Source of the DNA: Scatophagus argus
Taxonomy: Eukaryota; Chordata; Actinopteri; Scatophagidae
DNA: 64,000 bases
Assembly (NCBI RefSeq): GCF_020382885.2
Contig: NC_058503.1
Location: 423,110-487,109, forward strand
Direction of reading: 5' to 3'
The notes below the pieces were generated by a model that was given only the letters and a program-made list of their open reading frames with translations, ran no database searches and was not told the DNA's origin. A program made the position numbers and the translations under genes. How positions within the stretch are numbered: position 1 is the stretch's first letter; the number at the start of each line of letters is the position of its first letter. Shown here piece after piece: positions 1 to 64,000 of this stretch.

Positions 1-915
1 TCTTGAAAAAACCTTGCATAGCCCCCTTCCTCAAGCCAGTAATTTTTTGTCCTTTGAAATTTTAGCCTACTTCAAAGATGAGAAGAAAATAACTGTCATA
101 CAGAAAAGCTATAAAGTACTTCACAAGATTGAAAAGTATTAAAACATATGGGCTTCATCAAATAACAACCAACTAAAATAGAAAAAATAAACAATAAACA
201 AAAACTCAGGAATAAAGGTACTACTAACATAAAAGAAATGTTGGCAATATGATGATAGCTAACTTTAATAAGAGGCTTTTGGGAAAAGACAGGTATTTTA
301 GGAGATGTGACTGATTCTGCAGCCCTCAGCTTGTAGGGCGGGGAGTGTCAGAGATGTAATTAAATGACTACAAAAGCTTAGTCACCTTTGGTCTTGAGCC
401 AGAACTCTGGGACAGCCAGCAGAGCCCTGGCTGAGGATCAGATGCTGTGTCCTATTTCATATGTGAACAGCAATTCAGCAGTGTAACTGGATACTGAACT
501 AAAGAAGTGCTTTAAAGATGATAAAGTAAATCTATTAATTCTAAAAGTGGCCAGAAGGAATCATTTTAGCAATCAAATGGAGGAGTATGTGCCACATCAA
601 CAGAAAATAGTAATAACTAAAAACAGTACAAACATCCAGTAATTATATTCTGCACATTCTATACGTGCTGCACCTCTATAAGTCCCATATTATATATATA
701 TATCTATATATATAGATATATATAGATATATATTGCAATAATAAGTGAACAATTACAATGCAGCTATGGTAACAAAGAAAGTATGACAAAATTAGAGCTG
801 AGAAATATATCTGTGATATGGACTTGCGCACATTTTACATAAGCATTACAACTTCTAACATGTAGAAGTGATACAACACTGATTTACTGAACATGCTGTG
901 CTGCCGTAATAGTTC
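1..915. other. 3' flank / probable 3' UTR of itgb2
   Basis: AT-rich sequence with no supported gene. It lies directly 3' of the itgb2 stop codon on the minus strand, so part of it is probably 3' UTR. The only poly(A)-signal-like word I noted on that strand is ATTAAA at 269-264, so the UTR end is uncertain. An alternating TA/GATATA tract at about 690-735 can fold on itself. Confidence 0.5.
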
Positions 916-981
916 TCACTCTCCAGTGAAGGTCGGGTTGGTCACAGTGGTGGTGGCATTTTGGAACAGTGGGTTGTCAGC
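916..981 (-). CDS. itgb2: itgb2 last exon: cytoplasmic tail and stop
   Basis: 66 nt from AG (983-982) to TGA (918-916). It encodes [18 protein letters not shown] and then TGE. Two NPxF sites and the TTT triplet match the beta-2 tail, which binds talin, kindlin, filamin and 14-3-3 in the family. Confidence 0.95.
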   Translation of the reverse strand, partial: ADNPLFQNATTTVTNPTFTGE

Positions 982-3900
982 CTGGCAACAGAGAAAGCCT
1001 CATGATTAGTTAGTCTCACATAATTGCATTTGATGACTGGCACAAACAAAGACCGGTCTCTAATCAAGGCTGGGAAGTGAAATACCTGTGTTATGAGTGC
1101 CGACTATACACTTTTCTTTTTAACAGACATACTGTCATTACAAATAAATTCTCAAAGTTCAAAGATATATAAAATAACTTTTTTAAAATTGTTTTCAATA
1201 AAAATATAACATAAAATATTATGCCCAGCCAGGCAATTAATGATTGTATATTTTAGCTAAACTGTTTGTGGGATTGACTTAGGCCAGTGGTTGAATTAAT
1301 TAATGCAGTGGGGATTTGTAATTTATTCCAGGGTACTGAAGAGGAGAATTCGTCCGAAAGTCGAACCTCGGATCCAGGAGGAACAATATGGTTTGGGCCC
1401 TGGTCATGGAACACTGGACCAGCTCTATAACCTCCGCAGGGTGCCTGAGGGTTCATGGGAGTTTGTCTAACTGGTCCACATGTGTTTTTGTGGACTTGGA
1501 GGAGACATTCGACCGTGTTCCCTGTGGGGTCCTGTGGGAGGTGCTCAGGGAGTATGGGGTCTGGGTCTCTTTGCTAAGGGCCATGCGGTCACTGTACTCT
1601 TGGAGCAGGAGTCTGGTTCACATCACCAGCAGTAAGTCAGACCTGTTCCCAGTGCATGTTGGCCTCCGGCAGGGCTGCCCTTTGTCACCGGTCCTGTTCA
1701 TGGACAGGATTTCTAGGCGCTGCCAGGGGACGGAGGGTGTCCGGTTTGGGAACCACAGGATTCCATCTCTGCTTTTTGCGGACAATGTTGTCCTGTTGGC
1801 TTCCTTGAGCCATAACCTTCAGCATGCGCTGGGGAGGTTTGCAGCCAAGTGTGAAGTGGCTGGGATGAGAATCAGCACCTCCAAATCTGAGGCCATGGTT
1901 CTCAACCGGAAAAAGGTGGTCTGCCCCCTCCAGGTTGGAGGAGCACTCCTGCCTCAAGTGGCAGAAAAACACAGTTATGTTTGTAGTTATGTGATTCATT
2001 AATTTTAATCGGTGTAGGGTTTTGTGTGTGTATTAAATTGATATGATTGCATTGCCTAAGCATTGTGGTGAAATTGATTCCGTGCACCACCCTGTCCTCC
2101 ACAGCCTCAGTTATCTCATCATGTCACATAAACCGCATGCTAGAAGCCTGTAATAGCCCTGAACATCAGTCTTCCACCTACAGTTGTAATTACAACAATG
2201 TTGGGAAGCTGCTTATACTAAGCTGGGAAACTAAACAGTACAAAAACATTACATTTTATATTTTATATTTTTATATTTGCACACCTCTCTGCACAGCATT
2301 TAGCAACAAAGAACATAGAACCTAAGAAAAATAACTCAAAAGCTTTAGTTCTTAAAATGTTGATTGTGATTATTTCTAATTATATTTGTTTTTGTAAGCA
2401 ACGACAATGAAAAATGTAATTAAATCATCTCACATCTGCCCACTTGGATTTCTTCTTTTCATTTTCAAATTTCCTGAACTCTTTCAGGTCCTTCATGTAG
2501 ATCAACAACTTGATGAGCATCAGCAGCACAATGCCAATGAGAGCAACAGCTACAACGGAACCTCCGATGATAGCTTTGACATTGGGTGGTTCAGGACACT
2601 CTGGAGGAAGAGGGACAAATTTAAAACAACAACAACAAAACAACAACAAAAACAGCAGAGCAGTAGACACCCAGCGGCCCAAGTTTGATTTGATTTCTTC
2701 ATGATTAGTTGACCAATTTAGTCCTGCCTGCAAAGTCTCAACACATTACCATGGAATTTGACATATTTGACATCATTGTACGAGAATGAAGCCTAGTAAC
2801 GTTAGTGATTCTCAGATTCGTCCTACATCCACACCACCTTGACATTTGTACTTTTGCCACATCATTCACAAGTATGCTTATTTTGAATTTGATGCCAGCA
2901 ATGTTTTTCAAACAAATTGGAACAGGGACAACAAAAGGGCCTATGGGCCAATGGGGCCTGTGTCAGTGAGGGCTGATAAGGGCATAACCTCTGTATACTG
3001 GTTTTGTTCAATAGACAGCTGCATGGCTGGAGCTAAAAAACAAGTCTATCTCGGTCATGCTGCACTCTGGAGAATTATGATGATGATGTAAAAGAGCCAT
3101 GTTTAAAAATAAAAATCAAGAGAATATGTCTCCGGAGGGTTTGTGCTTTTTATGGTCCCTTACACAGAACTCCGGTGGTCTCTTACTGGGTCTTTGAGCG
3201 AGAAGCATAAGCCTGTTTCCTTCCTGAGCATTTGGGTCCAAAGCCTGATTGCTGGTGCCACTCACTCTTTGTAGGATACATTTGACTATGTTTGTCATAG
3301 TTTGTCAACTTAAGACTATGTCTTAAGTTGCATCGCTCTTGTCCGGTTACAAACTGTTATTTCCTTGCATTATCCTAGATGTCCTCCCACATCTCCTCAG
3401 TTATCACAACACCCAGTTCCCTTGCCTGGTTCTCCTCAAATTTTTTCAGCTGCTGAGCATGAATCTGTAGCGTTTGGGATAATGGTCCCAGCTTTTCATC
3501 AAGTATCCTGGTTATGTTTGCCGTTATTTCCTTAATAGTTTGACAAAAAGCCGGGTTAAGTGCATCCTCTGTGTTAGCTATTAGTGGTTCTTGCTCCTCT
3601 TCCACTGGGGGAGAACCAGACAAGCTAGCAGTAGCTTCTGGTCTGCTCGTCTTGGTGTAACAGAACAAGTGACAAAATCCTGCTTTTATATCGCGAATGT
3701 AGGTGGAGGTTTATGGGACAGGCGTTGGAAGGCAGAGTCACATAAAACCCATTCTCAGATGGTGAATCCATGATGCTTTGTGACAGTGTGAACAAAGCTG
3801 CTGCGCTGAGCCTCATACGTCTGTCAGCTGACCGGCCTCTACCCAGGTCAATTCTCAGGCCAATTTGTCTAGTGCACCAGGACATACTTTTTACTGCATC

Positions 3901-6900
3901 TAATGCGCTCCTCCAGGACCTCTTCCACCTGATAGTGTTTATTTTTGCTGATTGTCGCTTTTTGTTACTGGTCCTCATGAAAGCTACATTATAATCTTTT
4001 AATTTGTACACAGGAGACAGAAGCGGAATGCATTCTGAAGTGACAAACAGCTCATCCGTGTAAACATAACCATATATACATATATATATATATTTTTTTT
4101 TTGCTCATTCACTGTTCACCTGCTGTTCATTTGCACTATCTGCCTCACCCACTTGCACTATACTCCACCCTGCACCTTACTTTTGAACTACTTTATTTCA
4201 CTTATTTTATTTTGTGTTACCTTACTCTATTTTATTTTTATTTTTATTTTTTATTTTATTTTATTCTTCAATTATATGTTACTGTTATGTTCTATGTATG
4301 CACCAATCACCAAGACAAATTCCTAGTAATGTGAAACCTCTTCACTTACAGGGCAATAAAGTCTTTTCTGATTCTGATTCTGATATTTTTTAACACTCCT
4401 CTTAGATTGGATATTCTTACAACATCCCTTGACTTCAAATTCATTTTCAGTATGTTTTTGCCACAAAAACAAATAAATTCTTAAATACCTGTTTAGGGTT
4501 TCCTGCACAATCCCATTAGATTTAATTTTTATATTATCACAACTTTTTAATTGATCATGTAATAAATCTACATAATGGAATGTGTTTTAAGCTGAGACTT
4601 TTAAGGCCTTTTCGATCAAAAGTTTTGCATTACTTTTACAGCATTAGATTTGTACTAGTAAGTGGTTTTCCGAGTTGTTTTCTGACTTCCGAAGCAGGAA
4701 GTGACAAATACAAAGCCCCCAGATTTGGAATTCCAACTTGTAAACTCAGTTGTCAGAGGACATCAAGTTCACAAACCAAGATGGCTGCCCAGAGCATCAA
4801 CTGTAAATAAAAGCTATGTTTTTGCGTGTTTTTAGCACTTTTTGTCCTAATAAACCTTTTATTCCAGAGTTTTTTCATAAGATTCTGGAATGCCACACAG
4901 ACAACAGCTTAAAAACACCTGAGCAGAAATTTAATACTGGGAGGAATTTGTCTGAACACACTGACACACACCTTTTAAACAGAAAAAGCATTATTCTGAA
5001 TGTGCACACTCCTGTCTGGCAGATGTGTGCGAGTGTGCGTCTGTGTGCGCATCTACACGGTTGTGGATAGGAAAATCACACTCATCTGTGCGCATGTGTA
5101 TCTCTGTGTCACAGTGTATGAGTTAGTGTGTGTGTGTGTGTGTTCACTTGCTCTACCACATCTGCCTTGTTCCAGGAGTAATCCCAAGAAATGGATACCC
5201 AACCATAAACAACCAGCCATATAAACACCTACACTATCAACTCACTTTCTCTACCATAACCTCTAAACATCAATAATAAGTCTGATGTTCAGCTATGTTG
5301 TATAGCTAAACATCAGACTATATGCAAAGAAACCGCACATTTCTACAAAACTCCTAATTTAATGGAGCTTGTTTTCATATAGAAGGGGTTTTCATAAGGA
5401 ATCGTCAAGTAAACATTACAACATCATTAAAGCACCTTATAAATTGATCATGGATGATACAGCTTTCTCGTGTTGTGGTAGTGCTAGTGGGTGAATCCTA
5501 CATTGCATTTTAAACCCCAAACTACAACGTACTAATGTTCAGCTTACACAGCAGCATTATCACTCCTCCAGGATGCACACTTTCCAAACACGAACTTTCT
5601 CACCAACACTCCAGCATTCAAATACACACAAAACTGAAAACATTCCTATCAGATTGAGCTTCACGTTTTGTGAAGTGTTCACTAATTTAACATTAGCTTA
5701 ACATTAGCATGTTGGCATTGTCAATGTCAGCATGTTAACATACTGATGTTAGCATTTCGCTAAAAGTACTGTTGTTCTGTACAACCTCAAAACATCTTGT
5801 TTAATGTTTCCTAATACCTTAATCACTATAAACTGCACTGAAACAATCAAGCTGTTGTCAGATTTAAAAGTTTGCCACCCCTGAAGAACTTTCAGTATTT
5901 CATCAGCAGCTTACCTCTCGCTTGCAGAATTTCAGCCTTGTAGTTATCCTCTCCAACTAACTGGTCCAGCTTGAATTTTATCCAGCACCCCTCCGTGTCC
6001 TTCTGCTGGCACTGCTTGCTTGATATGGTGAACTGATCTACCATTGCGTGATTAATGCTCCCACAAGCCACGCTACAGTTTTTTTTAAAGGGACCTGACT
6101 CAAAGCCAAGGCATTCAATGCAGTTTCTGAAAACAGTTAAAACTCATTAATGGAGATACTTTATTAGTTTATGCTGGAAATTATGCTTTTTGTATTTTAG
6201 TGAAGCAAACCTTTAATAATAATTTGAAGGAAAAAATTGGGGTTCCTTACAGTTTGGTCTGACAAGGGTCAGGGCATCCCACACATAATTGGCAACGTGG
6301 ACGTTGGTATCCTTCCTTACAGTCACAACGGTTACACTTGCAGGTACCCCTGCCATAGCACACAGTGTTGTTAAGTGTACGACAGCCCTCCTCGGACACC
6401 TTGCACTGACAGGCTGAACCCTCGTAGCCATTATTGCATTCACATCTGCCACAGTTGCACTTGCCATTTCCTACAAGTGGTGAGAAAGGAGAGAATTAGA
6501 GTACTCATATATTTGCTTTTAATTACACATATGAGTGTACAGGCTACCATTACATAGCCTGCATTCCTTCTGAGCTGATGGTTTGCAACTTCTTGAATTA
6601 ATGCCTGAATGGCAGAGAGCCAACAGAGCTAAGCTAATAAGACTGATTTATAGTTAAAGGGGCTAGCTGACGTCTTGGGGGCAGCCATGGCCTAGAAGTT
6701 GGAGAAGTGGCTTGTGACCGGAGGGTTGCCAGTTTGTTCCCTGACCTGCAGGAAAAAACTTGGGAGGGGGTTGGAGTGATAATCAACACTCTGTCCTACC
6801 ATTAGTAGAGGCTGAGGTGCCCTAACCCAACCCAATACCTAACCCAATGAACTTTATTCCTATTTGACCTAGATCTCAGTGCTGCATTTGATACCATTTA

Positions 6901-9900
6901 CCATCATATTCTATTACAAGTACCAGAACATTTACTTAGCATTAACAGAACTGCATAAAGGGTCATATTTATCAGATCAATCTCAGTTTGTACATGTTAA
7001 CAATGAATCCTGCATACACGCCAAAGTCAGTGTTGGAGTTCCACAAGGTTCTGTGATTGGACCTATACTATACACCTATGTATGTCCATTTCCACTTTGC
7101 CTTGAGAAAGTCTTGGGTTGCTATTGCTGCATGTTTTGGGTCATTATCTATCTGCAATATGAAGCGACGTCCTATCAGTCTTCAGCATTTGACAGAATCT
7201 GAGCAGAGAGTATACAGAGAGTATAGCCCTGAAGAATTTATCCTACTACTTTTATCAGCAGCCAGGTCATCAATAAGCCAGTAACCTAGTTCCAGCCATA
7301 CCATGCCACAACACTGCCTCCACCATGTCTGACGAATCATGAGCTGTTTCTTTCATTCTCCATACTTTTCTCTTCCCATCATTCTGGTACAGCTTAATCT
7401 GGTTTCATCTGTCCAAAGAATCTTATTCCAGAACTGGGCAGACTATTTTAGGTGTTTTCTGGCCTTTCTGTTCTTGAGCGTTACCAGTGGTTTGCACCTT
7501 GTTGTGAAGCCTCTCTGCTTACATTCATGAAGCTGCCTCTTGGCTGTAGACTTTGACAGTGGCATACCTCCTCAAGAGTGTTCTTGACTTGGCTAGACAT
7601 TGTGAAAGAGTTTTTGTTCACCAATGTCAGAATTCTTCTGAAAGTCATTCACTTTAGTTGTCTTTCAGACCTTTTGGTGCTGCTGACCTTTCCAGTTAAT
7701 TCCTTCTTTTTAAGAATGTTCCATTGTTTCATATATATATACTGTATAATTATTTAAATTTAAGTTACTTTCTTAATCCCAAGCTGGAAAATTACTTCTC
7801 TGCATTTAACCCATCACTGATTGGAACACACACACACATGCAACATGCAGTGAAACACACAGGAGCGCCCGGGGAGCATATATTGGGGGTTAAGTGCTTT
7901 ACTCAAGGACACATCAGCTAATGGGAGGTGGGGACATTATCACTCCACCACACTCAAATTTTTCGTTCTAGGCCACGGCTGCCCCACGGATGGTTTATTT
8001 CATTTCTCCTCTCCCTTTACTTCTGTACACATTAATGTCCCATTAATTGCATGTTACTAACTTGCCATTACCCTGGAGTCTTTTGGCAGTATAAGAATTA
8101 AACTGACTTGAATAGAACTTAAATTTAAGGAAAGGCTTTGCAAATATTTTATGAAGAAATACAGTTAGTTAGTTAGGTCTTACAGTGTATTTTGGTGGGA
8201 AGTACTAACCGTAATGGATAAAGTTATTTCTTTTGCTAAAACACTTTAACATTTTGAAAATGACTGAAACTTTACCTCCACATAGTTTATTCTGAAACTT
8301 CTCACAGTGTTCATCATCACATTCACAGAAGTCACCATGGTAGCTGTTTCCACTCTCAGTGGTGTGGCACTGGCACCTGCCACACACACAGTCTCCTCGA
8401 CCCTCACACTCTGTACCATTCTCTCTCTGACAGGATGCTCTCAGGGCACGTTCATCTCTATCACCAGTGGAACACTCACAGAACTGACCAACAAAGCCTT
8501 CTTTGCAGCTGAAAAAGTGAAAAAGAGAAAAAAATAGCATGATAGACGCTTTGTTGTTGCTGTAGACTTTTACTGGACTTGAGTAATTTCTGTAAGACAT
8601 CTTAATCACTCTTTTGAGTTCTTTTGAAATTTGCAATCCCCTGCAATCGCATCTCAGGACAAAATAAGTGTGGGGGGGTATCCACCGCTGTTAAACAGTC
8701 TGCTTACAGTGGGCACAAATTAGTATATATAATGCTCTATCCTGCTCTGGGGTGGTATTAATCTGTAGCTGAAGGAGCTACCCAGCCACCACAGCTTGTC
8801 ATGCACAGGGTGAGGTTGGTGATCCAGAATGACTCTGATCTTATCTCTGATCCTCCTCTCTGCCACTGACTCCAGCTCTAGACCAACCACTGAGCTTGTT
8901 TTCTTCACTAACTTGTTTTGCCTGTTGCCCTATCCAGCTTTTGTGCCACCACCCCAGCACACCACCACAAAGAAAAGAGCGGGGAGTCAACAAAAGAGTC
9001 CTTCAATGTCCTCCCCATACTCCTCCTGGAATGACTCCCCGCCTGTGGTGTTTAAAGTGCTGGAGAATCTCCTCTGTGTCCTTAGACCAAACCTTCACAG
9101 GCCTTGTGCAAGACACATTTGTATCACCAGTGGCTTGTAGGTGGCTACAAGGTGAATCAGGCTGTAGTCTTACTCTCCAAGTGGGCGGCAGGTATGAAGA
9201 TCTGTAGGCCTCCTTCACCTTTGTATAGAGGAGGTTTAAGATCTTGTTCTCTCTCATTGTACAGTCATGCTGTAATTATTCCTATTCCAGCTGACTAGGC
9301 TACAGTAGCCTTAGTACCCAGAAAAGGCCCACACAGGCACAGGGAGAATATGCAAACTCCGCACAGAAGGATCTCCAGACCAGGATTCAAACCTGGGAGC
9401 CTCTTACTGTTAGGCAACAGTATAATATACTCAAAAATGTATTTCAATAATTTTTTTTACAACATCCCATTTTTATATTATTATTATTATAATACTGTTT
9501 TTACATAGTATTACAATATATTATTATTAAGTGTGGGTGACTGAAGCGACTTAGTTATGATGATTAAAAGCTCAAAACCATGTTTCAAAGAAACCAACAC
9601 TACATGTTGTTAAGACATGGATTGTGCACTGTAGCTTGTTCTTGAATTTCCCTCGGGATCAATAAAGTATCTATCTATCTATCTATCTTATCTAACACCT
9701 TGTTTACATGCGCCGCCTCTCTTGTCTCTCATGGGCCAGCATTTCTGGTTGTGTTTAACAATAAGCACAAAATTTACACACACACCTCTGGTACTTAGTC
9801 ACATCCCAGAAGCTCATTACAGTTACATTGTGTAGGGCAAACACTAACCGCTATAAATGGCCTTTCCCCATCTGTTGAAGTGCTATATAGTTGAGTTTGC

Positions 9901-12900
9901 TTGTCAGGAAAACATAAACATTTTATACAATTGAACAAATTATGCCGGAAACCTCCTACCTGCAGCTATAAATAACATTGTTTATTTTAGACATACACAT
10001 AAGGATACCAAACATATATTACTGAATACACTGAATAAACCGTTTAGGTCAGGTGACAGAATGGCACTCAGGGCGGCGAGAGCTGACAGCAGGAGTGAAG
10101 AGGGCCAAGACCGCATATGCCCAGAAGATCCAGGGACACTTTGCATCCAACGATCCACGGAGCATGTGGAGGGGCATTAAGTGCATCACAGACTATAACA
10201 CCAAAGATGCACAATGCCCCAGGGACCCCTCTCTGCCTGAAGCTCTCAACAACTTCTTCGCCCGCTTTGAGGACCCGGACACCCCCCTCAGCACCAGACT
10301 CACCCCCTCACCTGATGAAGAGCCCCTCAGCGTGACCTCAGCAGAAGTGAGGAGGACCCTCCAGAGGATAAACCCACACAAAGCTGCAGGTCCTGATAAT
10401 ATCCTGGGGCGGGCGCTGAAGGGCTGTGCACATCAGCTCACAGAGGTACTGACGGACATCTTCAACACCTCTCTCCAACAGGCGGCGGTCCCCACCTGTC
10501 TGAAGACCGCTACAATCATCCCCACAAGACTCCTATGTCCGCCTTCTCTTCGTGGATTTTACATCTGCCTTCAATACGATCATTCCACAGACACTGATCC
10601 ACAAGCTCAGTGCACTCGGTCTGAGCTCCACCCTCTGCAATTGGGTCCTGGACTTCCGCAAACAGTGAAGATCCATGATATCTCCTCCTCCCCCATCACC
10701 CTCAGCACCGACTCTCTCCAGGGCTGTGTGCTGAGCTCCCTCCTGTTCACCCTGCTAACACACGACTGCTCAGCACAACATCCGAGCTGCCTGATCGTGA
10801 AGTTTGCGGATGATACAGCTTTGGTTGGACGCATCGCCAACAGCGACGAGGCCGACTACAGGCAGGAGGTGGAACGCCTGGAGGGTTGGTGCAGAGAGAA
10901 CAACCTCTGCATCAACGTGAAAAAGACCAAAGAGATGATCGTGGACTTCAGAAGGGGCAGACATCTCCCCCTTCCTCCCCTGTACATCAGAGGGACAGCG
11001 CTCCTGCATCACCGTGTGGCACGGCAGCTGCTCTGCAGCAGAGAAGAAGCTGCACAGAAGACTGTGGGACGCAGTCTATCCACCACCACAGACATTTACA
11101 CCTCCAGGTGCAGGAAAAGGGCCTCCTGCATCATGAAGGACCCCACCCACCCCTCACACAAACTGTTTGCCCCTCTCCCCTCAGGCAGGAAGCTGCGGAG
11201 CATTAAGAGCAGGATCACCAGACTGAGGAACAGCTTCTTCCCAGAAGCTGTGAGACTGTTGAACTCTGGAGGACATCTGTAGCCCCTGCTGCCAACCTCA
11301 TACCTCAACACCCCCGCCACACACACACACACACCTCCCGACAACCACCCATGAACATTTGCACAGAACTCTGAACTACTCATCTCATTGCACTACTGTC
11401 ATTTGCACTACTCTGTCGGTCATTTGCACTACTCTGTCATTTGCACAATACCGCAGTACTGTTTAGATAGCTTTATTCTGATGTTTATATCTTTTATTCT
11501 GATTGCTTTTTATATTTATATAGCGTTGTTTATATTTATTTGCATTTGTTAGGTAATTGGGCTTATACCGGGACCAGGGAAACTAATTTCGTTCCAACTC
11601 ATGTTTCTACATGTGTGAAATGACAATAAAGCTCCTTGAATCCTTGAACCCAAAAGATACTGTAACTCAACAGAAGCTCAAGCCTCACATTCATTATGTG
11701 GAAGGTTTAAGGCTTACCTGCAAATACCACAGCTAACTCTCCCCTTGTCCTTGCAGTGTGGATGGCTACTGTCCTGTGGGTCATCACATTCACACTCACA
11801 GTTTGTAGATAAAGACACAGTCAGTGTATCTTTAATGCCAAGTGGTCTGATAGTGAAAGACGTGTTCTTCATACATGAGTCCGCCGTCACAGTGACATCA
11901 AAGGCAATCTAGAGTGGACAGTTAGTGTTGGGTGGTCAGACAGAAGTGTAAGACATTTACAGTGATTTAAACATATAAACTAAATACCCTGATTCATTAA
12001 TTTCTCTTGTATTAACATTCAGTATTCCGTTCTTTACAGACTGAATATAATCCTAATGAATCCTCGTTTTCAGAAAGATTAAAGTGACATATTTTGTCAT
12101 TGGAGGGAACTCACTCCAACAAAATTTGTTCTCTGCGTTTAACCCACCCAAGTGACATGCACACACACACAGCAAACCCGGGGCAGTGGGCAACCGCGTG
12201 CAGCGGTGAAAATCGCCACTGAACTTCAGCGAGCGGCACAAGAATGGGACTCTTTGATAATATAATCGAAGGTGGCATGTCTGTTTATAAGAATCTTCTT
12301 GCCCAGAAGAAAAAAGAGCGCCAACAACTACCCATAACTATGTTCTTCTCTCGGAAAAAGACACCTGCACCACAGCCTTCAGTAGAAAAAGACGCTATAG
12401 CGGAGTCAGGACGAAGAGGCACAGTCAGAGGGACTGTGAAATACGTGTGAGTCACAATGTGTCCAACCTCGTATTGATTATTAAAATTATTATTTTACAG
12501 TATTTCTAAAAACTATCGTAGTTATTTGTAAGAAAACATTTATATTTTTGTGTCTTAAACAAATGCTTGGGCCTGAAAACAGGTTTTGATCTTTGGTTTC
12601 ATTCTATAGTACAGTATTGTATTGTATAATAATTGGAAAAAATAAAGCTGACTACTTCACGGATTTCGCCTATCGCGGGTTCTTTTTGGAACATAACCCC
12701 CGCGATAAACGAGGGTTCACTGTACCGCTTATCCGTCAGGGTCACGGGGGAACTGGAGCCTATCCCAGCTGACTACGGGCGAGAGGCAGGGTACACCCTG
12801 GACTGGTCGCCAGTCAATTGCAGGGCCAACACACAAAGACAAACAACCACACACTCACACCTAGGGGCAATTTAGAGTAGCCAGTTAACCTAATGTGCAT

Positions 12901-15900
12901 GTTTTTGGTATTGTGGGAGGAAGCCGGAGTACCCGGAGAAAACCCACACAGGCACAGCGAGAACATGCAAACTCCACATAGAAGGCCCAGACCGGGATTT
13001 GAACCTGGAACCCTCTTGCTGTGAGGCGACAGTGCTAACCACTGCACCACTATACATCACTGAACACTATGGCAATTAAGACGTGCCCAGGGGGGCACGG
13101 CTCCGCGCTGCCTGACTCCGTTGTATTTGAACAGGAAATACAGGAGTTCTGCAATTCTGGCTGTAACAATGATCAAATCTTGTCGGAACCGCATCGAAAT
13201 TGCATTATAGCGCAGGGCAGTGGAAAAATATTAATACTTATTCTATTTTATTATATTTTTCTTCATGATGGTGAGGCCTACCTACCCTGACTGCATGTCA
13301 CTGCTCTAGTCATCTTTAAAATAAATAAACAAATAAAAATAAAAATAGAACCACCAGCCCAGTTTGTATAGGCATTGTCCTTGATCACCATGAAACAAAG
13401 AAGAGGTTTGTGTTCTTGATTTTAGTATCTCAATCTCTTGCTTCTTGACAATGTAGAAGTCTTAAAACGATCATGTATCCATGTATCTTCTGCAGTGTAT
13501 TGGGGGAGTATGGGAGCTCCCTGTGCATTAGCAGGAAGGAAAGAGCATCCTCAGTTGGTACTGGGATCTGCCAAGGTTGTGCCTTATCACTTTTTCTGCC
13601 TTTGACAAAAACTCAAGGCACAATCAAAGTAAGGAAAGTGCACTCTCTTCTTGTTGGAGATGATGATGGGGTTCTATTAGCTTCATCAGGCCACAATCTC
13701 TAACATGAACCATGAACTGGCAGGGTTTTGAGTTGAATGGCTTGGATGAATCTGTGCTGTGCTGATGAGTTAGCATTAACACCTGAATTGTACCAGACTG
13801 TTGTGGAGGTTGTTAAGCCTTGATTTACCAGTAAATCTACATTCCAGCCCTCTCTCATGATCATGACCTTTGAATAATGACTAAGGGATGAGGTGGCAAA
13901 TCCGTAGCATTGACAAAAGGTAGTTCAAGGAATTTAATTGATTAGCATTTAGTATGCTTTCAAGCCATCTCCTTTTGCAGGCACTTTAGGTATGTCATAA
14001 ATTACAAATAAACCCCTCAAGATGCATGTTCTCATTTTCAAGGGGGTCCCAAAAAAACACCCCTAAAATAACTGGAAAAGAAAGGAGCACAAGACACAAA
14101 ATGAGTTATAACACAATAATGGCAAAGCAATTTACAAACAACTAACAAACTTAATAACTAAATAAAATACTGAAAAAAATGGCAGGAAACTATGGGGACA
14201 GCCTTACTTAGACTGGTGCAGCCAGAAAAAGGATAAGCATAGGATAAGCAAACTGATGATTGATTGATGACTTTTTACTGGGAATCACAACACAAACATA
14301 TGGAACACCCAATGTTAAAACCTGAAATTGATGTAACAAGAACTGTGTGATTAAAAGTTTGAAAAAGAACCGACCTTCTCTCCCGTTCGTACTTCATCAC
14401 AAACCCCTTCACTGCCCCCTGGTGGTCCTGCATGAGCACATTTCGGGGTGTAGACAACCCTTACATTGTCAGGGAGGCTGTCATGGGTCACAGTTACTTT
14501 TGAAGACAATTTCTGGCATGAGAAATATACAAAAACAGCACAAACTAATGAGAAAAAATGTTGTGGTCACAGTTTTACAAATACATGTGCACACAGAATA
14601 GGAGAAAAATAGCTAAATTTGTCAGTAGTGAATTGACAACTTACATCATAGGCCCTTTTAATCAGTTCAACGACATTTTTAGAATCTGATGACAGAACTT
14701 CCACCTCTGATTTTGGAATCATTTTAGAGAGTTGCTAAAACAAGATAAAATGAAAAGCCAGTCAGAGCAAGAATATAACGTGACCTCTATAAATAAATAA
14801 ATAAATAATAAGAAATAGAGATCATTTACCTTGTACACAGTCTCTACATTTTTTGTCACTGCAAAGATTGGCTGAATGTTGTTTTTTTCCAACTGCATAG
14901 CTAGCTGTCCAACAGATGGGTAGTCCTGCATACAGCAGTCAGTGAAATTAGTAAAACTTCATGCCCTTGTGGTAGTTCCATTGAGGTGCCTTTGAGGTGA
15001 ACAAAAACTCGGCAGGTTTTCAAGAAAAGCTATTTCTGAATCAAAGCAGCAATAATAATTCAGGATCAATGCTTCCATTCCATTACAACCTGGGCTTTAT
15101 TTTTTATAATTTTTTTGCATCATTTGTAATTCAGTTCAACTTTATTTATGTAGCCCCAGTTCACAACAAAAGTTTTCTCATGACACAAATACAGGTTACG
15201 ACCATACTCTTTAATTTATGATAATATAGCACAGAACTTAAACTTTTATTTATTGGTAGCCTTATGTGATTCCACACATACCATTGCAGTGCTCTCGGTG
15301 TAAAGGCTGTTTTCCAAGTGGCAAAGTTCATCATTGGGTTCCAGTATGCCAGCCAATTTTCCATCCCCAGCCATGTGGAATCCAGCATCAGTGGTCAGCA
15401 CAATGAGCCGAGTGCTGCTGTTCCTCCAACCTATTTTGTCCTAAACAATAATATATGCTCAGGGCCATTTGAGCAAGAAAACTTCAAAGACCAAGTTAAA
15501 AGGAACTTGTTGTTTAAAAAACACTGTGTTCATATTTTTCTGTAATGAAAAATGTTTACAAGTTAACAGTATAAAACGCAGAGATCAGTGTTTATGTCCT
15601 GTTAGGTTTAAACAACTAGGAAACTTGCTTAAGGCTCGATTGTGTTTTTTGGTTTGAAAAAAAAAAGGCCCTCTTTTTGCATTTCAAGTCAGCATTGACT
15701 CTTTTGATATTTAACCATGACCACCACCTACCCCTAATCTTATCCACGCCCTGAATTATGCAAACAGAACCATAAAAATACTTCAGCTGCCAAAAGAATA
15801 TTTTGCAGATATGTGAAATAAATATTTCCTCCATAGGTTTGTAGGTAGAACATAATGTAAGCAGAATTACAATATTTTACAAAATAATTTTGGCAATGCA

Positions 15901-18900
15901 AATAAGTTGTGTTTTATACACATATTAAACACTGTAAGCAGAAAAGGGGAATATTTTCATTCACAAGCAGAGAAAGACATTGTAGACTTTACATTGAAGT
16001 GAACCCAGACAGATAAGTGGTATAGAAAATGATGAAAGGATGGACGTTTGAGTGGAGGGACATTATAAGTATAATGGACATCCTGATTCTCTCCCTCATT
16101 TATTTACTGTGGAAGGCCAGGGTTACAACGTCCAAAAAACGGATTTCACAACATACAAGTCAGGAGTTGAAGGGTTGATGATATTGTTGATGGTATTGTT
16201 GATGAATGGGCTAAACAAAGGTTTTTTCTAGGTTTATCATTTTCTAATAATCAAAACACCTATACATAATTTTCAAATGTTACTCACAGTATATTGTTTA
16301 TTCTTTGGTGAAGGGAGTTCTTACCCCACATACAGCAGCCTGCATCATGGCATCAAGACTCCCTTCAGGAGAATCCAAGTTCCCAGAAATGAGCTGCTCT
16401 GTCACTTTTCTTTTGAAATCATCCTTACTTGGTGTCATATTAAGCACGTGTCTGTAGCCAAAAGCAGCCTGACACTGCTGGTCGTTCTCATCACATGGCT
16501 TCTGCAGTTTCTTCTCATTGGTATTAGTATATGGAAGGACTGTCTTGTCAACAAAGGCACCAAACCCTATAGTTATATAGGAAAAGTCATTATTTATTTA
16601 TCTATCTATCTTTACTTTATTGTTTTATATATATATAGATATATATATATATAGATATATATACTGTACATCCAGAAAATATTAAGACCGCTTCGCTTTT
16701 TCCACATTTTGTTATGTTACAGTCTGATTCCAAAATGGATTAAATTAAATTTCTTCCTCAAAATTCTACACAAAATACCTCATAATGACAAAGAGAAACA
16801 AGTTTGCATGATTTTTTTTTTTTTTACAAATTCATTAAAAATGAAAAACAAAAAATGTAACATGTACATAAGTATTCACACCCTTGCCATGACACTCAAA
16901 ATTGAGCTCAGGCATGCATGTTGGTGGTAGCATCATGCTGTGGGGATGTTTTGTGGCAGCAGGAACTGTGAGACTAGTAAGGGTTGAGGGAAAGATGACT
17001 GCAGCAATATACAGAGACATCCTTGCTGACAACCTGCTCCAGAGTGCACTGGACCTCAGACAAGAGTGAAGGTTTATCTTCCAACAGGACCCTAAGCATA
17101 CAGCCACCATCACAAAAGAGTGTCTTCGGGACAACCCTGTGAATGTCTTTGAGTGGCCCAGCCAGAACCCAGACTTGAACCCTATTGAGCATCTCTGGAG
17201 AGATCTGAAAATGGCTATGCACCGATGCTCCCCATCCAACCTGATGGGGCTTGAGAAGTTCTGCACTGAAGAGTGGAAGAAACTGCCCAGAAATAAGTGT
17301 GCCAAGCATATAGGATCATACTCAAAAAGATTTGAGGCTGTAATTGCTACCAAAGGGGCTTCAGCAAAGTATTGATCACAAGGTGTGAATACTTATGTAC
17401 ATGTTATATATATTATTTATTTATTTAATAAATTTGCAAAAAAATTCTAGCAAACTTGGTTTTTATGGGTTATTTTGTGTAGAATTTTGAGGGGAAAAAT
17501 TAATTTAATCCATTTAATCTCATCCATGGAATGAGACTGTAACATAACAAAATGTGCAAAATGCTTCTCCTGGCAGCAGATACAACTCCTACCAGTCATT
17601 ATCATAAAAAAGATTCAGTTTGTCTTATTTGAAGTCCCTCTTATAAATAAACCTCTTCTTTCATGGTTAGTTAATGGTGGCTGTATTCTAAAATCTAAAC
17701 AAATAATAAATATTGGTATGTTAAAAGATTATTGGTTGGAAATGAAATTTTATTACCTATTCTAGCGTGTTCAGTGATTTTATTCAGTTCTGCGAAAAGA
17801 TCTTGTCCCAGATCTTTGACATTTTCCAAATCATCTTTCATGGAGTAAGACAGGTCCATCAGGTAATAGAGATCAACTGGATAACCCTGAACTCTTTTAA
17901 AATAGACAGGAAATGTGATAGAAAGCCCTGTAAACACAAAAGGGAAACAAATGAAATACAGAAATACTGCCACGATCATTTTCAAAATAAAGTCTAAAAG
18001 TTTGAAGTCTAATGTGATGATAAAAAAAACTTGAAAAACATTCAAACATTGTACGATTTTCAGCCAAACTCTAGATAATGACCTTGGGGCACACAGATAA
18101 CTGCCCTGGTTTTACTCTGCCCTGGAAAAACTTCATTTTTCTGTTATTAAAGGTGAGTATGAACCTATTCTACTCACCAGGTCGCAGTCTCAGACTAATT
18201 TTCTGTGGACTTAGCTGCACAGGCTCCTGCTGGTTGAATGACACCGACAAAGGATCTTCTTTGATATTGCTTTGATGGTTCTGAGGAGAGATAATTTGAT
18301 CCAACTTGCAGCCTCTCTCTCTTAAATTAGCTTGGGTGTCACATCGTGCTGCTTCCTGCTCACCTGGTTTGGTAAAGTTCTGAACAAAATGGAGGCAAAA
18401 ACAGAAAAAACACACAGGAATTGCCTTTTACAATAAGCACGTAAGTTTACTTATCTGTCGGCATTTAGTGTTGTTAAACCAGTATTAACATAATGTTAGA
18501 ATGACAACTGTCAGTATTATAATGGCTCACACAGGGTACAGCACACCACTCTGCTGAAAATATTTTTTTCAAAACAAATACTGTTATTAGACATTTCCAG
18601 TCTTTGCCACTCAAACTTTTTTTTCAGAATTTGTTTGTTGTCACATTCACAGATATTAAATACAAATGCAAGAACAACTTTTGATGTGACTATGACTGTG
18701 ATGAACACTGAATGATCCCTTCAATTCAATTCAATTCAATTCATTTCAATTCAATTCAATTCAGTATATATTCAATATAGCACCTTTTACAATCAAAATT
18801 GTCTCTAGGTGCTTTACAGAAACCCAGAGCGAGGACTGGCAAGGAAAAACTCTCTTTTAACAGGAAGAAACCTTGAGCAGGGTTTGTCAGAGGGCCAGAC

Positions 18901-21900
18901 GCAGGTCGGCATGTAAATTTGGATGAAGAGAGACCTGCAGAAAGATACAGAGAGAGAGGAAGGGAGAGACACAAAACTTCTCTCTCCCTCCACTTCCTCA
19001 CCTCTTTCTTGCTCCATATGCCTGATTGTTAACTACTCCTCTGCCTCGTTTACTGATAATGGTACTTGTAATAAGTGCAGCTTTTTGCAGCCCTGGAGGC
19101 AAAGCTTAGTGCTTAGTGCTCCGCACCATAGATAGTAAATCATTGGTGACTCTGTTCTTCGGAACATGAAGTTAGAGACTCCTGCGAACATAGTTAGGTG
19201 CCTCCCTGGGGCCAGAGCGGGCGACATTTAAGCTGGATGTCAAGGTGGTGTTCAGAAAACAACGTGGCCGATATATACAACTGGAAAACTTTCTAGGGAA
19301 AACCTGGTCTGGTTCGGAGAGATGGCATCCATTCTAATTTGGATGGGGCAGCTCTCTTGTCTATGAACATAGTAAATTCTGTACGCCACCCAAAACCATG
19401 ACAGCCACCCAGAGTCCAGACCAGGAGGCAGAGCTGCTGTCTTACACACCCCTCTGCAAGCTCCTTTCTACTGTCACCCCCGACCACCCTCTTCACGCCC
19501 CATAGAAACTGTGTCTGCCTTGAGGCTGTATAAGCCCACACCAAATCTGGAGCTGTGTTGAACTGTTAAAACTGTTAAACGTTAGATCTCTCATCTAAAG
19601 CTGTACTAGTAAATGAGTTAATATTGGACTGTAATATAGGTTTATTTTGTTTAACTGAAACCTGGCTTCGGCCAGAAGAAAATGTCAGCTTAAATGAATC
19701 CACTCCCCACAATCATATCATATCACATCAATCATATTAACACTCACATTCCTCGGGACACCAGTCGAGGAGTTGCAGTCATTTTTGACCAAAACCTATC
19801 ATTCAATCCAAAACCCAAAGTCAACTACCACTCATTTGCCTTATTCTTAGTCTCTCACACCATACCTGGAAAACAGTACAACCAATTTTTATTGCTGTAG
19901 TGTACCGCGCTCCTGGCCCATGCTCTGAATTTCTACTGGAATTTTCAGAGTTCCTATTGAGTCTCGTCCTTAAAACTAATAAAGTAATTATTATGGGCGA
20001 TTTCAACATCCACGTGGACGATGGTAATGATAACCTTTGCGCAGCAAAAATAGAGAGATAAATCTCTCTATTAGATTCAATCAGCTTCTATCAGTGTGTA
20101 CATAAACCCACTCACTGCATCAGTCACACTCTTGACCTAGTTCTGACATATGGCATTGAAGTAGAACATTTAATAGTCTTTGAACAAAATCCTCTTCTAT
20201 CTGACCATTGTTTAATAACTTTTGAGTTTGTACTATTTGATTTCATACCACCAAGAATAAAATCCTACACTAGATACCTGTCTGATAATGCTGTGGCTAA
20301 ATTTGAAGAAGCAGTTCTATTGTGATTTACTTTAGTATCATGTCCCGATACTAGTGAACAATACAATAATCCCTCTCAAACTGACCATTTTGTGGACTGT
20401 TGCCCCACTAAAAATGAAACGCATAAAGCAAAAGAGACTTGCACCCTGGTATAATACACAGGTTTGCAAATTAAAGTAAAATGCGCAAAAACTTGAAAGG
20501 AAATGGCCTTCCTCCAAACTTACTGAATCTCACTCAATCTGGCAAGACAATCTTAGAATATAACAGAAGGCCCTACGGACTGCCAGAGCAGCTTATTACT
20601 ATTACGAAATTAATTGAGGATAACAAGCATAATCCCAAGTTTATCTTCAGCACTGTAGCCAGGCTGACAGAGAGCCATAGTGCTATCGAGCCTTGTATCG
20701 CTCTGACCCTCAGCAGCAATGACTTTATAATCTTTTTTAATGACAAGATTTTAAACATTAGAGACAAAATTCAACACCTACTGACCTCAGCTGGTACCGA
20801 TCAACATCCAAACACTGGAACCTTAGAAACAACAGTAGAAACAGATAATCATCTTGACTGCTTTTCTCCTATTGACAATCATGTCTGTCTCAGTGTGTCA
20901 GGGGACTCATGCACCACCCCTAGTTGCCATGACATTGATAATTTAGTTGATAGCACTGCATGCTCATTGCACAGCACACTTAACCTAATTGCACCTCTAT
21001 CTAAAAAGAATATAACTAAAAGAAGCTCTGCTCCATGGTACACCCAGAAAACACGTGAGTTAAAGCAAAGATCACGACACATGGAGAAGAAATGGCATTC
21101 AACAAAAAAAAGGATGAATTCTATCAGGCCAGGCAAGATAGTCTAAAAACATACAGGGCAGTACTCCGTACAGCCAGAGCCAGTTATTACTCATCACTCT
21201 ATCGAGCAATCCATTCCTCCACATCTCAGTAGTAGTGATTTCATGAACTTCTTTAATGAAAAAAATGTAACTATTAGAGATAACATTCAAGACTCCTAGC
21301 ATCACCTATCACAAATTTGTCCTTCAATGCAGCCGCATTGGAGATAACCACTAAGCCAGATACGTACCTAGACTCATTTCTTCCTATCAGCCCTCAACAA
21401 TTGGCTTCTATCATTTCCTCCTCTAAATCCACAACCTGTCTCTTAGATTCCTACTAGGTTACTTAAGGAAGTGTTCCTTTTACTTGGCACCTCCTTACTA
21501 GACATTAATTTGTCCCTGACATCAGGCTATGTCCCACAGACTTTTAAAGTTGCTGTAATCAAACCCCTGCTAAAAAAGCCCCCTCTTGATCCAGGAGTTT
21601 GAGCAAACCATAGGCCTATCTCGAACCTGGTCTTCATTTCGAAAATTTTGGAGAAAGTCGTTGCCAGTCAGCTGTGCAAGTATCTCCATAATAACAGCCT
21701 ATTTAAAGTCTTTCAGTCAGGTTTTAGGGAACATCACAGCACAGAGACCGCACTGGTAAAAGTCACCAACGACCTGCTTATGCCCTCTGACCAGGGCTGT
21801 GTTTCAGTACTTGTCCTTCTGGATCTCGGTGCTGCATTTGATACTGCTGACCACCAGATTCCTTTACAGAGGCTAGAAAATCAAATTGGTATAAATGGAA

Positions 21901-24900
21901 CTGCTTTAAGCTGGTTCAAGTCCTATCTATCAGACAGACATCTCTTTGTACATGTAAATCACAACTTGTCCATGCACACTAAGGTTAGCCATGGTGCTCC
22001 ACAAGGTTCTGTGCTTGGCCCGATCCTATTCACAATCTATATGCTCCCACTAGGCAATATGATCAGAAAGCACACCATAAATTTTCACTGTTATGCTGAC
22101 GACACCCAATTGTATTCATCAATAAAGCCAGATGAAAGCAATCAGCTAACACAACTGCAATGCCTTGTTGCAGATATTAAGTCCTGGATGACCCACAACT
22201 TTCTTCTGTCGAACTCAGACAAAACTGAGGTTCTACTAGTTGGTCCAAAACATCTTAGACAATCTTTAGCTAATGATATAGCCTTTCATAACGGACTAGC
22301 TCCTGCCTCTAGCACTATTGTAAAGAACCTGGGTGTTAGCTTTGATCAGGACTTGTTTTTCAACACATACATAAAACAAATCTTGAGGACTGCATACGTC
22401 CACCTTCGTAACATTGCAAAAATCAGGCATGTCCTTTCCTTAGATGCCACTGAGAAGCTCATCCATGCTTTTGTTACCTCTAGACTGGATTACTGTAACT
22501 CTCTTTCGTCAGGATGCCCTAAAAAGTCCCTCAGAACTCTGCAGCTCATGTTCTGACTAAGACTAAGAGGCGTGACCACATTTCTCCTGTGCTGGCCTCT
22601 CTACATTGGCTTCCAGTAAAATTTAGGGTAGAATTTAAGATCCTCCTCCTAACCTACAAAGATGTGCATGGTCTGGCACCATCATATATCACTGATCTCA
22701 TTGAACCGTATCAGCCCTCTAGGATGCTGCGTTCCTTAGATTCAGACATACTGGTAATACCACAAATCACCAAATGTAGATATAGAGCCAAGGCCTTCAA
22801 GCTACTCTTCTGTGGAACCAATTATCGGCCTCAGTTTGGGCTGCAGACACCCTCTCTATGTTCAAGAGTAGACTTAAAACCCTCCTTTTGGACAAAGCCT
22901 ATAGTTAGGACTGTTCAGATTCTGCCTGGACCAACCCCTGGTTATGCTGCTATAGGTTTAGATTGCTGGGGGAGATCATTAGACACTGAGCTTTCAGAGC
23001 AAGGGGACTCACTCATCATGTCCCATCACCAGTACAGCACTAACTCGCCCTCTCTCCCGAGCTCTTGTGCTCCATCTTTTCTCAGCACTTCTGGATCATG
23101 TTGCTGGATCCAGAATCTCCTACCCTGCTCCTGCTCTGCACTGTTCTCTCTATCCTCCCTGTCTCTCCTCTCTCCCCCTCCCTTTTCTCTCTATGTCCCC
23201 CTATCCTTTCTCTCTCCATCTCCCTGTCTGTCCTCTCCCATCTCTCCCTCCCTTGCAGCAGAAGCCTGTCTAAACTGAGTCTGGTTCTGCTCGAGTTTTC
23301 TGTCTGTTAAAAGGAAGTTTTTCCTGGCCACTGTCGTCAAATGCTTACTCAGTGTGGGGTTTTGCACAGGGACCTGTTTCTATCTGATTCTGTTCTTTTT
23401 ATGGATTTGTGGTGTTTACTCACCTGTAAAGTGTCTTGAGATAACTCTGTTATGAATTGGCACTTCAAATAAAATTGAATTGAATTGAATTTAATTGAAC
23501 AAAGCCGAGGTTCTTCACAGTCGTATTGGAGGCCAAAGTAATGCCATCCAGAGAGAGAATATGATCAGCTATTCTAGTTCTGAGATGTCTGGGGCCAAAA
23601 ACAATGACCTCAGTTTTGTCTGAGTTTAATAGTAAAAAATTGGAGGTCACCCAGTCCTTTATGACCTCAAGACATGCCTGACTTCTGACTAATGGCTCTA
23701 TTTCTTCAGGCTTTATGGATAAGTACAGCTGGGTATCATCAGCATAACAATGAAATCAGAGGAAAGACGTCCTTAAGGAGCTTAGTTGGGATCTATGGTG
23801 AAATTTATGGTGAAAAAAGTTCCTGGCATGGTAATGATCAATACTTGACACAGAGACAAACATGGCATGCAGACAAACAACGAACTCACGAAGAGTGATC
23901 GGGGGAACAAGGACTAAATAGACAATACAATGAGACAAAGGTGAAACACATTAGGGAGGAGCAAGCAATCGAGTTAAACTAAAATGAAGATACATGAAAC
24001 AGGGACACAGAGGGGAAGTGACTCTGGAAAACAGAAAAAACCTGGAAAATAATACACATGACAAAACAAAAATGAAACAGGACTGAAAAACCAAAAGACA
24101 AAACATAACTTAAACTAATACAGCGTGACATTTAGTGGGGCAACCATATCTAAAACTGTGTGTAAAGTGACTGCAGTGTTGTTTACAAAGCAGTCAATTT
24201 CTGCAGGAGTAATATTTAAATCAGTGTGGTCTGTTGTACTGGCACATGGTGCTGAAGGGAGCTGTGATGGGATTGCATCCCTAAATCTGTCTACAGTATT
24301 CTCAGAGAGGCATCTGCTATAGTAAACCTTTTTGTTGAGTCTGTTGAAGTTAGTTCAAAAGTTATAAGTCAGTGGTCTGAAAGGAGAGGGTTTTGAGGGG
24401 CAACTAACATGTTCTTACTTTCTAGGCCATAGGTGAGAACCAGATTGAGGGTGTGATTATGACAGTGTCATTGGTTAATTTACTATCTGAAAGAAACCTA
24501 CTGAATCTAAGAGTGAGTTAAAGGCTGACTTAGGACTGTCAGATTCGAAATCCATATGAAAGTCACCTACTATAATGACTTTATCTGTACTGAGCACTAA
24601 ACTAGATAAGAAGTCTGAAAACTCAGACAAGAACTCTGGAACTCATTAGTATTTTGGATTAGTTTCTGTCTCCATCTGTTTGTTTGTTAAATTCCAGGCT
24701 CAGTGCAAAGTTCTGATGCAAGCCATGCACTAACTAGTCAAATGAGTGGAGCAACCACAGTTAAACTTAGTACTTTGCTGTGTTGGGACATTTCTAGGTG
24801 TTAGCCTTTGTGCAGCTCTGTGGTCCCCAGCCAATAAAAGTGCAAGGTATGAAAATGGAGGCACCAGGTTATAGTTGTCTCTGTTTCTCCACCGCCTCTC

Positions 24901-27900
24901 TCCTCTGCTCTCTGTCGTACAAAGCTGCAGGTTTTTCTGTATGAGCTGCACAGAAACATATCGGAGAAACGAAGCAGGATGGAGCTTGTACTGCAGCTGT
25001 ATTCACAAAAGCCATTGTTACAGCAGCCATTATTATTATTTGCTTTAGCTTTAGATTAGCATATTAACTCTGTGTGGGACTGAGGGATAGTTTCAGGGAA
25101 TTATCACTTATTGGTCTTTCTCAACTGAACTGAAAGCTGACTGTAGCTCACTGTAAATACACATTGCTGAGAGTGGTGTGTTCTTTGTGTATCATTAGAG
25201 CCCAGGTCACGTATTGTGCATCAGCTAATAACAAGCCACATTTTGATTTTAAGCAGGTGCAACATGTTCTATTACAACATGTTCATCTACTTTAACCCTA
25301 TGGAGTCTTGTATAATTGTCAGTTGTTGACTATTTTTGATTCTAATTTTATATTTCAACTTAGAATTTTTTTTATCTTGCCATTTTGGTATCATTTTTGT
25401 TCAGCACAACCTCACAAGTGTGATTTACTGTTATTTTTTTCATTTTGACATACTGTATTAACACACTGGACCTAAAATCACACAAAAACTCTAAAATCCG
25501 ACTGGGGAAAATGCGCTGAAGTGCGCTGAATGAAGTGCGCTCAATGCGCTGGTGTTTACTGCGTCTTCTTGCATAAAACTCGCCCCAAACGCGCACCAAA
25601 CGCGCACCAAACGTGATGGCAATGTCCAGGAAAAAAACAGTGCGTATATTTTTTTATCATAACTCAGGTTTTACTTGACATATTAACAAAATTTAAAAAC
25701 TTGTATATAGTTTGAAGTGCCCACTTTCGACACAAAAACTGAGATTCAGCTAGGCTGCGTCTTGTAGCTACGTCATCTTAAAGTGGTCTTGTGATAAGGA
25801 CGCGCGTCTGTCGACTCCACGGTGTTAATGGAAATTCTGTGGAAATGTTTGAGAAAACACAACCAGAAGTAACTGGTCTTAGAGAGAATGTCTTAGATAT
25901 AAAGCTCCACATTGCCAAACCTGGCAAAGTGCCTCCTGTCTGAGGGACAGGTAGATGATTTAGTAAGTGCAACAATTCCAGGGTTGACAAAGAAATTTTG
26001 GTGAAGTGAGCTGATGTTGAAGTGAGCAAGAGTAAACATCAAGCTGTCTGAATTCTCTGTTAATATGCAGATGAATTGGTACAATTTTGTTGTAAAAGTA
26101 ATGAAGAAATTCTTCGTTTTATTTATTTACACATCTGACCAACATGTACTATCCATCCACAATCTATGCAGGGTAGATAAAATGTCAAGGGCAGGACATC
26201 AACTGTCTCGCCTCCTGAATTTGCTTGGGTCAAGACCACTTCACTGAGATGACTGATTGATCTGGTATCATGACAGGAAATGTGGTTTCTTGTCTGAAAA
26301 ACAGATTGATGTTTAGATTGATGTTTCATTTATCCAGAGCCTGGAGAGCTCCCTTACCAGCTGATAACCTTCATTCCTGTGTGCATCTATTTGCTGACCT
26401 AAATGAACTAAAATCAACAATGAACACATGGTGTGACCACAAAAACAACACCAGATCCAGCCACCAACTATCCAGGGAAGTGAGCAATACTGCTGGGGAA
26501 AAGTGGAGCAACTGCTGATAGTAGGTCAAGCCCACCAGGATTCAGATCTGTCAATTCACCATATGTTGCAACCTGTCAGCAGTTGATAAAACATTTAGAC
26601 CTACACCCAAAAGACTTAGAGCTTGACTTGAGACTTGTTGAGGTTCATTTACTAGGACGCAGTGGCGTTCATGATAAATGAATTAATGACATAATTTTCT
26701 GAGACCCTACAGTTGATGTCAGACCTTCTAACAGTATTGTCAGGATCTCATATTCTCATTCCTTGCTTGCATGTAAATGCAGTAATAATGACTGCTGAGG
26801 TAGCTTGTTTCACACCAGAATTCATTACATTTCAGCATAAAACATGAACATCACACAATTCACTGCAAAGTTTTAAAAATGTAAACTTTGGCGTGATCAA
26901 GTTATAAATAATGAGTTCAGTTTTTTGAAAGCTAACTTCTGACATTTGACAGTAGAAGAAAATGTAAACACACTATTCATGAAGTTACTCTGGTAACTTA
27001 CAGTAGCTCACAGATGGCCGACACTGAATTAGTTAAAGTTCATTTTAAACAACTATGATGAGGTGTGGTCATACTGAACAGTGTGTTGCACTGCAGCAGG
27101 ACATTAGCTGCATTAACTTAATTGAGAACCTTTCTTTCTTTCTCACCAGCTGTTTGCACCACACACAGTATGGCCCAGATCTGATACAGTCACTGCAGGA
27201 GTTGATCACAGACTTGGAACAAACTTCTTCTTGTTGACAAAATCCTGTAAAGAAAAACACAAACTCTATGCAATACAGTCTTATAAAAAATGGTTAAATC
27301 AGCACAAAATATACAATTAAAAATAGTAATAGACACAAACAATTTGTATTCATCATTCTATCCTATATCTTCACAGATTATGACTGAGACTGTTTTCTTT
27401 TGGCTTTTAATTAACCTCATAAATCAAGACAGATGGCTGTCCCCCACATACTTTTAGTAATAAAAGCTATTAGTACTGATTTAGCCTACTCTGGTACTAT
27501 TGGTAACGGACTGAAAACAAATTTTGTGGAATTGTTAGCTTGTTATATTTTGCCAAGCAATTTCACTTTTTCATTAAAGAAAATGTTCTTCAAGCAGATA
27601 GATTATAGATGATTAAAAGATTTTATCTAGTTAAACATGGTGGTTTAAAAAAAATTAATGCAACTAGGTTCCCCATCAGGGGTCTCATTTAAAAAACAGT
27701 GGATACAATCCACACTAAAAGTGTATGTGTGCAAAAAGTGAAAATAACGTGCAAAAAACATATAAAACTCTATATAGGCAAACTTGGTGACAGTGTTCCA
27801 TTTTCAAATCACTGTTTACCTGGAAGTGGCTCAGCCCCTTATCTGGTCCTCTACATGCCCACATTTAACCATAAATGGGCAAAGCAAAGCACTGCTTGAA

Positions 27901-28221
27901 TGTTGATGCATAGAAATGAGCCTAATGAAGAACTGTTCTTAATGGTAATTCATGGTAACAACCAAGCCAAAGATGAAGAAAGCAAATTTTTCTGGACAGA
28001 AATCAAAGTGCTTGTGGGTAAGGTGGAGGTCAGAAAGCACATGTTGTTAATTCTTCCCTTTACTAGCATAACTATTACAACTGTCTATATTTTGTGTGTT
28101 TTTAACTACAAGTGACCTCCCTGGCTTTAAGATTTGTAAAAATTAATTTAGTGGTAACTTTTTAAAACTTACCATTTCTACCCATCAGCAAGAGCAGAAA
28201 GAACAGTAAACACAGATCCAT
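916..28221 (-). CDS. itgb2: integrin beta-2 (CD18-like), complete, 15 coding exons
   Basis: Beta subunit of leukocyte integrins; it pairs with alpha-L/M/X-type chains at the plasma membrane for adhesion and phagocytosis. Coding exons, 5' to 3': 28221-28173, 27244-27147, 18379-18178, 17927-17757, 16566-16325, 15440-15282, 14925-14830, 14734-14645, 14512-14375, 11908-11718, 8508-8276, 6470-6251, 6126-5915, 2600-2434, 981-916. They sum to 2334 nt (777 residues plus stop) and all introns are GT-AG. Order: signal peptide (1-17), PSI, hybrid, beta-I domain with MIDAS D141-L-S143-Y-S145, four cysteine-rich I-EGF repeats (about 455-635), beta-tail, one membrane span (about 710-732), short tail with NPLF (759-762), the TTT triplet (766-768) and NPTF (771-774). 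The tail and the DYPSVGQLA stretch favour beta-2 over beta-1 or beta-7. Length is close to human (769). A fish-specific beta-2 paralogue cannot be excluded. Confidence 0.96.
982..1317. other. itgb2 last intron, no feature
   Basis: AT-rich intron sequence with nothing recognised. Confidence 0.5.
1318..1965 (+). mobile_element. LINE reverse-transcriptase fragment
   Basis: A plus-strand frame with [37 protein letters not shown] and [12 protein letters not shown]. These are the fingers and palm of a non-LTR reverse transcriptase. The catalytic FADD reads FADN, so the second metal-binding Asp is lost, and the segment between SPVLF and MDRI is shortened. Both ends are truncated. It is related to the minus-strand copy at 35.6-36.7 kb. 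Dead element in the last itgb2 intron. Confidence 0.85.
1966..2433. other. itgb2 intron, no feature
   Basis: Nothing recognised beyond the end of the LINE fragment. Confidence 0.5.
2434..2600 (-). CDS. itgb2: itgb2 exon 15: membrane span and proximal tail
   Basis: 167 nt between AG (2602-2601) and GT (2433-2432). It encodes ECPEPPNVK, a hydrophobic segment of about 22 residues (A710 to about L732), then [13 protein letters not shown]. The Asp738 region is where the family forms a salt bridge with the alpha chain. Confidence 0.95.
2601..3115. other. itgb2 intron with CAA-rich tract
   Basis: A short (CAA)n-like run follows the exon 15 acceptor (about 2625-2655). The rest is unremarkable. Confidence 0.5.
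3306..3330. repeat. 11-bp perfect palindrome
   Basis: caacttaagac, loop tat, then gtcttaagttg. Short perfect stem. Confidence 0.7.
3360..4020 (-). mobile_element. LINE ORF1-like coiled-coil fragment
   Basis: A 97-residue minus-strand frame (3668-3375) has a heptad-like helix ([20 protein letters not shown]). Upstream frames are broken. It resembles the coiled-coil ORF1 proteins of L1/Tx1-type fish LINEs, but I cannot assign a family. An unrelated coiled-coil pseudogene is possible. Confidence 0.4.
4080..4385 (+). repeat. LINE 3' tail with GATTCT repeats
   Basis: T-rich, TTTTATT-rich sequence ending in ggcaataaagtcttttctg and then repeats of attctgattctgat. This is the 3' terminus typical of L2-type fish LINEs, with an internal poly(A)-like signal and a short tandem tail. 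Confidence 0.7.
4386..4990. other. itgb2 intron, no feature
   Basis: No gene or repeat recognised with confidence. Confidence 0.4.
5010..5145. repeat. GT-rich degenerate microsatellite
   Basis: Interrupted tgtgtgcg/gtgtgtgt runs, longest at about 5128-5143. Confidence 0.7.
5279..5319. repeat. 17-bp hairpin
   Basis: Arms 5279-5295 and 5303-5319 pair with one mismatch around a 7-nt loop. Located in an itgb2 intron. Confidence 0.75.
5685..5760. repeat. TTAGCATG-type palindromic repeat
   Basis: Repeated acattagc, agcatgtt and gttagcat words in both orientations; a common fish interspersed repeat core. Confidence 0.45.
5915..6126 (-). CDS. itgb2: itgb2 exon 14: beta-tail domain
   Basis: 212 nt between AG (6128-6127) and GT (5914-5913). 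It contains [20 protein letters not shown] and, further on, EGCWIKFKL, the membrane-proximal beta-tail domain. It ends LQAR plus one base. Confidence 0.95.
6251..6470 (-). CDS. itgb2: itgb2 exon 13: I-EGF 3 to 4
   Basis: 220 nt between AG (6472-6471) and GT (6250-6249). It encodes [20 protein letters not shown], then [12 protein letters not shown] and GCPDPC. The two I-EGF units form the rigid lower leg. Confidence 0.95.
6685..6850 (+). mobile_element. tRNA-derived SINE, decayed
   Basis: Shares gcctagaagttggagaagtg and cttgtgaccggagggt with the better SINE copy at 28.9 kb, then a diverged B-box region. 3' end truncated. Confidence 0.6.
6868..7080 (+). mobile_element. L2-type LINE RT fragment
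   Basis: Reads [25 protein letters not shown] and [15 protein letters not shown] in broken frames, matching the palm region of the LINE at 19.0-23.5 kb. It ends abruptly at a Tc1-type fragment. Confidence 0.75.
7085..7725 (-). mobile_element. Tc1/mariner transposase remnant
   Basis: Minus-strand frames include [18 protein letters not shown], the signature around the second catalytic Asp of Tc1-like transposases, and a Trp-rich stretch upstream. Many stops; dead. No clear terminal repeats were seen. Confidence 0.6.
7750..7990 (-). mobile_element. tRNA-derived SINE, minus orientation, internal deletion
   Basis: The reverse complement reads ccgtggggcagccgtggc, then the gcacttaacccccaatata and ttcactgcatg blocks shared with the SINE at 28.9 kb. 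The B-box part is missing. Confidence 0.6.
8276..8508 (-). CDS. itgb2: itgb2 exon 12: I-EGF 1 to 2
   Basis: 233 nt between AG (8510-8509) and GT (8275-8274). It is cysteine-rich, with the repeated integrin EGF patterns [12 protein letters not shown] and FCECDD. It ends KLCGG across the exon boundary. Confidence 0.94.
8705..9260 (-). mobile_element. LINE ORF2 C-terminal fragment
   Basis: The minus-strand frame 8908-8720 has [20 protein letters not shown] and [10 protein letters not shown], the C-terminal zinc-knuckle-type region of fish LINE ORF2 proteins. Truncated, with broken frames upstream. Confidence 0.55.
9290..9425. repeat. Dispersed repeat fragment
   Basis: Shares cacacaggcacagggagaa and tgcaaactccgcacagaag with the longer copy at 12.7-13.06 kb. 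Confidence 0.6.
9640..9692 (+). repeat. Short LINE tail, GGGATCAATAAAGT(ATCT)n
   Basis: tttccctcgggatcaataa followed by agtatctatctatctatc: the terminal few dozen bases of a 5'-truncated LINE with a tetranucleotide tail. Confidence 0.7.
9700..10039. other. itgb2 intron, no feature
   Basis: Nothing recognised. Confidence 0.4.
10040..11650 (+). mobile_element. L2/Maui-type LINE, 5'-truncated, internally deleted
   Basis: An open frame of 409 residues (10053-11282) carries [49 protein letters not shown] (FADD catalytic motif intact) and the C-terminal [20 protein letters not shown]. Between TATIIP and the thumb, a stretch that should hold the palm's first motif reads as unrelated frame, so a deletion or frameshift lies near 10520-10660. 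The 3' end has ataaagctccttgaatcctt as tail. No 5' endonuclease. The open frame is a decaying element, not a host gene. Confidence 0.85.
11718..11908 (-). CDS. itgb2: itgb2 exon 11: hybrid end, first I-EGF start
   Basis: 191 nt between AG (11910-11909) and GT (11717-11716). It begins IAFDVTVTA, includes [16 protein letters not shown], then CECECDD and CGIC of the first cysteine-rich repeat. It ends in phase 2. Confidence 0.94.
12050..12240 (-). mobile_element. SINE 3' part, minus orientation
   Basis: Shares ctgcgtttaacccaccca and an ACACAC block with the other SINE copies in reverse. Truncated at the junction with the Tigger-like element. Confidence 0.5.
12241..12724 (+). mobile_element. Tigger/pogo-type DNA transposon, 3' end
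   Basis: A 68-residue frame (12244-12450) contains [13 protein letters not shown], resembling the C-terminal tail of fish Tigger (TIGD1-like) transposases. The distal end, read in reverse from 12724, is cagtgaaccctcgtttatcg followed by cgggggttatg, the kind of terminal inverted repeat seen in this superfamily, ending at a TA. The 5' part with the DDE domain is absent. Confidence 0.65.
12725..13060. repeat. Dispersed teleost repeat
   Basis: Contains gtttttggtattgtgggagg, aagccggagtacccggaga and aaacccacacaggcacagcg, then ccagaccgggatttgaacc. Partial copies occur at 9.3 kb and 29.7 kb. Class unknown; no coding capacity. Confidence 0.65.
13470..13850 (+). mobile_element. Highly decayed LINE RT fragment
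   Basis: [18 protein letters not shown] followed by [14 protein letters not shown] echoes the RQGCPLSP motif of the LINE type at 1.3 kb; frames are broken. Confidence 0.45.
13851..14374. other. itgb2 intron, no feature
   Basis: Nothing recognised. Confidence 0.4.
14375..14512 (-). CDS. itgb2: itgb2 exon 10: hybrid domain
   Basis: 138 nt (46 codons) between AG (14514-14513) and GT (14374-14373). It begins [17 protein letters not shown] and ends [11 protein letters not shown]. The C-x-x-V spacing of the second half of the hybrid domain is kept. Confidence 0.92.
14645..14734 (-). CDS. itgb2: itgb2 exon 9: end of beta-I domain
   Basis: 90 nt (30 codons) between AG (14736-14735) and GT (14644-14643). 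It contains [20 protein letters not shown] and ends AYD, the last helix of the beta-I domain before the hybrid domain resumes. Confidence 0.95.
14830..14925 (-). CDS. itgb2: itgb2 exon 8: beta-I domain, YPSVGQL segment
   Basis: 96 nt (32 codons) between AG (14927-14926) and GT (14829-14828). It encodes [18 protein letters not shown] and then FAVT. The YPSVGQLA form is beta-2-like; beta-1 has YPSIAHLV, recalled from family knowledge. Confidence 0.96.
15125..15215 (-). repeat. L2-type LINE tail fragment
   Basis: ttcaactttatttatgtagc and ttcacaacaaaagttttctc match, in reverse, the LINE 3' UTR seen at 50.9 and 54.1 kb. Confidence 0.6.
15282..15440 (-). CDS. itgb2: itgb2 exon 7: beta-I core
   Basis: 159 nt, exactly 53 codons, between AG (15442-15441) and GT (15281-15280). 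It encodes the [19 protein letters not shown] strand-loop and a conserved CHLENSLY stretch of the beta-I domain. Confidence 0.96.
15441..16324. other. itgb2 intron, no feature
   Basis: Apart from ordinary AT-rich intron sequence, nothing is recognised. Confidence 0.4.
16325..16566 (-). CDS. itgb2: itgb2 exon 6: beta-I specificity loop and second metal site
   Basis: 242 nt between AG (16568-16567) and GT (16324-16323). It begins [13 protein letters not shown] small disulphide loop CDENDQQC sits at the ligand-specificity loop, and [15 protein letters not shown] carries the Asn, Asp, Pro and Glu of the synergistic metal site. Confidence 0.97.
16590..16662. repeat. TATC/ATAG microsatellite
   Basis: Runs of tatctatcta and tatatatagatata adjoining the Tc1-like fragment. 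Confidence 0.8.
16664..17562 (+). mobile_element. Tc1-like transposon, internally deleted
   Basis: Inverted terminal repeats at about 16690-16800 and 17460-17555 share cacattttgttatgttacag and caaaattctacacaaaata. Between them a plus-strand transposase remnant reads [22 protein letters not shown] (two residues missing relative to QQDNDPKH) and [18 protein letters not shown]. The N-terminal DNA-binding domain is missing and a stop interrupts the frame. Non-functional. Confidence 0.85.
17757..17927 (-). CDS. itgb2: itgb2 exon 5: beta-I domain with MIDAS
   Basis: 171 nt between AG (17929-17928) and GT (17756-17755). It encodes [16 protein letters not shown], the integrin beta signature. D141, S143 and S145 are the metal-ion-dependent adhesion site residues that bind ligand through a divalent cation. 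Confidence 0.97.
18178..18379 (-). CDS. itgb2: itgb2 exon 4: PSI end and hybrid domain start
   Basis: 202 nt between AG (18381-18380) and GT (18177-18176). It begins NFTKPGEQ, continues with RCDT, and carries the conserved LSPQK strand followed by a run ending LRLRPG, which opens the hybrid domain. It ends in phase 1. Confidence 0.93.
18715..18960 (-). repeat. L2-type LINE 3' UTR with (AATTC)n tail, minus orientation
   Basis: About ten TTCAA-type pentamers, then the block gtctctaggtgctttacaga and a GA-rich stretch, matching in reverse the LINE tail at 52.87 kb. Confidence 0.7.
19000..23490 (+). mobile_element. L2/CR1-type LINE, near full length, broken frames
   Basis: In order: an apurinic-like endonuclease region (about 19560-20320: [45 protein letters not shown]), a linker (20481-21146), reverse transcriptase (21648-22556: [44 protein letters not shown] with YADD intact), thumb and C-terminus (22589-22950), a CT-rich 3' UTR and a (GAATT)n tail. 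Several stops and frameshifts separate the blocks, so it cannot encode one protein. It accounts for about half of the large itgb2 intron. Confidence 0.9.
23491..23750 (-). mobile_element. L2-type LINE RT fragment, minus
   Basis: The minus frame reads [20 protein letters not shown] and [20 protein letters not shown], followed upstream by the [14 protein letters not shown] region. Same clade as the plus-strand copy but a different subfamily; the two meet tail to tail. Confidence 0.75.
23795..24128 (-). mobile_element. LTR fragment, minus orientation
   Basis: The reverse strand begins tgtcacgctgtattag at 24128 and shares its downstream sequence with the LTR pieces at 33.2-33.5 kb and, more distantly, with the solo LTR at 61.7 kb. 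Truncated at the LINE side. Confidence 0.55.
24130..24665 (-). mobile_element. LINE endonuclease fragment, minus
   Basis: The reverse strand reads [20 protein letters not shown] and then LLSDH, the endonuclease catalytic stretch of the same LINE clade. Frames broken. A related fragment lies at 52.95-53.28 kb. Confidence 0.65.
24666..27146. other. itgb2 intron 3, mostly unannotated
   Basis: No gene found on either strand. The only notable structure is the GCGC-rich repeat at about 25510-25620 (separate entry). Confidence 0.4.
25510..25620. repeat. GCGC-word cluster
   Basis: gcgctgaagtgcgctgaatg, aagtgcgctcaatgcgctgg, and caaacgcgcac twice in tandem, in otherwise AT-rich DNA. GTGCGC and GCGCAC words oppose each other. 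Confidence 0.6.
27147..27244 (-). CDS. itgb2: itgb2 exon 3: PSI domain
   Basis: 98 nt between AG (27246-27245) and GT (27146-27145). It encodes the first cysteines of the plexin-semaphorin-integrin domain, with the pattern C-x(5)-C-x(7)-C-x(2)-C and then YCVWCKQL. The product joins in frame to NFTKPG of the next exon, across an intron of about 8.8 kb. Confidence 0.93.
27245..28172. other. itgb2 intron 2, no feature
   Basis: Nothing recognised. Confidence 0.4.
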
Positions 28222-28224
28222 GTC
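28173..28224 (-). CDS. itgb2: itgb2 exon 2: start codon and signal peptide
   Basis: The acceptor AG is at 28226-28225, the ATG at 28221-28219 and the donor GT at 28172-28171. It encodes [16 protein letters not shown] plus one base of the next codon. A leucine-rich core right after Met makes a clear signal peptide, which fixes this start. The three bases before the ATG are untranslated. Confidence 0.92.
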
Positions 28225-28514
28225 CTGATGACAAAAAACACAACATTCCAATTTTTCTCTTAGTCCAGTATTAAATATATCAAATATTCCCAGTACAAGT
28301 ACAATGCAAAACTGTCTGAAAGCATATATTAACAATATATACAAAATAATTCTAACCAGATATGAGAATCAAAAAAATTCTACAGTCCCTACAGTCACAG
28401 TACAATTTCTTATTAAAAGCAAATAGTTCCATAGTCTGCAAATGGTTAATCCAAATCCTTGTTGAAATGAGTATAAAGGATACTGTGGATACCTGTGACA
28501 GTGCAGACACTGGA

Positions 28515-28565
28515 GCTTATACATATATATACATATATATATACCTGGAGGAACCTCCAGGTTCC
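28515..28565. repeat. TATACA repeat and palindrome
   Basis: Short acatatatat repeat followed by the perfect palindrome acctggag-gaac-ctccaggt. Confidence 0.6.
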
Positions 28566-28624
28566 ATGGAAGATAGTGCTGTTTCTTTCTTAGGGTGTTA
28601 ACCTTGTAGCCAAGCATCTCAAAG

Positions 28625-28890
28625 ATTACTGTTGCTCACAACCTCTGTTGCAGTTCATCCAAAACTGTCAACAGTTTGGGGAAGGCCCTTTTCTGGTCCA
28701 TCATGACTGTGCCCCAGTACACAAAGCAAGGTCCATAAAGACATGATTGGATGAGTTGGTGTGGAAGAACTCGACTGGCCCTCACAGAGGCTGGACCTCA
28801 ATCCCATCGACCATCTTTAGGATGAACTGGAACAGAGATTGTGAGACGGGCTTTTTCATCCAACATCAGTGCCTGACTGCAGTATTGCTC
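28625..28890 (+). mobile_element. Tc1/mariner transposase C-terminal fragment
   Basis: Reads DCAPVHKARSIKTWLDE and, in another frame, DLNPIDHL followed by DELEQRL, i.e. the third catalytic block of a Tc1-like transposase. Stops and a frameshift; dead. Confidence 0.6.
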
Positions 28891-28894
28891 TAGG

Positions 28895-29248
28895 AAACAC
28901 TAGAGGTTGGAGAAGTGGCTTGTGGTCGGAGGGTCACCGGTTCGATTCCCCCACCGGACAGGCAGGAAAAATTTGGGTGTGGTGGAGTGATTAATGCGAA
29001 AAATGCCCCCCTCCACCATTAGCAAGCTGATGTGCCCTTGAGCAAGGCACTTAACCCCCCAATATGCTCCCCGGGCACTTGATGCTGCCCACTGCTCCTG
29101 TGTGTGTTTCACTGCATGTAATTTGCTGGGTGTTGCATGTGTGTGTTCATCTAAGGATGGGTCAAATGCAGAGGACGAATTCAGTGTCTGTATGTAAAAA
29201 TATATACACTGTCAATAAAGCTGATTCTTCTTCTTCTTCTTCTTCTTA
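28895..29248 (+). mobile_element. tRNA-derived SINE, best copy of its family
   Basis: tagaggttggagaagtggc head, a canonical B box ggttcgattcc at 28940-28950, the shared body block gcaaggcacttaacccccca, and a 3' tail gtcaataaagctgattctt with (CTT)n. The tail resembles that of L2-type LINEs, the presumed source of its reverse transcriptase. Confidence 0.7.
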
Positions 29249-29659
29249 AAGCAAGCGTGGACACTGTTATAGCTGGAAAGCTGACTATGTATTTAGAATT
29301 TGATGCCATTAATTTAGGTCCAGAATTTAGCTCTGCCTATACCCCTTCCCTGAACTGATTTAACTGCAATCACCAGGACATCATAATTCACTGGCTTCCC
29401 ACTTACTAACAGTGCCTAGAACTGGTGATCCACATGGACACTACAACAATCTGGGGTGTACCTGTGCCTTTAATTGGACAAATAATATTCTTTAGATCAA
29501 CTTTATTACCCTTTTAGCCTTTGTAATGTTACATAAGGCAAAACAATTGTTACACAATGTTATGTCAGAAATACCAAATGAAAGGCTTGGCCAATCTAAA
29601 GACCAACAGCGTGATCATTAGTTACAACCATAATTTCAGAAAGTTGGGACAGTTTGTAA
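29249..29659. other. itgb2 intron 1, no feature
   Basis: Nothing recognised. Confidence 0.4.
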
Positions 29660-29930
29660 AGCATAAATAAAACATCCATCTATTTTCTATCACTGTTTAT
29701 CCTTTCCACAGTTGAGGGGACTGGGTGGGTGTGGGGTTCCTGGAGCCTGTTCCTGCTGAGGCAGGTTACACCCTTGAAAGGTCATCACAGGGCCGACATA
29801 TGACCACAATCACACCTATGGGCAAGAGTCATCAATTATCCGAACTTGCACGTTTTCTGGCATGGCAAACTTCTTGCTGTGAGGTGACAGTCCTGACCAC
29901 TGCACCACTGTGCCAACATAGATAAAACAC
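29660..29930. repeat. Dispersed repeat, diverged copy
   Basis: Matches parts of the repeat at 12.7-13.06 kb (cctggagcctgttcctgctg, cttgctgtgaggtgacagt, accactgcaccactgt). Confidence 0.55.
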
Positions 29931-29989
29931 AACTTTATAATTTACGAAAGCTCTTTCACATATTCAATTGAAAACAATTCCACATGGTG

Positions 29990-30430
29990 CATCCACAAAG
30001 CAATCAGCATTGCAGATGACACCACTCATCCCTCACACACACTCTTCACACTCCTGCTGTCGGGTACTGGAGCATTTGGCCCAACACTACCAGACTCTGA
30101 AATAGCTTCTTTCCTCAAGCCATCAGACTAAACTCCCAATGAAAGGGCTGACACAGTCAGTTATACACATACACATGCAAAAACATACACTTACACTCAA
30201 GACAAACACAAACCCAAAACCCAAAACACCTGTATTAACAACCACACTTGAATGTCTTGTTGTATTGCATTGTCTTGTCTGTCCTCCTTATGTTGAACTG
30301 TGTATATACTTTTGTATGTTTGTGCATATTTCTTATATTTATTATTTATTCTATATTTCTCTGTTTTATTGTTTATTTTTCTATTTTTATTTTTTACCTA
30401 TGTCCTGGGAACATCATACAGTCAGAGAAT
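29990..30430 (+). mobile_element. L2/Maui-type LINE 3' end
   Basis: Broken frames echo ADDTTHPSHTLF-type and LLSGTGAFGPTLPDSEIASF sequence, followed by a T-rich 3' UTR. It corresponds to the C-terminus of the element at 10.0-11.65 kb. Confidence 0.55.
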
Positions 30431-31590
30431 TGCATGTGAGTATGATATGTGTGAAACCGTTAAATGTAACACTGAATATAAATATAATATAATTTCCGGG
30501 ACACAGAGGCTGTTAGCACCATAAAAGGCAAAAGGGAACGTTGAAATGTTGTGTCATCAATACATTTCCTCTTTGTGACTCATGAGAAAGCAGAACATAC
30601 AGACATCTCTCTTTTTTATTTTGTTTCTTTGTTAATTCTATTCCAACCAACTAATGTATTAAGACCTGAAGATTAGTTTACAAAACAGGACCCATCTCAA
30701 TTATAGATCAGAATCCTCAATGCCTTCAACTGATCAAGTCAGTTGATATTGTGATTTTCAAAACAAATATTCAATGACATTTTCACAAACCAGTTCAGAC
30801 AATCGGAGTATGGCCAGATACCCGCTTTGCCTGGTTGGTAATCTAGCCTTACTTTAGTCATAAGATGACACAATAAAGCTCCTTTTAGCTGCAATGCTGC
30901 ACACGGATAAAACCAACTTCATGATGATTCATCAGTTCAGTTAACAGGATACTTTTTTAATAAAAATGAAAAACCACTCAATAAAACAACATGCAGCCTT
31001 ATTAAATGAAGAAGCAGTAGCAGGGTTAGTAAAAATACAAATATATTCAGGTACTTCTATGTTTCATCACTCACTATCTGAATTTGAAAGAGATGATGTG
31101 TGAGGTTCATTAAAACCAACTGTTAACTGTTGAGCTTAAATTCACTTAGTTAAAGTGATGATATGTTAGACAATTTAAATAATTATGTATAACATTATTT
31201 TTAAAGTATATTAAATTACAGTATACATAATTATTTATGTATACCCTAATGTATTTAAAAATGAACAGTTCTGGGATTCAGAGATCAAATTTAAACACAA
31301 ATCTTGTTCTCTTTTTATGAGAATGTGTCAGTAGATAAATCAATTGATAATTCAGCTGCCTTAAACTTCCTCTCAAAGAGCAAGAAACTTGTCTACCTTA
31401 TTTGGTGTCATATGAATCCCCACATTGTCACAGACGCTTTTCATATTACTTTTATAGAGTTTTCGTTTTAAGACACTATATGGTTCTACACTTAGTATTT
31501 GACATAAAACATAGTTTATTGTGTCTTTCATTCTATTTGTTTGAGACACATTACCAGCTGTTCATGTATCAAAAATAAAAAGTGAAGAGC
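30431..31590. other. itgb2 intron 1, no feature
   Basis: AT-rich, nothing recognised. Confidence 0.4.
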
Positions 31591-31598
31591 AAACTTAC

Positions 31599-31740
31599 CA
31601 GTAACAGGAAGATCTCGTTCTGCTCTGTGGTTTACAGTTTGTGCTGAACGCTGGCTGGGTGGAGAGACTTCACCAAGATGACAGGAAGTTTGATGCAACC
31701 ACGAGTGTGTTCAAGAGAACAGTGTCACAGAGTTGGCCAC
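31599..31740 (-). promoter_or_regulatory. itgb2: itgb2 non-coding first exon and core promoter (putative)
   Basis: A good splice donor (GTAAGT at 31598-31593) follows TTCCTGTTACTG, and the ATG exon has an acceptor 5 nt before its start, as in mammalian ITGB2 with its untranslated exon 1. No TATA box was seen. An Ets/PU.1-type CAGGAAGT lies at 31682-31689 and a RUNX-type ACCACA word (minus strand) near 31627-31632. The transcription start and the upper boundary are guesses. Confidence 0.45.
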
Positions 31741-31754
31741 ACACCATGGTGCTA

Positions 31755-31760
31755 AGATAG

Positions 31761-31793
<33 letters not shown>

Positions 31794-31794
31794 T
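31755..31794. repeat. (GATA)n microsatellite upstream of itgb2
   Basis: About nine tandem GATA units lie right behind the putative first exon of itgb2. The repeat could supply GATA-factor sites, but it may be a plain microsatellite. Confidence 0.85.
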
Positions 31795-32026
31795 AGAACT
31801 CAAATTTATTTAAAAATGTATTTTACATTAATTTGAAGTCGATATATTTGTATCAGTTATCAAACCATATAAAGGAACAGTTTTTTGTTTTATAAAACAC
31901 CATTTCTAAAAATAAGCATCATTCGCCTCATAACTCAATTGTGTCGGCTCCATCAGACACACTAAAACATATGCTATTTGAATTTGTTCAGGACAACAAG
32001 AATTTAAAGTTCTTAAGTATCTAATA

Positions 32027-32366
32027 CAGTGGTTCTTAACCTGGGTTCTATCGAACCCTAGGGGTTCGATGAGTCGGTCTCAGCTGTTCGGCGGAGCGTC
32101 CGCCGCGGAGGTCAAGACACACCCGACTCATTGTGTCAATTCGTGATGACACGCCCCGCTTGGCCATCACTGGCTGCAGATGATCACGTTACATTGCTTG
32201 GCCAATCAGTGCTGCGGGGAATTTAGCGCGCTCAGTAGAAAAAAAACATATGCCTATGTCTTGAATTTGAAAAAAATCAGATTTTATTTTTCACTAAAGA
32301 AGGGTTCGGTGAATGCGCATATGAAACTGGTGGGGTTCGGTACCTCCACAAGGTTAAGAACCACTG
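32027..32366. mobile_element. hAT-type MITE with perfect 8-bp duplication
   Basis: Terminal inverted repeats cagtggttcttaacct... and ...aggttaagaaccactg bound a 340-bp element. It is flanked by identical 8-mers atctaata at 32019-32026 and 32367-32374, the target duplication size of hAT transposons. The interior is GC-rich for this region (gttcggcggagcgtccgccg) and has no transposase. Confidence 0.92.
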
Positions 32367-32379
32367 ATCTAATAATAAT

Positions 32380-33125
32380 GTTCAGTTACTCTGATATGTA
32401 ATAAAATGCAATATAGAAACTTTGGTTCTGATTTCACACTACTCTGAAATCCCCAGTTCCTAAATTCTGGTATTTTCTACCTTTGTTTTTAGTGTTAAGA
32501 CCATATAAACTATTTCCTTCCTTGAAAAATGAGACAATAGGATGTACTTTCTGTCTAGCCATGGCTTCCTACAGCACAGCTCTAAGATGACAAATGTATC
32601 AAAATTCTAACTAGACCTTGGAACGTGATTTTTATTTACTTGACATGATTCATTAACATGATTAAAATATATTTATGGATTAAATATTGGACATGAATGT
32701 ATATGGAAGGAGAAGTAGCGGAGGAGAGTGAAGCTCAGTGCATCATAGGAGATACCAGCAGTCTATACCTATAGCAGCATAACTAGGGGTCAGTCTAGGC
32801 CAGCCCTAACGATGAGCTTTATCAAAAAGGAAGTCTGCTCTTGAACGTAGAGTGGGTGTCTGCCTCCTGGACTGAAACCAGAAGATGATTCCATCAGAAA
32901 GGAGCTTGATAACTAAAAGTGCTGGTTTGTGATGAGCTCTAAAATCCTCAAATAAACTATTATGTACAAAGTCACACAGCTAATTAGCAACTGCTTTCTC
33001 AAGGATCCTAGAGAGAAAGGTAAGGTTAGATATCATTCTATAGTTGCCCCAAACCTCTGGATCAAGAGTAGGCTTTTTAAGGAGAGATTTGATTACAGTT
33101 ACTTTAGTATCAGGAAGTACGGCAT
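32380..33125. other. Intergenic region between itgb2 and mmadhc
   Basis: No gene. 32800-33120 looks like decayed retroelement sequence, but I could not assign it. Confidence 0.35.
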
Positions 33126-33510
33126 CGCTGATGCAGAGAAAGCTGAACCCCGACACAGAGACTCACAGAGGAGGCAGGCAGGCAGGAGATCGAAATAATA
33201 ATATCTTTAATGAAATGAAAATTCAAAAAGGCTCATCCCAAAAACTGTGGCACAAGGATCAACAAACAAAACTGTGGCAAAAATCATGGCAAGACAAGAC
33301 AAGGAAAATCCTAGCATGAAAACAGCATGGCAAAAGCAATTCCAGACATGAAGACAATACAATACACTGACAACAGGGAAGATGAGGACTAAATAGACAA
33401 CATAACAAGACACAGGTGAAACACATTAGGGAGGACAAAGCAATCAGGATCACCAAGGCAAAGTTACATGAAACAGACACACAGGGCAAGTGACGCTTTC
33501 AAAATAAAAC
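33126..33510 (-). mobile_element. LTR fragment, part 1 (minus), interrupted by a LINE
   Basis: Sequence such as acaggtgaaacacattaggg and catgaaacagacacacaggg is shared with the LTR fragment at 23.8-24.1 kb. Homology continues beyond the LINE, at 35146-35235. Confidence 0.55.
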
Positions 33511-35145
33511 AAGATATTTGTCCATGCACACTAAGGTTAGCCATGGTGTTCTACAAGGTTCTGTGCTTGGGCCGATCCTATTCACAATCTATATGCTCCC
33601 ACTAGGCAATATGATCAGAAAGCACTCTATAAATTTTCACTGTTATGCTGATGACACCCAACTGTATTTATCAATGAAGCCAGATGAAAGCAATCAGCTA
33701 ACACAACTGCAATCCTGTGCTGCAGATATTAAGACCTGGATGACCCACAACTTTCTTCTGTTGAACTCAGACAAAACTGAGGTTCTACTTGTTGGTCCAA
33801 AACATCTTAGACAATCTTTAGCTAATGATATAGCCTTTCATAACGGACTAGCTCCTGCCTCTAGCACTATTGTAAAGAACCTGGGTGTTAGCTTTGATCA
33901 GGACAACATTCACATAAAGCAAATCTCGAGGACTGCATACTTCCTCCTTCGTAACATTGCAAAAATCAGGCATGTCCTTTCCTTAGATGCTGCTGAGAAG
34001 CTCATCCATGCTTTTGTTACCTCTAGGCTGGATTACTGTAACTCTCTTTCGTCAGGATGCCCTAAAAAGTCCCTCAGGACTCTGCAGCTCATTCTGAACT
34101 CTGCAGCTCGTGTCCTGACTAAAACTAAGAGGCGTGACCACATTTCTCCTGTGCTGGCCTCTCTACATTGGCTTCCAGTAAAATTTAGAGTAGAATTTAA
34201 GATCCTCCTCCTAACCTACAAAGCCGTACATGGTCTGGCACCATCATATATCACTGATCTCATTGAACCATATGCAATTTCACTGCAATTTCCCAGCCTG
34301 GGATCAATAAAGTATATCTATCTATCTATCTATCTATATCAGCCCTCTAGTGTGCTGCGTTCCTTAGATTCAGACTTACTGGTAAATACCACAAATCTCC
34401 AAATGTAAATATGGAGCCAACCCTCCTTTTTGACAAAGCCTATAGTTAGACCAACCCCTAGTTATGCTGCTATAGGTTTAGATTGCTGGGGGAGATCCTT
34501 AGACACCAAGCTTTCAGAGCAGGGTGACTCACTCATCATGTCCCATCACCGGTACAGTACTAACTCGCCCTCTCCCCCCATTCAGAGTGGGTGTGCTCCA
34601 TCTTTCCTTAGCACTTCCGGAGCATGTTGCTGGATCCAGAATCTCCTACCCCGCCCTCCTGAGGCCTGGTACCGCTGCTGGATCCTGAGCCCTCTGTGGC
34701 CCTTCCTACTGCACTGATAGTGGTGCTGGATCCAGAACCCTCTCCATGGCCCTGCCCGGATCCTGCTGCTCCTGCTCTGCACTGTTCTCTCTATCCTCCC
34801 TGTCTCTCTCTATCTCCCCTTTTTCTCTCTATCTCCCCCTCTCCTGTCTCCCTTCATCTCCCTATCTCTCCTCTCCCCCCTCTCCCTCCCAGGCGGTCAC
34901 AGCAGAAGGCCATCTACACTGAGTCTGGTTCTGCTCGAAGTTTCTGCCTGTTAAAAGGAAGTTTTTCCTCACTACTGTCGCCATATGCTTACTCAGTGTG
35001 GGGTTTTGCCCTGGAACCTGTTTTTCTCTGATTCTGTTCTTTTTGGTTGTTGTTGTTGTTTACACACCTGTAAAGTGTCTTGAGATAACTCTGTTATGAA
35101 TTGGCACTTTAAATAAAATTAAATTGAATTGAATTGAAATGACAA
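33511..35145 (+). mobile_element. L2/CR1-type LINE, 5'-truncated, young-looking
   Basis: A 296-residue frame from 33518 ([31 protein letters not shown]) is nearly identical to the LINE at 19.0-23.5 kb from its palm motif onward and ends in the same 3' UTR and (GAATT)n tail at about 35140. It starts mid-RT, the usual 5' truncation of target-primed insertion. The frame is broken near 34270 by a short inserted LINE tail. Confidence 0.88.
34275..34341 (+). mobile_element. Short LINE tail inserted into LINE
   Basis: Compared with the sister copy (near 22709), about 65 extra bases lie between ..cattgaaccatat and cagccctctag. They read gcaatttcactgcaatttcc, cagcctgggatcaataaag, then tatctatctatc. 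This is the last few dozen bases of another LINE plus a CTAT tail. Confidence 0.8.
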
Positions 35146-35235
35146 AAACCTTGAACATAACACACGGAAACAAATACACATGATAAGACAAACATGAAAC
35201 ATGGCACATGGACTCAAAAACCAAAAGACAAGGCT
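35146..35235 (-). mobile_element. LTR fragment, part 2 (minus)
   Basis: aatacacatgataagacaa and aaaaaccaaaagacaa match the 24.06-24.12 kb part of the other LTR fragment, continuing the piece that ends at 33510. Confidence 0.55.
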
Positions 35236-35445
35236 GAAGAAGAACCTGAGGTTGTTCTTATTTTTTCAATTGATGCTGAGTAACAGGCTGCTCTGGCCTT
35301 CCGTAGGCCCTTTCTGTATGATTTGAATGCTCTTGTGCCAGGCCAGATTATTCTAACTTGTTGGAACGCCATTTCCTTTTTCCATTTGAGAGCGACTTTA
35401 GTTGGCATGAGACTCTTCCTTAACATTGGAGTGTTTGGTTATATT
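35236..35445 (-). mobile_element. LINE linker fragment, minus
   Basis: The reverse frame MPTKVALKWKKEMAFQQVRI and GLRKARAACYSASIEKI resembles the basic linker between endonuclease and RT in L2-type LINEs (compare 20.5-21.1 kb). Confidence 0.5.
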
Positions 35446-35450
35446 GAGAT

Positions 35451-35512
35451 ATGATACTGAAATGCAATTTCGCAGCCTGGGATCAATAAAGTATATCTAT
35501 CTATCTATCTAA
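35451..35512 (+). repeat. Short LINE tail, second copy
   Basis: tgcaatttcgcagcctggga, tcaataaagtatatctatct: the same unit as at 34.3 kb, with almost no body. Confidence 0.75.
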
Positions 35513-35589
35513 ATAAATTCTAATGGTACCTCCTTAAATTTTGCCACAGCACTATTGGATATTTACTGTACGAATTTTTTTCCTAGTGG

Positions 35590-36655
35590 CATGTAATCAG
35601 GTAATATAAATTCATCCATCCATACATCCATCTTCTTCCGCTTCATCTGGGACCAGGTCACGGGGGCAGCAGCTTGAGCAGGGATGCCCAGACTTCCCTC
35701 TCCCCAGACACATTTTCCAGCTCTTCCGGGCAGACCCCAAGGCGTTTCCAGGCCAGCCGAGTGACATAGTCCCTCCAGCGTGCCCTGGGTCTTCCTCGGG
35801 GCCTCCTCCCGGTGGGGCATGCCCGGAACACCTCCCCAGGAAGGCGTCCAGGGGGCATCCGAAACAAATGCCCGAGCCACCTCAACTGGCTCCTGTCGAT
35901 GTGGAGGAGCAGCAGCTCTACTCCAAGCTCCTCCCGGGTGACAGAGCTCCTCACCCTATCCCTAAGGGAGCGCCCTGCCACCCTGCGAAGAAAGCTAATT
36001 TCAGCCGCTTGTATCTGAGATCTCGTTCTTTCGGTCATGACCCAAAGTTCATGACCATAGGTAAGGGTAGGAACATAGATTGACGTTGATTTTCACCTTA
36101 CGGCTCAGCTCTCTCTTTACCACGACGGACCGATACAATGACCGCATTACTGCTGTTGCTGCACCAATCCGTCTGTCAATCTCAAATCCTGTCCATAAAA
36201 ATAATGAACAGGACCAGTGACAAAGGCCAGCCCTGCCAGAGGCCAACATGCACTGGGAACAGGTCCGATTTACTGCCGGCAATGCGGACCAAACTCCTGC
36301 TCCGAGAGTACAGAGACCGCACAGCCCTTAGCAAAGGACCCCGGACCCCATACTCCCAGAGCACCTCCCACAGGATGCCATGGGGAACACGGTCGAATGC
36401 CTTCTCCAAGTCCACAAAACACATGTGGACCGGTTGGACAAACTCCCATGAACCCTCAAGCACCCTGCGGAGGGTATAGAGCTGGTCCAGTGTTCCACGA
36501 CCAGGACGAAAACCGCATTGTTCCTCTTGGATCCGAGGTTCGACTATCGGCCGGATTCTCCTCTCCAGTACCCTGGCATAGACTTTCCTGGGGAGGCTGA
36601 GGAGTGTGATCCCTCTGTAATTGGAGCACACTCTCCGGTCCCCCTTCTTAAAAGT
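35590..36655 (-). mobile_element. LINE, minus, with internal deletion of catalytic core
   Basis: The upstream frame (36658-36182) has FRPGRGTLDQLYTLRRVLEG, VDLEKAFDRVPHGILW and a decayed QG-PLS motif, stopping at MDRI. It is followed almost at once by the C-terminal frame (36038-35658: MTERTRSQIQAAEISFLRR, WLGHLFRMPPGRLPGE, GRPRARWRDYV). The FADD palm and thumb between them are gone. Same family as 1.3 kb. Confidence 0.85.
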
Positions 36656-37340
36656 CAAGTCAAGTCAAGTCAACTTTATTTGTATAGCCCATTTTTACAA
36701 GCAGTTTGTCTCAAAGGGCTTAACATAACATCAGCAACATCCTCTGCCCTTCGACCCTCACATTGACTAAGGAAAAACTCCCAGAAAAACCTTTAACAGG
36801 AAAAAATGGAAGAAACCTCAGGGTGAGCAACAGAGGAGGGATCCCTCACCCAGGACGGGCAGACGTGCAATGGATGTTGTACAGGCAGGAAAGCAATTTA
36901 CAACATGAGAAATGACATAGTAATGAAAATTATAATGAACTGCTGTAACATTCATGTATTCTTTTTTTATGTGATGTTGAGAATCACTATCCTATCAGTT
37001 CGATTTCGGCCCGTAGGGAGAACCACCCCGCCGATAGTCGGTACACAGAGGAATGACAGGCAGATGTCAACAATACACATTGGGTTGGTCATAGAGCCTA
37101 CAGTTCAACTTGAAGATCTGGATGGAGAGATACCTGCAGAAAGATACAGAGAGAGAGAGAGAGAGAGGGAAAGGGAGGGAGAGACACAAGACTACGAGGA
37201 GAACTGGACACACAGTTAGTGACATAAAATAATGAACTGCATGTTAATCTGACGAGGGGAGAGGATAGAAGAGGAGAAGGAGGAGGGGAAACTGCTTGGT
37301 GGATCATGTTTGTGTCCCCCGGCAGCATAGGCCTATAGCA
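36656..37340 (-). repeat. LINE 3' UTR (minus) with (AAGTC)n and (AG)n
   Basis: Starts with four aagtc units, then aactttatttgtatagccca, ggaaaaactcccagaaaaac; ends with a GA repeat at about 37135-37190. Typical fish LINE 3' UTR in reverse. Confidence 0.6.
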
Positions 37341-38100
37341 GCTTAGCTATGATAGAGATTTAAAGATTAACAGTCAGACCTATTCTACCTGTGGCTATAT
37401 ATCATGAGGTGAGTGTAACTATGCCTACCAGCCCTACACACTTTATTTGGTGCTAACTATATGCTTTACTAAACAGAAAGGTTTTAAGTTTAGTCTTAAA
37501 AGTGGAGGTGGTGTCTGACAGTAAAAAAGAAGGTGAATTTGAAAACACTATCTGCAACAGAAAAATGTAAGACCATTTAGATATGTATAGCAATAATTCC
37601 TCCTAACTCATGCTCATCAGACAAAGCATCATAACAAGGCTAATGTTACTAAACTACATAGACTAGTGTATTTTGCTTTGTTATCTTGGGCAATACAGGA
37701 AAATTGCTCTGTGTTGGGATGTCAGTGTTTTCCCCCTGCTTCCTAGTGTCCTGTCATGTGGCCATGAGCAGGTAGCACATGCTCATCACAGCCCCGTGCT
37801 TGTGGAGCAGAATTGCAACCTTTTGAGGAAGGTTTCCAAATTATGGTTAGTGTTCTTTGCACAGGTGATGAATGTGCTGTTCGTGTTAGTGGGTGTGGTG
37901 GTGCCTAGGGGTGTTGTCCTGGGACAGGTATCCCAGTACAATAAACTAGATTACACCAGTGGTGCACCACTATGGCTAGTGCTGAGACATAATAAAAGAA
38001 GAACAAGAAAGAACCCATAATGAAATTCATCTTAAACATGCAACAGTACCAGGCAGAATGCAGTGGCTCTTGTAAGATGGTGCTTTGCCTGTTTGCTTGC
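37341..38100. other. Intergenic, no feature
   Basis: Nothing recognised. Confidence 0.4.
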
Positions 38101-40600
38101 TCCCATGACCCTGACAGATAAGTGGTATAGAAAATGGATGGATAGATGGATGGAAGATATTGATAGTTGTGAAGCAAATGTAAATTCATTAATCCTGAAC
38201 GCTGCAACAACAAGCATTCCTAAGAGCACAGTTAGCGGCAAAAAGAAAATTGTACCACGGTGGAACAATAACTGTAGTACTGCAATCAAGGAAAGAGGTT
38301 CTGCATTGAGAGTATTAAGAAAACATTATAGTGAAGACAATCTGATGGACTATCAAAGAAAGAGAGCTATTGCTCACCGGAGTCAAATTCCTTGTTCGTA
38401 TACGCAAACTTGGCCAATAAAGCTGATTCTGATTCTGAAAACAATAAAGTTATCCAAAAAGACAGCTTGGAGACAGTCCTGCTCCTCCATGGCTAGAGAA
38501 ATAAAGTGACACACATATATGACATACTTCAACTTACATGAAGTATGGTCAGTGGTTAAGAAGATGAGTGGGAAAAGGATATCTGTTAAAATTCCAGTCC
38601 TGGTCGATGGGGAATACCTAGCAATTAACATCAAAAGCTGATCTACTGGGCAAAACATTTGCAAGCGTACATAGTGGAAATCATTTAGATGAAAACCACA
38701 AGAAATGCAAAGAAGAAATTTTAAAGGAAAATGTTAGTGTTACAAGAAAAGATAATAATGAATCACCTATAGCAATGGAGATAACTCTCAAGGAGTTAAA
38801 AAATGCTTTGGAGGGAAGCGGGCACACAGCACCAGGCCAAGATAGATTATGCTATACTATGTTTAGACAACTACCTGATGAAGTATTGGTAATAATACTA
38901 AGCCTGTTCAACAAGATTCGGAGAGATGGTAAAATGCCTAGTAGCTGGAGGAAAGGTGCTTCCTTTCGCTAAACCAGATAAAGACCAAGCAAATGCAGGA
39001 AATTACAGACTTATAGGGTTAACTTCACATCCTTGCAAATGGATGGAGAAAATAATTGTTCAAAGATTAACTATATAGAAAAAATATTGCACATATGAGT
39101 AAGTGTTGCTTTAAAATGCCTGTATCAAAATCCTGCTAGATGGTCTTCACCAAGAGGAAAAAGATAAATAATGTACAGCTACAACAGGAAATTTAAATAT
39201 CTGTGACTGTGGTTTAATGAAAAATACACATGGAGGAACCATATTAAACAGACAGAGACTAAATGTAAAAAAGTACTAAACCTCATGAGATCAGTGGGGA
39301 GCAGACAAACAATCACTTTTAGATATATATAGAGCTTTAATCTGCTCATGTATAGATTATGGATGTATTACTTATGGTGTGGCTGCTAAAAATAACCTGG
39401 AGAAATTGGACAGAGTCCAGTTCAGAGTGGTGAGACTGAGTATAGGTGCAGTTAAAACAACTCTTATTGATTGATTGATTGTCTTATTGATAGAAGCTAA
39501 CGAACTGCCGCTGAGTCTCAGACAAATACAACTATCCCTGACTTACTGGGTGAAGTTGAAAGGTTCCGGGGAGAGACAACCAGCAACATCTGTGCTACAT
39601 GAATGTTGGGAATATTCAAAACAACACAAAGGGAAAGGATTTGAATGGCATATTAATGCAGAGGCAAAAGAACACGGGTCAGACAGCTTAAAATGTGGCC
39701 CAGATGTTGTCTGGGGTAATGTTCCTCCATGGATCCTTCCAGAACCAGCAGTAGATATGAAATTCAACAGAAAGTGTGAATGACTGGAAAAAGGGATGGA
39801 GAACATTGGACAGTTGGTAGAAGAATATCTAAGGAATAATTTTTATGACTATATTCCGATCTATACTGATGGATCTAAAGAGCCAGAAAGTGAGCATGTA
39901 GGAGCGGCAGGGTTCATACCAGAATTTGACATATCAATATGCAAAAGATTGAATAATAAACTGTCTGTGTTCACGGCAGAGCTCACTGCCATAATTCTTG
40001 GCTTACAGTGGATAGAAGAGGTGAGACCAGAGCGAGCAGTTATTTGCTCAGTTGTTTTAAGTTTAAATTCAAAAGTAATGAACAGAGAGGATTTGAAGAT
40101 GGAGATATTAATGCTACTGATGAGGATACAGAGACTTGCAGAGCAAAGCAGATGAGACATCTAAAAGAGCACTGAGACCAAATAATACCTATATCCTGCA
40201 AATCCCTTTTGTAAAAGGAGACACAAAATCAATGATAAGGAAATCGGTAAAAAAAAAAAAACTGTGGCAGAAGAAATGGGATACAGACCCCAAAGGCAGG
40301 CACTACCATAATATTCAAAACTCCATCAATGCTACAGATTTTAAAGGGAAGTGCAGAAGAGAGGAGGTCAGTATTTCATTGAAACAAGAGAATGCTGTAA
40401 GTCTCTCTTAAACTTTTTAAAGGTAACAGGACTGTGGAAAAGGATATGATTGTTTTTGTTTATAATAACTCTGTATCCATTTAGACTGTAACCTGAAGAA
40501 CAAGTCATCCTGAGTTACACACTCCAGTACAGTAGGTGGCGATATGCACCTTTCAAGTTGGTTGCAACACGCCAACCCCCAAAGAAAAGAAGAAGAAGAA
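38101..40600 (+). mobile_element. I/Nimb-type LINE with RNase H, degenerate
   Basis: In order: basic linker (38063-38509, WNNNCSTAIKERGSALRVLR), RT start (38775-38972: ITLKELKNALEGSGHTAPGQ, DRLCYTMFRQLPDEV), RT thumb and C-terminal frames (39100-39783), then an RNase H domain (39796-40100: IPIYTDGSKEPESEHVGAAG, FTAELTAIILGLQWIEE). The third RNase H Asp is lost (ICSVVLSLNS where ICSDS is expected). The 3' end agtaggtggcgatatgcacc is followed by GAA repeats. An RNase H domain after RT is characteristic of the I group of LINEs. Many stops; dead. Its end abuts the mmadhc promoter region. Confidence 0.75.
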
Positions 40601-40672
40601 GAAGGAGACAGTAGTAGAAGAAGAAGAAAAAAGTAGGAGGAGAAGAAGAAGAAGGAAGAAGAGAAGGTAGTG
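40585..40672. repeat. (GAA)n/(AGAAG)n purine tract
   Basis: About 85 bp of nearly pure A/G on the plus strand at the 3' end of the LINE. Confidence 0.85.
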
Positions 40673-41090
40673 AAGGTGAACGAAGCATGGGGAAATATTA
40701 CAGTTGTTGTGCTATTTTTGTATGATCTCGGTTTTTATATGCAAATAATAAAAAATGACATCATTATTACATTAATTATATTATAAGGTTAGAAGTCGAT
40801 CGTCTTTGTATTTTTATGTTCTGTCTAACAGTGAAAATGGCCGCTATTTAAAGCTACAGTCGCCTAGTTTGTTTGAACTATTTAACGTTGTGTTTTTTCA
40901 CAGCTTACAGTTAAAGCTAGCAATAGCTACGTTAGTTGGTCAGTCTGAAGTGTAGGAGAAGGACTGAGGGATTGACCAGATGTCATTAGGTGACGCTAAA
41001 TACCGAAGAATCGCAATTTTATCTGTCTATGTTATCTAAATAAAGTATGAGACAGGTGACAAAGAAGAGCAGCAGCAGCACGAATTTCTT
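40673..41090 (+). promoter_or_regulatory. mmadhc: mmadhc promoter / untranslated exon 1 region (putative)
   Basis: The first coding exon has a splice acceptor at 41935-41936, so an untranslated exon must lie upstream, as in human MMADHC. This interval between the LINE and the hairpin region is the likeliest place; candidate donors exist (for example caggtgac at 41054), but none is decisive. No TATA box or CpG island is evident. Confidence 0.3.
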
Positions 41091-41734
41091 TTGAGATATC
41101 AGGATCTGATGGATCCTTTTTTCACTGCATTGTTTATTGTTACTTAATGCATTTTTTTAATCAATTAATGTAATGTTTGTATTTTTCTATGAGATGGTTA
41201 ATTCATGTTCATTCATGTCGTCTTCTTCTGAAAATGTAAAAACGTCCACATAAGTGTTGACATTTTTGACTCTCTAGTCTGCATTGTGTGGCTCCCACCA
41301 TTTGCAGCAGTTTTATTTCATTTTAGGTCGATTTTGCATCTCTGTTATTCAGTTAAAAGTCATGTATTTTTGTGTTAGCGTGTAGCAAGTGAAATGATGG
41401 AAATGATTCACACAGTCATGGCAGTCAGCAGTAAAAATAAAGTGGAGGAGTCACCACTGCATTGTTGGATTGCTCTTTAAAATACTCATTTTAGATGACC
41501 ATGGGCAAGATTTTTTAGGTGCACCTTATCCATTCTTTGACCTGACGCAGCTATCTTTGCTGTTGGAATGCTCATATTTGATGAGCCAAGTAGCATCATT
41601 TGAGATGAATTACAACCCAAATGGTCTCCGGCCGTAAAGGCTAGAACAACATTTAAAATCAAAATTCTCCCCCAAAATTTATTATTTCTTAACTAATTTA
41701 TTACTTATCAATTGTCCAGAGTACTTAACACTCA

Positions 41735-41840
41735 GCGTTATAATGGGAGTATAACGCTGAGCACCCAAGGAGTGCAATGCTGAGTACTTAACACTCAGCA
41801 TTGCACTCCTTGGGTGCTGAGCGTTATACTCCCGTTATAC
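41735..41840. repeat. Long imperfect hairpin
   Basis: Left arm 41735-41785, 7-nt loop acttaac, right arm 41793-41840. About 48 bp pair with only a few mismatches. The word gagtacttaacactcagc also occurs as a direct repeat at 41718 and 41782, and a small hairpin (agcgttat...agtataacgct) is nested in the left arm. No coding sequence. Confidence 0.85.
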
Positions 41841-41936
41841 CCTTGAAAGGAGGACATACAGAAAGACTGGGATTTTTACTTTACTGTCAAAATAGATGTG
41901 TTTGGTTGTTTCTGACTGCTTCATCTACTCTTATAG

Positions 41937-41983
41937 AAACACCGTAGAGACTGAGAAAACAGAGACACACCAGGATGGCCAGC
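41937..41983 (+). CDS. mmadhc: mmadhc exon 2: 5' UTR and MAS
   Basis: AG at 41935-41936, ATG at 41975-41977, donor GT at 41984-41985. Only three codons (ATG GCC AGC) are coding, then [10 protein letters not shown] follows in frame in the next exon. Human starts MANVLCNRARLVS, so this tiny coding piece is expected. Confidence 0.9.
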
Positions 41984-44900
41984 GTAAGTCAGGTTTGTCT
42001 TTACTTTTATAATATTAAGAGATTGAGATGTTTTTTACAGCCTAACTGCAACTTAAGAAAACACATGCAGATAGAACTGGTATGACAGACGCATACGCCT
42101 CAGTACAATGTAGTCCAAACTGTGATCTCAGTCAGATATGTGTAAATTCAATTCTCTGTTTCTAACTGTTATTAATTCTCTGAATCTAGTTGTTTCTAAA
42201 TGTCAACAAAAAACATTACATTACAAACATTAGTACATTATAAACTTTGTAAAGGTGGAATTTATTGCTGAGGTGTTGTTGAATTGAACTGAATAAGGAC
42301 ATGTTTACTGGAAAAGTTTATTAGTCCTGAAAAATCCCACTGAAAGATGAAACAGGACATTAAAAATTATTTTATTATTTTGATATTTTCTGTATTCTGA
42401 TATGGTTTTCAATCACAGTCTTTTTTCAGTGACAGCACTTTTTTAAGTTTGTTTAAGTAAACTTTGAACTGATGTTATGCTGGTCTGGCCGAGGTCTGCT
42501 GGAGCAGTTATGGTCAGCTATCATAGCTAACGTCGGTTCTTATATGAGAAAGGCTCAATATGCTTGCTGTGTGGAAGTTTCACTGTAATCATGGAAACCA
42601 CTGCTGCATGCCAAGTGTCTTGTCAGATGCTTCGGAGCAGACCTCTCTCCAACAAAGTGTTTATAGTGAAAAAAATACTGATATTGTAAAAACAAACTGT
42701 TTCTGAAAATAGATAGACATGAGAAAACGGTTAAAACATTGTCATTGAAAAACAGTACAATAATATCAAAAAGCAGTACTTTTCAATGTATTTGTTTTCA
42801 GTTACATTTTGTTTTCAATGTCAAATTTATTGTTGATGCCAACATTTAAAGAGAGTGTTCTAACTCTATAGCCACCTGAGTGTGAGTCTCGACACTATGA
42901 AAAGAATGCATCAAACTCTGTTGTGTGTTTGTTTTGTACAGCTAATGAAAAGTAAATCAACAGTAGTCATACATTAAATCCATCTTCCATGAAGGTTCTA
43001 ATTTTCAGTACAGTGACAAACGTTTGTTATTTGTTTCAGTGTTTGATTGAATTTTCCTCAGGATCAATAAAGTATCTATCTAGCTAGCTATCATTTGTTC
43101 ACATGATTTAGACTCTTCAACATGAAGATATTATGAATATATTTCATTTTTTGTCATTGTGAATGCAATATTCTTTTTATTAAACATTATGTGGTTGGGG
43201 GCTTGTCTGTGAGAGAGGCTAACACTGATGTGTTTTCAGGTCATGCGTAGCAGAGCTAGACTAGTCAGTTACCTCCCAGGACTTCAGGTGTTGGTACGTC
43301 ATGTGACTGGAGCCAGAGCCTTTTCTGGTGCTGTATCCTCAGGCTCTGATGAGCCCCACATAGCCATCACTGCTTTTAACATGGGTATGTAATAGCTGTT
43401 TTTTTTCTATTTGTTTTTTTTTTTTCATTTGAATGTGTATTTTCTGTTAAACCACTTTGGCATGCATTATGTTCCTGATTATTTTCCTGATGCGCCTTTT
43501 TGGCTAAGGACCGCGAACAGTGTGGCCTGATGAGAACATGGGGCCTTTTGGACCTCAGGACCAACACTTCCAGCTCCCTGGTGATGTGGCTTTTGATTGC
43601 CACCTGGAAGGACAATCAGAGCAGAAGAAGAGCTTGGCACACAACATGATCCCTGATGTGCTTCCTCCCCTGTCCATCAGTGTGAGACATGAGCTCATAT
43701 TGACCCAGTTTGTCGGAGACTTCTTTGTAAGTGTAGTAATGTTTTTGTGATTGAGAACACTGCTCCACATCTATGGGAAAAATCACTTTAATATTCTTTT
43801 CTATTATGGCCAGAAAAAAATGCTAATTTCTGATTGTTTTGCATTTATGTTAAAACTTAAACCAGTACCCCACATATACAGTGGCTTGCGAAACTATTTG
43901 GCCCCCTTGAACTTTGTGACCTTTTGACACATTTCAGGCTTCAAACATAAAGATATAAAACTGTAATTTTTTGTGAAGAAACAACAACAAGTGGGACACA
44001 ATCATGAAGTGGAACAAAATTTATTGGATATTTTTAACTTTTTTAACAAATAAAAAATGAAAAATTGGGTGTGCAAAATCATTCAGCCCCATTGAGTTAA
44101 TACTTTGTAGCGCCACCTTTTGCTGCGATTACAGCTGCAAGTCGCTTGGGGTATGTCTCTATCAGTTTTGCACATTGAGAAACTGATATTTTTGCCCATT
44201 CCTCCTTGCAAAACAGCTCGAGCTCAGTGAGGTTGGATGGAGAGCGTTTGTGAACACCAGTTTTCAGTTCTTTCCACAGATTCTCAATTGGATTGAGGTC
44301 TGGACTTTGACTTGGCCATTCTAACACCTTGATATGTTTTTTGGTGAACCATTCCATTGTAGCTTTTGCTTTATGTTTTGGATCATTGTCTTGTTGGAAG
44401 ACAAATCTCCGTCCCAGTCTCAGGTCTTTTGTGGACTCCATCAGGTTTTCTTCCAGAATGGTCCTGTATTTGGCTTCATCCATCTTCCCATCAATTTTAA
44501 CCATCTTCCCTGTCCCTGCTGAAGAAAAGCAGGCCCAAACCATGATGCTGCCACCACCATGTTTGACAGTGGGGATGGTGTGTTGAGGGTGATGAGCTGT
44601 GCTGCTTTTACGCCAAACATAACGTCTTGCATTGTTGCCAAAAAGTTCGATTTTGGTCTCATCTGACCAGAGCACCTTCTTCCACATGTTTGGTGTGTCT
44701 CCCAGGTGGCTTGTGGCAAACTTTAAACGACACTTTTTATGGATATCTTTAAGAAATGGCTTCCTTCTTGCCACTCTTCCATAAAGGCCAGATTTGTGCA
44801 GTATACGACTGATTGTTGTCCTATGGACAGATTCTCCCGCCTCAGCTGTAGACCTCTGCAGTTCATCCAGAGTGATCATGGGCCTCTTGGCTGCATCTCT

Positions 44901-47900
44901 GATCAGTCTTCTCCTTGTATGAGCTGAAAGTTTAGGGGGACGGCCAGATCTTGGTAGATTTGCAGTGGTCTGATACTCCTTACATTTCAATATTATTGCT
45001 TGCACAGTGCTCCTTGGGATGTTTAAAGCTTGGGAAATCTTTTTGTATCCAAATCCAGCTTTAAACTTCTCCACAACAGTATCTCGGACCTGCCTGGTGT
45101 GTTCCTTGTTCTTCATGATGCTCTCTGCGCTTTAAACAGACCTCTGAGACTATCACAGTGCGGGTGCATTTATACAGAGACTTGATTACACACAGGTGGA
45201 TTCCATTTATCATCGTTAGTCATTTAGGTCAACATTGAATCATTCAGAGATCCTCACTGAACTTCTGGACAGAGTTTGCTGCACTGAAAGTAAAGGGGCT
45301 GAATAATTTTGCACGCCCAATTTTTCGTTTTTTTATTTGTTAAAAAAGTTTAAAATATCCAATAAAGTGTGTTCCACTTCATGATTGTGTCCCACTTGTT
45401 GTTGATTCTTCACAAGAAATTACAGTTTTATATCTTTATGTTTGAAGCCTGAAATGTGGAAAAAGGTCACAAAGTTCAAGGGGGCCAAATAGTTTCGCAA
45501 GCCACTGTATCATGAATCGTCAAGTCATTACAGTCTGACACTGCCTCCAAACTGCACTGAAATTCATAAGCTTGTCTCAACAGAAACAGTCTGTACTTTC
45601 AAGGCAATATACAGACGATCAAGTGAGGCAGGAATTTTCAGCTCTACCTCCTGTCTTGCCCACATTGTTTCTAGGCCCCTTTAGTCTCAGTGGTAAATGA
45701 AAGTTGTATGTGTGTGTGTCTTAGGAGAAAGATAACCCTACTTCATCTCAGATTGTCAGCAGACCTGAACAGTACTTTGACAACTGCAGTGTGGAGTGTG
45801 CCATACAGTTCTGCCCTGAACTACTGAAGAAAGGTATGGTACTGATATTGCATTTCTCGCATTATCTGTAACTTCTTTGTTCATTTTGTTTATTTGGACT
45901 AGTTATAAAGAAATGGGCTGTAGACCTACAAACATACTACATGTGGACCTTAATTATTACATTTTTAAAATGTTTTAATGTGTCTTTGCTGGGATGGTGA
46001 CTTTGTAATTAAGGACCAGGCATTTCTGCTGCCAGACCTCTTACAATTGTCTTCCTCCTCTTCTTGCTACACTGCATCTTCAGACTGTTCTATACAAGCG
46101 ATCCAAACAGACTGTTGAATTATAAAACTTGAGCCCACAGTACATCAGAATGTTTGACTCTAGATGTTACTGTAAAAATACTGCAGATTCTCTTCATAGA
46201 AAAAAGCAAGAACGCACTTTTGAGTTCATGGTAGTCGTGGCATGGAAAATTTCTGAATTTTGAATTCTAAACTATCGCAGTCAGTGGTAAATAGAGCATT
46301 TTTTGCTTTTTGCACTTCTGTCCTTGTGAGCTGCCACAACAAGTGAATTTCCCCACTGTGGGATCAATAAAGTTCATCTTATCTTATCTTCAACATCAGT
46401 TTCTCATGTATAAAGCAATTGATCATAATAAATAAATTAAAAACATCTCTGCATTGTCTTGATCAGGGGTGTCCAAATTTTTTTTTCCAGAGGACCACAT
46501 ACAGAAAAATATACGAAGGACCAGGCCACTCACTAGACATGAGGTATACTGCCTCACTTCTAATGCACTAGTATTGGTAAAATCAAATGCAGGTAAATTA
46601 CATTTACAAAATACATTTGATAATTGAACATGTTTAAAGAAAAAAAGCCTTCATCACAGCTCGCCATTAGTAGATTTTCATTTTATTTTTTACAAAAGGT
46701 TGGCAGGTCACAGAGGGCTTCTTGGTGGATGATGCAGTGCATTTTGACAGCTTCACCTCCGCTTTCTTTTCTTTTTTGTTTCATAATGTCATCATACATT
46801 GTACTCTTTCATCATGGCAACCGTTCATTGCAAATCAAACAAACACATTTCCCCTTGGTTTCTATGAAAAAAATATTCATTTTTCTCTTTTCAGAGTCTG
46901 AAATTTTCTGCACTTACTTCTGATCTTGCGTCTCTTTAGTTGTGCCATTTCTGGTGGACACGCTGCCTTGTTCAAGACAATAGCTCTACCTAGTGTTGAA
47001 ACTAAGAAGAACAATACAGTTAAGCACAAATATTATGTGTGTGCCATAGTCCATTATATTTTTGGACTCTGATACAGCCCAATTACAAATGGGTGGCGGG
47101 CCGTAGTTTGGACACCCCTGGTCCATATAAAGTACACAAATTTTTTTTTTTTTTTTTTTGTTGAGCTCAGCAAGATTATGACTTTTGAGCCCTGAGTGAT
47201 GCAGAATGAACATCTTATACTGAATTAGTCATTGTGCTAGGGGCGCCCGTCCTGCATGTTTCAGATGTTTCCTCTTTCCATCACACCTGATTCAAATGTT
47301 CAGCTAGTCATCTTTAAATTCTGCATAAACCTGATAATCACTCTTTCATTTGAATCAGGTGTGTTGGAGTAAGGAAAACTCTGAAACAAGCAGGTGCTCC
47401 AGGATCGGGACTGAAAAACACTGAATTAGAGATGCATGATTCCAAGAAATTTCTAATTAAAAAGTTTTATGTAATTGGCTGGGCTATGGACCCTCATGTA
47501 GTTATCAGAACCATGTATGAATACAAGTCATGATTCCTGCCATTTCAAAGCACTTTTCTGGATAGTTCAGCATGATAATGATGGGCTATCAGTTGTAAAG
47601 ACTGTGGGTTCAAGACCCATGAATTGCAGCAGGAACAGCTTATGTCTACTGAGGCATTGTGCTGAATGAACTAGAGCTATAACTTCAGGGTTTAATTGTA
47701 ATTTTGGTCCAGAAAGAAGAATTCTGCTGATAGACCCTATAATATTGCTCATTTGCCTTCCTCCTCTTTTTTCACCCCCTCCCCAGTTTGTAATTCTCTT
47801 CACCACAAGGAGAGCAGAAATAATGTTCTTATTGGTAGTGATAAGCAGTGTTTCTGTCTGATGTGTACATTTCCTGATAATGTGATGAACAGATTTCCAG

Positions 47901-50614
47901 TCCATGTTTCCTGAGGCTCCATCCTCTGATATGATGGTGATCACGGTGACCCAAAAGACCCAGAATGATATGACATCATGGTGTACTGATGTGGAACTGG
48001 AGAGAGAACATATGCTTGACAAGGTGAGTTGTTGCAAAAAAGATAGACAAAAACATTAACATCTAGTTTAATAACTGCTGTAGAGATATAATTCAATATC
48101 CACTCCAGCCTAGGACTATGACTATCGAGTCCAACTTCAAACTAAAAGTAGAGTACATGATATTATGTGTAGAGTATTATGTGAATTATGTGAAGAGTAT
48201 TATGTATTATGTGTAAGTAGGTTCTATATTTAACAAAGTAAAGTCAGAAATATGTGTAGTAGCTCAAAATCTTAGACATAGATATATAGCAGGACTGTGA
48301 CATATGAATTTTTTAAAATAACAATAATTATTTATATGTAAATAATACAACTCTTGCCTGTGGCAGAAAAACCTTAATCAGAACTGGTGCAGCACACTAT
48401 CACACATTATCACTGCCCTCACTATTTTCCAACCACCAAGCAAGACCAGTCATGAACATGAAAATGAATAAGTCAATTAGAAAAACACAGTGAGGACAAA
48501 TAGACACTCAATAAATTTCCAAGTGTTTGCAGCCATAACTTCTTTAATGAAAACAACTAAAATCACAACATTATAACATGGTGAGAGCTCTTACTGAGAG
48601 GAAATCAACAGTCTTGAAGAGTGGTGCACAGATATCAATGTACTGCTCACTGTCAACAAAACCAACAAGCTGTTTGCTGTTTTTTGAGAAAAGAAGGCAA
48701 AGACAGACACCCCTGTCTGCATCAGTGGAGCAGGTCAACAGTTAAAGATTCCTGGGAATCAACATAATAGAGTCATGACATGGACTTTATGTTGTGTGCG
48801 TGTGTGTGGATACTGATATGTTTAATTACGTTGGTTGAAATACACATGCAGTGTGACACTGGATGACCAACTGCCCTTACTGCAAACGTTGCTGAGATAA
48901 CCAGCTCTTGCAGATTCATTCTGTACAGGAGGATATGTCTTCTGAGCAGGGATTTTGTTAACTTATACCTAAACTAGTGCAACTCTTTCTGACTGGTATG
49001 CCTGTATGTGCCATCCAACCTCTTGGTTCATCCTGGTGGCCTGGTTGGTCCTTGCCCACACTTTACTGGTTCTCCTGCACTGGCTACCAATTGGTGCTTA
49101 AATGTGACTCTAGACACTGGTACTTGCCTGATGTGCTGGAATGGCTCAAGCATGTCCTACATCAGCGCCTGTTGTCTTGCTACTCCATCACAAAGAAGGG
49201 GGCTCAGTTATCGCTCACCAAATAAAACAATTGTTTGCTGTCTTTGCGCCGCAATAGTGGAATGAGCAAGACAATAGAATAAATGAAATAATTTAATATT
49301 TTCCCAATACCGCATCATGATTGCATCAAAGGGGTGCCCCTGTAGCTCAGTTGGTACAGCGTGCGACCCACATACCGAGGCTGTCTGTCCTCTGCAGTGG
49401 CCACAGGTTTGACTCCTGCCTGTGGCTCATTTGCTGCGTGTCATCCCCTCTCTCTGCCCCCCTTTCCTGTCATATCTTCAGCTGTTCTATATGAATAAAA
49501 GGCAAAAAATAATAATAATAATTGCATCAAAGGAAGCACTAATAACAGATTATGATGACAAAATCAAACAAGTTTTTCTGTAAGAGTTTTCCTGAGAAAA
49601 AAATACCTTTGAGTAATTTTAGCTTATGTCATGAATACAGTAAATCATCAGTGAACACAGAATCGCTGAGTGAGACTGAGTTATTCTTCTGATTTTTTAG
49701 TTTGTTGATGGAGCAAAGGTGATTTGCTACGCTCTGCAGAGAGAAGGATTCTGGGCTGACTTCATCGACCCATCCTCTGGCTTGGCGGTAAGATACCACA
49801 ATCAATATTGTAAGAGTGATAGCTCCAGTTCATTCTATCAAATCTGAGTCCAGTTCCAATTTCATATATTGAATCTGAATCCCACACTGAATCTTTATCG
49901 GTAGTTTGTTTTGTTTTATTTCCTTCAGACCTTAAACTACAGAGATCTCACCACACATTTAATTTCAGGCAATCAATAATAACCATAAGACACATTGAAG
50001 GCACTTTTTTTCCTTTTGCTTTGAAGGAAAACGGTGTGTATTCCTCACTTATTGCCTTCATGTGTGTTACACTGACTAGACACTTCTCAAGGTTTAAGTG
50101 AAAACTTAACTCACTATTCAGTCACTCATTCTTAACAACTGTGTTGCTGAGTCAGAACAGTTTTTGTATATGTCATTAGTCCATGTATTTTTTTGCAAAT
50201 GTCTGTAGAGTGATTAAGAGGCTGACAAGATGATCTAAAAGAGATTATGAATTAAAGATTTGACAAGCAGTTAGCTTGTATCAACTTATAACCAGATCTA
50301 AAATGGAACCCACCATTAAAACCCACCCTTCATAGCTTGCAGACATCAGGATTGGATCTGCTGCGGTCCTGCTCAAAACCTACTGCAATTACTACTGTTT
50401 AGTCATAATCTGATTTAAATCTGTTACGACTCAGTACAGCTACTACCATTATTGTTACTACTATTGTTATCAAAATCACCATAATACCTTCTGTATACTT
50501 CATTTTCATTATCGATACTTCTGGTATTATTACTGCTGCTATGCATCTCTGCTTGTGTGCTCCTTCTCTCACACCCCACCCCCTCTGCCTCTCTCCCTTG
50601 CGCGCGCTCTCCTG

Positions 50615-50646
<32 letters not shown>

Positions 50647-50651
50647 CTCCT

Positions 50652-50729
<78 letters not shown>

Positions 50730-51240
50730 ACCGGTCAAGGCAGATGGCCGCCCATCTTGATCCAGGGTCTGCTCCGAGGTTTCTGCCTTCTAAAAGGCAG
50801 TTTTTCCTCGCCACTGTCGCCAAGTGCTTGCTCAAGGGGGAATGTTGGGCTCTCTCTATTTACAATTTAATTAAAGAGTTTGGTCTAGACCTGCTCTAAT
50901 TGGAAAGTGTCATGAGAACTTTTGTTGTGAATTGGCGCTATATAAATAAACTGAATTGAATTGAATTGAATATCTATATCTGAAAACGTCTGAAGCACAA
51001 AACTCCAAGTTGACATGAAATGGCAGGGCAGATTTGCAGGCTTGGTGAATTAATATGTGATCATACAGTTCCTGGTTTAAATCAAATGTTTTTATAACTG
51101 CTTGTGTTTAGACAACATTTAATATTTGATAGCTTTGGCCTCCCTGTGAAGAAAAATATATTTCTGTAGACATCACTTTTTTATTTTGAAAAAGTTATTG
51201 TTTTGATAATTTTGACTTTCAGCAAATTCAAACAATACCC

Positions 51241-51294
<54 letters not shown>

Positions 51295-51917
51295 GTACGC
51301 ACGTACACACTCTTATTAGTTTGGTACAGTTGCGCTATAGTGCAGTACAGTGGTACTTGCACAGGGTGTTGAAAAACCACAATGTGGTAACTACTAGTTG
51401 ACTGGGAAGGTAAGCAAATTTGTCAGTTTTTCCATTCAGTTATCCAGTCATGATCATGTCTGTGTGAGGTTTATATCGTTTTTATTTATTACACAGTCAA
51501 CTTTGCTGTACTATTGACTCTTGAGCTGTTGAAACGTGTGCATTCCCACAAGTATGGGATTGATAGTGAAGTTTTTCTTAAATTGTATGACCTTGACAAA
51601 TCCAGTGCTGCATTTAAATTGGATCCAGATTTAATAGAAATTGTTGTGTTTAAAACCACTCCTGCTTTTCTGGAGATGAATGTGTTCAGATAACTTTCTA
51701 ATAAATATGTGTTTATCCCCAGTTTTTTGGCTCATACACCAACAACACACTGTTTGAGACAGACGAGAGATACCGTCACCTGGGCTTTCAGATCGAGGAC
51801 TTGGGTTGCTGCAGAGTTATCCGCCATTCTTTGTGGGGAACACATGTTTTTGTGGGAACAATATTCACCAATGCACCATCCAACAGCCTTATCATGATGA
51901 AGTTGCAGGGCAGCTGA
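41975..51917 (+). CDS. mmadhc: MMADHC (cblD), cobalamin trafficking protein, complete
   Basis: Mitochondrial/cytosolic vitamin B12 trafficking protein; with MMACHC it partitions cobalamin to methionine synthase and to methylmalonyl-CoA mutase. Coding exons: 41975-41983, 43240-43384, 43509-43726, 45725-45833, 47893-48023, 49701-49787, 51723-51917. They sum to 894 nt, 297 residues (human 296), all GT-AG. The N-terminus is basic and hydroxylated ([11 protein letters not shown]), as expected for a mitochondrial leader. Then come [15 protein letters not shown] with Met62, and the C-terminal nitroreductase-like MMACHC-binding domain from about residue 125 ([63 protein letters not shown]). Seven coding exons after an untranslated one match the mammalian layout. 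Confidence 0.97.
41984..43239. other. mmadhc intron, mostly featureless
   Basis: Only a short LINE tail (tcaggatcaataaagtatct, then tagctagctatc) at about 43050-43092 is recognised. Confidence 0.5.
43240..43384 (+). CDS. mmadhc: mmadhc exon 3: mitochondrial leader region
   Basis: AG at 43238-43239, GT at 43385-43386. Encodes [19 protein letters not shown] and on to [16 protein letters not shown]. Arg-rich, almost no acidic residues in the first 30, as in a matrix-targeting leader. Confidence 0.94.
43509..43726 (+). CDS. mmadhc: mmadhc exon 4: Met62 region
   Basis: AG at 43507-43508, GT at 43727-43728. Encodes [17 protein letters not shown] and [15 protein letters not shown]. Met62 aligns with the human Met62 used for leaderless forms. 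Confidence 0.96.
43879..45507 (-). mobile_element. Tc1-like transposon, apparently intact
   Basis: A 1629-bp element bounded by TA (43877-43878 and 45508-45509). Terminal inverted repeats of about 212 bp (43879-44090 and 45295-45507) start cagtggcttgcgaaactatt and differ at about ten positions by eye. The interior holds one uninterrupted 339-residue transposase on the minus strand. It lies antisense in the mmadhc intron between exons 4 and 5. Length, ends and open frame are what a complete Tc1 element should show. Confidence 0.95.
44097..45116 (-). CDS. Tc1-like DD34E transposase, full length
   Basis: Cut-and-paste transposase; binds its inverted repeats and inserts at TA. N-terminal paired-like helix-turn-helix pair (about 1-110: [35 protein letters not shown]) with a GRPPKLS hook at 58-64. 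DDE catalytic domain: D152 ([11 protein letters not shown]), D243 ([10 protein letters not shown]) and E278 (LNPIENLW), giving the D(90)D(34)E spacing. The glycine-rich box HGGGSIMVW lies at 186-194. 339 residues is a normal full length for the family. No stop or frameshift, unlike all other transposases in this window. Ends GGATKY, as relatives do. Confidence 0.95.
   Translation of the reverse strand: MKNKEHTRQVRDTVVEKFKAGFGYKKISQALNIPRSTVQAIILKCKEYQTTANLPRSGRPPKLSAHTRRRLIRDAAKRPMITLDELQRSTAEAGESVHRTTISRILHKSGLYGRVARRKPFLKDIHKKCRLKFATSHLGDTPNMWKKVLWSDETKIELFGNNARRYVWRKSSTAHHPQHTIPTVKHGGGSIMVWACFSSAGTGKMVKIDGKMDEAKYRTILEENLMESTKDLRLGRRFVFQQDNDPKHKAKATMEWFTKKHIKVLEWPSQSPDLNPIENLWKELKTGVHKRSPSNLTELELFCKEEWAKISVSQCAKLIETYPKRLAAVIAAKGGATKY
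45725..45833 (+). CDS. mmadhc: mmadhc exon 5
   Basis: AG at 45723-45724, GT at 45834-45835. Encodes [20 protein letters not shown] and [16 protein letters not shown]. It follows the intron carrying the intact Tc1-like transposon. Confidence 0.95.
45834..46330. other. mmadhc intron, no feature
   Basis: Nothing recognised. Confidence 0.4.
46335..46392 (+). repeat. Short LINE tail with (TTATC)n
   Basis: tgaatttccccactgtggga, tcaataaagttcatcttatc: again the GGGATCAATAAAGT end with a different tandem tail. Confidence 0.65.
46464..47120. mobile_element. hAT-type MITE, 657 bp
   Basis: Starts caggggtgtccaaa and ends tttggacacccctg, perfect inverted termini of a common vertebrate hAT non-autonomous family. 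The flanking 8-mers gtcttgat and gtccatat agree at five positions, so the duplication has decayed. No transposase inside. Confidence 0.75.
47225..47430. mobile_element. MITE with internal inverted symmetry
   Basis: cacctgattcaaatg pairs with catttgaatcaggtg about 50 bp away, and cctgcatgtttcagatgttt has a diverged partner at the right end. Resembles the long-TIR hAT MITEs of fish; the outer ends are diverged. Confidence 0.55.
47893..48023 (+). CDS. mmadhc: mmadhc exon 6
   Basis: AG at 47891-47892, GT at 48024-48025. Encodes [19 protein letters not shown] then [20 protein letters not shown]. The antisense strand has a 156-residue open frame over this exon that is a shadow. Confidence 0.95.
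48590..48800 (+). mobile_element. L2/Maui-type LINE fragment
   Basis: Broken frame [20 protein letters not shown] and [10 protein letters not shown], equivalent to [20 protein letters not shown] in the LINE at 10 kb. Confidence 0.6.
48801..49319. other. mmadhc intron, no clear feature
   Basis: Short open frames without recognisable content. Confidence 0.4.
49333..49520 (+). mobile_element. tRNA-derived SINE with 13-bp duplication
   Basis: A-box-like tagctcagttgg and B-box-like ggtttgactcc, then an unrelated body and a (AATA)n tail. Flanked by perfect direct repeats attgcatcaaagg (49320-49332 and 49521-49533). The tRNA-like head is 5'-complete; a functional tRNA is excluded by the diverged arms. 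Confidence 0.85.
49701..49787 (+). CDS. mmadhc: mmadhc exon 7
   Basis: AG at 49699-49700, GT at 49788-49789. 29 codons: [19 protein letters not shown] then [10 protein letters not shown]. Confidence 0.96.
49788..50335. other. mmadhc intron, no feature
   Basis: Nothing recognised. Confidence 0.4.
50340..50970 (+). mobile_element. LINE 3' UTR with very long (CT)n and (GAATT)n tail
   Basis: tactgtttagtcataatctg, a CT repeat of about 110 bp with few interruptions (50615-50723), tttttcctcgccactgtcgc, attggcgctatataaataaa and GAATT pentamers. Homologous to 53.72-54.19 kb. Confidence 0.8.
50971..51722. other. mmadhc last intron with (CA)n(TA)n
   Basis: A compound (CA)n(TA)n microsatellite at 51246-51295; otherwise nothing. 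Confidence 0.6.
51723..51917 (+). CDS. mmadhc: mmadhc last exon
   Basis: AG at 51721-51722; TGA at 51915-51917. Encodes [39 protein letters not shown] and [11 protein letters not shown], the most conserved part of the protein, ending KLQGS. Confidence 0.96.
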
Positions 51918-51965
51918 ACAAGCTCAGGGGGACTGTGTTGCCATTAAAACTTATATACACTTTTT

Positions 51966-51971
51966 ATTAAA
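51966..51971 (+). terminator. mmadhc: mmadhc poly(A) signal ATTAAA (putative)
   Basis: ATTAAA 49 nt after the stop codon; the common variant signal. Confidence 0.45.
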
Positions 51972-52224
51972 ATGATGACACTTCAGTCAAGAATATCATG
52001 ACCAGAGTTCTTTAAGAGCATCATAACCTGACTCCTCAGGGTTTTATAAATTTTTACAGAACCTCTCTGGGGTCAACTGAGAAAAGAAAGCAGTCATGTG
52101 TGAAAGGATAGGGTTCTTTATTCTGTTTTGTAATCCATGCCGTTTGTCATTACTGACTTCCATCCATGTGCCTTTGTATTGAATGCAATTTTGACTAAGG
52201 GCAACTTATTTTGCCAATAACCCA

Positions 52225-52282
52225 TGTTATTGTAACAGTTTCCCCCAGGGATCAATAAAGTATTTCTGATTCTGATTCATAG
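52225..52282 (+). repeat. Short LINE tail with GATTCT repeats
   Basis: acagtttcccccagggatca, ataaagtatttctgattctg. Confidence 0.65.
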
Positions 52283-52494
52283 AAATTCCACTGTAATGTG
52301 CCTGCCATATATGTATTTCTTCATGGTATTGCAATGTGTAGATTTTTGTGAATTCGTAGTCTTCTTGTGCTAACATTACCTGCTTTGCTAACATTGGTAG
52401 TAACACTTTATTAAGTTATTTAAACATCTTGATACAAGGAAAGCGCTGAAGGGCGAATTACAAATAGTAATATATAGACATGTGGACAGACGTC

Positions 52495-52559
52495 AGCAAC
52501 AGAGAGGCAGGAGGTGGGAAAGGACTGGCTCCTTTCCCACCTCCTGCCTCTCTGTTGCT
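52495..52559. repeat. Perfect 30-bp hairpin, 5-nt loop
   Basis: Arm 52495-52524 (starting agcaacagagaggcagg) is the exact reverse complement of 52530-52559; loop ctggc. No mismatch in 30 pairs. Lies about 580 bp downstream of the mmadhc stop. Confidence 0.93.
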
Positions 52560-52819
52560 CAGTGAATTTGACACAATTTGTAAACCAAAAAGTACAGGTT
52601 TAATCATTGCTACTTTCCTTTCTCAGCTGACCCCAGGGGGGCTCTGTAAGCACTTCATGTTGGTATATATTTAATGTTTTCAAACACTTACACTGAAATG
52701 CTGCTGTCATCACAATAATATGTTTCTTGTCTGAACTGCAAGTGATTACTTTTTAGACTCGGTTCACTCTCTGCAACACTCACTAATTTAGATGTCTTCA
52801 TTGAAGACATAATCGTTGC

Positions 52820-52945
52820 TATGACTATATGTGTGTGTGTGTGTGTGTGTAAGTATGTATGCAAAACACCTAGAGACAATTTTTATTGTAAAAGGTGCTG
52901 TATAAATAAAATTGAATTGAATTGAATTGATTATGATAATGTGTT
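52820..52945 (+). repeat. (GT)n and L2-type LINE tail
   Basis: A GT run at 52829-52850, then cacctagagacaatttttat, ataaaattgaattgaattga: a 5'-truncated LINE 3' end. Confidence 0.7.
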
Positions 52946-53285
52946 GGTGTTGGTTCATTTACTATCTGCCAGAAACCTATTGAACCTCAAAGTGAATTAA
53001 AGGCTCACTTAAAACTGTCAGAATCGACGTCCATATGAATGTTAAAGTCACCCGCTATAATCACTTTATCTGCGCTGAGAACTAAACTCAGACAGGAACT
53101 CTGAGTAAGCAGCAGCAGGTGGGCGATACACAACAACTAATAAAACTGGCTTTTTTGACTTCCAGTTTTGGTGAGACAGGCTGAGAGTGAGACTCTCAAA
53201 TAAACTATGGATAGATTTAAGTTTGGGATTAATCTGAAGACTGGAGTGGTAGATTGCTGCCTCCCCTCCTCGGCCTGTGGCTCAA
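52946..53285 (-). mobile_element. LINE endonuclease fragment, minus
   Basis: Corresponds closely to the fragment at 24.47-24.66 kb (ggttcatttactatctgcca, aaagtcacccgctataatca). The reverse strand encodes the GDFNIHMDVDSDS-type endonuclease motif. Confidence 0.65.
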
Positions 53286-53349
53286 GGAACATGATAAAAT
53301 GACAAAATATATCAGACTGATAATTAATAATTAGATCATTAACAGGAAA

Positions 53350-53480
53350 GGTTTTTACAATCTATATGATATATATATAATATATAAATTATATATAGTT
53401 TTATATTATATATAATTTTATTATATTATCTATAAATTATTAATTATTGTATATATAAATATAATAATATATATTATAGA
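53350..53480. repeat. AT-rich palindromic tract
   Basis: About 130 bp of almost pure A/T with many self-complementary words (tatatataatatataaatta). Confidence 0.75.
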
Positions 53481-53559
53481 TATTTAACAATCCACATCTG
53501 ATTGTTCTGTTTTTTGATTCTGAATATTTGCTGGTGTGTATTTTTATGAGGTTATTTTG

Positions 53560-54195
53560 ATTAACACTTCTTAAATTTTGTGCCAGATATTCCCTCCCAC
53601 GACGCACTGAGCTCTCTCTTCCTCTCCCTCTCCTTCTGCACACATTTATGTCCCATTAATGCATATCACTAACTCAACTTCTTCTCTGGAGTCCTTGTGC
53701 TTCGTTCTTGTTTCACAGGTTCCCATGGATCGTGGTTGGACCTCCTACTGCAGTCCTCCCTGAAACCTACTGTGATTACTACTGTTTAGTCATAATCTGT
53801 TTTAATTCTATTACTACTCTGTACAGCTACTACCATTGTTATTGTTACTACTATTGCTATCATAATCACCACAGTACCTTCTGTATACTTATCATTATCT
53901 ACAGTTCCAATACTTCTGGTATTATTACTGCTGGTACACATCTCTGCTTGTGTGCGCCTTCTCTCGTGCCCTCTCCCTCCCTGTCTCTCTCAACCCAACT
54001 GGTTAAGGCCCTCTAGAGCCGGGGTGTGCTCCGAGGTTGCCAAGTGCTTGTTCAAGGAGGAACGTTTGGTTGTCTGTATTACTATTTAATTGAAGAGTTT
54101 GGCCTAGACCTGCTCTAATTGGTAAGTGTCATGAGATAACTTTTGTTGTGAATTGGCGCTATGTAAATAAACTGAATTGAATTGAATTGAATCTT
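53560..54195 (+). mobile_element. LINE 3' UTR, second copy
   Basis: Shares tactgtttagtcataatctg, ttctggtattattactgctg and the (GAATT)n tail with the copy at 50.34-50.97 kb, but the CT tract is short here. Confidence 0.8.
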
Positions 54196-55070
54196 TCAAC
54201 GCACAACAATTTGAGCCAATGCATCAGACTTTTCTTGTATGTACATATCCAAAGTCTCGGTCATTAAAAAAACAATTCCAGTGATTGATTAAGCATTTAG
54301 ATTTTTTAATGAGTACAATAGAAGAGAAAAAAAAAAACAGATTTACAATTCAAGCACATGTTTTGTGTGTAGATTATGGGCCTAGAAACTGATATCAGCA
54401 ATTCCAACTGAGAACAGCCCTGCATGAAAATAGAGCAGATGGAAGCGAGGGTGGGGGCATTTATTTAAAGATACAGGTGAGACAATAAAATATAAGTCAA
54501 GTCCAGTGTCAGTAACAGATCTGTGGATTTCAAGACTGGTCAAATCACAAAACATTGCACAGAGGTTTATAATCATCACATAAGATTTTACAGTTCTGGA
54601 AAGTTACCACTCACGCAATTTTGGCCTTTTGTTGCAGGGATTATTACTAAGTTCATGTTACATAGTAATCAGGAAATACTAATCAATGGCCATGACCCCT
54701 ATCACTTGATAGATGCATGGAATAGTTAACTGCCAGAACTTCTCATGTTTATAATAATAATGACATTATTTTGTGGATACTATCTTTAGACACCCCAAAC
54801 TCGATCTTCTGTAAAACAGTCATTACAGTCCACAACTTCTGTGGGCTTAAAGGTTTAAGTCTGCACTTGTGAACACACTGAAGGGAAGAGAATCAACATG
54901 AACATTCTAAGATACCATTTAACATTAACAAACCAAATACACCATTTTCTGAGGGACATATTGGATTAAAGATGTGCTTGAGGTTGTCAAACCTCAAACC
55001 AGCCACACCAGCCAACTACATACAATCAGGATGTACATTACTCTGAGTTAAACTACATATACTCCATGTG
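54196..55070. other. Intergenic between mmadhc and nmi, no feature
   Basis: Nothing recognised on either strand. Confidence 0.4.
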
Positions 55071-55277
55071 TCAGGACACTGGCCATAGTACATCATCATA
55101 CAGGTCATTGTTAAGTGCCTTGTGGATGGTCTTTGTTCTTCCACTTAATGCAAAACACCCCTCACCATGTAGGATGAAAACAAAACTGAAGGCACAGTGA
55201 CAAAGTCTCTTCATCTGACTCTCAATAGCACAGCAAATAAATGAATCTTGCAAAATGCATCCTTTCAATTTTGCCAT
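55071..55277 (-). other. Unassigned 68-residue open frame
   Basis: Minus-strand frame MAKLKGCILQDSFICCAIES ... GRTKTIHKALNNDLYDDVLW. It has a plausible coding look but no splice sites that I can tie to nmi, and no family I recognise. May be a decayed exon or chance. Confidence 0.2.
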
Positions 55278-55392
55278 GACAAGAAATATACATGATTCTT
55301 TGAAATAATCAGAAACTTATTACAAATATGATTATTGATTTCTAATAGTCATAGGAGACAGAGAGATTCCTAGGGAGTGAAGAAAAGCTCAT

Positions 55393-55398
55393 TTTATT
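55393..55398 (-). terminator. nmi: nmi AATAAA, 5 nt after stop
   Basis: The minus strand reads TAA GGAAAATAAAATG after the coding region. If used, the 3' UTR would be only a few tens of bases. Confidence 0.4.
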
Positions 55399-55402
55399 TT
55401 CC

Positions 55403-55627
55403 TTATACATTGTAGTTGGAGAAGTTGCCCCTCTCCACAGTATCCTCACAGAGAAAAAAGGCCTGTGTAGCCTTACCCCTGGATATGTACTTGATGCTCT
55501 CTATCTCACCACCATTATTGCTGGGCTTCTGGAAGTGGATCTCTAGGTGGTCCTGCAGGTCCTCCTCATCCATGACATCTTCAATGCCATCCAGCAGGAT
55601 AGTTCGCCTCGGAGAGCCACAGAAGGT
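55403..55627 (-). CDS. nmi: nmi last exon: second NID and stop
   Basis: 225 nt from AG (55629-55628) to TAA. TFCGSPRRTILLDGIEDVM, LEIHFQKPSNNGGEIESIKY, ending ERGNFSNYNV. Confidence 0.94.
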   Translation of the reverse strand, partial: TFCGSPRRTILLDGIEDVMDEEDLQDHLEIHFQKPSNNGGEIESIKYISRGKATQAFFLCEDTVERGNFSNYNV

Positions 55628-57861
55628 CTGAAATGGTCACTGACATCAGCTTCATCATTACTTAATTACATTGCTTCTTTCTCATCTTCAGAGTGAAATG
55701 AGCAGATGGATATTGATTAACTGTTGCTACTGATGTGTATTCAAGCTGACTACAACTATTGATCAATATTTTGTTGACATATTTGATCAATCTGTATTTG
55801 AGACTCAAAGCATACAAAATATCACTCAATTGACTGCAATTTTTCAAATAGAAAAGAAGATAATCAAGTTGAGCTTGTCATTAGGATGGTACTAAGAGTC
55901 TTTTCATGAAAAACAAAATTTGTAATTTGAAATTGATTTTTTTTCCCTTTTGTCCCCTGGTTTTTAACATTCATATTGTATGTAAATGTATACAAATGGA
56001 TGGGGGGGTTACCCTCAAATAATATATAATCTTAGAACTTCATTATAGGTCTTCTATGTACACAGCGAATTATAAAGTACAAAATTTCATCTTAAATGTA
56101 GTTGATCAGAATTACAAAGTAGTTTCAAGGGGATTTCCCCCTGAAGGGACAAGTCTGTACCTGAAACTTGCGCAGATGGTATTTGTAGACGGATCCAACT
56201 TGCACATGCACTTCAGAGCCCAGATCTACATGGTATCCCCCTCTCAGGGCCAGGTTCTCAGCAACTAAAGTAAGTAAGTAAACACACACACTCTCAACCA
56301 TAACATTACATGCAGTTTTCTACACTAGGCTCAACATTGAAATTTACATCTCTTTTCTTTGTTTTTATTCAACCTAATTTGCTCCTGCAGCATGCATTTA
56401 AAGTAAACCTTCCCAAGTTTTGTAAAACATATGGAACATACGTTTTTCAAGGTTAGAAGAAAAGTACATTTGAACATTACACTGGGTAAAATGGTGTTAC
56501 AATAACACATTAACAAACTGCAAGATTTTTTGCAGTTTGTTAATTAAGAAGACACGATACAATAGTTGCTATTTTACATTGAACACCACGTGGTTAATCC
56601 TTCTCCTTACGTTATTCATTCTATACAAATATTTTATATTTTTTATTTATCTTATTTTTTAAGTGTCTCTCTTTTAGCTCCAGCAGCCAGAAAAACAGTA
56701 ACCCTTTCAGTCCAATATCACATGTAACTGGACTTCACCCTCAAAAAATCTATTTGTAAAATAAAATCTATTTGTAGTTCTATTTGTAAAATAACTGGGC
56801 CAGCATTATTAAAGAAAATTATATGGTTTTTGTTGTGTGTGAAATGGCATTTACACAAACACAAAGATTCAATGCAAAGTTTGCAACCCTTCCTCTGGAG
56901 CAGGTGTGACTGACTTTCATTGTGTTCAACGGGCTGGATTTGTACTTTGCCTATCATTGTAGTGACCGTTTCCTGTTAACAGATGGAGACATGTTAACAG
57001 TGGTCGATTATGAATTCTGCAGGAGTTACTAAAGTCACACAATTTGAGATGGTTGGTTTCACAGGGAAAATCTCTGCAATTTATTTACTGCATTAATGAT
57101 AAAATTATAATTTTATGCTTTTCTCAGGTGGAACTGCAAAAGTAGTACATGTTTTGGAATTATCATTTCCTTTTGAACTCAGTGTTCTCACTCACTCACT
57201 GCTGAACTATGTCTACTGAGCTCTCATTTTTGGGCAGAATGTGTTTGGAATTTCAGTCCCAGGTTCAGTCCCAGGTTAAGCTGTCTGTCTTAGTAAATCA
57301 GGAGTTATATACACTCAGAATGTAGCTGTAAATTCACTTAGAACTGAAGGACACATTAAATCAGCCTACTGTCTAAGTAAATGTGACCTAGAGAGTTGTA
57401 CCTCCAGGGTTGAGAAAGGTGATCTGTCCTGTCCCAGTGTTCTTGTCGTACTTGACACTCTCCACCTCTCCTCCTCCTCTGCTAGGCCTGGAGAAACTCA
57501 TCTCCAGGCGGTCCTTTATTCTCTCCACTGGCATAGAAGAGAGGACATTGGAAACCTTCAGCTCCTTTCTAGAAACACTGAGGTGGATCTACATTGATGA
57601 GAGCACACAACCACAGCCTTTAATGATCACTGCAAACTGAATATCAGGGTTATCATATAAAGAACTATTGTTCTGAAAGAAATTCAATTCAGTTCAATTT
57701 ATATAGCACCAAATCACAACAAAAGTTATCTTATGACACTTTCTAAACAGAACAGGCCTGGACCATACTCTTTAATTTAGTCATTAACATACAGAGACCC
57801 AATATTTCCCCATGAACAATCATTTGGTGACAGTAGCAAGGAAAAATGGCCTTTGAGAGGG

Positions 57862-57903
<42 letters not shown>

Positions 57904-60900
57904 GGACGAAGGGAGGGGCAACACAGAGAGAGATGCAGAACAACAGAAATAATAACAAATAATATAAAACTAGTAATATAAAATGATATGAACAGTAATT
58001 CCCACATAACTAAAACCTCAAACTCATGGTCTTAAATGAGTGGGGCTACACTGAGAGACATTAGCTGTGCACGTTATCGTGAAAAGGGTACCTTGCCAGG
58101 GTGAGTGTGGATGTTGAGAGTGTATTTACCAGTACAACACTGGGGACTGGCACCCCATTTCACTGGCAATGTCCCTCAAAATCTTGATAAAGAAAATGTT
58201 GGACATATAATAAAGCCAGCGCACATACATTTATGTTCCTTAAAGGGCCTACTTGTGTGAGTGCGTGTGTGCAGCAGTGCTTGTTAGGACCTGAAAGTGA
58301 AAAACCACACACTGATCACTCAATCAATATGTACCTCAAACTTAACAGCAGGATCCATGGTAATTAGTTTTGGTGTCACATCCAAACTACTGATGTCACA
58401 GGGCACACAACACTTGGTAATCTTCAAGACCTGAGAGGCCACTGGAGGGGAGAAATCAAGACAACATTATGTATAATTAATCAATCAAGGTAATCAAGAA
58501 GTTTTTATTGGCATTTCAACTGTTTACAGTAACAGCGAACTGTGAAACAAGACAGCATTCTTCCAGGGATCAGGTGCAACACTAGAAATGAAATACACAG
58601 TAAGGTATTTAGTGTGGGTTTCGTATCATTACTATGTCTTACTGGCACTGGTAAATGATACTCAGCTCGTCCCCAGTTAAGGCCATGTTTGTCTGTTACT
58701 GTTCCAGTAATTCCTATTTTGATACATATCCAAAACAGCAGTGCCCTTTGCTGGCTGAATAGCTCCATGAACTGAAATCCAAAAAACAATAAAGCCAAAA
58801 ACCTGTTTGCACAGCTACACATGGGGATTCACCTACCTTATGGGGACAAAATGCAAGTCCCCATGGGGAAATGAATAACTTTTAGGGTGAAGACTTGGTT
58901 TAAGGTGAGGTTGAGTTTGAGGTTTAGGTTAAGGTTAGGGTTAGGCAAGTTATGGTTTTGGTTTTCAGTAAGTCTGCAGGAAATGAATGTAAGTCTATGT
59001 AATGTCCCCACTGGGCATAAAAACCTAAACTGTGTGTGTGTGTCTGTGTGGAGGGGGTTCTACATTGAACGCTACTTTTTCTAGACCTCATACCATGGAT
59101 CGAATCAAGAATAAAAAATAGTCTTTTCCTCATCATCTCTATATGAACATGCATGATTAACACATGACTGCCTGAATAGTGATGAATAAGAAAAATATGT
59201 TTATTTACATTTGCCATCTGCAACACTCTTAGCTTAGCTTATGAACATTTGATGGAATCCTAAATAAATGGGCCATGCATGCACAACCTTTTGGTCAATC
59301 AGATGATCTATTGACCTTGTGGTGAAAAATTAACAGCACTCATCAGTGCTGGTGGCAAGTATCTTTTGACAGGGAGAGAGTCTTACAGAGTCTTATTCTT
59401 TTTTTAGGTGGATCCAGCATGGGCCTAATTGACATATGTTTTATTATACGCATCCCACTGTAGAAAAGCATCTTATAAATTAGGCCTGGGACAATATGCC
59501 TACTTGGATGCCCATTTGATTTAGAATCAGTTCTCAAATTAATGAGTAAAGGGGCACCGCTTTCAGTATTTTTCTTCAGTACACTGTGTGTCAAACCATT
59601 CATTAGTGTCCTTAGTCCCGTTAATTACAATATGAAACATAACCTGACAGTACCTGGAAATACTTACCTCATTGGTAATTCATGAAGTCCATATGTAACT
59701 AAACCACAGCTGTTTTGGTAATTTTAACTCATTGTCGTGAAAATTTACGTGTGACCTTTACTTAAAAATGCAAAAAGAGAGCTAATATAGATTTATATAT
59801 TGATTTATACTGATAATTTACATCTTTTATGACCTGTTTCACAGGTCTGGGTTTTTGTTCCTGTTCGAGGTTGTTCTAAAAGGGAAATTCTTCTGTGGTG
59901 TGCAGGGACAAACAAACATGCGACACAAGACTGAAGAGCCAAATCCACCAAACCTGACTGTGTTTCTAAAGACACAACACAGCTTCATCCTGAAAATGAG
60001 ATCTCATTACAGTTGCACCTTTGGTAAACTCACTGCTAAAGTGGTAGGAGTGTTGGGGTTTATTTTTATTTTTTCAGCAAAAACTGAATGAAGTACATAA
60101 CAGAAATTTAATTTTATCTGAACGGAAGTGTCGTGCATTTTATACTGCATTTTGTTTTCATGATTGTCAAGGTTACGATTTGTTCTCCTTCCCTGCCTCT
60201 CCATCTATACACCCGCCGCTGATTGAAACTATAACTAACTCCACCTCCTGCCTGCTGTTAAAAGACTGGTCCTGCCACTGCATCTCCGCCAGATCGTTTG
60301 CTTCCTTCATGGTAACAGAGCTTCAGCCTCTCTACCCCTAGGGCATATTTTTTAAATCCAAACCGTTGTAATTCTTGTTTTGATTCCCAGATCCACCTGC
60401 CTCTCTCCACCATTCCCCTTGCCCAGCTCTGTTTCCTGTTTGGAAAAGTTTTTCGTTGTTCTAATTAGGCAGTTGATTGTGACACATAATCAATATAATT
60501 TGGCTTTTTAGACAAAAATGTACAAAAAAACCTCTTTTCACTCAAAATGAAAACAGATTTCCACAAACGAATGTCAATTAAAAATATCTAGCGTAAAATA
60601 AGTGATTGCATTAATAATCACCACCTTCAAGTCATTATTTAGTAGATGCACCTTTGGCTGCAATCACAGCACTGAGTCTGTGTGGCTAGGTCTCAGTCAG
60701 GCTTGCATATCTGGACACTGCAATTTTACTAATTTCTTCTTGACAAAACTGCTCAAACTCTGTCAGGTTGCACAGGGATTGAGCATGAACAGCCTTTTTC
60801 AAGACCAGCCACGAATTCTCTATTGGACTGACGTCTGAGCTTTGACTCGGTCAAACCAGAACTTTCACCTTGTTGTCTATAAACAACTTCTGTGCAGCTT

Positions 60901-63434
60901 TCCTTGTGTGCTTTGTGTCATTGTCTTACTGGAAAATAAATTTTCTCCCAAGTTGCAGTTCTCTTGTGGACTGTATCAGATTGTCCTTCAGAATATCTCT
61001 ATATTTTGCTGCATTCATTTTACCCTCTTCCTTTACAAGCCTTCCAGGACCTGCTGCTGGGAAGCATCCCCACAGCATGATGCCACCAACACCATGCTTC
61101 ACAGTGGGGATGATGTGCAGGAGACACAGCATCTAGGATGATGGCCAAAAAGCTCCATTTTGTTCTCATCAAACCAAAAAACCTTCTTCCAGTTGACCTT
61201 GACCTTCTAACTTAGTTTAACTGAACTCCAGGAGATGTTCAGTGACCTGAATTTTTTTTTCGTTTCCATCCTGACTTAAACTTTTCAATAACCCTTTCTC
61301 TGAGTTGCTTGTAGTGTTCTTTTGTCTTCATGGTGTAATCGTAGCCAGGAATACTGATTAATCAGTGTCTGAACCTTCCAGACACAGGTGTTTTTATACT
61401 ACAATCATTTGAGAAACATTGACTGCACTGAAGTGATCTCCATTTTACTAGCACCAATTGGCTAGACCTCTGCTGAATCAATCACTTTAAAGTGGTTGAA
61501 TATTTCTGCAATCACTTATGGCTCATTTCCACCTAGCAGTATACAGTTCTGTATGGTACGGTACACAATTATTTGTGTTTCCATTAGGAGAAGTTGTGAA
61601 GTGTACCAAAATAAGTGTACTGTACTGTACTGTACTGGTTTTTGGCACCCTTCTTTTGGGGTACCAAGTATGGTGGTACAGTATGGTACGGTTTAAGACA
61701 CAGCCATTGCCATCTGTTGATTGTCACACAGCGGTGAGGTATTGTCTGGTTTTGGTTTTATGTCTCGTCATTTCCTGTTTTATTTTGAAAAGTAACTCTC
61801 CTCTCGTTTCAGGTCACTTGCCCTTCCTCATGTGTCTCCAGTCTGATTGTCTTCCCGATTACCTGATTGTGTCCACCTGTTCCCCATTATCCCTTGTGTT
61901 CAAATGGTCTGCGTTTCCCTTGTCTTGTGCCAGTGTGTTTCGTCCTTGTGCGTACACTCCAGCCTTATTCTCGCCACAGCCACGAATATCGCCTTTGATC
62001 GCCTTCTGTTCTTGCCTCTCTTCCAGAGTGATTTTCTGTTGTAATTTTCATAGCTTAGATCTCTTTTGCCCCTTAGAATAGTGTCAGGTTTTTGTGCCTC
62101 GCTTTTGTTTACCTCCTTAGGAGTGATTTTTAGTTCTTTAGCAATCCTCTCTGTAGATAGTAGTTTTGTCCTCGGCTTTGCGAGTGATTTCTGGTTTTCC
62201 AGTTTCTTTTCGTTCCTAGTTATTCTTTCCTCCTATGGGAGCGTTTTCAGTTGAAGTCAGAATAGAAAGTCCCCTCGGTAATGTTATAGCTCTTTCAGAG
62301 AATCTTAATAAAGTCAGCGGCTGTGCCACTATCTCTGCGTCTGAGTCCTGCTTGAGCCCGATCGTGACATTGATTGGTCGTTACGAAGTTGTCACTTCCG
62401 TGAGACAACGTTATAATACAATACAAACACTTCTTGGATTAAGTTTAATGCTGCAGTGTGTGTTGGTCATTTGTTATTACTGATTGCTATTCCAAAAATG
62501 TACATGATGACAGGGGAACTAGAAGTGGGTCGAGCTAAGCATTACACCTGCACCATATATCTTTAGTAAAGTCAGACTACAAGAGGCCTAAATCAGGCTC
62601 AGTGTACACTTTCAGAAGAACTCAGATAGTTATTATATTATTACACAGTAAATTAGTTTAAGTCATTTGTACCTCTCTCCTCTTCAAATGTAATGAGTGC
62701 CTGTCCTCCCTGCAGAAGCACAGTGGGTCTCTGGCTGATGGCAAACACTCCTCTGACTGACTGATTGTCGTTCTCCCTCTTTTCTTTGTTCGGACCATTG
62801 AATTTGACCTCTGAGTCTGGAATCTGTATGCACATCTGGAAAAGTGGAGTAATACACTCAGTTACAATGATTTTAAATGTTATATTGTATGTTATTATTA
62901 TTGTGTCTCAGACTGGCTTCTCACTATTTTCTTATCGCATGTCAGTGTAATTGCTGCATTATATAGATGTAATGTTGCTAATCAATTGACTAAAAAGGAT
63001 GCAGTGACAGAATGTATTTAGGAGAGAACAACTTGGGCTGGAGGACAGCTTGAGGACTTTCTTCATTCCCACCTTGAATTTTTGCTTCAGCTTTGTGGAC
63101 TCTGCCTTCTTTGCCTGCAGTTCAACTTGACATCTTCTCAGTTTGTCCAGCAAATCCTGTTTGCATTTGCCAAGCTTCCGGATTTTATCCTGTATGAAAG
63201 AATTAAGTGAAAAAAATTGTTATTCTCATCCAGTCTCTTCCCAATGGACTATAGATGTCACAGGGACAACTGTACCTGCACTGAATTAATGCTTTGAGCA
63301 AATGCCTTCTGACACTCCTCTTGCTTTTGGACATAAGTCAACATCTCCTGCTGGGCCTTTATTTTGGTATCATCTTCTTCCAGTTTCTCCAGTATCAGTC
63401 TGGCTTTCACATCATCAGCTTTCTCTGCTTTAGT
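55403..63434 (-). CDS. nmi: N-myc interactor-like (NMI/IFP35 family), 5' end not seen
   Basis: Interferon-induced cytoplasmic protein; in mammals it modulates STAT and NF-kB signalling and acts as a danger signal with IFP35. Exons, 5' to 3': 63434-63276, 63189-63073, 62835-62673, 58441-58335, 57588-57402, 56264-56161, 55627-55403 (TAA 55405-55403). They sum to 1062 nt, 353 residues from the first visible codon, in frame, GT-AG. Residues 1 to about 92 form a Lys/Glu-rich coiled coil. Then IPDSEVKF and QGGQALITFEEE lead into two NID units: ELKVSNVLSS, LEMSFSRPSRGGGEVESVKY and ITFLNPGVAENLALRGG; then KFQTFCGSPRRTILLDGIED and LEIHFQKPSNNGGEIESIKY. The initiator Met is upstream or in an unrecognised exon. 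IFI35 is the alternative, but the long coiled coil and the location near mmadhc favour nmi. Confidence 0.9.
55628..56160. other. nmi intron, no feature
   Basis: Nothing recognised. Confidence 0.4.
56161..56264 (-). CDS. nmi: nmi exon: inter-NID
   Basis: 104 nt between AG (56266-56265) and GT (56160-56159). AENLALRGGYHVDLGSEVHV and YKYHLRKFQ. Confidence 0.92.
56265..57401. other. nmi intron, no feature
   Basis: Nothing recognised beyond ordinary AT-rich intron sequence. Confidence 0.4.
57402..57588 (-). CDS. nmi: nmi exon: first NID core
   Basis: 187 nt between AG (57590-57589) and GT (57401-57400). IHLSVSRKELKVSNV, then LEMSFSRPSRGGGEVESVKY: the GGGEV motif of the family. Confidence 0.93.
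57655..57965 (-). mobile_element. LINE 3' UTR, minus, with (GA)n
   Basis: aattcaattcagttcaattt, atagcaccaaatcacaacaa, then a GA run of about 36 bp (57866-57901). Reverse of the LINE end at 50.9 kb. Confidence 0.75.
58335..58441 (-). CDS. nmi: nmi exon: first NID
   Basis: 107 nt between AG (58443-58442) and GT (58334-58333). ASQVLKITKCCVPCDISSL and TPKLITMDPAVKFE. Separated from the previous exon by a 4.2-kb intron. Confidence 0.88.
58820..59010. repeat. GGTTAG-like simple repeat
   Basis: Variants of aggtttaggttaaggttagg and ggttagg at 58900-58950, flanked by gtccccat words. Part of a common fish repeat. Confidence 0.5.
59030..60595. other. nmi large intron, no clear feature
   Basis: No gene. 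60170-60480 looks like decayed retroelement sequence but is unassigned. Confidence 0.35.
60600..61505 (-). mobile_element. Tc1-like transposon remnant
   Basis: The minus frame 61132-60926 reads IIPTVKHGVGGIMLWGCFPA and MNAAKYRDILKDNLIQSTRE. gtgattgca near 60602 and tgcaatcac near 61507 are remains of the termini. Multiple frameshifts; the catalytic domain is broken. Confidence 0.75.
61506..61716. repeat. GTACGGTAC-type repeat
   Basis: tatggtacggtacacaatta, tgtactgtactgtactgg, ggtacagtatggtacggttt: repeated GTAC palindromes, probably a non-autonomous DNA element. Confidence 0.5.
61722..62369 (+). mobile_element. Solo LTR with perfect 5-bp duplication
   Basis: A 648-bp unit starting tgtcacacagc and ending gatcgtgaca, i.e. 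TG...CA with short inverted ends (tgtca/tgaca). It is flanked by ttgat at 61717-61721 and 62370-62374. An aataaag at about 62308 fits the LTR's own poly(A) signal. No internal genes; the open frames inside are chance. Confidence 0.85.
62375..62672. other. nmi intron, no feature
   Basis: Nothing recognised. Confidence 0.4.
62673..62835 (-). CDS. nmi: nmi exon: start of first NID
   Basis: 163 nt between AG (62837-62836) and GT (62672-62671). Contains MCIQIPDSEVKFNG and LLQGGQALITFEEER. Confidence 0.88.
63073..63189 (-). CDS. nmi: nmi exon: coiled coil
   Basis: 117 nt between AG (63191-63190) and GT (63072-63071). DKIRKLGKCKQDLLDKLRRC and ELQAKKAESTKLKQKFK; continues the heptads. Confidence 0.82.
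63276..63434 (-). CDS. nmi: nmi exon: coiled coil
   Basis: 159 nt between AG (63436-63435) and GT (63275-63274). TKAEKADDVKARLILEKLEE and YVQKQEECQKAFAQSINSVQ: strongly helical. The acceptor follows a pyrimidine-rich stretch. Confidence 0.8.
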
Positions 63435-63436
63435 CT

Positions 63437-64000
63437 TAAGGAGAACGCAGAAAGGGTTCAGAAGCACCACAGCTAGACAATCAGCATAGAGACTGCTTTT
63501 TACGGGAAAAAATAGTTCCAGTTCCAGATTGTGATGGTGGACCACCACCTTAACAGATCAAGAAATGACAATGTCATTTTTAAACATGTCAACCAACTTC
63601 ACTCTATATCTATATATTAAAAAAGGGCTACAATTCCTAAAAAAATAAATGTACTGATGTTCTTTAGCCGAGTACAGTTTGGTAATTACCTATGGAGTTG
63701 CAGACATTTTACATGAGTGTACATTTGAACAAACTTCTGTAAGACGAATGTAATAAGGTACAAGAGGTGAACCAGTGGTGGAGTAGTTCATAGTAGTATC
63801 ATTTATCTTATTGGTATCAGCCATGAAAAGCAGCTAATTATTGACTACAGGTAACGGTTGAAAAAAATCCATATCGAGCATCTTCATTATAAAGTATTTA
63901 AAACTAGCCTGGGACATAATAGTGAGGGGAAAAGTGGAATCCACGGCCACAACATTCAGGCAGCCCTCCCAGTGTCAGGAATTAAATTCTCTGTTGTAGC
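63437..64000. other. Upstream of first visible nmi exon
   Basis: No initiator exon could be identified; the 5' part of the gene probably continues past the window. Confidence 0.4.

Follow-up and report, generated by a model that had tools for sequence, protein, structure and literature searches.

A full-length DD34E transposon with the IR/DR layout lies in an intron of mmadhc in Scatophagus argus. Its family has probably spread horizontally between fish, and the copy itself has probably drifted and become weakened or inactive; we give this reading a probability of roughly 0.75. The element is a further member of an already known kind, the long-repeat DD34E elements of ray-finned fish, and adds one more fish host to the large-scale pattern of Tc1/mariner transfer between ray-finned fishes. 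In the following, the window is the whole 64-kb stretch of DNA that was analysed, and positions are counted from its first letter.

Structure of the element and its insertion site

The Tc1/mariner DD34E element spans 43879-45507 (1,629 bp), and its ends read TA-CAGT...ACTG-TA. Its parts and the two exons that flank it are as follows.

43509..43726, plus strand: mmadhc exon that precedes the intron with the element; starts after AAG and ends before GTAAGT
43877..43878, no strand: left TA target-site duplication
43879..44093, plus strand: left terminal inverted repeat (215 bp), which flanks the transposase gene on its 3' side
44066..44095, plus strand: inner direct repeat in the left arm; a single base separates it from the stop codon of the transposase
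44097..45116, minus strand: transposase, 339 aa, DD34E
45117..45291, minus strand: non-coding leader, from the transposase start to the right repeat
45292..45507, minus strand: right terminal inverted repeat, 216 bp
45292..45317, minus strand: inner direct repeat of the right arm
45508..45509, no strand: right TA target-site duplication
45725..45833, plus strand: mmadhc exon downstream of the intron; starts after TCTTAG and ends before GTATGG

When the two arms were aligned, 204 of the 215 aligned bases were the same, with 11 mismatches (4 transitions and 7 transversions) and one gap. The initial annotation had described clean TA duplications, which are present on both sides (43877-43878 and 45508-45509), and inverted repeats of about 212 bp that were almost identical; the repeats are indeed long, but they measure 215 and 216 bp and are about 95% alike. 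Arm divergence was considered as a clock and rejected, since Tc1 arms need not be identical when inserted. A chance origin of the element is excluded by its inverted repeat of 215 bp and by Pfam matches with E-values as low as 1.8e-25.

There are two direct repeats in each arm, which is the IR/DR layout of Sleeping Beauty-type elements. The inner repeats were aligned locally with the outer 45 bp, and each arm was controlled with 300 single-base shuffles. The right inner repeat scored 28 (best shuffle 20) and the left 26 (best shuffle 24). None of the 300 shuffles was as good in either arm, and the left repeat taken alone exceeds chance narrowly. Internal direct repeats are also mentioned for long arms in PMC9777934.

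The plus-strand exons of mmadhc, a vitamin B12 metabolism gene, were joined by eye at GT/AG sites in a model that begins after the first coding exon. The spliced product has 293 residues, matches Pfam MMADHC at E 3.1e-132 and agrees with Scatophagus argus Mmadhc along its full length (100% identity). The exons on either side of the element are joined in this database protein (a predicted isoform) in the same way as in our splice by eye. Among the best 120 of 907 matches, the next-best identities were 81% (Lates and Cottoperca), and an Acipenser model with 63% identity was second by E-value. The intron (43727-45724) measures 1,998 bp and would be 367 bp without the element. As the initial annotation had it, the insertion is antisense in an intron, with the flanking exons on the plus strand and the transposase on the minus strand.

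The transposase and its relatives

The transposase gene (44097-45116, minus strand) is one open frame of 339 residues with zero internal stops, and Pfam recognized HTH_SB (residues 1-51), HTH_Tnp_Tc3_2 (68-138) and DDE_3 (148-299) in its product. All three catalytic residues of the uninterrupted DD34E transposase that had been proposed (D152, D243 and E278) were found, and 34 residues separate D243 and E278. Like Tc1 DD34E elements in general, the element encodes one transposase of about 340 aa that carries a bipartite HTH DNA-binding domain, and the TA duplication and the 34-residue spacing of the DDE triad place the element in the Tc1/mariner DD34E group. The interdomain linker reads PFL in the window copy and in its seven closest aligned relatives.

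Of 7,978 candidates scored in the protein search, 7,394 had E up to 0.001, and the best 120 were listed. Among these 120, the closest (P0001, 95% identity) represents a cluster of 2,560 sequences. It is followed by Oncorhynchus mykiss (93% and 92%), O. kisutch (92%) and Lepisosteus (89%), and lower identities were found for tilapia (81%), plaice (77%) and goby (72%). A quick tree was built from 41 of the listed relatives and the window copy (42 rows), and in it the window copy fell within an 11-row clade (SH-aLRT 100) with Oncorhynchus, gar, a poison frog and other sequences. Scatophagus is a percomorph, and so are tilapia, plaice and goby. Since the copies of these three percomorphs are less similar to the window copy than those of trout and gar, the order of similarity does not track the hosts; distinct sub-families could also produce such an order. 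Searches with the single protein and with an alignment gave pattern matches in viral and prokaryotic genome contigs, none confirmed as relatives, and plasmid, E. coli and phage records had zero nucleotide-level matches to the element.

Non-coding similarity and probable horizontal spread

The N-termini of four gene models, P0005, P0006 and P0020 from Oncorhynchus mykiss and P0094 from Pygocentrus nattereri, match repeat or leader DNA of the transposon and look like translated non-coding transposon parts. Residues 19-99 of the trout model P0005 (445 aa) match the non-coding stretch 45509-45267, which covers the TA, the repeat and 25 bases of the leader, at 68 of 81 codons; the same DNA, when shuffled, reached at most 10 of 81 codons in 20 tries. 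Outside the repeat, the leader stretch 45213-45118 is matched by the piranha model P0094 at 28 of 32 codons and by the trout model P0020 at 26 of 32, and P0006 agrees with it in 77% of 35 columns, in an alignment that has a gap. According to mutation simulations (5-95% ranges), a nucleotide difference of 6-10% is compatible with the match of the 81-codon block, and differences of about 4-12% and 4-15% with those of the two 32-codon leader blocks. The simulated differences to the trout and piranha models centre on about 6-9%, a comparison made within gene models that have open frames.

The host protein Mmadhc is 72% and 69% identical in Oncorhynchus and 73% in Metynnis, that is, 27-31% of its amino acids differ. 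Because the non-coding DNA of the element is more alike than this conserved host protein, the comparison points to a horizontal spread of the element family among fish lineages. The argument is weakened by functional constraint that may act on the leader and the repeats. Such constraint would also suit vertical inheritance within ray-finned fishes, and so would the presence of long-repeat Tc1 elements in very many ray-finned fish, as described in PMC9777934. However, a nucleotide difference of about 6-9% in the leader and repeats is below the amino-acid difference of Mmadhc, and we consider vertical inheritance very unlikely. The initial annotation had also suggested recent transposition; this holds in evolutionary terms and indirectly, in that the non-coding parts still match the trout and piranha models.

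Horizontal spread would agree with what has been reported for other fish elements. Across 307 surveyed vertebrate genomes, at least 975 transfers were inferred, of which 93.7% involve ray-finned fishes, and Tc1/mariner was the commonest transferred type (PMC7070016). Similar horizontal patterns were described for salmonid elements by de Boer et al. (PMC2198921) and for lamprey elements by Kuraku et al. (PMC3516227).

By analogy with Sleeping Beauty, the transposase would be expressed from its own leader, and its DNA-binding domains would bind the outer and inner direct repeats in both arms. The bound transposase would then pair the ends of the element, and the DDE centre would cut and insert it at a TA. 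The family probably moved horizontally between fish lineages, and this copy would have inserted antisense into the mmadhc intron and drifted afterwards, presumably with a loss of activity.

State of the copy

We compared the window transposase with seven close relatives (P0001-P0004 and P0006-P0008) and took the conservation of each column from 24 aligned relatives. Twelve of its residues are absent from all seven. Each of the seven has 1-6 residues that are private against the other six and the window copy, counts that are lowered by their non-independence, as they are mostly salmonid or cluster with salmonids. Three of the 12 residues, C45, R164 and G287, are at columns that are invariant in all 24 relatives, and the window residues at 45, 164, 172, 214 and 287 occur in none of the 24. 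The change W45C affects the first DNA-binding domain; all 24 relatives carry W at this position, and the aligned Sleeping Beauty has Y, another aromatic residue. Each of the other seven private residues is also found among the 24 relatives (P61 in 11 of them and A252 in 14), and thus some of the private residues may be old variants and not damage. C45, R164, G287 and other private residues may also be traits of the host's own subfamily.

Four of the 12 private residues are at columns with at least 90% conservation, slightly fewer than chance predicts (6.6 expected, P 0.11), and three are at invariant columns, as chance predicts (3.1 expected, P 0.62), and therefore neither selection nor drift is established. 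A neutral simulation run up to 12 missense changes, with substitutions as its only events and indels left out, needed about 17 substitutions, and no stop arose in 49% of 2,000 runs. Since about half of the neutral runs keep the frame free of stops, the open frame is weak evidence of activity. We judge the copy to be probably weakened or inactive despite its open frame. More generally, an open frame and long repeats alone neither date an insertion nor prove activity.

The copy might instead be, as the initial annotation suggested, an active one of a currently mobile family, polymorphic at the mmadhc site in the living host species. The open 339-aa frame, the catalytic triad, both repeats and the complete TA duplication are what such a copy would have, the closest relative among the listed matches stands for a cluster of 2,560 sequences, and other relatives tolerate 7 of the 12 private residues. 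However, C45 stands where all 24 relatives have W and Sleeping Beauty has Y, R164 and G287 are at otherwise invariant columns, and the arms differ by 11 mismatches; we regard an active copy as unlikely. We are just as doubtful of the wider proposal of a horizontally acquired Tc1 family that was shared with salmonids and characins in the evolutionarily recent past and continues to move in Scatophagus argus, with a polymorphic mmadhc insertion in living scats. If the family were active, it could provide a native vertebrate transposon tool and a marker of ongoing genome change in the host. An open frame would also be kept in a domesticated transposase that selection maintains because it serves the host, the repeats being mere remnants, and conserved columns carry slightly fewer of the 12 private residues than expected (4 vs. 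6.6). But this depletion is non-significant, and the changes at invariant columns (3 of 12) match chance. Moreover, the repeats and the target duplication are intact and the transposase is antisense within an intron, and domestication is the least probable of these alternatives, with hardly any chance of being correct. A drifted copy of a horizontally spread family is the reading that we prefer.

Comparison with known elements

The salmonid Tc1-like elements represented by the trout models P0002-P0006 have transposases 91-93% identical to that of the window, with matching repeat and leader. The long-repeat DTSsa/SSTN1 families described by de Boer et al. in 2007 (PMC2198921) have the same CAGT ends, insert at TA and carry repeats with a length of about 200 bp, and DTSsa9 is listed there with a 212-bp repeat. 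DTSsa9 and DTSsa10 were compared by their published table values only, and the 12 private residues distinguish the window transposase. Sleeping Beauty, which was reconstructed from salmonid copies (PMC2198921), shares the DDE core, the HTH_SB domain and the IR/DR repeats (SB100X, PDB 5cr4). It belongs to a more distant family: its catalytic core matches the window transposase at E 1.9e-89 (SB100X), but its DNA-binding domain (6urs and 2m8e) at only E 6e-5 and 1e-4.

ZB and ZB-like elements, as described in PMC9777934, are 1.5-1.7 kb long with a transposase of about 340 aa and a TA target, as in the window element. Their repeats are mostly 180-300 bp, a range that includes the 215 and 216 bp found here. 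Their linker has a central PLL, where the window transposase has PFL; section 3.3 of the same paper calls PLL highly conserved and not obligatory, and the likeness to ZB is set by description. One survey found intact ZB-like copies in 155 Actinopterygii genomes (PMC9777934).

The Group 1 Tc1 elements of lampreys and teleosts (DTSsa1; Kuraku et al. 2012, PMC3516227) are the same kind of element and show the same pattern, with close copies in distant fish. Five of the six primers of Kuraku et al. mismatch the element at 7-9 positions (7-10 for shuffled sequence), and the remaining one, in a conserved catalytic stretch, has 2 mismatches; by this indirect primer test the element does not appear to be Group 1 Tc1. 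In literature searches, no paper paired the first 11 bases of the repeat with 'transposon', and among the papers listed for host genome repeats no title was about Scatophagus argus elements. The word 'Scatophagus' is absent from the main text of PMC9777934 and PMC7070016.

Other sequences in the window

The window was scanned for further Tc1-type stretches with the 120 listed relatives as queries (E 1e-5), and three were found.

7092-7571: Tc1-type stretch, remote (29% identity), truncated with stops
16887-17438: Tc1-type stretch, truncated with stops
60545-61331: Tc1-type stretch, truncated with stops

All three are broken, in agreement with the initial annotation that every other Tc1 copy in the window was so. 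An extra match of 24 residues was at 28761-28832 (E 3e-4). At the nucleotide level, two of the three broken stretches aligned with the element over about 500 bp (65% and 68%), and a 68-bp piece aligned at 76%. They belong to families other than that of the intact element. One listed protein, P0071, is annotated as 'IS630 family transposase [Escherichia coli]'. It is inside the fish Tc1 tree, adjoining Polypterus, and shares 77% identity with one of the broken Tc1 copies (window 16917-17372); the bacterial record may be contaminated with fish DNA.

The window also contains minus-strand exons of an integrin beta gene (2428-2745, 8208-8690, 16301-16597 and 17698-18111), with cytoplasmic, EGF and VWA domains. 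Two plus-strand reverse-transcriptase frames, 10035-11279 and 21603-22553, are probably parts of non-LTR retrotransposons, and the latter matches Pfam RVT_1 more fully than the former.
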